Shown one piece after another: positions 1 through 33,398 of a stretch of DNA of 33,398 nt. The stretch is taken from NCBI GenBank assembly GCA_021779835.1, contig JAJXZX010000032.1, positions 1 through 33,398 of the forward strand, written 5' to 3'. The number at the start of each line of letters is the position of its first letter. The stretch's first letter is position 1. Below the pieces are notes generated by a model, which was given only the letters and a program-made list of their open reading frames with translations, was not told where the DNA came from and did no database searches. The position numbers and the translations under genes are program-made. Origin of the DNA: Pseudomonadota bacterium (GTDB lineage Bacteria; Pseudomonadota; Alphaproteobacteria; Rhodobacterales; Rhodobacteraceae).

Positions 1-84
1 CGCCTGCCAAATCTCCAGATCGTCACCAGCACCGTCCGTTCCCGTCCAGCGCCATCCCGTCGCGCTTCGTCTGCGCTTCGGTAA
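1..84 (+). other. Left edge: possible 3' end of a plus-strand gene
   Basis: Frame 1 is open from the window edge to a TAA at 82-84 and a good rho-independent terminator for the same strand follows at 157-179. A plus-strand gene may therefore end here. The 27 visible residues match nothing I recognise, and a minus-strand frame is also open through the same bases. The call rests mainly on the terminator. Confidence 0.25.
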
Positions 85-156
85 GGCGGTGTTTAGGTCC
101 ACTCGCAAATACCCGCAAGAGGAAAAAAGCACTTCATGTGACGATTTTTTGTCAGG

Positions 157-179
157 CCCAACGTTTATTGGGTTTTTTT
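157..179 (+). terminator. Rho-independent terminator
   Basis: A five-base stem CCCAA/TTGGG (157-161 with 168-172) closes a six-base loop and is followed at once by seven T residues (173-179). The T-run is to the right of the stem, so it acts on transcription from the left, not on the minus-strand agmatinase gene. The rest of 85-303 shows no gene I can support. Confidence 0.6.
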
Positions 180-303
180 CGTCCGCAGCCCCCCTGCCCT
201 ACCGCCAACCGCCGCTCTTACTTCGCCTCGCCGGGCCAACATTCGACGCAAAACCACGCCAACCTGTTGATAACTTGCGATTCTCACCGCGATTCCCTGC
301 AAA

Positions 304-1275
304 TTACGCCGACTCACCCGCCATCTGCTCTGCCATCACGCACAGCATCTCGAACATGATCGACACGCCCAGGAACGCCGTGCCGCCCGAGGCATCGAAC
401 GGCGGCGACACCTCAACCAGATCGGCCCCCACGATATTCACCCCCTTCAACAGTCGCGCTACCAGCAAAGCCTGCCAGGAATTAGGGCCGCCCACCTCGG
501 GCGTCCCCGTTCCCGGCGCGTAAGCCGGGTCCACGAAGTCGATGTCGTAAGACACATAGGTCTCGCCGGCGCCCGCAATCGCGCGCGCCTCAATCATCAC
601 GTCCTCGCAGCCGCGCGCATGGAACTCCTCGATCGGGATCACCCGTATGCCCACCGCCTTGGCAAAGTCGCGGTCTTCCCGGTCATAGGCCGTGCCGCGG
701 ATACCGATCATGCAGACCCGGTGCGGGTCCAGCAGCCCCTCCTCCACCGCGCGGCGAAACGGCGTGCCATGCGTATACATCGTGCCGCCGAAATAGCTGT
801 GGAACAGATCGGTGTGGCTGTCGAAGTGAATCATCCCCAAGGGGCGCCCCTTTGCCAGCGCCCGCAGGATCGGCAAGGTGCAGAGATGATCGCCCCCCGC
901 CGTCATCGGCAATATCCCCTGCGCCCGCACGCGGGTATAAAACGCCTCCATCCGCGCGAGGCTGTCCATCAGGTCCGCCGGGTTCGGCCCCACGTCGCCC
1001 AGATCGGCGCAGTTCACCAGCTCGAACGGGCGTACCCCGGTAATGCCGTTCTCGGCGCGGATCATGGTCGAGGCGTCGCGCAACTGGCGCGGCCCATGGC
1101 GTGGCCCCGGCCGGTTCGTGGTGCCACCATCCCAGGGCGCACCGATGAAGCCAACCTGCACCTGCCCGATCCGCGCATCCTCCAGCGGCACATGCGGCAA
1201 CCGCATGAAGGTCGGCACCCCGGCAAACCGTGGCAGATCAAACCCCGACACCGGACGAAACGCTTTATCGACCAT
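304..1275 (-). CDS. speB: Agmatinase / arginase-family ureohydrolase
   Basis: This 323-residue protein belongs to the arginase/agmatinase family, binuclear manganese enzymes that hydrolyse a guanidino group and release urea. The metal-ligand motifs are visible in order: GGDH, then HFDSHTD in the middle, then SYDIDFVDP near the C-terminus, followed by GTGTPEVGG, which is typical of agmatinases and related guanidino hydrolases. Length is normal for the family. The ATG start at 1275 has an AAAGGG-like ribosome site just upstream. The gene stands alone, divergent from the bactofilin gene. Substrate (agmatine, guanidinobutyrate or another guanidino compound) cannot be settled from sequence, so the symbol is by family only. 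Confidence in the family is high. Confidence 0.88.
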   Translation of the reverse strand: MVDKAFRPVSGFDLPRFAGVPTFMRLPHVPLEDARIGQVQVGFIGAPWDGGTTNRPGPRHGPRQLRDASTMIRAENGITGVRPFELVNCADLGDVGPNPADLMDSLARMEAFYTRVRAQGILPMTAGGDHLCTLPILRALAKGRPLGMIHFDSHTDLFHSYFGGTMYTHGTPFRRAVEEGLLDPHRVCMIGIRGTAYDREDRDFAKAVGIRVIPIEEFHARGCEDVMIEARAIAGAGETYVSYDIDFVDPAYAPGTGTPEVGGPNSWQALLVARLLKGVNIVGADLVEVSPPFDASGGTAFLGVSIMFEMLCVMAEQMAGESA

Positions 1276-1496
1276 AATACGCCCTTTCTATCCCACCGGA
1301 CGCGCGACAGGCCCCGGCCCTTCCACCCTAATCCCCACCGCGCGCCGCGCGATAGCTTATTCCCGACGCCAATCGCCGCAATTCACCGGCAGAAAACCGA
1401 GCACGTTAACATCTGGTCTTGACCCCTCCCGCGCCTTCGGCGTCTAACCATCAATGAAATGAGAGACGCCCCAGCGCGCTCAAAAGGAGAACGACC

Positions 1497-1874
1497 ATGT
1501 TTTCGAAATCCGCCGACGGCGACGGCGCCACCGACACCACCCCCCGCAGCAACGCCGGTGGCCGCTCGCATCTGGGCGCCGACCTCCGCATCGTCGGCAA
1601 CATCAGCTCGACCGGCACAATAGAGATCATGGGAGAGGTTCAGGGCGACATCGACGCCAAAGCCCTCGTGATCGGCACCGATGGCCGCGTCACCGGCAAG
1701 GTCCGCGCCGAAACGGTAGAGGTGCGCGGCAACCTGTCCGGCACTGCCTCGTGCCACGCTTTCACCCTGCGCTCCACCGCCGTCGCAACCGTGCAAGTCA
1801 CCTATGACGCGCTGGTGATCGAGAACGGTGCCGAAGTCGACGGCAAATTCAAACACTCCGGCACCAAGGCCTAG
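1497..1874 (+). CDS. Bactofilin (polymer-forming cytoskeletal protein)
   Basis: A 125-residue bactofilin-domain protein. Bactofilins polymerise without nucleotide into filaments that organise cell shape, stalks or wall enzymes at the inner face of the membrane. From about residue 20 the chain has the repeating glycine- and valine-rich beta-helix pattern of the family (GNISSTGTIEIMGEVQGDI, then VIGTDGRVTGKVRAETVEV), with short polar tails at both ends. The start ATG follows AAAAGGAG at a good distance. It stands alone, without a neighbouring M23 peptidase gene as seen in some bactofilin operons. The opposite-strand frame over this region is a shadow. Family call is firm; cellular role is not deducible. 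Confidence 0.9.
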   Translation: MFSKSADGDGATDTTPRSNAGGRSHLGADLRIVGNISSTGTIEIMGEVQGDIDAKALVIGTDGRVTGKVRAETVEVRGNLSGTASCHAFTLRSTAVATVQVTYDALVIENGAEVDGKFKHSGTKA

Positions 1875-1883
1875 GCGTAGCGC

Positions 1884-1903
1884 GCGCGGGGCCTTCCCCG
1901 CGC
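1884..1903. terminator. GC-rich hairpin between convergent genes
   Basis: A perfect eight-base stem GCGCGGGG/CCCCGCGC with a CCTT loop lies between the stop of the bactofilin gene (1874) and the stop of the thioesterase gene (1921). There is no T-run on either side. It may act as a two-way transcription barrier or 3' RNA stabiliser rather than a classical intrinsic terminator. Confidence 0.5.
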
Positions 1904-1920
1904 CCGCCCGCCAGTGCGCC

Positions 1921-2340
1921 CTACCGGGGCGGGATCGAGTAAGTCAGACCGGCCCGCGCCACCACCTGCTCCTCCCCTTCCGAGCGGATAAGCACGTCAC
2001 CCACCGCCAGAACCCGCCCCAGTTTCAAAATCCGCGCTTCGGCCAGCAGGTCCACCCCCGCCGCGGGCTTGCGCATGAAGTCGATCGAGCAATTCGTGGT
2101 CACCGCCAGTGCCTTCGGCCCGATCTGCGCCAACAGGGCCAGATACATCGCAACATCCGCCAGCGCAAAGATCGACGGCCCCGACACGGTGCCACCCGGT
2201 CGCAAGTGCCGCGCGGCCACGCGAAACCGGACCAGCGCCGTCATCGGCCCCACCGCCTCCACCGCGTAGTCACGGCTGACCTGGGGAAACTCGGTCTCGA
2301 GAAACACCTCGAGCGCCGCCGCATCCATCGCTGGCACCAT
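1921..2340 (-). CDS. PaaI-family hotdog thioesterase
   Basis: About 139 residues with a single hotdog fold of the PaaI/YdiI thioesterase type, enzymes that hydrolyse acyl-CoA thioesters. The central helix region reads GPSIFALADVAMYLAL, with the family's Asp in the A-D-x-A motif, followed by TTNCSIDFMRKP on the next strand. The ATG at 2340 follows GGGGGGAAGAGG almost directly; a second ATG at 2328 has better spacing and is an alternative start. The gene is divergent from the crotonase-family gene at 2400, with only about 60 bp between starts, suggesting shared control of an acyl-CoA process. It is distinct from the paaI gene at 20265. Substrate unknown. Confidence 0.8.
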   Translation of the reverse strand: MVPAMDAAALEVFLETEFPQVSRDYAVEAVGPMTALVRFRVAARHLRPGGTVSGPSIFALADVAMYLALLAQIGPKALAVTTNCSIDFMRKPAAGVDLLAEARILKLGRVLAVGDVLIRSEGEEQVVARAGLTYSIPPR

Positions 2341-2399
2341 CCTCTTCCCCCCAAACAATTGCCGCACTAGAGTTCGACGAAACCGGGAGGAATGACAAG

Positions 2400-3191
2400 A
2401 TGAGCGACGATTTGGTCCTGCGCAGCAACGAAGGTAATGTGGCGATCCTGACGCTGAACCGTCCGCAGGCGCTCAACGCCCTGTCCGACGCGATGATCGC
2501 CGCCCTCAGCGCTGCGCTGACCACGCTGGCAGGCGAACCCGACGCCAAGGCAATCATCCTGCGCGCCAATGGCAAGGCCTTCTGTGCCGGGCATGACCTG
2601 AAGGAAATGCAGGCCGGTCGCGCCACGCCGGATCATGGTCGCGCCTATTTCGCGGATCTCTTCACCCGCTGCGCCGCGCTGATGAGCCAGATCGTGCATC
2701 AACCCCAGCCGGTGATTGCCGAGGTCCACGGCACCGCCGTCGCCGCAGGTTGCCAGCTTGTCGCGACCTGCGACATGGCCGTCGCCGCGGAAAACGCGCG
2801 GTTTGGCGTCAACGGGGTGAACATCGGCCTGTTCTGCTCCACCCCGATGGTGGCGCTGACCCGCAACGTCGCGCGCAAACACGCGTTTGAGCTGTTGACC
2901 ACCGGCGACATCATCGACGCGCCCCACGCCGCCCGCATCGGCCTCGTCAACCGCGTCGTGCCCAACGCATCACTGGCGGCTGAAACCATGTGGCTTGCGG
3001 GAACCGTCGCGTCCAAACTCGGCGCTGCGGTAAAGATCGGCAAACGCGCGTTTTACGAGCAGGCAGAGATGGATCTGGCCACCGCCTACGCGCATACCGC
3101 CGCCGTGATGGTGGAAAACATGCTGTGGCGTGATACCGACGAGGGCATCACCGCCTTCATCGAAAAACGCGCGCCCGATTGGAAGGGCTGA
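2400..3191 (+). CDS. Enoyl-CoA hydratase/isomerase-family protein without catalytic glutamates
   Basis: A 263-residue crotonase-family protein with good start (GGGAGG upstream of ATG). The CoA-binding and oxyanion regions are present (FCAGHDLKEM at about 62-70 and VHGTAVAAGCQLVATCD at about 109-125). In classical enoyl-CoA hydratase two glutamates add water: one in the GGGCEL motif and one in FGxPE. Here the first is Gln119 and the second region reads FGVNGV, with Gly139 at that place. The protein resembles the ECHDC2/ECHDC3 type, so ordinary hydratase activity should not be assumed; isomerase, hydrolase or other crotonase chemistry is possible. It is not adjacent to the paa genes and is not called paaF. 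Confidence 0.82.
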   Translation: MSDDLVLRSNEGNVAILTLNRPQALNALSDAMIAALSAALTTLAGEPDAKAIILRANGKAFCAGHDLKEMQAGRATPDHGRAYFADLFTRCAALMSQIVHQPQPVIAEVHGTAVAAGCQLVATCDMAVAAENARFGVNGVNIGLFCSTPMVALTRNVARKHAFELLTTGDIIDAPHAARIGLVNRVVPNASLAAETMWLAGTVASKLGAAVKIGKRAFYEQAEMDLATAYAHTAAVMVENMLWRDTDEGITAFIEKRAPDWKG

Positions 3192-3291
3192 AAACCGTGG
3201 GGGCGCGAAGGCGCGGCCCGTTTGTGGACGGCCTTGGCGAACCGCACGGGCGGTGCCCCGACGCCCCTTGCCTAGCGGTCGAAGGACTATT

Positions 3292-4965
3292 TCAAGGCGC
3301 AACCGTCGACTTCAACCGGCTTTCAATCAACATGCCTTCCTCGTCCAGAACCGGATAGGCTACCGAGATGACATGGGCATTCACGCGCTTCAGATCTCTC
3401 AGCATGTCGAGATGTAGCGAAGACGTTTGCAGACTCTCTGCGTAGCCGTCCCGCAGCCGGACGAAATGGCGCTCTGCAGATTCTCGTTCCATCCGGCGGA
3501 TATTGACTTTTACCTCCATCAGCTGTCGCGCCAACTGCTTGTCGCGGCTCATGAAGATCGTTTGGGCAATGCGCATGTTTTCCAACGTTAGAAGGAAGAT
3601 TGCGGTCAGCTCGCGATATCCTTCGTCCGAGAAACGCAATCCATGGGCGATTTTCTTGTCAACCTGGGCAGACAGTCCCTTATCGATAATGTCGCCGGTA
3701 TGTTCGAGATTGATGACATAGTCGAGGATAACGATCGAGCGACGTTGGTCCTCTTCAGCGACATCGCGCCCCATGCGGGATAGGTAGATCTTCACCTCCT
3801 GCTGAAGGCGGTCAACCTTGTCGTCCAGTAGCGCAACTTCCTGAAGCGGGGCCGGGTCGTTGTCCCTGAATGCCTTCATTGTCAGGGTCATCATTTTCTC
3901 AACAATGTCCCCGATTGCGAGCGCTTCCCTACTCGCACCGGCAAGGGCCATAGCGGGCACACCTAGCGACGATTCATCAAGCCACTGCGACCGCACGTCG
4001 TCGCCGCCCTCTGCATCAGGGATAAACCGCGCAACCACGCGTGAGATCAGCCCCGCAAAGGGCCAAATGAGTGCGGCGAGGATCAAGTTGAAACCAAGAT
4101 GCGCTTCAACCGGTATGCTTTCGGCCGAGAACGGCAACTGAAGCAAGGCATCACCCGCCAGACCTGCGAAGGGCATGGCGAACAGGCAGCCTATCCCCCG
4201 AATGGCAAGGTTGCTTGCGGTCACTCGCCGCGCCGATGGTGCAGACCCGAGCGTGGCAATCGTCGGCGGGATCGCCCCTCCAAAATTGGCGCCAAGCACC
4301 ATCACGACCGAGAGCGCGGGTGACAGGCCGCCCGCGAGGCTTAGTGACAGGATGAGCATGACAACGGCAAGCGATGACGAACACAGAACCGCCAGAACAG
4401 CGGCGAAAGCAAATGCGACCAGCCACGCCCCTCCAAGCAGGCCAAGAAATGCAGCCACTGCCTGTGAGTCCCGAATTGGCGCGGACGCCCCGTTGAGCAG
4501 GACAAGCGATAAAAGCATCATCCCGATGCCGATCAGTGCGAGACCCACGCCCCCCCAGATGGGCCGCGCCTGACGCCGCAGCACATACCCGACCAAAAGT
4601 AGAAACGGCGAAATTGCTTCAAGGCCGGCGGCGACGACCCAGGCGGTCAGCGCAGTGCCGACGTTTGCACCAAGCAACGCAATTTGTGCCATCCTTGGGC
4701 GGATCATGTCGGTTTCGACGAAAGACGCGGTCATCAGGGCCGTTGCGGTCGATGATTGCAGGCCAAGGGTCGCCACCAAGCCCGAGAAGAAGGCTCGTGG
4801 CCCCGTTCTGGTCCCGAAGCCAAGCGCCATCTTGAGCCGTAAGCCAAAAGCTTCGGTCATACCATCGCGGACCAGCCTCAGCCCGAACAGGAGCATGGCA
4901 ACGGCACCGCCGAGCTTGATCAGGACTGAAAGCGACTCCAATGACGTTCTCCGCTCCGGCTGCAC
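3292..4965 (-). CDS. Na/phosphate cotransporter with C-terminal PhoU-like domain
   Basis: A 557-residue inner-membrane protein of the NptA/YjbB family, which moves phosphate with sodium. The first about 320 residues hold the two inverted repeats with the typical GLQSSTATAL and LCSSSLAVVM segments and a run of hydrophobic helices, ending before residue 330. The C-terminal about 220 residues are a soluble helical PhoU-like domain (LDDKVDRLQQEVKIYLSRM, VINLEHTGDIIDKGL). The frame opens with GTG at 4965; a TTG at 4941 with a GGAG site about seven bases upstream is an equally good start. A phosphate-box-like sequence lies in the leader. Direction of transport in this family can be uptake or export, and sequence does not decide. 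Confidence 0.88.
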   Translation of the reverse strand: MQPERRTSLESLSVLIKLGGAVAMLLFGLRLVRDGMTEAFGLRLKMALGFGTRTGPRAFFSGLVATLGLQSSTATALMTASFVETDMIRPRMAQIALLGANVGTALTAWVVAAGLEAISPFLLLVGYVLRRQARPIWGGVGLALIGIGMMLLSLVLLNGASAPIRDSQAVAAFLGLLGGAWLVAFAFAAVLAVLCSSSLAVVMLILSLSLAGGLSPALSVVMVLGANFGGAIPPTIATLGSAPSARRVTASNLAIRGIGCLFAMPFAGLAGDALLQLPFSAESIPVEAHLGFNLILAALIWPFAGLISRVVARFIPDAEGGDDVRSQWLDESSLGVPAMALAGASREALAIGDIVEKMMTLTMKAFRDNDPAPLQEVALLDDKVDRLQQEVKIYLSRMGRDVAEEDQRRSIVILDYVINLEHTGDIIDKGLSAQVDKKIAHGLRFSDEGYRELTAIFLLTLENMRIAQTIFMSRDKQLARQLMEVKVNIRRMERESAERHFVRLRDGYAESLQTSSLHLDMLRDLKRVNAHVISVAYPVLDEEGMLIESRLKSTVAP

Positions 4966-4994
4966 GAAACCCTAAATCGTGCCGGGTCGGCAGC

Positions 4995-5014
4995 GTGTCA
5001 TAATTCCGTTACAA
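4995..5014. promoter_or_regulatory. Pho-box-like sequence upstream of the Na/phosphate transporter
   Basis: The 20 bases starting GTGTCATAATTCC match about 15 positions of the PhoB box (two CTGTCAT-type repeats spaced four bases apart), reading on the plus strand. The site is 30 bp upstream of the minus-strand transporter start. The repeat direction is opposite to that gene, which weakens the case because PhoB boxes are directional. I see no gene in the remainder of 4966-5257. Confidence 0.35.
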
Positions 5015-5257
5015 ATCGGCTTTGATGAACGGGGTGTCAACCAATACCCAAAAGCTGTGGCTTACAAACTTTCGTTGCCCAGTGCCCAAAAGGCGGACTA
5101 CGAAAGAATGCACAGCGCCCAGCCCCGGCGCTAGCGGTCAAGCGCGAAGGGGGCTGGTCCTTGTGCGATGCTTGCTGACCCCAAGCACGCCGTCGTTGTG
5201 CGCGATGTCGCGCGACACTGACCGCATCCGATCAGTTGGGGGTGTGGTTCCTGCGAT

Positions 5258-7036
5258 TTAGCCCGGACGGCGCAAGAGATAAAAAAAATCGCGGTTGTCG
5301 GGATAGTCGACAAACCGCGCCATCGGATGCCCGTTTCGGTCCCGCTTATCCGCCGCCGCCATGCCGGGGATGAGATGCTCAATCGGTGTCGCGCTGCCTT
5401 TGCCGGGGTACAGCGCAAGGTACGTGTGGACCAGCGCGTTCATGTCCAGATGCATGGCATAGGTGCAGCCATAGCCCTCGAAGGTGCGCGCCATGGCGGA
5501 GGGTGTGGCCGTGGAAAAATAACCGAACACGAGATAGCGTGCGGTGGGTGTTTTCAGCAGGCAAGCCCCCGAACGCAACGTGCGCAAGCGAAGGTCGGCA
5601 GAACCGGACCAGTTGCCGCCAAGCCAGCTTGTGACCTCGGAACCCGGCACGCCGGTTCCGCCATCGGGATTGCGTTCAAGCAGCGGCACCCCGTTCTGCC
5701 GGGCAAAGCGAATATGTGGTAGCAGCGCGTTATCATCCGCAGACCACGTCTTCAGATGCAAACTGCCATCGTCCAGCACAAATAGCGTGGAAAGGTCCGG
5801 TTGCAGGGTGCTCAGAACCACGCCCTGCTCGACGAACCCGTAGTGAGAGCCGTGATTGACGCGGGACAGCGGGCCGTCCTCGAATGCACCGTGGCGGCGC
5901 TTGAATCCGGCGGTGAATGTCGCCACGAGACTTGGCGCAAGGGCCGGATCGATCATACCAAGCGGCACCAGTGGGGCGGGCGATTTGATGCCGTCGGGCC
6001 CAGGAAGCGACGCATCGCGCACCGATGCCGGGGCACGCGGTGACCAGCCGAGGCCCGGGTGTTGGGTTCCCAACGCGTAGCCTAGATCGAATTTCGAAAG
6101 ATCGAAGGCAACCATGTAATCCATCGAATGTGCTTCGACGCGGTCGAGTGGGTTGGTCGTGCCGGGGCCGTTCAAGATTGAGGTGTCGAGGGCGCTTGGC
6201 GCCATCGCACTGGCAAAGACGCCCGGCACTCCATGGACCTGATACCAGGCCCCCAGATCCATTTTCCCCGGCGGCGTCCCGTCAAGGTGCAGGCCAATCC
6301 GGCTGCGCACGGTGGGATGGCGACTGGCGGCGGGAACAAGGTCGATGCTTGCCGCCAATCCCGAGGCGCCCGCATCAGGCGAAGCCGGTTCGGCTACGGC
6401 AGCCTGCGAATAGGCATCGCGCATAATGGTGTCTTTGACCAAGCCGACGATCATGTCGCCGCCCCAAACGTTATTGCGCAGGAAGTTTGCCGTCCACTCC
6501 AGCGTGGTGCTGTAGCCCGTTTGCGGATTGCGGAGGTAAAACGCCCCACCGCACAACGGCGCATAGGGCAGGTGCGTCGCGCGCGCATCGTGCAAGGCTG
6601 ACGGTGCCCCGTCCCACGGCGCGCAGGTCTGCGAGTGCCCATCCCGCGTGAGCACAAGCGTCGGCGTCGGCGTTTGGGAAAGCGTAATCTGCTGCCGCGA
6701 GGGATAGGGATTTTCAAGATGGAAATCTTGGCCGCCCGCACCGCCGCTGCCGCCGACGTGCAAAAGGAACCACGCGTTGATGGTGGGGTTTAGCGACGTA
6801 AAATCAATATTCTGCCCGTCGGAACTCTGCGCGGTGGTCAGCTGCCGGTATGGCTGCAAATCGACCACTGTTTTGGGCGCAACGCCGTGCGACACACCCT
6901 GAGTATCAACTGCCCCGGTGATTTGCGCGGCCACAACCATCGCACTGCCAAGCGTGAGCTTGAACACCAGACGGCTGGCACGACGACGAGGCGACGGGCC
7001 AGCGTGCGCGGGGCGCATCGGGGCTTGGTTGGTCAT
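5258..7036 (-). CDS. Large exported protein of uncertain function, C-terminal half weakly phosphodiester-glycosidase-like
   Basis: A 592-residue protein that I do not recognise with confidence. The ATG at 7036 is chosen because GGGAGAGG precedes it and an N-terminal signal follows: an arginine-rich stretch at about 16-23, then a hydrophobic segment at about 25-40. The mature part is rich in Gly, Pro, Ser and Thr with no other membrane helix, so it is probably periplasmic or secreted. The C-terminal third (EQGVVLSTLQPDLSTLFVLDDGSLHLKTW, broken here as EQGVVLSTL and VLDDGSLHLKTW, then YGCTYAMHLDMNAL) faintly recalls the phosphodiester glycosidase (NAGPA) fold; that is an inference from pattern only. 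It is divergent from the secreted DUF2271 gene at 7381. Confidence 0.6.
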   Translation of the reverse strand: MTNQAPMRPAHAGPSPRRRASRLVFKLTLGSAMVVAAQITGAVDTQGVSHGVAPKTVVDLQPYRQLTTAQSSDGQNIDFTSLNPTINAWFLLHVGGSGGAGGQDFHLENPYPSRQQITLSQTPTPTLVLTRDGHSQTCAPWDGAPSALHDARATHLPYAPLCGGAFYLRNPQTGYSTTLEWTANFLRNNVWGGDMIVGLVKDTIMRDAYSQAAVAEPASPDAGASGLAASIDLVPAASRHPTVRSRIGLHLDGTPPGKMDLGAWYQVHGVPGVFASAMAPSALDTSILNGPGTTNPLDRVEAHSMDYMVAFDLSKFDLGYALGTQHPGLGWSPRAPASVRDASLPGPDGIKSPAPLVPLGMIDPALAPSLVATFTAGFKRRHGAFEDGPLSRVNHGSHYGFVEQGVVLSTLQPDLSTLFVLDDGSLHLKTWSADDNALLPHIRFARQNGVPLLERNPDGGTGVPGSEVTSWLGGNWSGSADLRLRTLRSGACLLKTPTARYLVFGYFSTATPSAMARTFEGYGCTYAMHLDMNALVHTYLALYPGKGSATPIEHLIPGMAAADKRDRNGHPMARFVDYPDNRDFFYLLRRPG

Positions 7037-7380
7037 GTCCTCTCCCTTGTAGTCTGGCCTGACCATTATGTTGCCCCGCGCCGTCGACGAGATCGTCGAT
7101 GCAGGACTGCACCCAGACAGACATGGTGGACGCCACAGATGCGACGGTTTGATTTCACGCGGCCCGAAGAGTAGGCGACGCAACCTTGCGGCTCGCTGAC
7201 GGGAAAGCGGCACCACCATCAAAACGGGGGGCTTCCTGTATCGACCCAAATTCCCGCGAAACCTGTGCGATTTGACTTCCGTCAGGCTGCTAACAGGACC
7301 CCAGCGCTAAAACATCGAAGTTGCCCGGGTCTTGGCGCCATAATTCAGGCGGAGAGTCCCCTAATTGCTTGGAGCATCGC
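7037..7380. other. Intergenic region between two divergent exported-protein genes
   Basis: These 344 bases separate the starts of the large exported protein (-) and the DUF2271 protein (+). No credible reading frame or structured RNA is seen. A CATAAT hexamer at 7339-7344 could be a -10 element for the rightward gene, but a matching -35 is poor. The ribosome site for the rightward gene is GGAG at 7371-7374. Confidence 0.4.
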
Positions 7381-7854
7381 ATGAAAAAATCCATGTACGC
7401 TTTCGCCCTCGTCGCCGCGATGACACTCGCTCCGGCCGTTTCAAACGCGAAAACCGTTAACGTCACCGTCAATTTGAAGCAGTATAATGGGTATCCTGCC
7501 TTTCTGGCGGTTTACCTGACCGATGCGCAGGGGCATTATAAGGAAACCATCCACCTTGCCGGCTTCCCCTTGGGCTATTTTGGCCATCTGCGACACTGGC
7601 TCAGGGAAAGCCGCGGGCAAGTGCCAAATCTTGACAGCATAACGGGCGCGAGTGTTGGCCCGGGACAGACCCTGCAATTTTCGGCAGACATTGCCGACGC
7701 CTTGCTGAATGCCGGCTATCAAATCCACATTGACGACGCCTCGGAATGGATGATGGAAGTCCCCAACGACGCCGTCGTTTCGCTGGACGCCCAGAATGCA
7801 GGCAAGCCCGTGCCCGGCAAGACCTATATTCAGGATATGTCGTTCACGATGTGA
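7381..7854 (+). CDS. Secreted DUF2271 family protein
   Basis: A 157-residue protein with a clear Sec signal peptide (MKKSMYAFALVAAMTLAPAVSNA, here shown only as its start MKKSMYAFALVAAM and end AVSNA) cut at about residue 23. The mature part fits the DUF2271 family of periplasmic proteins: a beta-rich start (YNGYPAFLAVYLTD), a central HLRHWLRES helix, DSITGASVGPGQ, and a closing beta segment. The family is often found beside PepSY or flavin-transfer genes in other genomes, but neither is present here. ATG 7381 is preferred over an upstream start in the same frame because the signal peptide begins there and GGAG precedes it. Biochemical function unknown. Confidence 0.75.
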   Translation: MKKSMYAFALVAAMTLAPAVSNAKTVNVTVNLKQYNGYPAFLAVYLTDAQGHYKETIHLAGFPLGYFGHLRHWLRESRGQVPNLDSITGASVGPGQTLQFSADIADALLNAGYQIHIDDASEWMMEVPNDAVVSLDAQNAGKPVPGKTYIQDMSFTM

Positions 7855-7918
7855 CGGGGCGCGATCGGCAACAGACCGCGCCCAATGCCGCGCCCAAATC
7901 GCGAAAATTCATGGTCCA

Positions 7919-7932
7919 TTGATACAGGTCAT
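7919..7932 (+). promoter_or_regulatory. Partial FNR/FnrL-like site upstream of the group 3b hydrogenase operon
   Basis: TTGATACAGGTCAT has a perfect left half (TTGAT), the right four-base spacer and a degraded right half (GTCAT against ATCAA). It lies about 53 bp before the ATG of the beta subunit gene. If the start of transcription were 41 bp downstream of its centre, it would fall near 7967, leaving a short leader with GGAGGG before the ATG. No strong -10 is visible, so this is only a candidate. Confidence 0.4.
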
Positions 7933-7984
7933 GTCCTTTTCGGTCGCGATCGAATTTCTAAGTGCATCACTTGGAGGGCGCGGC

Positions 7985-9094
7985 ATGACGCAATACCCTG
8001 TCTCGGCGATAATGCTGCGCGACCCGTCGTTGCTGGTGGGCGCGTTGATTGCCGAGGGATGGCGTGTGATCGGGCCAAAGCTGGACCAGAACGCGATTGT
8101 TTATGATCAGTTGATCAACGGCGACGACCTGCCTCGCGGCCTGACGGACGAGCAGGAAGCGGGCCATTACCGCATGGTGCCGGGGCGCGACGGGCGGTGG
8201 TTTGATTATGTCGTCGGTCCACAAAGCTGGAAGAAGTGGCTGTTTCCGGCGCGGCAAAAGCTTTGGTCAGCGACCCGGAGAGATGATGGTTTCGACATAG
8301 AGGCCCAAGCGACCGATTGGCCAAAAACGGCGTTCATCGGGGTGCGGGCTTGCGAAATTGCCGCCATGGCGGTGCAGGATCGCGTTTTCGACAATGGCAG
8401 CTTTGCCGATTCTGCCTATGCCGTTCGGCGGCGCGACACTTTGATTGTCGCGGTGCAATGTGCCCGCTCTGGCGCAACCTGTTTTTGTGCCTCAATGGAA
8501 ACCGGACCCCGTGCCAGTGCGGGCTTTGACATCGCCCTGACAGAGTTGGACGATGGGTTGTTCGCGGACTCCGGAAGCGACCGGGGCGCGGCAATCCTTG
8601 CGCGTTTGAACGCCCACCCTGCCCAACCCCGCCAGCGGCAGGAAGCGCAAGAAGTCAGCGCGCGCGCCGCCGCCATGCAGGTGCGACGCATGCCCGCCAA
8701 TGCACCCGAGGTGCTGCGCGCCCAGCCCGATCACCCCCAGTGGGATGAGGTCGCCAACCGCTGTCTGAGCTGTGGAAACTGCACCCTCGCCTGCCCCACT
8801 TGTTTTTGCACCGACGTCGAGGATGTCACCGACCTGTCGGGCAACCATGCAGAGCGCTGGCGCAGTTGGGACAGCTGCTTCAGCGTGGACTTTACGTACG
8901 TTCACGGCGGGTCGGTCCGCCGCTCGGTCAAATCGCGCTATCGCCAGTGGATGACCCACAAATTGTCGAGTTGGGTCGATCAATTTGGCACCTCCGGCTG
9001 TGTCGGCTGTGGGCGCTGCATCACGTGGTGCCCCGTCGGCATCGACATCACCAAAGAAGTCGCCGCCATCGCGGCATCGGGATCGGAGGGCTGA
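7985..9094 (+). CDS. hydB: Group 3b-like [NiFe] sulfhydrogenase beta subunit (4Fe-4S dicluster protein)
   Basis: A 369-residue iron-sulfur protein of the sulfhydrogenase beta / anaerobic sulfite reductase A family. In the soluble heterotetramer it passes electrons between the small subunit and the flavin subunit. An N-terminal domain with GVRACEI and [10 protein letters not shown] segments is followed by two ferredoxin-like sites: Cys260, 263, 266, 270 ([12 protein letters not shown]) and Cys339, 342, 345, 349 ([12 protein letters not shown]). ATG 7985 is chosen over upstream in-frame starts because GGAGGG lies seven bases before it and the family similarity begins there. First gene of the 3b operon, with four bases before the next ATG. 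Cytoplasmic. The symbol follows Pyrococcus usage. Confidence 0.88.
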
Positions 9095-9098
9095 CCCT

Positions 9099-9569
9099 AT
9101 GCACACCCACGGATTTGAGAAAATCCTCGCCGACCATCCGCTGTTCACGTCGCTCGATACCGCAGCCCTTGCCCTGCTAGCGGGATGCGCGCGCAATGAA
9201 CACTTTCTGCAAGGTGCCACGATCTACGCCGAAGGGGACGCCGCCGACCGTTTCTTTATCCTGCGCCATGGCGACGTTGCGATGGAAATCGCAACGCCCG
9301 AACGCAGCGCTTTGATTGTCGAGACACTTCACGCGGGCGATGTGTTCGGCTGGTCGTGGATGATCGCGCCGTTCCGCCACACCTCGGATGCCCGCGCGAC
9401 AAGCGATGTGCGTGCGATCAGCCTTGATGGTGCCTGCCTTCGCCGCAAATGCGACGAAAATCCGGCGCTTGGCTATGCGCTGTTCCAGAACTGGATCCCC
9501 CACCTTGCCCGGCGGATGCGCGCCCTGCGCCTGCAAGTGCTTGACCTTTACGGCACGAGGGCGGGTTGA
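9099..9569 (+). CDS. Stand-alone cyclic-nucleotide-binding-domain protein in the hydrogenase operon
   Basis: A 156-residue protein consisting of one CRP-type beta-barrel domain and the following long helix (about 125-150), then it stops: there is no helix-turn-helix. The phosphate-binding cassette that normally begins FGE and holds an Arg-Ala pair reads FGWSWMIAPFRHTSDARA (83-100). The Glu that binds the cyclic nucleotide ribose is therefore Trp, and binding of cAMP is doubtful. The gene sits four bases after hydB and three before the gamma subunit gene, so it is co-transcribed. It may be an assembly or regulatory accessory of the enzyme rather than a transcription factor; that is inference. 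Confidence 0.8.
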   Translation: MHTHGFEKILADHPLFTSLDTAALALLAGCARNEHFLQGATIYAEGDAADRFFILRHGDVAMEIATPERSALIVETLHAGDVFGWSWMIAPFRHTSDARATSDVRAISLDGACLRRKCDENPALGYALFQNWIPHLARRMRALRLQVLDLYGTRAG

Positions 9570-9572
9570 GCG

Positions 9573-10418
9573 ATGACAGCCTCCCTGCCCCATGACCCGA
9601 TGCTGCCGCGCCGCTTTCGCGTTCTGCGTGCCTGGGCTGAAATCGACGGTGTTGCCAGTATGGAACTCACCCCGATTGACGCGCCAAGCGCGCCGTTTCG
9701 GCCCGGTCAGTTCAACATGCTTTATGCCTTTGGCGTTGGGGAAGTGCCGGTCTCGATCTCTGGCGATTTCGTGCGGCCGGAGGCGATCGTGCACACCACG
9801 CGCAATGTGGGCGCTGTCTCGGCGGCACTGGTTGCGCTGAAGGCGGGCGACATCATCGGTTTGCGCGGCCCCTTCGGGTCTGATTGGCCGGTAGCGCAGG
9901 AAACCGGGCGCCATGCGGTCTTTGTCGCGGGTGGGCTTGGCCTCGCGCCCCTGCGCCCCGCGATCTATCATGTGCTGCGAAATCGCGGTGCCTATAGTGG
10001 GCTTAGCGTGGTCTATGGCGCACGTTCGCCGGATGAGCTTCTCTTTGCAAGTGAGATGAAAGACTGGAAATCCCGCCTTGATGCCAAGGTTGAGGTGTCG
10101 GTTGACCACGCCGCCCCCGGCTGGAGCGGCCGCGTCGGAGTCGTCACCACCATTTTGGGGCGCGCCCTGTCGGGTGTCGATCCTGCCACCGTGTCGGCTT
10201 TCGTCTGCGGGCCAGAAATCATGATGAGGTTCACCGTGGAAACCCTTGCCATCGCAGGCGTTTCGCAAGATCGCATCTGGATATCGATGGAACGCAGCAT
10301 GAAATGCGCGGTGGGGTTTTGCGGCCATTGCCAGTTCGGCCCCGACTTCGTCTGCAAGGACGGACCGGTTTTCCGCCACGACACCGTCGCCGCCCGCATC
10401 GCGCTCAAGGAGGTCTAG
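9573..10418 (+). CDS. hydG: Group 3b-like [NiFe] sulfhydrogenase gamma subunit (FAD/NAD(P) reductase)
   Basis: A 281-residue ferredoxin-reductase-family protein that exchanges electrons between the hydrogenase and NAD(P)(H). The FAD-binding barrel holds RPGQFNML and PVSISG in the first 70 residues, the nucleotide domain has [13 protein letters not shown] and later FVCGPEIMM, and the C-terminus binds a 2Fe-2S cluster through Cys245, 250, 253 and 261 (CAVGFCGHC, then C), as in dihydroorotate dehydrogenase electron-transfer subunits. Length is normal. It lies between the cyclic-nucleotide-domain gene and the small subunit gene, with three-base gaps on both sides. Preference for NADP over NAD is expected from the family but not shown by the sequence. 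Confidence 0.9.
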
Positions 10419-10421
10419 GAC

Positions 10422-11192
10422 ATGGCCCCTCGTCCCAAGCTCGCCGTCTGGAAATTCGCCTCTTGCGACGGCTGCCAACTCACCCTGCTCGACTGCGAGG
10501 ACGAATTGCTGGCGATCGCCGACGCCCTGGACATCGCGCAATTTCTTGAGGCGACCAAGGTGGCGACTGATGGTCCTTATGACGTCTCGCTGGTCGAAGG
10601 CTCTATCACGACGGCCCATGATGCCCAGCGCATCCGTGACATCCGCGCGCAGACCAAGACCCTTATTACCATCGGCGCCTGCGCCACGGCGGGTGGCACC
10701 CAGTCTTTGCGCAATTTTGCAGATGTCGATGCCTACACAAGCATGGTCTATGCGCATCCCGACTACATCTCGACTCTGGCCACCTCCACCCCGATTTCGG
10801 ACCATGTGAAGGTGGATTTCGAACTGCGCGGCTGCCCGGTCTCCAAACACCAACTGCTGGAGCTGATTTCCGCCACGCTCGCCGGGCGCAAACCCCATGT
10901 TCCGCTCACATCGCAATGCACCGAATGCAAACAGCATGGCACGACCTGCGTGACGGTCGCCCATGGCATCCCCTGCCTTGGCCCGGTGACGCAGGCGGGC
11001 TGCGGCAACCTTTGCCCCTCTGTCGGGCGCGGCTGCTACGGCTGTTTCGGGCCAAAGGAAACGCCCAACGCGGCGGCGCTTTCGGCGCAGATGGCGGGGC
11101 TTGGCCTGCCGCCGCGCGCGCTGCGCGACCTCTATCGCAGCTTCAACGCGGCAGCCCCCGAATTCCAAGCGGAGAGCAAACGCCATGACTGA
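10422..11192 (+). CDS. hydD: Group 3b-like [NiFe] sulfhydrogenase delta subunit (hydrogenase small subunit)
   Basis: A 256-residue soluble hydrogenase small subunit. It carries the electron-relay iron-sulfur clusters next to the active site. The proximal cluster ligands include Cys15 and Cys18 (SCDGCQL), [10 protein letters not shown] and [11 protein letters not shown]. Further cysteines follow in [24 protein letters not shown] and RGCYGCFGP for the other clusters. There is no Tat signal and no C-terminal membrane helix, unlike the second small subunit in this window, so it is cytoplasmic. A near-perfect AGGAGGT ribosome site lies just upstream and spans the preceding stop region. The end overlaps the large subunit gene by eight bases, suggesting translational coupling. 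Confidence 0.92.
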
Positions 11193-12474
11193 GCGCATCA
11201 TTCAGGTTGACGCGCTTGCCCGCGTCGAGGGGGAAGGCGCGCTCTATGTCCGCCTCAACGGCGCGCAGATCGAGGCGGTAGAGTTCCGCATCTTCGAGCC
11301 GCCCCGGTTTTTTGAGGCCTTCATGGTCGGGCGCGACGCGCGTGAAGCCCCTGACATCACCTCGCGTATCTGCGGCATCTGTCCGATTGCGTATATCATG
11401 GGGGCCAGTCAGGCGGTCGAACAGGCGCTTGGCATCGGCACCTCGCCAGACATCGAGGCGCTGCGCCGGATGCTCTATTGCGGCGAGTGGATTCAAAGCC
11501 ACGTTCTGCACGCCGCCATGTTGCACGCGCCGGATTTTCTGGGGCTGGCCGACGCGATTGAGATCGCCAAGACCAACCCCGACCTCGTGCGCAAGGCGCT
11601 GCGCCTGAAGAAGCTGGGCAATACGTTGATGGAGGTGATCGGCGGCCGCTCGGTCCATCCCGTCAACACGCGGATCGGCGGGTTTTACCGCGCGCCGGAG
11701 GTTGAGCGGATCCGGGCGCTGATCCCAGAGCTTGAGTGGGGCGCGCAGGCGGCACGCGAATTGACGCTGGCTTTCGCGGGGTTTGATTTTCCGGCGGATG
11801 AGTATGATTACCACTTCGTCTCGCTGGTCCATCCAGAGGATTATCCGATCACGCAGGGGCGGATTGGGTCCAGCCGGGGCCTCGACATCCCGGTCGCTGA
11901 TTTCAACGCGCATTTCAGCGAACACCATGTCGCGCGGTCCAACGCCTTGCAGGGGCGGATGAAGGATGGGTCGGCCTACCTTGTCGGGCCGCTGGCGCGC
12001 TATACCAACAACTATGACCGGCTGTCGGCCAGTTGTCAGGCGACGGCGCTTGAGGCCGGGTTGGGGCCAGTGGTGCGCAATCCATTCAAGTCGATCCTCG
12101 TGCGGATGATCGAAGTGCAATATGCCTGCGAAGAAGCGGCGCGCATTGCGGGCAGTTATGTCGCCCCCAGCCCCGCCTTTTTCGTTGCGCCGGACCGCGC
12201 GGGCGAGGGTCATGGCTGCACCGAAGCGCCGCGCGGCTTGTGTTACCACCATTACCGCATCGACGCCGAGGGTCGCATCGAGATGGCGCAGATCGTGCCG
12301 CCCACCTCGCAGAACCAGCCGCAGATAGAGGCCGACCTTACGCGGGTGGTTGCGGCAAACCTAGGTATGGCCGACGACGCGTTGAAGTGGCGCTGCGAGC
12401 AGACGATCCGCAACTATGACCCCTGCATTTCCTGCGCGACGCATTTCCTGAAGCTGACGGTTGACCGTGTCTGA
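11185..12474 (+). CDS. hydA: Group 3b-like [NiFe] sulfhydrogenase alpha subunit (catalytic large subunit)
   Basis: A 429-residue NiFe catalytic subunit that reversibly oxidises H2. The N-terminal nickel motif is RICGIC at residues 61-66 and the C-terminal one DPCISCATH at 412-420, giving the four cysteines that hold the NiFe site. Nine residues (FLKLTVDRV) follow the His and should be removed by the maturation protease encoded next. ATG 11185 lies in the eight-base overlap ATGACTGA with the small subunit stop. The short length, soluble partners and flavin subunit place it in group 3b rather than group 1. In archaea these enzymes can also reduce sulfur or polysulfide; that activity is not provable here. 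Confidence 0.93.
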
Positions 12475-12940
12475 CCGCCCGTTGTTCGTGGGCATCGGCA
12501 ATGCTTTCCGCCGCGACGACGGGCTTGGCCCCTGGGTCGCCGAGGCACTGGCGGCGCGCGGGCTGAACGCTGTGCCACATGCGGGCGACGGCGCGGGCTT
12601 GCTCGATCACTTTGCGGCCTCCCCCTCGGTGGTGCTGATTGACGCCACGCGCAGCGGGGCGGCGGCCGGCACCCTGCGACGTCTTGATGCGCGGGCGGAG
12701 GCGATCCCGGCCGAGTTTTTCCACTATTCCACGCATCGCTTTGGCCTTGCCGAGGCGGTGGAGACCGCGCGCGCGCTGGGGCTTTTGCCCGCGCGCCTGA
12801 TCATCTATGGCATCGAGGGCAGCGATTTCGGTGCGGGTCTTGGCCTTAGCGCGCCGGTGCCGGCGGCAGCAACCGCCCTAATCACAGCATTGATTGGCGC
12901 GGGCGAGACGCCTCGCGGTTCAGTAGCACAGAACCTTTAA
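12467..12940 (+). CDS. Hydrogenase maturation protease for the group 3b enzyme
   Basis: About 157 residues of the HyaD/HycI nickel-dependent endopeptidase family, which trims the C-terminus of the large subunit after NiFe insertion. Family residues are visible: GIGNAFRRDDG near the N-terminus, LIDATRSG in the middle and STHRFGL with the His ligand. GTG 12467 is chosen because GTGTCTGA repeats the eight-base overlap seen between delta and alpha genes; TTG 12461 is an alternative. Being last in the operon, it most likely processes the alpha subunit just upstream. Its 3' end overlaps the end of the opposite-strand DsrE-family gene by 21 bases. Confidence 0.88.
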   Translation: MSDRPLFVGIGNAFRRDDGLGPWVAEALAARGLNAVPHAGDGAGLLDHFAASPSVVLIDATRSGAAAGTLRRLDARAEAIPAEFFHYSTHRFGLAEAVETARALGLLPARLIIYGIEGSDFGAGLGLSAPVPAAATALITALIGAGETPRGSVAQNL

Positions 12941-13294
12941 ATCATCGTCTTCCATGACCTTTTCGATCACCGCCGCGCCACCCAAAATCCCCTCACATTC
13001 CGGGATCAGGTCGTCCACCGTCATGTCAAACAGATCCAGGTTGGGCGAACAGCAGTAGAATTTCACCCCGGCGTCATGCGCGTCCTTGATGAAATCGTAA
13101 ACGGACTTTGGCGACCCGGCTTTGACGAACAGCTTTTCCGCCACGCCCTTTTTCAGCAACCGGCCAGAGGTCGCGGTGCAAACCACCTCTACCTCATAAT
13201 CCATCGCGGCGGCGACGGTCGCCTGAAAGAAAGGCGCGCCGAGCTCTTCGCGCGGGTCGGTATTAGCCATCATGATCAGCAGTTTTTTCGCCAT
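12920..13294 (-). CDS. DsrE-family protein, last gene of the Isp-type hydrogenase operon
   Basis: A 124-residue single-domain DsrE/DsrF-like protein, a small alpha/beta family that often carries sulfur as a persulfide on cysteine or serves as a peroxiredoxin-like accessory. The chain starts KKLLIMMANTDP and holds cysteines at 39, 81, 82, 100 and 123. The adjacent pair Cys81-Cys82 (FYCCSPNLDL) lies where DsrE-type proteins have an active cysteine. It follows isp2 by 24 bases with an AAGGA site, so it belongs to the same transcript. The link to sulfur traffic is inference from family and context. Its tail overlaps the 3' end of the convergent protease gene. Confidence 0.8.
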   Translation of the reverse strand: MAKKLLIMMANTDPREELGAPFFQATVAAAMDYEVEVVCTATSGRLLKKGVAEKLFVKAGSPKSVYDFIKDAHDAGVKFYCCSPNLDLFDMTVDDLIPECEGILGGAAVIEKVMEDDDLKVLCY

Positions 13295-13318
13295 CCGGCC
13301 TATTCCTTCTGTCGTCGT

Positions 13319-14578
13319 TCAGGCCGATTTGGCCGCGCCATCGTCAAGATGTTCCGCAACGATTTCAACAAGGCTTTCCAGCCCGCCGTCCCACTTCCAG
13401 TGGATCTTGCTTTCATCCATCGTCAGACGGCAATTGGCGCAGGCTGACACCAGTGTATTCGTGCCGGTTGCCGCGACCTGATCTATCTTGATCTTGAAGA
13501 CCTTGTGGCGCAAATCCGCCGCGCGCCCGATTGCCTGCACCCCACCACCACCACCGCAGCACCAGTTCATTTCCGCCGTGGGCGTCATCTCGTGGAAATC
13601 GGTGGCAAAGCCTTCGAGGATATAGCGCGCATCGGCCGCCGCCCCGCCTCGGCGCGAGATCTGACAGGGGTCGTGATAGGTCATCGCGGTGTCGTAGGGC
13701 TTCAGATGCAGCCGCCCCTCGCGCTTTAGTTTTGCCATGTATTCGGTGATGTGCAGCACCTCGAACGGCAAGGGCCGCCCAAGGATATTGGCCGCGCTCC
13801 ATCGCAGCACGCCGTAGGCATGGCCGCATTCCGGGATCACCACCGTCTTCGCGCCCACCTTTTCGGCTGCATCGACAATGCGCTGGATCATGATCTTGGC
13901 GATATCGCCACGCCCGGCGAGGTAGCCAAAGTTGGTCGCCTCATAGCCCGTGGTGGAGAACGTCCAGTCAACCCCGGCATGGGTCATGATTTTCGCCATC
14001 GCCGACAGCGAGGTCGGGTATTTCATCGCCTCAATCGAGGAAACGGTCAGCAGGACGTCGGAATGTGCCTTGTCCACCACCATCGCGACCTCTTGGTCGT
14101 CGGCCAGCCAGTCAAGCCGGTCGATGAGTTTCGCCGGGGTCAGGCCCAGCGGACTGCCATGATCGCGCGAATTTTCCGCCGCTTGCAAAAGGTCGGCTGG
14201 CCCCAATCCCGCCGCGACAAACGCCTTGCGCGCCTGCCCCACGATCGAGGCGATGTCGATGCCCATCGGGCAAACCTCGGTGCAGCGGCCGCACATGGTG
14301 CAGGTGTCAAAGATCAGCTCTTCCCATTCGGTCAGGTCTTTTTCGGTGATCTTTGGCGCAAGGCCCAACCATTTCAGCGGCCATTTCTGCCCCCGGTAGG
14401 CCTTGGCAATCGGGAACAGTTTGTAGGCGGGCGTGTGGCGCGGATCGCCCGAGGTTCGGTAGAACAGGCAGGCGTCGGCACATTGGCCGCAATGCACGCA
14501 AGCCTCCAGATAACTGACCAGATGTTCCTCGGTCTGGGCGAGGAACGTGCGGGTTGCGGCCTGAACGTCGATGGTCAT
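13319..14578 (-). CDS. isp2: Isp2, HdrD-like iron-sulfur subunit of the Isp-type hydrogenase
   Basis: A 419-residue protein similar to heterodisulfide reductase subunit D. Two 4Fe-4S ferredoxin motifs stand at Cys27, 30, 33, 37 and Cys93, 96, 99, 103. The C-terminal half has one complete CCG domain: Cys305, Cys340-341 and Cys380/383 with about 35 residues between. The first CCG repeat is degenerate, keeping Cys251 in PECGHAYG. No membrane helix is present; it should sit on the cytoplasmic side against Isp1. With Isp1 it is proposed in purple sulfur bacteria to pass electrons between the HynSL hydrogenase and a thiol/disulfide or sulfur-linked partner. An SD of AGGAGG overlaps the preceding stop codon. 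Confidence 0.88.
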   Translation of the reverse strand: MTIDVQAATRTFLAQTEEHLVSYLEACVHCGQCADACLFYRTSGDPRHTPAYKLFPIAKAYRGQKWPLKWLGLAPKITEKDLTEWEELIFDTCTMCGRCTEVCPMGIDIASIVGQARKAFVAAGLGPADLLQAAENSRDHGSPLGLTPAKLIDRLDWLADDQEVAMVVDKAHSDVLLTVSSIEAMKYPTSLSAMAKIMTHAGVDWTFSTTGYEATNFGYLAGRGDIAKIMIQRIVDAAEKVGAKTVVIPECGHAYGVLRWSAANILGRPLPFEVLHITEYMAKLKREGRLHLKPYDTAMTYHDPCQISRRGGAAADARYILEGFATDFHEMTPTAEMNWCCGGGGGVQAIGRAADLRHKVFKIKIDQVAATGTNTLVSACANCRLTMDESKIHWKWDGGLESLVEIVAEHLDDGAAKSA

Positions 14579-14587
14579 GGCGCCCTC

Positions 14588-16333
14588 CTAGTTGACGGTG
14601 ACCTGCATCAGTTCCGTGCCGTCGGGATCGACGACGTGAACCGCGCAGGCAATACAGGGGTCGAAAGAGTGGATGGTGCGCAGGATTTCAAGCGGCTGCT
14701 TGGGGTCATAGAGCGTGTGACGATCCATCAGCGCGGCCTCATACGGGCCGGGTTTTCCATGGGTATCGCGCGGTCCGGCGTTCCACGTCGAGGGCACAAC
14801 CGCCTGATAATTCTCGATCTTGGCGTCCTTGATGACAACCCAATGGGCCAGCGCCCCGCGTGGCGCCTCCATGAAACCCACGCCGCGCGCTTCGGCGGGC
14901 CAGGTCGAGGGATCCCACTTCGCCTCGTTATGCACGGCCATGTCGCCTGCCTTGATATTGGCGACAAGGTTCGCGTACCAGATCGACATCTGGTCAGCGA
15001 CGATCTTGCTTTCCAACGTCCGCGCCGCCGTCCGCCCCATCGTCGAAAACATCGCCGTCAGCGGCAGGTCGAGCTTTTTCAGCGCCATGCCCGCCAGTTC
15101 CCTGGTCGGCTCATGCCCCTTGGCGTAAAGCATCAGCACCCGCGCCAACGGCCCCACCTCCATCACGTTGCCCTTCCAGCGCGGCGATTTCAGCCAGCTG
15201 TAGCTGTCTTCGACATTCAGCTGATCGTAAGGGGGTTTGGGTCCGGTATAGTTCAGGTTGGTCTCGCCCGCATAGGGATGCAAACCGCCCGTCTTGCCGC
15301 CCGAGTAGTCGTAGTAGGAGTGCGAGACGAATTCCTGCACCTGCGACGGATCGTTCAGATCGACCGGGTGGATGGTGCTAAGATCGCGGTTCAGGATTGC
15401 ACCGGACGGGATCAGCCAGCTCGAGGGATCACCGATCCCCTTTTCCGGAAAATCACCGAACGTCATGAAGTTGCCAACCCCTTCGCCGCGCGCGAACCAA
15501 TCTTTGTAGTAGGACGCAATCGCCAGCGTGTCGGGCACATAGACCTGATCGACAAACTCCTGCATCCGCGCGATCACCGATTTGATCTGATCGAGCCCGG
15601 CCATGTTCAACGCGGTGCCCGAAACCCCGCCAGAGGCCCCCGGATTGATGCTGATCGGCGAGGGAGAGCCGCCGACAAGGAAGTTCGGATGCGGGTTCTT
15701 GCCACCAAAGATCGTGTGGATCTGCACCACCTCACGCTGCCACTGCAACGCTTCAAGGTAATGCGCGACGGCCATCAGGTTCGCCTCTGGCGGCAGTTTA
15801 TAGCCGGGGTTGCCCCAATAGCCGTTGGCGAAGATACCAAGCTGGCCGCCCTCGACAAAGGTTTTGATCTTCTTTTGCACGTCCGCGAAATAGCCCGGGC
15901 TCGACTTCGGCCAACTGGAAATCGACTGCGCCAAGGCCGATGTCGCCGCCGGATCGGCCTTCAGCGACGAGACGACATCGACCCAGTCAAGCGCGTGCAG
16001 GTGGTAGAAATGCATCACATGGTCATGCACATATTGCGCGGCAATCATCAGGTTGCGGATCAATTGCGCGTTGGGCGGAATGGGATATTTCAGCGCGTCC
16101 TCGACGGCGCGCACGCTGGCAATGCCGTGCACCAACGTGCAGACGCCGCAGATGCGCTGCGCAAAGGCCCAAGCCTCGCGCGGGTCGCGGCCCTTCAGGA
16201 TCAACTCGATCCCGCGCACCATGGTGCCAGAGGAATAGGCGCCGATGATCGTGCCATCTGCCGAAGTCTCGGCCTCAATGCGCAGATGCCCTTCGATGCG
16301 GGTGACCGGGTCAACGACGACGCGTTGGGTCAT
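14588..16333 (-). CDS. hynL: Group 1 (Isp-type) [NiFe] hydrogenase large subunit
   Basis: A 581-residue catalytic subunit of a membrane-associated group 1 hydrogenase. It starts with the typical VVVDPVTRIEGHLRIE, carries RICGVC at 60-65 and DPCIACAVH at 558-566. Fifteen residues (VVDPDGTELMQVTVN) follow the His and should be cleaved during maturation. Full-length for the family. It lacks an export signal and would cross the membrane bound to the Tat-signal small subunit. AAGGA precedes the ATG. It lies between isp1 (16 bases upstream) and isp2 (9 bases downstream); in Thiocapsa the published order is hynS-isp1-isp2-hynL, so the last two are swapped here. Confidence 0.94.
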   Translation of the reverse strand: MTQRVVVDPVTRIEGHLRIEAETSADGTIIGAYSSGTMVRGIELILKGRDPREAWAFAQRICGVCTLVHGIASVRAVEDALKYPIPPNAQLIRNLMIAAQYVHDHVMHFYHLHALDWVDVVSSLKADPAATSALAQSISSWPKSSPGYFADVQKKIKTFVEGGQLGIFANGYWGNPGYKLPPEANLMAVAHYLEALQWQREVVQIHTIFGGKNPHPNFLVGGSPSPISINPGASGGVSGTALNMAGLDQIKSVIARMQEFVDQVYVPDTLAIASYYKDWFARGEGVGNFMTFGDFPEKGIGDPSSWLIPSGAILNRDLSTIHPVDLNDPSQVQEFVSHSYYDYSGGKTGGLHPYAGETNLNYTGPKPPYDQLNVEDSYSWLKSPRWKGNVMEVGPLARVLMLYAKGHEPTRELAGMALKKLDLPLTAMFSTMGRTAARTLESKIVADQMSIWYANLVANIKAGDMAVHNEAKWDPSTWPAEARGVGFMEAPRGALAHWVVIKDAKIENYQAVVPSTWNAGPRDTHGKPGPYEAALMDRHTLYDPKQPLEILRTIHSFDPCIACAVHVVDPDGTELMQVTVN

Positions 16334-16349
16334 GGCTTGGTCCTTTCGG

Positions 16350-17009
16350 TCAAATCTTCACCCCACGCCGGCCGTAAGAAATTCCGGTCTCGGCGCGGGT
16401 CAGGAAAACGAGGAATGCGTGCATCAGTTTGCCAAAGGGAAACCAGATCAGCAGCGCGGCGATTGTTAGCATATGGATGGCCAGCAGCGTCTCATACCGC
16501 GCGCCAAGGTGGCTGACGGCCAGAAGCCCGGTCAGCACCGGGGCCGTGGTGATCGCCCAGGTGAAATAGTCGTTGACGGTCGAGATCAGCCGCATCACCG
16601 GACTGGTCACGCGCCGCACCAGCGCCGCCACCAGCGAGGCAAGCGTCACAATCGCCGCGACAGAGATCACGCTGGTTGGCAAGCCCGGCCAGTGAACGCC
16701 GAACAGCCCCTGCAAGACGAGGATGTGCTGCGCAAAACCGAACACGATTATCGCCAGCCCGAGGTGGAAGATATAGCCGTTGATCATGGCGAAGGTTGAG
16801 GTTTGCCCCATCGCCTTCGGCACCCACATGTGACGCACAAACCCCGTGATCGCGGCTTTGACATCAGACGGTGCACCGATGCGGCGGGCCGTCTTGTCCG
16901 ACGCCCACGGCAGGCCAAGCAGACTGATCAGCCGCCACAGGACCCCCAGCACGAACACCGCCATTGCGAAGGTCAGCGCGGGTCCGCGCGCGAAATCAAG
17001 CAGGGTCAT
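16350..17009 (-). CDS. isp1: Isp1, cytochrome b subunit of the Isp-type hydrogenase
   Basis: A 219-residue integral membrane protein with about five hydrophobic helices, of the NarI-like cytochrome b type. Histidines in the helices (IFHLGLAIIVFGFAQHI, VSHLG, LLAIHMLTI, GKLMHAF) are candidates for two heme b groups. It would anchor the periplasmic HynSL pair and move electrons across the membrane to Isp2 or the quinone pool. ATG 17009 overlaps the small subunit stop as ATGA. A longer frame upstream is only read-through in the small-subunit region. Next gene follows after 16 bases. Identification as Isp1 relies on the hynS/hynL/isp2 neighbours as well as the heme pattern. Confidence 0.88.
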   Translation of the reverse strand: MTLLDFARGPALTFAMAVFVLGVLWRLISLLGLPWASDKTARRIGAPSDVKAAITGFVRHMWVPKAMGQTSTFAMINGYIFHLGLAIIVFGFAQHILVLQGLFGVHWPGLPTSVISVAAIVTLASLVAALVRRVTSPVMRLISTVNDYFTWAITTAPVLTGLLAVSHLGARYETLLAIHMLTIAALLIWFPFGKLMHAFLVFLTRAETGISYGRRGVKI

Positions 17010-18106
17010 GGCGTCTTCTCCTGTGTCACTACCGCCGCGGAGGCTGCCGCTTGCGCGGCCAGTGCGGCCGCGCGCCGTTTGCGTGCCAGCGCCACACTTG
17101 CGGCACCCGCCGCCACGCCAGCCACCGCAGCCCCGCCGATGATTTCTCGGTTGCCCATCACCGCTGCCGACAACGGTTTGTAAAAGCCGCCGCGGTCCCA
17201 AAATCCGGGCTCTGAACAGCCCAGGCAGCCGTGCCCGGACTGGATCGGGAAGCTGACGCCGCCGTTCCATTTCAGCGTGGCGCAGGCGTTGTAGGTGACC
17301 GGGCCCTTGCAGCCGACCTCGTAAAGGCACCAACCGTTGCGCGCGCCTTCGTCGTCAAACGACTTGGCGAACTGCCCCTTGTCGTAGAACGGACGCCGGT
17401 AGCAGCGGTCGTGGATCGAGTCGCCAAAGAACGCCTTGGGGCGGTTCAGGTGATCCAGATCGGGCAGCTTGCCGAAGGTAATGATATAGGCCACGGTCCC
17501 GGCAATCGCCTCGGGGATGGGCGGGCAGCCAGAGATGTTGATGACCGGCTTGTCGGTGATGATCTCTGATACCGGCACCGCGCCGGTCGGGTTTGGCTTG
17601 GCCATCGGGATGCCGCCAAAGGCCGCGCAGGTGCCGACCGACAGCACCGCCATGGCATCCGCAGCGACCTCTTTCAACGTCTCAAGGTTAGACTTGCCTG
17701 CGTTGGTCGAATAGACGCCCCCCGCGCCGGTCGAGACCGAGCCATCGACCACCAGCACATACTTTCCCTTGTTCGCCGTGCGCGCCGCCTGCATCGCCCC
17801 TTCGGCAGCGGTCCCGGCGGACGCCATCAGCGTCTCCTGGTAGTCCAGTGAAATCAGGTTGAAGATCATGTCTTCGATGGTCGGGTTGAACGAGCGCGTC
17901 AGCGATTCCGTGCAGCCCGTACATTCCTGAAACGACAGCCAGATCACGGATTGCCGCTTGGCGCTTGCCAGCGCGTCCGCCATCGCGCGCGAGGCCATAG
18001 GGGGTAATGCAAGGATCGAGGCGAGGTAGCCCGTATATTTCAACAGCGACCGCCGCGAGATCCCTTGGGCAATAAGCGCCTCGCCGATGGTTCCCGTCTC
18101 AGACAT
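17006..18106 (-). CDS. hynS: Group 1 (Isp-type) [NiFe] hydrogenase small subunit, Tat-exported
   Basis: A 366-residue small subunit with a twin-arginine signal: SRRSLLKYTGYLA with Arg18-Arg19, then a hydrophobic stretch to about residue 40. The proximal cluster ligands begin at Cys62/Cys65 (ECTGCTES) with GTCAAFGG and ISGCPPIPE further on. The medial and distal cluster cysteines follow (HDRCYRRP, WCLYEVGCKG, YNACATLKWNGG, HGCLGCSEP). After about residue 320 comes a C-terminal glycine/alanine-rich helix and a positively charged tail, a likely membrane anchor. ATG 18106 is preferred to a start five codons upstream because GAGGAGAGG precedes it. The complex would face the periplasm. It overlaps the upstream HupH-type gene by eight bases. 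Confidence 0.93.
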   Translation of the reverse strand: MSETGTIGEALIAQGISRRSLLKYTGYLASILALPPMASRAMADALASAKRQSVIWLSFQECTGCTESLTRSFNPTIEDMIFNLISLDYQETLMASAGTAAEGAMQAARTANKGKYVLVVDGSVSTGAGGVYSTNAGKSNLETLKEVAADAMAVLSVGTCAAFGGIPMAKPNPTGAVPVSEIITDKPVINISGCPPIPEAIAGTVAYIITFGKLPDLDHLNRPKAFFGDSIHDRCYRRPFYDKGQFAKSFDDEGARNGWCLYEVGCKGPVTYNACATLKWNGGVSFPIQSGHGCLGCSEPGFWDRGGFYKPLSAAVMGNREIIGGAAVAGVAAGAASVALARKRRAAALAAQAAASAAVVTQEKTP

Positions 18107-18485
18107 GTTCCCTCTCCTCAAGCTCTGCCGCCATCCGCGTGGCGGCGGCGCTGATATCTTCGGGATGTGCGCTCAGAATATCGGGCACCGGCGTCACTTC
18201 GATGACTTCGGCGGCAACGCGCCCGTCACCGCCGAAATGGCGCAACCACCAGACCCCGGTAAAGCGCGTCTCCCATATCTCGCTTTTGCCCGCCGCCTCC
18301 AACACCACGCCCACATCGCCACGCCCCAGCGCGGCCTCCAACTCCTCGCGGTCCGCGAGCGTCAGGGGCAGACTGCGCAGGTCGATGGCATCCCGCGTCC
18401 CGGTCGCGGCAAGAACAGAAAGCGCGAGAGAGATTTCGCGCAGGATGCTTTGCGCCATACCGGTTCGTCCAACATCACCGTTCAT
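18099..18485 (-). CDS. Stand-alone HupH C-terminal-domain hydrogenase expression protein
   Basis: A 128-residue protein matching only the C-terminal domain of HupH/HyaF hydrogenase expression proteins, which help mature the small subunit and its clusters in oxygen-respiring hydrogenase producers. Typical segments are IDLRSLPLTLADREELEAALG and WETRFTGVWWLRH (each shown in part). Full HupH is roughly twice this length; the N-terminal domain is absent with no trace of it upstream, since the frame begins inside the protease gene. GGAGGA precedes ATG 18485. It overlaps the protease gene by 11 bases and hynS by 8, so all three are coupled. Specific action on HynS is inferred from position. Confidence 0.83.
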   Translation of the reverse strand: MNGDVGRTGMAQSILREISLALSVLAATGTRDAIDLRSLPLTLADREELEAALGRGDVGVVLEAAGKSEIWETRFTGVWWLRHFGGDGRVAAEVIEVTPVPDILSAHPEDISAAATRMAAELEEREHV

Positions 18486-18978
18486 GCCAATCCTCCAGCA
18501 AAGCCAAAATTGCAGCGACCGCCCACGGAATTGCCGCAGCTACTGCCGGTGTCGGCACCAGACCCCAGGTCGTCACCTCGGGCTGAATAGCCACGAGCGC
18601 ACGCCGCGCGGGGCCGATACCGGCAAAATCCGACGCCTGAATCAGGTCGGCCAAAGCCACCTCATGTGCGCTTCGCTTGGTTCCGCGCAGTTGGCGATCC
18701 ATCTCGGCGTCCACAAAGACCCGCACTGTGCCGGGTGCCGCGTGCAGTTCCATTGCATCGACCGCGATCAGTCCCGCGCCGGGTTCGATCTCGGCCAACA
18801 GCGACAGCCCTATCGTGCCGCCATCCCGCACACGCACCGGATAGCGAAGCCCCGGTGCAGCCTGAACCGCCGCCACGACATGCACGCCAACGCCATCATC
18901 GCTCAACAGAGTATTGCCGATCCCCAAAACCAGCGTGGCGGGGACAGTGACGGCAAGGATTTCGGCAGGGACGGTCAT
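18475..18978 (-). CDS. hynD: Hydrogenase maturation protease for the Isp-type enzyme
   Basis: A 167-residue HyaD/HupD-type nickel-dependent endopeptidase. Motifs are GIGNTLLSDDGVG near residue 20, AVDAMELHAAPG in the middle and SAHEVALADL with the conserved His. It should cut the 15-residue tail from HynL. As first gene of the minus-strand operon its promoter is probably the FNR-type promoter 50 bases upstream. GGGGAG precedes ATG 18978. The family's first metal ligand is Glu in HyaD/HybD but Asp in HycI-type enzymes; here the motif is Asp-Asp-Gly. The name hynD is assigned by position next to hynS/hynL. Confidence 0.88.
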   Translation of the reverse strand: MTVPAEILAVTVPATLVLGIGNTLLSDDGVGVHVVAAVQAAPGLRYPVRVRDGGTIGLSLLAEIEPGAGLIAVDAMELHAAPGTVRVFVDAEMDRQLRGTKRSAHEVALADLIQASDFAGIGPARRALVAIQPEVTTWGLVPTPAVAAAIPWAVAAILALLEDWHER

Positions 18979-19001
18979 AGGCGCTCCCCTAGTTAAGGTC
19001 A

Positions 19002-19042
19002 GCTATACGCCGCAAAAGGCATATGTCATTGATCTGAATCAG
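19002..19042 (-). promoter_or_regulatory. Candidate FNR-dependent promoter of the Isp hydrogenase operon
   Basis: On the minus strand a TATAGC hexamer (19007 to 19002) lies downstream of the FNR box at 19029-19042. A transcript start about seven bases after the hexamer, near 18995, puts the centre of the box at about -41, the classical class II activation distance. The start codon of the protease gene is at 18978 with a short leader holding GGGGAG. Confidence 0.6.
19029..19042. promoter_or_regulatory. FNR/FnrL binding site in the divergent hydrogenase promoter
   Basis: TTGATCTGAATCAG matches the FNR consensus TTGAT-N4-ATCAA at nine of ten fixed bases. The site is almost midway between the starts of hynD (18978, -) and hypC (19097, +). 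FnrL in Rhodobacterales is an oxygen-labile iron-sulfur activator, so low oxygen should turn on both sides. Confidence 0.75.
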
Positions 19043-19096
19043 TGAGCGACGGATACCGGACGGATAGCGTCGCCCTTACCCAGACAGGACCGTGCC

Positions 19097-19333
19097 ATGT
19101 GCCTTGCCATTCCCATGAAGGTAACCGTGATCGACGGCGTCATGGCGCAGTGCGAGGCACGCGGGGCCACCCGCCACGCCAGCCTGTTTCTCATGGAGCA
19201 CGAGGGCATTTCGGTCGGCGACTATGTCCTCATCCAGTCGGGGCACATCACGGCCAAAGTCTCTGAAACCGAGGCCGCGAGCACATGGGCGCTTTATGAC
19301 GAAATGCTTGGCGCGGGGCTGGTAACAGGCTGA
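19097..19333 (+). CDS. hypC: Hydrogenase assembly chaperone HypC/HybG family
   Basis: A 78-residue HypC-type chaperone beginning MCLAIPMKV; Cys2 is the residue that holds the Fe(CN)2CO unit with HypD before transfer to the large subunit. The rest is a small beta barrel (VIDGVMAQCEARG, VGDYVLIQSGHITAKVS) and a short helix. AGGA precedes the ATG. It is the only general Hyp gene in the window and stands alone, divergent from hynD and sharing the FNR box. It may be specific to one of the two hydrogenases or a second copy of a hypC elsewhere. A GATAGC hexamer at 19063-19068 could be its -10, again placing the box at about -40. Confidence 0.92.
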   Translation: MCLAIPMKVTVIDGVMAQCEARGATRHASLFLMEHEGISVGDYVLIQSGHITAKVSETEAASTWALYDEMLGAGLVTG

Positions 19334-19400
19334 AGCAGCGCCACCTTATGCGATCGCGCCTGCGTCCTCTATTTCGCCAGTCCCTCTTGCCAGAATATAA

Positions 19401-19425
19401 TTGACTGACCGATCGGTTTATGAAA
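19401..19425 (+). promoter_or_regulatory. TetR/PaaR-type operator and promoter of paaG
   Basis: The element begins TTGAC, contains the palindrome ACCGATCGGT and ends TTTATGAAA. An element identical at 20 of 25 positions lies upstream of paaJ at 30487-30511 in the corresponding orientation. A TATAAT hexamer at 19396-19401 abuts it, so transcription would start inside the operator, as expected for repression. The -35 (near 19372-19378) is weak. The local TetR protein (22076-22672) is the likely binder. Confidence 0.7.
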
Positions 19426-19473
19426 CCTCTTTTGAACGCCCAAAGGTTGGGCCGACACGCGCAGGAGGGGACG

Positions 19474-20268
19474 TTGCCGCAAGCGGAAGCACTTCTGGTG
19501 AGCCAATCGAACGGCGTTTTGCGCTTGACGCTGAACCGCCCGGACCGGCTCAACGTCTTCAACGAAGCGCTGCATCTGGCGATGCGCGCGGGATTGGAGC
19601 GGGCACATGAAGATCCCGAGGTGCGGGCCGTCCTGTTGACCGGATCGGGGCGCGGATTTTGCGCTGGTCAGGATCTTGGCGACCGCGACCCGCGCAAGGG
19701 CGGCGCGGCACCCGACCTCGGCGCCACGCTGGACACCCATTACAACCCGACGCTGCGATTGATCCGCGCGCTGGAAAAGCCAGTCATCTGTGCGGTGAAC
19801 GGCGTCGCGGCGGGGGCTGGGGCAAACCTCGCACTCGCCTGCGACATCGTTCTGGCGGCGAAGTCGGCGCGGTTCATTCAATCCTTCGCCAAAATCGGTC
19901 TGGTGCCGGATGCTGGCGGCAGTTGGACCCTGCCCCACCTGATTGGCGAGGCGCGCGCCAAGGCCTTGGCGCTGACGGCAGAACCGCTTGACGCCGAAAC
20001 CGCCGCCGCTTGGGGCCTGATCTGGAGGGCGGTCGAGGATGACGCCTTGATGGACGAGGCCGAAGCCCTGGCGCAGCGTCTGGCCTCTGGGCCGACCAAG
20101 GGTCTTGGCCTGATCAAACGCGCCATCCACGCCGCTGCCGGAAACAGCTTTGACGCCCAGCTCGACCTGGAGCGCGACCTCCAGCGCGAGGCGGGCCGAA
20201 GCGCCGACTATGCCGAGGGCGTTACCGCTTTCCTCGAAAAACGCCAACCGGAGTTTCGCGGCAGATGA
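19474..20268 (+). CDS. paaG: PaaG, ring-1,2-epoxyphenylacetyl-CoA isomerase
   Basis: A 264-residue crotonase-family enzyme that turns ring-1,2-epoxyphenylacetyl-CoA into the oxepin. Signature parts: LRLTLNRPDRLNVFN at the start, GFCAGQDLGDRDPRKGG (61-77), VNGVAAGAGANLALACD (109-124) and IGLVPDAGG (141-149), where Asp146 matches the catalytic Asp of E. coli PaaG. The start is taken as TTG 19474, with AGGAGG at 19463-19468. The ATG at 19420 in the same frame lies inside the operator and has no ribosome site; it would add 18 residues not typical of PaaG. First gene of the paaGIK-tetR operon; its stop overlaps paaI as ATGA. Confidence 0.88.
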   Translation: MPQAEALLVSQSNGVLRLTLNRPDRLNVFNEALHLAMRAGLERAHEDPEVRAVLLTGSGRGFCAGQDLGDRDPRKGGAAPDLGATLDTHYNPTLRLIRALEKPVICAVNGVAAGAGANLALACDIVLAAKSARFIQSFAKIGLVPDAGGSWTLPHLIGEARAKALALTAEPLDAETAAAWGLIWRAVEDDALMDEAEALAQRLASGPTKGLGLIKRAIHAAAGNSFDAQLDLERDLQREAGRSADYAEGVTAFLEKRQPEFRGR

Positions 20269-20705
20269 GCATCCTTACCCCTCAGGACCTGGCCGAAGCC
20301 TGCGCGCGCGCGATGTGGAACGACGACAGCACATCACAGCGGCTGGGCATGACCCTTGACCATATCGCGCCCGGTGCCGCGACCCTGTCGATGACCATCA
20401 CAGAGGCGATGACCAACGGCCACGGCACCTGCCACGGTGGGTATATCTTCACGCTGGCGGACTCGGCCTTTGCCTTTGCGTGCAACAGCTACAATCAGTT
20501 CGCGGTGGCGCAGCATTGTTCGGTCACCTACCTGATCCCGGCCCATATCGGCGACCACCTGACCGCCACGGCGCGTGAGGTGTCCAGACGTGGGCGTGCC
20601 GGGATTTATGACATCCGCGTCACCAACCAAAACGGCGAGCATGTCGCCGAATTTCGCGGCCACTCGCGCACCGTCAAAGGACAGCACCTGCCCGATCACC
20701 CCTGA
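20265..20705 (+). CDS. paaI: PaaI, hydroxyphenylacetyl-CoA thioesterase
   Basis: A 146-residue hotdog thioesterase of the PaaI type. It is thought to rescue CoA from dead-end or toxic phenylacetyl-CoA intermediates. The catalytic region reads GHGTCHGGYIFTLADSAFAFACN with the GG and Asp of the family (shown here only in part as CHGGYIFTLADSAFAFA). The next strand holds HCSVTYLIPA. The start overlaps the paaG stop by four bases, indicating translational coupling. Position between paaG and paaK makes the name secure. It differs from the orphan thioesterase at 1921-2340. Confidence 0.92.
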   Translation: MSILTPQDLAEACARAMWNDDSTSQRLGMTLDHIAPGAATLSMTITEAMTNGHGTCHGGYIFTLADSAFAFACNSYNQFAVAQHCSVTYLIPAHIGDHLTATAREVSRRGRAGIYDIRVTNQNGEHVAEFRGHSRTVKGQHLPDHP

Positions 20706-20733
20706 TCCGAATTCTTTCGAGGGAGGAGACCTT

Positions 20734-22044
20734 ATGGAAGACCTTTCGCCGCGCCCCGGTGATCTGGAGCCAATCGAGACCGCATCGCGCGATGAAATCG
20801 CCGCGTTGCAGTTGTCCCGGATGCAGACGTCGCTGCGCCACGCCTATGAGAACGCGCCGTTCTACCGCACACGGTTCGATGCGGCAGGGGTGCATCCCGA
20901 TGATCTGAAATCACTGGCCGACCTTGCCAAATTTCCGTTCACCACCAAGTCGGACCTGCGCGATACCTATCCGTTCGGCATGTTCGCCGTGCCGCAAAAC
21001 AAGCTGGTGCGGGTGCATGCGTCGTCTGGCACGACGGGCAAACCGACGGTGGTCGGCTATACCGCGCAGGACATCAGCACTTGGGCCGATCTGGTGGCGC
21101 GCTCGATGCGGGCCTCGGGTGCGCGCGCCGGCGACATTGCGCATATCGCCTATGGCTACGGCCTGTTCACCGGCGGCCTTGGTGCGCATTATGGCGCAGA
21201 GCGGCTGGGATGCACCGTCGTCCCGGTGTCGGGCGGCATGACGGAACGCCAGGTGACCCTGATCCGCGATTTCCGTCCGCGCGTCATCATGGTGACTCCC
21301 TCCTACATGCTCTCGATCCTCGACGAGTTCCGCCGTCAGGGCCTCGATCCGCGCGACAGCTCGCTTGCCGTTGGCATCTTTGGCGCCGAGCCTTGGACCA
21401 ACGCGATGCGGACCGAGATCGAGCAGGCCTTTGATATGCACGCCGTCGATATCTACGGCCTGTCAGAGGTGATGGGGCCGGGCGTTGCCAACGAATGCGT
21501 CGAGACCAAGGACGGCCTGCATATCTGGGAGGATCACTTCTACCCCGAGATCATCGATCCGGTCACCGGCGCGGTGCTGCCGGACGGACAGATCGGGGAA
21601 CTGGTGTTCACCACCTTGACCAAAGAGGGCCTGCCAATGGTGCGCTACCGCACGCGCGACCTGACGCGGCTTTTGCCCGGCACGGCACGCTCGATGCGGC
21701 GGATGGAAAAGATCACCGGGCGCAGCGATGACATGATTATCCTGCGCGGCGTCAACATCTTCCCGACCCAGATCGAAGAGCAGATCCTGAAATGCCGCGC
21801 CCTCGCGCCGCATTTCCAGATCGAATTGACGCGTGAGGGGCGGATGGACAGCATGACCGTTCACGTCGAATGCACGGCCGCGTCAGGGTCGGATGCTGCA
21901 CGGACCGCATCGATGAAAGAACTGGCCCATCACATCAAAAGCGTTGTGGGCGTTTCGGCGCGTATCGTGGTTCACGATCCGGGCGGCGTTGCCCGCTCGG
22001 AGGGCAAGGCAAAGCGGGTGGTCGATAACCGACCCAAGGCGTAA
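20734..22044 (+). CDS. paaK: PaaK, phenylacetate-CoA ligase
   Basis: A 436-residue adenylate-forming enzyme that activates phenylacetate with ATP and CoA. Motifs: the phosphate loop HASSGTTGKPT at about 95-105, YGLSEVMGPGV at about 240, the YRTRDL hinge near 305, ITGRSDDMIILRG and the C-terminal EGKAKRVVDNRP. Length is standard. ATG 20734 is preferred to an upstream start inside paaI because GGGAGGAG lies six to thirteen bases before it. It is the entry step for free phenylacetate, while the IOR enzyme at the far right of the window can supply phenylacetyl-CoA directly from the keto acid. Confidence 0.95.
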   Translation: MEDLSPRPGDLEPIETASRDEIAALQLSRMQTSLRHAYENAPFYRTRFDAAGVHPDDLKSLADLAKFPFTTKSDLRDTYPFGMFAVPQNKLVRVHASSGTTGKPTVVGYTAQDISTWADLVARSMRASGARAGDIAHIAYGYGLFTGGLGAHYGAERLGCTVVPVSGGMTERQVTLIRDFRPRVIMVTPSYMLSILDEFRRQGLDPRDSSLAVGIFGAEPWTNAMRTEIEQAFDMHAVDIYGLSEVMGPGVANECVETKDGLHIWEDHFYPEIIDPVTGAVLPDGQIGELVFTTLTKEGLPMVRYRTRDLTRLLPGTARSMRRMEKITGRSDDMIILRGVNIFPTQIEEQILKCRALAPHFQIELTREGRMDSMTVHVECTAASGSDAARTASMKELAHHIKSVVGVSARIVVHDPGGVARSEGKAKRVVDNRPKA

Positions 22045-22075
22045 GACAGCGGCGACGCAGCAAAGGCAGCAGGTC

Positions 22076-22672
22076 ATGGCACGAACGCGGGCAAGCGACT
22101 TTGAGGACAAGCAGCGCGTCATTCTTGATGGCGCGGCGCGGGTTTTCGCCGAACTGGGGATGGACAAGGCCTCGATGGCGCTGGTGGCGCAACGCTGCGA
22201 AGTCTCCAAAGCCTTGGTCTACCACTATTATCCCAGCAAAGACGCCCTGATCTTTGACATCATCCGCACCCACCTGACCGATCTGGACACCGCGCTGGAG
22301 GCGGCTGATCGACCCGACCAGCCGCCACAGGACCGATTGCGCCTGTTGGTGCGGCAGGTGCTGGAGACCTACCGTGACGCGGACGATCAGCATAAGGTGC
22401 AACTGATGGCCGCGAACGCCATGACGCCAGAGCAGACCGACGCGATACGCGTGCTTGAACGCGCCATCGTGCGGCGGTTCTCCAATGTGATCCGCCAGAT
22501 CAACCCCTCGCTAGACGCCGGGCGGCCGCTTTTGATGCCGGTCACCATGTCGCTGTTTGGCATGATGAACTGGGTTTACATGTGGTTCCGCGACGGAGGC
22601 GCCATCACGCGCGAGGACTATGCCGACGTGGCGACAACCCTGGTGCTGCAAGGGATCATGGCGGTCCGCTAG
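22076..22672 (+). CDS. paaR: TetR-family regulator, probably PaaR-type repressor of the paa genes
   Basis: A 198-residue TetR-family protein. The N-terminal helix-turn-helix is at about 25-60 (MALVAQRCEVSKALVYHYYPSKDAL, shown in part as VSKALVYHYYPSKDAL). The C-terminal ligand domain has the features of phenylacetate-operon TetR proteins, which release DNA on binding phenylacetyl-CoA. The start ATG 22076 follows a weak AGCAGGTC site, 31 bases after paaK. Being last in the paaGIK operon, it would repress its own transcript through the operator at 19401-19425 and the opposite operon through 30487-30511. Ligand and targets are inferred from location and shared operator. Confidence 0.85.
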   Translation: MARTRASDFEDKQRVILDGAARVFAELGMDKASMALVAQRCEVSKALVYHYYPSKDALIFDIIRTHLTDLDTALEAADRPDQPPQDRLRLLVRQVLETYRDADDQHKVQLMAANAMTPEQTDAIRVLERAIVRRFSNVIRQINPSLDAGRPLLMPVTMSLFGMMNWVYMWFRDGGAITREDYADVATTLVLQGIMAVR

Positions 22673-22687
22673 GCTTCGGCCCTAGCG
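22667..22687. terminator. Two-way hairpin spanning the stop codons of paaR and paaZ
   Basis: CGCTAGG (22667-22673) pairs with CCTAGCG (22681-22687) around a C-TTCG-G tetraloop, with one bulged C. The TAG stop of the TetR gene and the complementary stop of paaZ lie in opposite arms of the stem. Only nine bases separate the two genes, so the hairpin is the sole barrier between the convergent operons. No T-run follows. Confidence 0.6.
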
Positions 22688-24745
22688 CGACGGAGGCCAA
22701 GTCTTGGCGACCATGGTCAGCACGTCATACTGCGCCACCGCCTCGTCGTTTTGGTTCGTCACCCGGCAATCCCAGCGCACTTCGCCATGCTCAGCATTGG
22801 CGCGCGGGTTGATCTCTTTGCAGATCAGGCGGACGCGCAGGGTGTCGCCGGGGTAAACCGGCGTCAGAAAGCGCAGGGCGTCCACCCCGTAATTGGCCAG
22901 AACTGGCCCCGGCGCGGGATCGACGAACAGCCCCGCCGCGAAAGAGACGATCAGGTAGCCATGCGCCACGCGGCCGTCAAAGAACGGGTTTGCCTTAGCC
23001 GCCACGTCATCCATGTGGGCATAAAACGTATCGCCGGTGAAGGCCGCAAAGTGTTCGATATCGGCCAAGGTCACCTCGCGCGCCGCAGTCACAAGCGCAT
23101 CGCCGATGCACAACTCTGCCAGAGATTTGCGGAACGGGTGGCGCCCATCGCTCTGGGTGGCCGCGCCCTCCATCCAGCGCCCGGTGACCGCGGACAAAAG
23201 CCGCGGCGCTCCCTGCACCGCGCTGCGTTGCATGTAGTGTTTGACGCCGCGCATGCCCCCCATCTCTTCACCGCCGCCCGCACGCCCCGGCCCGCCATGC
23301 ACCAACCCCGGCAGGGGCGAGCCATGCCCGGTAGAGCTTTTCGCGCTGTCGCGGTTGCCGATCATCACGCGGCCATGGAACGGCGCCATGCCAATCACCG
23401 CGTGCTCTGCCACGCGCGGATCATTGGTAAACACCGAGGCAACCAGCGAGCCTTTGCCAAGTTGTGCCAGCGCCACCGCCTCTTCGATCCCCTGATAGGG
23501 CATCACCGTCGCCACCGGACCAAAGGCCTCGACATCATGCACCGTCGCCGCCGCATCCGGCTTGGCGCAATACAACAGGACCGGATTAAGATACGCCCCC
23601 TGCCCCGCATCCCCCGCCACGATCTGCACCTTGTCCGCGTCGCCCGCGACGATTTCGGCGTCAGCGCGCAAATCGTGGATGCGCGCGCGCACCTCCTCGC
23701 GCTGCGCGAGGCTGGCGAGCGGGCCCATCCGCACCCCCTCTGCCGCCGGATCGCCCAGCGTGGTTTTGCCCAGCCGCTCACCCAAGGCCGCGACCAGCGC
23801 ATCGACAGTGTCGTGCGGCGCGATCACCCGACGGATAGCGGTGCATTTCTGCCCGGCCTTAACTGTGATCTCGCGCGCCACCTCTTTGACGAACAAGTCG
23901 AACTCCGGCGTGCCGGGGGTGGCATCCGGGCCAAGGATGGCGGCGTTCAGGCTGTCCGCCTCCATCGTGAAGCGAACCGAATTTTCGACAATGGCCGGAT
24001 GCGCCTTCAGCTTGCGCCCGGTGATGGCAGAGCCGGTGAAGGTCACCGCATCCTGCCCCGTGACATGGTCCAGCAAATCACCCACCGAGCCGCAGATCAG
24101 TTGCAGCGCGCCTTCGGGTAAGATGCCCGTCGCGATGATCCGGCGCACCATCAACTCGGTCAGATAGGCGGTTTGGCTTGCCGGTTTCACCAAGGCCGGC
24201 ACGCCCGCCAACAGGGTCGGCGCGATCTTTTCCAGCATCCCCCAGCACGGGAAATTGAAGGCGTTGATGTGAATGGCCACGCCATGCAGCGGGCTGAGGA
24301 TGTGTTGCGCAGAAAAGGTCGCGTCTTTTGACAGCGCCTCGACCTCGCCATCGACCAGCACCCGCGCGTTAGGCAACTCGCGGCGCCCCTTGGAGGCATA
24401 GGCCAGCAGCGTGCCGATGCCGCCCTCGATGTCGATCCAGCCATCGGCGCGGGTCGCCCCGGTGGCAAGGCTTTCGGCGTAAAATTCCTCTTTCATTTCC
24501 AGCAACGCGAGGCCCAGCGCCTTCAGCATGGCGGCGCGATCATGGAAGGACATGGAGCGCAGCTTTGGCCCCGCCGTCTCGCGCCCCCAGTTGAGGGCCG
24601 CGCCAAAGTCGAGGCCGGTCGCATCGATAAATGCCACAGGCGCGCCGGTTGCGGCGTTCAGCAACGGCACCCCGTCCCGCGCGCCGCGGGTCCATGCGCC
24701 GCAAACGTAGCTTTCCAAAATGCGGGGCGGCGTGACGGTGGCCAT
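22682..24745 (-). CDS. paaZ: PaaZ, bifunctional oxepin-CoA hydrolase / 3-oxo-5,6-dehydrosuberyl-CoA semialdehyde dehydrogenase
   Basis: A 687-residue fusion. The N-terminal aldehyde dehydrogenase (about 1-515) has the general base Glu262 (MEADSLN) and the nucleophile Cys301 (GQKCTAIRR). The C-terminal MaoC-like hotdog hydratase (about 540-687) holds [14 protein letters not shown] and [15 protein letters not shown] with the Asp/His pair that opens the oxepin ring. Both halves look intact, so ring opening and oxidation can be channelled without release of the reactive aldehyde. ATG 24745 with GAGGA upstream is preferred to a start five codons earlier. Last gene of the paaJABCDE operon, 11 bases after the PaaA-like gene. 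Confidence 0.95.
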
Positions 24746-24756
24746 AATTTGTGTCC

Positions 24757-25512
24757 TCACTTCAAGTCCAACGCGGCGAGGTGCGCACCCAGCACCTGCT
24801 GCCAGTCCGCGAGCAATGCCTCATTTGTCCTGTGACGCAGCCCAAAGGCACGCAGCCGCGCGAACCGCGCCGAGTCCGCGCGCCCGAAACTTGCCGCCAC
24901 ACGCGGGCGCCAATAATTGATCGAGACTTGCGCCGCCGCGCGTCCTTCGGCGCTGGCGACAATATTGGCAAGCCCTTCCAACCCCAGTTCGGCATGACGC
25001 GCTTCGCGCGATGCAATGGGGCGAAAGACTTCAGCCAGCGGCGCGTAAGACACGCGGGAAAGCTCGCCAAGTTGAACGCCGACGGCAAGGCCCATCACCA
25101 CGTTCATCACCACCGCGTCCGTCCAACCCTGCAGGGGATATTGGAAAACCGACAGGCGCATATCGCCCTCATGCCGCTCTGCACTCAACTGCGCGTCGCG
25201 CGCACCCCGCGCGGCCCAGGGATGATGAACGGCGTAGCGCGCGGTATCAGCGCCAAAACTTCCCATGATCGCCAGAACCCGCTCGGCATGATCGGCCTTT
25301 TCCAGCACGATCCGCGAGGCGGCGATACGCTCTTTGATCCCCGGCGCCTCATTGATTGCATTGGCAAATCCCGCGGATCCGGCAAGCTCGCTGTCCACGA
25401 ACGACGCCATCAGGCGCAGCAGTTCACCGCGATAGCGCGGCGGCACATTGTCAGGCGAGGTCAGCACGCCGCCCTGCGCCAGATAGTCCTCGATTGGCAT
25501 CGCATCAGACAT
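24757..25512 (-). CDS. PaaA-like ferritin-fold protein (extra phenylacetate catabolic protein)
   Basis: A 251-residue member of the PaaA/PaaC family (phenylacetic acid catabolic proteins), distinct from the paaA and paaC genes of the same operon. Aligned by eye to the local PaaA, it keeps Glu42 (DSELAG) and the second metal motif Glu170-A-R-His173. The first ExxH motif reads Lys72-A-D-His75, with a Glu moved to position 71. E. coli PaaC, the non-catalytic subunit, is also known to have lost its metal ligands. It is therefore uncertain whether this protein binds iron. It sits between paaE and paaZ with gaps of 9 and 11 bases, so it is an operon member; role unknown. Confidence 0.8.
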   Translation of the reverse strand: MSDAMPIEDYLAQGGVLTSPDNVPPRYRGELLRLMASFVDSELAGSAGFANAINEAPGIKERIAASRIVLEKADHAERVLAIMGSFGADTARYAVHHPWAARGARDAQLSAERHEGDMRLSVFQYPLQGWTDAVVMNVVMGLAVGVQLGELSRVSYAPLAEVFRPIASREARHAELGLEGLANIVASAEGRAAAQVSINYWRPRVAASFGRADSARFARLRAFGLRHRTNEALLADWQQVLGAHLAALDLK

Positions 25513-25521
25513 GGCGGCCCC

Positions 25522-26598
25522 CTATTGGTCGTAACTTACCGTGATCTTGTCGCTCAGCGGGAAGCACTGGCAGGTCAGGACATAGCCCTGCCGCACCTCG
25601 TAATCCTCCAGCGCGTGATTGGTGCGCATCTCCACCTCACCGTCCAGCACCTTGGCGCGGCAGGTCGAACACACCCCGGCCTTGCAGGCATAGGGCGCGT
25701 CGATGTTCTGCGCCAAGGCGGCGTCCAGAAGGCTTTGCCCCTGCTTTGGCATTGTGAACACCCGCGTCGCACCGTCGAGCGTGACGATGGCTGTCGTCAC
25801 CTCGCCGCTGTCGGTGCCTTTGCGTGCCACCTGGGGCGCCGGGGCGCGGCTCGTTTGCGCCGAGGCGAAAAGTTCGAATTTGATCTGGCTGTCGCCAAGC
25901 CCCGCCGCACGCAGAGCGGCGGCGATGGTCAGCATCATCGGCTCTGGCCCACAGATAAACGCGGTATCGACCGACGACGCGTCAATCCAGTTGGCAAAAA
26001 GCGCCTGCATCTTTGCCGCATCGATCCGGCCGGTGAACAGGTCAATCTCCTGCGCCTCGGATTCGAGGACATGCAGCACCGAGAAGCGGCCAAGATAGGT
26101 GTTCTTGATGTCCTCCAGCTCCTCGCGGAACATGATCGAACTGATCTGCCGGTTAGCGTAAACCAGCGTAAAGCGCGCCTTGGGTTCGCGCGCCAGCACC
26201 GTTTTGAGGATCGACAGCACCGGCGTAATCCCCGACCCGCCCGCAAAGCCGAGGTAATGTTTGGCCACGCCGGGCTCTATCGGCGTGTGGAATGCGCCCA
26301 TCGGCGGCATTGCCTCCACGACATCACCGGGCGCCAGCGCCGCATTGGCCCAAGTGGAAAACGTGCCCCCCTCGACCCGCTTGATGCCAACCCGCAGCGC
26401 ACCCTCATCCAGCCCGGCGCAGATCGAATAGGATCGCCGCAATTCCGCGCCGTCAAAGGTGTGGCGAAAGGTCAGATACTGCCCCTGAACAAAGGCGAAA
26501 GCGGCGCGATCCGCGTCGCGCGGACGCAGCGTCAGCACAACCGCGTCACGCGTATCATGGCGCACATCGGTGACCTCTAGGGGGTAAAAACGGGCCAT
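25522..26598 (-). CDS. paaE: PaaE, phenylacetyl-CoA epoxidase reductase subunit
   Basis: A 358-residue electron-transfer protein. The FAD-binding barrel has RRSYSICAG at about 55-62, the NADPH domain has GGSGITPVLSILKT and FICGPEPMM, and the C-terminal plant-type 2Fe-2S ferredoxin holds Cys in CKAGVCSTCRAKV and LTCQCFP. It carries electrons from NADPH to the diiron site of PaaA. Length and domain order match the family. It is fifth in the paa operon, 20 bases after paaD. No odd features. Confidence 0.95.
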   Translation of the reverse strand: MARFYPLEVTDVRHDTRDAVVLTLRPRDADRAAFAFVQGQYLTFRHTFDGAELRRSYSICAGLDEGALRVGIKRVEGGTFSTWANAALAPGDVVEAMPPMGAFHTPIEPGVAKHYLGFAGGSGITPVLSILKTVLAREPKARFTLVYANRQISSIMFREELEDIKNTYLGRFSVLHVLESEAQEIDLFTGRIDAAKMQALFANWIDASSVDTAFICGPEPMMLTIAAALRAAGLGDSQIKFELFASAQTSRAPAPQVARKGTDSGEVTTAIVTLDGATRVFTMPKQGQSLLDAALAQNIDAPYACKAGVCSTCRAKVLDGEVEMRTNHALEDYEVRQGYVLTCQCFPLSDKITVSYDQ

Positions 26599-26618
26599 CA
26601 GGCATCACCTCCGCATCG

Positions 26619-27128
26619 TCAGATACATTTGAAATAGTCAAAGGGTTCAAGGCAGTCGCGGCAGCGATAGGCCGCTTTGCAGGGTGTCGAGCCGAACTGG
26701 CTGAGCCGCTCGGTATGGGTGGAGCCACAGCGCGGGCAGGCAATCGCAAGGTTCCCGCCCACGAGCCGTTCCGCGCGCGCCATCAGGCGACCATCGGCGG
26801 CGGTGCCCGGCACCGGAGGGGCAATGCCATACGCGCGCAACTTCTCGCGCGCCTCCGGCGTCAGCCAATCCGAGGTCCAGGGCGGCGACAGGCGCCGCTC
26901 AATGCGCAGATGTTCAATCCCGCGCGCCCGTAGCGCCGTCTCGATGTCAAAATTGATGATCGAGGTTGCCGGACAGCCGGAATAGGTTGGCGTGACGCGC
27001 ACCACCAGCACATCGCCCTCCCATTCCACCGCGCGCACGATGCCAAGGTCGGTGATCGAGATCACCGGAATTTCCGGGTCCGGCACCTCGGCCAGCCAAC
27101 GCCAGATCTGATCGGTCGCGGGGCGCAT
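26619..27128 (-). CDS. paaD: PaaD, phenylacetyl-CoA epoxidase maturation subunit
   Basis: A 169-residue protein with an N-terminal MIP18/DUF59 domain (VPDPEIPVISITDLGIVR, then PTYSGCPATSII, whose Cys is the conserved one) and a C-terminal zinc-ribbon-like segment (CPRCGS, CKAAYRCRDC). PaaD helps assemble iron or iron-sulfur centres in the epoxidase. ATG 27128 is chosen because the frame upstream is inside paaC; it is four bases after the paaC stop. Length is normal for the family. Confidence 0.93.
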   Translation of the reverse strand: MRPATDQIWRWLAEVPDPEIPVISITDLGIVRAVEWEGDVLVVRVTPTYSGCPATSIINFDIETALRARGIEHLRIERRLSPPWTSDWLTPEAREKLRAYGIAPPVPGTAADGRLMARAERLVGGNLAIACPRCGSTHTERLSQFGSTPCKAAYRCRDCLEPFDYFKCI

Positions 27129-27132
27129 CGCC

Positions 27133-27909
27133 TTACCAGACCGCGCCCGGATAGGCGCGCTGAAGGAATTGCATATCAGCAAGGATAAAGCCCAGATATT
27201 CGCTATGCACCCCCCGCTTGCCGCCCTTGTGGCTATAGGTGGATGCGGGCAGCGTCAGCGTCGCCTCCTCCAGCACGGCGCGGACCTCTGCCAGCCATAC
27301 CGCCTGCAAACTGGCCGGATCGGGCGCGATACCGGCGGCGACCATCGCCGCGTCACTCGCGTCAGCCATAAAAAGCTCGCCGGTATAGTCCCACAGATCG
27401 TCCAGCGCCGCCTGCATACGGGCATGGCTTTCGGCGGTTCCATCCCCCAACCGGATCACCAGATCGCCCGAGCGTTCAAGGTGATAGGCCACCTCTTTCA
27501 CCGCCTTGGCAGCAATTTCGGCCACACGCGGATCGGCAGAGCGTTCCAGGGCGCGCAACATTGGCAAGTGCCAGGCATCGAACAGGAATTGGCGCAGGAT
27601 GGTATGGCCGAAATCGCCGTTGGGACGCTCGACCAACAGCACATTGCGAAAAGCGCCCGCGTCGCGCAGGTAGGCCAAGGCATCGGCGTTACGCCCCGCG
27701 CCCTCAACCTCTGCGGCAAGACCCAGCCAGAACTGCGTCTGCCCGATCAGGTCCAGCGCCGTATTGGCCAGCGCGATATCCTCCTCCAGCACCGGCGCGT
27801 GACCGCACCATTCTGACACGCGATGCCCAAGGATCAGCGTATTGTCCCCCATCCGCGTCAGGAATTCAACGAAGGCGGCACGGTCAACATCTGGCAAAGC
27901 GGCAGTCAT
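27133..27909 (-). CDS. paaC: PaaC, phenylacetyl-CoA epoxidase structural subunit
   Basis: A 258-residue ferritin-like protein, the non-catalytic partner of PaaA in the epoxidase. Features: MGDNTLILGHRVSEWCGHAP near the start (in part GHRVSEWCGHAP), IGQTQFWL where a catalytic protein would have a metal His, and SHKGGKRGVHSEYLG near the C-terminus. Absence of the full set of iron ligands agrees with its structural role. The start ATG 27909 shares one base with the paaB stop (TGATG), typical of coupled subunits. The longer frame upstream is the paaB region read in another frame. Confidence 0.93.
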   Translation of the reverse strand: MTAALPDVDRAAFVEFLTRMGDNTLILGHRVSEWCGHAPVLEEDIALANTALDLIGQTQFWLGLAAEVEGAGRNADALAYLRDAGAFRNVLLVERPNGDFGHTILRQFLFDAWHLPMLRALERSADPRVAEIAAKAVKEVAYHLERSGDLVIRLGDGTAESHARMQAALDDLWDYTGELFMADASDAAMVAAGIAPDPASLQAVWLAEVRAVLEEATLTLPASTYSHKGGKRGVHSEYLGFILADMQFLQRAYPGAVW

Positions 27910-28193
27910 CACATGTGCCCCACGTCGTCGGGGATGTCGAAAAAGGTCGGGTGACGGTAGACCTTGGAATTCGACGGCTCGAACAGCGGCCCCTTGTCGG
28001 ACGGGGCGCTTGCCGTGATCTCGGACGAGCGGACCACCCAGATCGACACGCCCTCGTTTCGGCGGGTGTAGACGTCGCGGGCATGATGCAGCGCCATCTC
28101 GGCATCCGGCGCGTGCAGCGAGCCGACGTGGCGGTGATTCAGGCCGTGCTGGCCACGGATAAAAACTTCCCAAAGGGGCCATTCGCTCGACAT
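27909..28193 (-). CDS. paaB: PaaB, phenylacetyl-CoA epoxidase subunit
   Basis: A 94-residue small subunit that bridges PaaA-PaaC dimers. The family pattern is plain: WPLWEVFIRGQHGLNHRHVGSLHA at the start (in part EVFIRGQHGLNHRHVGSLHA), ARDVYTRRNEGVSIWVV and the ending RHPTFFDIPDDVGHM. ATG 28193 gives the usual length; the upstream extension of the frame is not coding. Gap of 28 bases to paaA. Confidence 0.95.
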   Translation of the reverse strand: MSSEWPLWEVFIRGQHGLNHRHVGSLHAPDAEMALHHARDVYTRRNEGVSIWVVRSSEITASAPSDKGPLFEPSNSKVYRHPTFFDIPDDVGHM

Positions 28194-28221
28194 GTCGTGG
28201 TCCTCCTGACCTGCGATAGGT

Positions 28222-29223
28222 TTATTCTGCCGCAACCGGCCCAGAGCGGCGGGCGGCGGCCTTTTCGGCATGGGCAACAAGGCCGTCGCGCACCCAAGCG
28301 CCGTCGTTCCACGCTTTCACCCGCGCGCCGAGCCGCTCTTTGTTGCAGGGGCCATTGCCTGCCAGCACATCGAAGAACTCGGTCCAGTCGGGCTCGGAAA
28401 AGTCATGGCCGCCCTTATCCTCGTTCCACGCAAGGGCCGGATCGGGGATGGTCAGCCCAAGGTATTTCGCCTGCGGCACGGTCTGGTCGACAAACTTCTG
28501 GCGCAGCTCGTCATTGGTGTTGATCTTGATCTTCCATGCCATCGACTGTGCCGAATGAACCGAGTCCTTGTCGGACGGCCCGAACATCATCAGCGAGGGA
28601 TACCAAAAGCGGTTCAGCGCATCCTGTGCCATCGCCCTTTGCGCGTCAGAGCCCGCTGCCATCTTCATCATGATGTCGTAGCCCTGCCGCTGGTGGAAAC
28701 TCTCCTCTTTGCAGATGCGGACCATGGCGCGGCTGTAAGGACCATAGGAAGTCTTCTGCAACTGCACCTGATTCATGATCGCCGCGCCATCGACCAGCCA
28801 GCCAACTGCACCGATGTCAGCCCATGTCAGGGTCGGATAGTTGAAGATCGAGGAGTATTTCATCTTGCCGGAATGCAGCAACGCCAGCAATTCGTCCCGG
28901 CTTACCCCCAGAGTCTCGGCGGCGGAATAGAGGTAAAGCCCGTGCCCGGCCTCGTCCTGCACCTTGGCCAAGAGGATCGCCTTACGCTCCAGCGTCGGTG
29001 CGCGGGTGATCCAGTTCCCCTCGGGCAATTGACCCACGATTTCCGAATGGGCATGTTGCCCAACCTGCCGGATCAGCGTTTTGCGGTAGCCCTCCGGCAT
29101 CCATTCCTTCGGCTCGATCTTCTCGCCACGGTCGATGCGCTCCTGAAAGGCGCGCTCTTCCGGCGACATCTCGTCAAGGGTTTTAAGGCGGCTGCTGTCG
29201 GTCTTGACCATCTGGGCATACAT
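28222..29223 (-). CDS. paaA: PaaA, phenylacetyl-CoA epoxidase catalytic diiron subunit
   Basis: A 333-residue ferritin-fold oxygenase that epoxidises the aromatic ring of phenylacetyl-CoA with O2. Metal ligands are visible: Glu61 (HSEIVG), Glu91-A-G-His94 (QDEAGHG) and Glu174-S-F-His177 (KEESFHQ). Typical also are [20 protein letters not shown] (in part [16 protein letters not shown]) and [20 protein letters not shown]. Length is standard. GGGGAGG lies before ATG 29223, 17 bases downstream of the paaJ stop. Cytoplasmic; strictly oxygen-dependent. Confidence 0.96.
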
Positions 29224-29240
29224 TTATGGATCCTCCCCGA

Positions 29241-30446
29241 TCAAACGCGTTCGATTATCATCGCAATGCCCTGCCCGACGCCGATGCACATTGTGCAAAG
29301 GGCATAGCGCCCGCCGCGGCGGTGGAGCTCGTACATGGCAGTCATCACCAGCCGCGCGCCGCTCATTCCCAGCGGATGGCCCACCGCGATCGCGCCGCCG
29401 TTCGGATTCACGTGCGGCGCGTCATCGGGCAAGCCAAGGTCGCGCAGCACCGCAAGCGATTGCGCGGCAAAGGCTTCGTTCAATTCTATCACATCCATCT
29501 GGGCGAGTGTGAGTCCGGCGCGCGCCAGCACTTTCCGGACGGCCGGAACCGGTCCGATGCCCATGATGCGCGGCTCGACCCCCGCAACTGCCATACCAAC
29601 AACGCGCGCCTTGGGCGTCAGGCCCTGCGCCTTCGCCGCCGCGGCCGAGGCAACGACCAGCGCCCCCGCCCCATCGTTTACGCCAGAGGCGTTGCCCGCC
29701 GTGACAGATAAATCTGCCCCATTCACCCCGCCAAGCCGCGCCAATTGTTCGGCCGTCGTTCCCGGCCGCGGATGCTCGTCGGTCGTCACGACAACCGGCT
29801 CGCCCTTACGCTGCGCGATGCTGACCGGCACGATCTCTGCCGCGAAAACCCCCGCCTGCTGCGCCGCCGCCCAGCGCGCCTGACTGCGCGCGGCAAAGGC
29901 ATCCTGATCGGCGCGGCTCACGTTGAAGTCAGCCGCGACGTTGTCCGCCGTCTCGGGCATCGAGTGATTGCCAAAGGCGCACTTGAGTTTCGGGTTGGGA
30001 AAGCGCCAGCCGATCGTCGTGTCATAGACCGCCGAGGCCCGCGAAAAGGCCGCGTCAGCCTTGGGCATCACGAACGGCGCGCGCGTCATGCTTTCGACGC
30101 CGCCCGCGATCACCAGATCGCAATCGCCCGCGCGTATCGCCCGCGCCGCCATGCCCACCGCGTCCATCCCAGACCCACAAAGCCGGTTTACCGTGGTGCC
30201 CGGCACCGTAATCGGCATACCCGACAGCAGAACCGCCATGCGCCCCACATTGCGGTTGTCTTCGCCCGCCTGATTGGCGCAGCCGTAGATCAGGTCATCC
30301 ACCTTTGACCAATCGACACCGGGATTGCGCGCCATCAGCGCCGAAAGCGGAAGCGCCGCCAGATCGTCGGCCCGGATCGTCGCCAATGCGCCGCCGTAGC
30401 GACCGATCGGCGTGCGAACCGCATCACAGATAAACGCCTCAGACAT
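29241..30446 (-). CDS. paaJ: PaaJ, 3-oxoadipyl-CoA / 3-oxo-5,6-dehydrosuberyl-CoA thiolase
   Basis: A 401-residue thiolase that makes the two carbon-carbon cleavages of the pathway (3-oxo-5,6-dehydrosuberyl-CoA and 3-oxoadipyl-CoA). The nucleophile Cys is in [11 protein letters not shown] at about 90, with [31 protein letters not shown] and [10 protein letters not shown] near the C-terminus. It is first in the operon, behind the operator at 30487-30511. ATG 30446 agrees with conserved thiolase N-termini ([19 protein letters not shown]); the earlier start in frame is inside the leader. An acetyl-CoA acetyltransferase would look similar, but context favours PaaJ. Confidence 0.9.
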
Positions 30447-30486
30447 GTGCAGCTTTCCTCCCACCGCTCCGTCGTCGCGATCAGTC

Positions 30487-30511
30487 TTTAATAAACCGAC
30501 CGTTCGGTCAA
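30487..30511 (-). promoter_or_regulatory. TetR/PaaR-type operator upstream of paaJ
   Basis: Read on the minus strand the element begins TTGACCGAACGG and ends GGTTTATTAAA, matching the paaG element at 20 of 25 positions in the same relation to the gene. It lies 41 bp before the paaJ start codon. An AT-rich CATATT just upstream is in the place of the paaG TATAAT and may be the -10. The rest of the 156-bp gap between ior and paaJ shows no gene. Confidence 0.68.
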
Positions 30512-30602
30512 CCAATATGTCGCCACTTGCCGCAGAAAATTCCGCCCTACAGTCCGCGCACGATGCGCCCGCGTTTGGAAGCCAATGGCACGTTCCCTCA
30601 CC

Positions 30603-33398
30603 CTACGCCCCAACGTTGGGCGATCCCACCCGCGACCGAAGCAACGCGTCAACTTTCGCCCGAACTTTCTCGGCCGCCGCCGCTTTCACCGGCCCGTAGC
30701 CGCGAATGTCGAGAGGCGCGGCAAGGGCCGCTTGCCACAGGTCCATATCGGCCTGCGCCCCTTCGGCGGTGCAATGCGCCAGCAGGCCCTCATACCAACC
30801 GATCAAGTCCCGCTCCATCCGCCGCTCGGCCGTGTAACCGAAGGGATCAAGAACGGTTCCCCGCACCACTTTGAGCCGGGACAGCGGCCCAAACAGGACA
30901 CGCGCGACAGCACCGAATTGCCGCTTGCGCGGACGCCCCCGCGCATCCCGGCCCGCAGGCAGGAACGGTGGGGCAAGATGGTATTTGAGCGTGGCGCCCG
31001 CTTCAAACTCCGCCGCGATCCGTGCTTTGAACGCCGGGTCGCGGTGCAGGCGCGCCACTTCGTATTCGTCCTTGTAGGCCATCAGCCGAAACAAGGCGCG
31101 AGCCGCCGTCGGCTGCAACTCCGCTGGCAGCGACGCCAACGCCTGTGTGTAGCGCTTGGCATAGGCCGCATTCTGATACTGGGTCAGGAACTCGGCGCGC
31201 GTGGCAATCAAAGCCTCGACACTCGGCGCCGCTTTTGGCGCACCGCCCAACTCATCCTGCACCAGGCCCGCATCAACGCAGGCCAGACGCCCCAGCGCGA
31301 ATGCGCGGCGGTTCACATCCGGCGCCACGCCGTTCAACACAATCGCCCGATCAAGCGCCGCAAAGGATACCGGCACCAAGCCGCGCTGCCACGCAAAACC
31401 CAGCATGAGGATGTTGGCGTAAACGCTATCTCCCAATAGCTTTTCCGCCAGGGCGTTTGCATTGACAGCGCCCAGATTTTCGCCCCCGACCGCCGGCGAA
31501 ATCGCCGAAATCCGGGCATCGACCTGCAGGCTAGCATCGCGGTGCAACACAATATCGCCGGTCGGCATCTCGGCCCGATTGACCACCGCCCGCGTGCCCT
31601 TGCGGTATGCGGCAGAGGCCTTGGGCGAGGACGAGACCACCACATCACAGCCAATCAGCGCGTCCGCCGCGCCCTGATCGATGCGGACCTGATGAATATC
31701 CTCTGGCGCGGGGGCAAGGCGGATATAGCTGATCACCGGCCCGAATTTCTGCGCGAACCCGGTGTAGTCCAGCACGCTCGCCCCGCGTCCCTCGACATGC
31801 GCCGCCATCGCGATCAACGCGCCTACCGTCACCACGCCGGTGCCGCCAACCCCAGTCACCATCAGGTCATAGGGACGTGTAAGCGGCGCCAGCGCTGGCT
31901 CGGGCAAGCGTTGCAACGCGGCCTCGATGCGCGGCGAGGCTTGCGGTTTCGGCTTGAGACGCCCGACGCCTTCCACCGTGACGAAGCTGGGGCAAAACCC
32001 GTTGACGCAGGAATAGTCCTTGTTGCAGGTCGATTGGTTGATGCGGCGTTTGGGGCCGAATTCGGTTTCGACCGGCTCCACGCTCAGGCAGTTGCTTTCG
32101 ACAGAGCAATCGCCGCAGCCCTCGCAGACCAGCTCGTTAATCACCACGAATTTCTGCGGGTCAACCAACGTGCCCCGCTTGCGGCGCCGACGTTTTTCGG
32201 TGGCGCAGGTTTGCTCGTAAATCAGAACCGACACGCCCTTCACCGCGCGCAATTCGCGTTGAACCGCATCCATGTCGCGCCGATGCTGGAGGGTGACGCC
32301 TGTGGGAAACGCGGACCGGTCGAACTTCTCCGGCGCGTCAGAGACCAGCGCGATCCGCTGCACGCCCTCGGCCCGACAGACCCGCGCGATCTCTTGCACC
32401 GAAATCGGGCCATCCACCGGCTGGCCGCCCGTCATCGCCACCGCATCGTTGTAAAGGATCTTGTAGGTGATGTTGGCCTTGGCCGCGACCGCCTGCCGGA
32501 TCGCCATCGAGCCCGAATGATACCATGTGCCCTCGCCCAGATTCTGGAACACATGGCCGCGCCCGGTGAACATCGAAGAGGCCGCCCAATTCACCCCCTC
32601 GCCGCCCATCTGGATCAACGACGACGTGTCGCGGTCCATCCAGCTTGCCATGAAATGACAGCCGATCCCCGCCAGTGCCTTCGATCCCTCGGGAACCTTG
32701 GTCGAGGTATTGTGCGGACAGCCGGAGCAGAAATACGGCGTGCGGGTCGCGCCGGGGAGGTTCAGCGTGATCTTTTCGCCTTGCGTCAGGACGCGAGCAC
32801 GGGCGGCAAAGCCCTCAGTCGGGAAAATCGCGTCAAGCCGTGCCGCCACGATCGGAAGCAGCAAGCGCGGCGACAGCTCTCCGGTCCAGGGTAACAGCTT
32901 GCTGCCGTTCTCGTCGGTTTTGCCAACCATGCTGTGCGGCTTGTCGCCCGGCCAGTCGTAGAAATACTCCTTCAGCTGGCTTTCCACGATGCCGCGCTTT
33001 TCCTCGACCACCAGCACCTCGCGCTTGCCCCGCACAAAGTCGAGCGCCGCCTTGCGTGCCAGCGGCCAGACCATGCCGACCTTGTAGATGTCGATGCCAA
33101 GCCTGCGACAGGCCGCCTCGTCCACCCCCAACAGGCGCAAAGCCTCCATCAGGTCAAGATGCGCTTTGCCGGTGGTGACAATGCCGAAAGGCGCATCGGG
33201 GATGTTGTGGATGTGGCGGTCAATCGGGTTCGCCGCCGCGAAGGCCTGAACCGCGTCCTCCTTGGCCTGCATCCGGTCTTCGATCTGAAAGCCGGGCAGA
33301 TCGGGCCAGCGATAATGCAGCCCCGTAGGCGGGGGGGTGAAGTCCGGGGCCGCGAAAACCCGGTCGGGCAGCACGCGGACAGAGGCGGCGGATTCGAC
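30603..33398 (-). CDS. Fused indolepyruvate/arylpyruvate ferredoxin oxidoreductase, cut by the window end
   Basis: 931 visible residues of a large single-chain 2-oxoacid:ferredoxin oxidoreductase; the frame is open through the right edge, so the N-terminal domain (roughly 200 or more residues) is outside. Visible parts in order: a transketolase-C-like domain (about 1-200), the TPP-binding domain (CSGCPHNTS, GIGCHFMASWMDRD, MGGEGVNWAA), a Cys-rich 4Fe-4S region (CEGCGDCSVESNC, CNKDYSCVNGFCPSF), the gamma domain (TGVGGTGVVTVGAL) and a C-terminal DUF6537-like segment. Enzymes of this type turn indolepyruvate or phenylpyruvate into aryl-acetyl-CoA. Placement behind paaJ, same strand, points to phenylalanine-derived phenylpyruvate as substrate; that is inference. 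Confidence 0.9.
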   Translation of the reverse strand, partial: VESAASVRVLPDRVFAAPDFTPPPTGLHYRWPDLPGFQIEDRMQAKEDAVQAFAAANPIDRHIHNIPDAPFGIVTTGKAHLDLMEALRLLGVDEAACRRLGIDIYKVGMVWPLARKAALDFVRGKREVLVVEEKRGIVESQLKEYFYDWPGDKPHSMVGKTDENGSKLLPWTGELSPRLLLPIVAARLDAIFPTEGFAARARVLTQGEKITLNLPGATRTPYFCSGCPHNTSTKVPEGSKALAGIGCHFMASWMDRDTSSLIQMGGEGVNWAASSMFTGRGHVFQNLGEGTWYHSGSMAIRQAVAAKANITYKILYNDAVAMTGGQPVDGPISVQEIARVCRAEGVQRIALVSDAPEKFDRSAFPTGVTLQHRRDMDAVQRELRAVKGVSVLIYEQTCATEKRRRRKRGTLVDPQKFVVINELVCEGCGDCSVESNCLSVEPVETEFGPKRRINQSTCNKDYSCVNGFCPSFVTVEGVGRLKPKPQASPRIEAALQRLPEPALAPLTRPYDLMVTGVGGTGVVTVGALIAMAAHVEGRGASVLDYTGFAQKFGPVISYIRLAPAPEDIHQVRIDQGAADALIGCDVVVSSSPKASAAYRKGTRAVVNRAEMPTGDIVLHRDASLQVDARISAISPAVGGENLGAVNANALAEKLLGDSVYANILMLGFAWQRGLVPVSFAALDRAIVLNGVAPDVNRRAFALGRLACVDAGLVQDELGGAPKAAPSVEALIATRAEFLTQYQNAAYAKRYTQALASLPAELQPTAARALFRLMAYKDEYEVARLHRDPAFKARIAAEFEAGATLKYHLAPPFLPAGRDARGRPRKRQFGAVARVLFGPLSRLKVVRGTVLDPFGYTAERRMERDLIGWYEGLLAHCTAEGAQADMDLWQAALAAPLDIRGYGPVKAAAAEKVRAKVDALLRSRVGSPNVGA

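Follow-up and report, generated by a model that had tools for sequence, protein, structure and literature searches.

Recurrently linked but not a fixed module: tail-to-tail group 3b-type and Isp-type [NiFe] hydrogenase operons in a Rhodobacteraceae genome, with a likely sulfur link of the Isp-type enzyme

The pairing of a group 3b-type and an Isp-type [NiFe] hydrogenase described here is a recurrent island and not a fixed module: it is not the arrangement of the genus, and the two enzymes are neighbours again in other lineages, in different layouts. The Isp-type enzyme, predicted from its sequence to face outward, is a variant and not a canonical member of the group 1e/Isp type, with isp2 placed after the large-subunit gene, and it is likely to connect H2 with sulfur metabolism.

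The window (the whole stretch of DNA analysed, 33,398 nucleotides) contains two complete [NiFe] hydrogenase gene sets arranged tail to tail between a DUF2271 gene and the paa cluster: a 3b-type set on the + strand (7985–12940) and an Isp-type set on the − strand (12920–18978), the last genes of which share 21 bp at their 3′ ends (12920–12940) (Table 1). A first-pass annotation had described two different hydrogenases, each with its own protease, and every part it named was found. Profile matches identify the B, FAD/NAD, small and large subunits of the 3b-like heterotetramer, which is predicted to be soluble, and the Tat-type small subunit, Isp1, large subunit and Isp2 of the Isp-type enzyme, which is predicted to be exported. 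The C-terminal tails also have the claimed lengths: 9 residues (FLKLTVDRV) follow DPCISCATH in the 3b large subunit, and 15 residues (VVDPDGTELMQVTVN) follow DPCIACAVH in the Isp large subunit.

Table 1 Features of the two hydrogenase operons and their promoters.
Feature	Position	Strand	Evidence
FNR/CRP-like site (weak candidate) before 3b operon	7919..7932	.	TTGATACAGGTCAT, 2 mismatches
3b-type beta subunit, HydB/HyhB-like, 4Fe-4S	7985..9094	+	NCBIfam NF040833 E 6e-45, below equivalog cut-off; PF17179
Cyclic-nucleotide-binding-domain protein, HoxI-like	9099..9569 (start approximate)	+	PF00027 E 5e-15
Gamma subunit, FAD/NAD(P)-binding, HydG-like	9573..10418	+	NF006220 E 3e-52, NF040835; PF00175, PF10418
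3b-type small (delta) subunit	10422..11192	+	NF040831 E 2e-43; PF01058
3b-type [NiFe] large (alpha) subunit	11185..12474	+	NF040828 E 6e-73
Maturation protease, 3b operon	12461..12940 (start approximate)	+	TIGR00072 over cut-off; PF01750
DsrE-family sulfur-carrier-like protein, last gene of Isp operon	12920..13294	-	PF13686, PF02635
Isp2, 4Fe-4S dicluster and CCG-domain	13319..14578	-	PF02754, PF13183; top NCBIfam HmcF/DsrK/TmcB, under cut-offs
Isp-type [NiFe] large subunit	14588..16333	-	PF00374 776 bits, full length; PDB 3myr_B E 6e-277
Isp1, membrane cytochrome-like anchor	16350..17009	-	longer ORF 16350-17333: NF045716 (HmcE) E 1e-32, NF045723 (TmcC) E 3e-32, below equivalog cut-offs
Isp-type small subunit, twin-arginine signal SRRSLLK	17006..18106	-	TIGR00391 434 bits; PF14720
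HupH C-terminal-domain accessory protein	18099..18485	-	PF04809 E 2e-29
Maturation protease, Isp operon, HyaD/HybD type	18475..18978	-	TIGR00072 over cut-off; TIGR00140 E 3e-29
FNR-type palindrome, divergent Isp/hypC promoter	19029..19042	.	TTGATCTGAATCAG, 1 mismatch
HypC, divergent partner of Isp operon, just outside 7985-18978	19097..19333	+	sequence MCLAIPMKV

The 3b-type operon has the four subunits, the B-G-S-L order and the protease of group 3b (sulf)hydrogenases (HyhBGSL/HydBGDA), with an FAD/NAD(P) subunit and a cytosolic large subunit, and differs from them in an additional HoxI-like gene between B and G. The large subunit carries the motifs RICGIC (L1) and DPCISCATH (L2) and has sulfhydrogenase 1 alpha as its top PDB matches; the NCBIfam equivalog cut-offs for archaeal sulfhydrogenases are not attained by the subunits. 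The HoxI-like gene, absent from the first-pass account, is matched in each of the six congeners by a homologue at that place, between B and G. The name HoxI is used for such a protein in another alphaproteobacterial 3b cluster, that of a methanotroph (PMC12319191), and a gene of this kind is also described in the 3b cluster of R. equi (PMC13332983).

The Isp-type operon encodes the same subunit types, Tat signal, Isp1, Isp2 and protease as the group 1e HydSL/HynSL enzymes of Allochromatium, Thiocapsa and Acidithiobacillus. Its large subunit is of the periplasmic uptake type, with the motifs RICGVC and DPCIACAVH, and Isp1 and Isp2 are encoded within the operon; the name group 1e rests on nearest relatives and not on HydDB classification. 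The best PDB match of the large subunit (923 bits, next chain 722) is chain 3myr_B of A. vinosum, which stops exactly at the aligned H566, consistent with removal of the tail. A gene for a HupH C-terminal-domain protein, again absent from the first-pass account, lies within the operon. Compared with these group 1e relatives, the gene order here is S-isp1-L-isp2, Isp2 falls on a different branch and the operon carries a DsrE gene in addition. The isp genes had been described as always placed between the structural genes (PMC11018855). T. bogorovii has isp1 and isp2 between hydS and hydL (PMC10892978), and At. ferrooxidans has the order hynS-isp1-isp2-hynL (PMC7735108). In the Isp-type hydrogenase loci scanned here, isp2 follows the large-subunit gene in 46 of 62.

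The unusual order is matched by a separate Isp2 branch: in a tree, Isp2 of the same-order loci groups with Isp2 of FdhC-Isp1-Isp2 loci, apart from canonical hydrogenase Isp2, and a constraint uniting hydrogenase Isp2 was rejected (lnL 267.8 lower, p-AU 0.00025). The large-subunit tree nests the same-order loci among canonical-order ones. For Isp1, tests of whether it moved along with Isp2 gave p-AU values of 0.098 and 0.289, both above rejection. Of 18 loci that have no hydrogenase next to them, 12 carry FdhC upstream of Isp1; these are the 12 that fall on the alphaproteobacterial Isp2 branch. The FdhC-Isp1-Isp2 and FDH3-type formate dehydrogenase loci (in Allgaiera, Hyphomicrobiaceae and other taxa) encode an Isp2 61–67% identical to that of the window and on the same branch, and differ in having FdhC, with or without FdhAB, where the hydrogenase stands here.

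The first-pass annotation regarded the two operons as a possible functional unit, to be judged by comparing neighbourhoods, with either operon occurring freely without the other at unrelated loci as a sign of chance pairing. Across seven genomes of the genus (this one and six congeners), just such separation is found: 3b is present in 7/7 and Isp in 4/7, both lie on one contig in this genome only, three congeners (G003, G005 and G006) have 3b without any Isp found, and a fourth (G001) has the two on separate contigs of 438 kb and 283 kb, respectively. The 3b operon instead stands tail to tail with cydAB (cytochrome bd) in all six congeners, an arrangement not seen in this genome, its own cyd locus included. 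A fixed module is thus not what the comparison returns, but neither is pure chance. Among 60 Isp-carrying genomes, 22 (three of them congeners) also carry 3b, against 10/394 and 11/385 background genomes, and in 8 of the 22 the 3b genes lie within 20 kb of the Isp enzyme (expected 0.28). The linked loci differ in layout, and one of the others is likewise tail to tail.

The palindrome at the divergent Isp/hypC promoter is not significant by itself (at least one such box occurs in 38 of 100 shuffles) but recurs at this place among relatives: of 45 Isp cassettes, 19 are preceded by an FNR-type box with at most one mismatch, against an average of 0.6 and a maximum of 3 in shuffled sequences. The site before the 3b operon is a suggestive candidate. 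The promoters of the congeners' 3b operons share a common site, TTGCGCCA(G/C)ATCAA, in 5/5 readable cases, and a perfect FNR-type box precedes cydA in this genome.

Only one hypC had been reported nearby. The count is right, hypC being the sole hyp gene in the window, where none was found for HypA, B, D, E or F; however, hypC is the usual divergent neighbour of the Isp cassette, lying no more than 700 nt from the gene for the Isp protease in 30 of 43 loci. The full hyp set of this genome is on another contig (C23), with HupUV- and HupSL-type genes, so the adjacency of the two operons is not explained by shared maturation. Each of the seven genus genomes encodes a single HypD, on a contig other than those of the two hydrogenases.

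Both hydrogenase families had also been put forward as sulfur-linked, for which the Isp half alone gains support, from the DsrE gene and from sHdr-LbpA-LipS-type genes beside same-order cassettes; the 3b half stands beside cytochrome bd genes in congeners and has no sHdr-type sulfur neighbour in the congeners' loci examined. At least two of seven sHdr-LbpA-LipS-type genes lie within 10 kb of 13/46 same-order Isp cassettes and 1/16 canonical ones. Since sHdr genes adjoin that canonical cassette (L119) and LbpA alone adjoins two more (L129 and L133), the sulfur link is not limited to cassettes with an exchanged Isp2. LipS-type genes by themselves (L103 and L105) need not indicate sHdr.

The DsrE gene closing the Isp operon, not mentioned in the first-pass account, encodes a protein that shares 76–82% identity with DsrE at 14 loci from other genera, the majority of them having sHdr-LbpA-LipS-type genes; its motif CCSPNLDLFDM is invariant in a 10-row alignment. 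Among the 41 same-order loci in which there is room for it, just 2 have DsrE directly 3′ of Isp2, one being congener G001; in Rhodobacter sp. SW2 and Limimaricola it was not found on that side of Isp2. In Acidimangrovimonas the same Isp2-DsrE junction runs into sHdrC1, B1, C2, B2, LbpA and DsrE2 genes; locus L062 reads Isp2, DsrE, GATase-like, DsrE, sHdrC1-like, sHdrB1, C2, B2, LbpA, DsrE2. Through the DsrE of these relatives, the window DsrE resembles the DsrE3C-sHdr-LbpA system of Hyphomicrobium denitrificans, with the order dsrE-hdrC1B1A-hyp-hdrC2B2-hyp-lbpA (PMC6067878), but the window is without sHdr, LbpA and LipS. Of that system, which joins sHdrC1B1AHC2B2, LbpA and LipS to DsrE, eight query proteins had no match in the window or in the genome's own stretches L055, L194, L195, L209, L212 and L213, and sHdr-type genes were found neither in the congeners' loci examined nor on the genome's own soxB contig.

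An explanation to which we give an even chance is that the pair represents two parallel low-oxygen H2 enzymes served by a remote Hyp set, and that Isp2 and DsrE form a predicted connection from H2 to sulfane sulfur. For the group 3b-type enzyme, which likely acts in parallel with the Isp enzyme, the prediction is cytoplasmic electron exchange between H2 and NAD(P)H; it would be a separate NADPH valve without direct wiring to its neighbour. The Isp enzyme, predicted to be Tat-exported, would take electrons from H2 in the periplasm and deliver them to the quinone pool by way of Isp1 and to a thiol or sulfur carrier in the cytoplasm by way of Isp2. Isp2 may be a cytoplasmic electron port taken over from a formate-dehydrogenase/sHdr-type module, at which DsrE would carry sulfane sulfur. 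Both enzymes would draw on the one Hyp set, and FNR-type control at low oxygen may be the common reason for the pair.

A broader version, which we consider unlikely, is that a whole proteobacterial clade exchanged its Isp2 for the FdhC-Isp1-Isp2 version serving sHdr, with DsrE as sulfur partner, making these enzymes hydrogen:sulfane-sulfur oxidoreductases. If so, H2, formate and protein-bound sulfane sulfur would feed one interchangeable membrane port, and the electron port of a hydrogenase would be swappable independently of its catalytic core. The recurrent link of Isp cassettes to sHdr-LbpA-LipS, the CCG-domain Isp2 and, here, DsrE at the junction provide concrete partners, which makes the question testable.

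Hydrogenase genes of any group might instead simply cluster, through shared nickel supply, shared maturation or transfer as islands, without the two operons being functionally paired or having a part in the sulfur metabolism of this organism. The 3b genes also lie 14–16 kb from group 1d genes in two genomes (G164 and G099), so the clustering may reflect just hydrogenase islands, and the varied layouts of linked loci and the separate contigs in G001 agree with this. We nevertheless judge it somewhat unlikely, given the remote Hyp set and the recurrence of FNR-type boxes and sHdr-type genes at Isp cassettes. Acquisition of the 11-kb pair as one piece by horizontal transfer into its present site would account for both operons lying away from the congeners' sites; in a 43-row tree, moreover, the 3b large subunits of the six congeners group together (99/97) with this one outside, and plasmids of Methylovirgula and Bradyrhizobium, the latter one conjugative, carry related large subunits (73% and 69%). 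Yet a smaller tree leaves the 3b grouping undecided, with all seven genus rows to the same side of a poorly supported branch (59/77), the large subunit of the Isp enzyme shares 85–89% identity with those of congeners, the GC3 of the block resembles that of its flanks and a comparison at megablast sensitivity with 72,556 plasmid records gave no relative of the whole block, making such a transfer quite improbable.

The coupled module of the first-pass annotation, in which the Isp enzyme oxidises H2 in the periplasm and forms, together with the cytoplasmic 3b enzyme, one H2-sulfur circuit balancing NADPH, appears very improbable to us: within the genus, 3b occurs without a found Isp in 3/7 genomes, adjoins cydAB in six and lacks sHdr-type company in the congeners' loci examined. 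On its side are the non-random adjacency of 3b and Isp across Isp carriers, the ties of group 1e to sulfur respiration and, controversially, of some group 3b enzymes to sulfhydrogenase activity (PMC7735108), and the SoxB encoded in this genome.

Family searches and reading of the sequence agreed with the first-pass annotation on the coordinates, strands and gene identities of both operons, on the tails to be removed and on the two proteases. Both large subunits are predicted to be catalytic, because the L1 and L2 cysteine motifs are retained in each; among solved structures the best match to the Isp large subunit, 3myr_B, ends at the His preceding the 15-residue tail. Three genes are added here (HoxI-like, HupH-domain and DsrE-family; see table), the name HoxI following PMC12319191. 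The two operons meet in a 21-bp overlap of their terminal genes. Nine other aligned homologues have an NG or NP pair near the N terminus that is missing from the window DsrE, an in-frame shortening by two residues. The tRNA scan returned none, and neither promoter nor terminator predictions rose usefully above those in shuffled sequence.

Features of the hydrogenase block and its surroundings in the window
Feature	Positions	Strand	Remarks
Long ORF	5258-7249		663 aa; no Pfam/NCBIfam match at E 0.001
Group-3b-type (3b) operon	7985-12940	+	
HoxI-like gene			in 3b operon; cyclic-nucleotide-binding domain, PF00027
Isp-type operon	12920-18978	-	
DsrE-family gene	12920-13294	-	last of Isp operon; family match
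HupH-domain gene			in Isp operon; family match
Phenylacetate degradation (paa) cluster	19471-30449		adjoins hydrogenase block; PaaK and PaaZ families over cut-off

GTDB contigs were scanned with an Isp2 alignment, which gave 150 confirmed loci; the best 80 were retained, and 62 of these 80 have an Isp-type large subunit, in 60 genomes. Among the genomes of these best 80 of 150 loci, a 3b large subunit (at least 47% identity) is encoded in 22 of the 60 Isp carriers (18/50 plus 4 more), including three congeners of the window's genome (G001, G002 and G004); weak matches (29%) in G820, G821 and G823 were dropped. The background frequency is 10/394 genomes of the family and 11/385 of the class, counts that both include the window's genome, ignore kinship and use a stricter cut-off of 1e-60, at which 21/60 rather than 22/60 Isp carriers have 3b (G838 lies at 3.9e-59). 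Both enzymes share a contig in nine of the 22 co-carriers (four of the nine pairs rest on matching record sizes and positions, one of the four being confirmed by a fetched stretch, L190). They lie at most 20 kb apart in 8/22, versus 0.28 expected at random, which rejects chance adjacency as the full explanation. The layouts vary. In L064, L087 and L092 the Isp set precedes 3b on the same strand; L074 is tail to tail (its contig, in a MAG labelled Terriglobia, may be a stray); L126 starts with 3b and has hyp (hydrogenase maturation) genes following the Isp set; the rest are looser. L087 and L092 are sisters in both the 3b and the Isp large-subunit trees and thus count as one event, leaving seven of the eight linked cases. 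Seven of 25 genomes with 3b also have an Isp-type large subunit (at least 70% identity), on the same contig only in the window's genome; taken together, the 3b-Isp adjacency is recurrent but not conserved. In G164 and G099, 3b lies 14-16 kb from group 1d genes. In a Bradyrhizobium MAG (G787) the 3b large-subunit gene occurs twice, as near-identical copies on separate contigs (L174 and L184).

The pairing proposed at first pass is therefore recurrent beyond chance but not fixed in the genus, where 3b is present in 7/7 genomes, the Isp enzyme in 4/7, and both on one contig only in the window's. In G001 they lie on separate contigs, of 438 kb and 283 kb. In the fragmented assemblies G002 and G004 the 3b tail faces cydB, which excludes a tail-to-tail Isp neighbour there but not one on the head side. 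In all six congeners (L038, L040, L041, L043, L044 and L045; Pfam names from the G001 copies) 3b is convergent with cydAB, encoding cytochrome bd, and the cydAB locus of the window's genome, named by Pfam, has no 3b. The G004 Isp locus has some flanking genes in common with the G001 locus and different ones in common with the G002 locus; none of these occurs in the window. The paa cluster was found in three of the seven genomes, and within the fetched stretches of G001 and G002 no hydrogenase stands beside it. By these comparisons both operons are sited elsewhere than in the congeners, so that the pair is likely derived in the window's lineage. The window 3b falls outside the congeners' group in a 43-row tree, and a 16-row tree does not decide between a moved and a replaced operon. 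HupSL-type matches (51-58% identity) were treated as members of other groups and left out.

As a pair, the two operons form an ordinary, if recurrent, hydrogenase island. The Isp half is more interesting: both the cytoplasmic subunit and the genomic surroundings of this hydrogenase variant point towards the sHdr pathway. PMC11018855 states that isp genes had been believed always to sit between the structural genes. Among the best 80 of 150 loci, isp2 follows the large-subunit gene in 46 of 62 hydrogenase loci, as in the window (S-isp1-L-isp2, here same-order). A search of open-licence papers for the isp1-L order returned unrelated papers only; we do not claim this order, the Isp2 exchange, the FdhC-Isp1-Isp2 loci or the sHdr link as unreported. 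In a quick large-subunit tree, same-order loci are nested among canonical ones (isp1 and isp2 between S and L; SH-aLRT 94 and 82 at the forks concerned). The Isp2 tree places them with 11 hydrogenase-free loci (100/100), and constraining all hydrogenase Isp2 to one group is rejected (p-AU 0.00025). The Isp1 tree does not settle whether Isp1 moved with Isp2; the careful Isp trees omit the long-branched rows L046, L048 and L049. Among the best 80 of 150, 18 loci have no adjacent hydrogenase. Twelve of these lie on the alphaproteobacterial Isp2 branch, all with an FdhC-like gene before Isp1 (L090, L091, L097, L101, L102, L104, L106, L107 and L110-L113), and the other six gave no FdhC match. Four of the 12 include an FDH3-type FdhA with FdhB, and four without FdhAB lie near sHdr-LbpA-LipS-type sulfur-oxidation genes. 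The simplest account would be that an FdhC-Isp1-Isp2-type copy took the place of isp2; both direction and function are our inference.

Related large subunits occur on plasmids of Methylovirgula (pHY1, L214; 73%) and Bradyrhizobium BTAi1 (pBBta01, L215; 69%). On pHY1 an (Fe-S)-binding protein gene, isp2 by position, precedes the protease gene, a third place for isp2. The stretch of pBBta01 that was read has no annotated (Fe-S) Isp2-like gene, and its hyp set comes after the large subunit.

In the best 80 of 150 loci, at least two of seven sHdr-LbpA-LipS-type genes lie within 10 kb of Isp2 in the fetched flanks of 13/46 same-order, 1/16 canonical and 5/18 hydrogenase-free loci; 0.28 of the 46 would be expected by chance, assuming one randomly placed sHdr-type cluster per genome. 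By a stricter count, an Hdr subunit or LbpA itself is present in 6/46 (L059, L062, L068, L083, L086 and L109), and L077 has such genes farther along its contig (L190). These names rest on HdrB, HdrC, GcvH, DsrE2 and LipS2 family matches and resemblance, DsrE2 alone exceeding its NCBIfam cut-off; for LipS1 and the L062 GATase-like gene the name comes from position or likeness. The Limimaricola cassette is flanked by sHdrC2-sHdrB2-LbpA-DsrE2 and LipS1-LipS2, and that of Acidimangrovimonas by LipS-type genes and DsrE-GATase-DsrE-sHdrC1-B1, then C2-B2-LbpA-DsrE2, with sHdrA outside the search. In L062 (11250-13160) there are two DsrE copies, on either side of a glutamine-amidotransferase-like gene: one follows isp2 and the other precedes the sHdrC1-like gene. 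DsrE proteins from outside the genus share 76-82% identity with the window DsrE. The short junction of the window DsrE with Isp2 recurs in G001 and Acidimangrovimonas (2/41 same-order loci where the contig reaches far enough, among the best 80 of 150); L085, with DsrE 735 nt after Isp2, falls outside this count (contig end). The DsrE tree gave no resolved grouping. In H. denitrificans, dsrE heads the shdr genes, according to PMC6067878, PMC10451225 and PMC12423496. The sulfur link suggested at first pass gains support, for the Isp half, from the neighbours of 13/46 same-order cassettes and from the DsrE gene. The window's own genome encodes SoxB on a contig lacking any sHdr-type match. Electron flow between H2 and sulfur is a prediction from gene content.

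Promoters were scored against the consensus FNR-type palindrome. It occurs with at most one mismatch 5' of 19 of 45 Isp cassettes among the best 80 of 150 loci, ten times perfectly, versus a mean of 0.6 and a maximum of 3 in 200 dinucleotide shuffles. The window Isp site, with one mismatch, would not be conspicuous by itself; the window 3b promoter has a site with two mismatches, and cydA of the same genome has a perfect box. All five readable congener 3b promoters carry TTGCGCCA(G/C)ATCAA 33-50 nt before the aligned start. From these sites we infer that both operons may be under low-oxygen control. TTG-N8-CAA sites were no more frequent than by chance. Congener records L057 (G001), L058 (G004) and L060 (G002) were kept in the gene-order/neighbour and sHdr-neighbourhood counts, L057 also in the FNR-box count; L059 is a record of G255. 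Thioalkalivibrio Isp cassettes (L127, L130, L131 and L135) all have a CRP-like palindrome, GTGATC(T/C)AGATCAC, 5' of the protease gene.

The single hypC noted earlier near the block is the sole hyp gene found in the window, and it can now be assigned. Among readable loci of the best 80 of 150, hypC is divergent to the Isp protease gene in 30/43, often within a hyp operon. Contig C23 of the same genome carries HypA, B, C, D, E and F genes with HupUV- and HupSL-type genes, and each of the seven genus genomes shows one HypD, on neither hydrogenase contig. Thus, this hypC goes with the Isp enzyme, and maturation of the two enzymes likely relies on the distant Hyp set.
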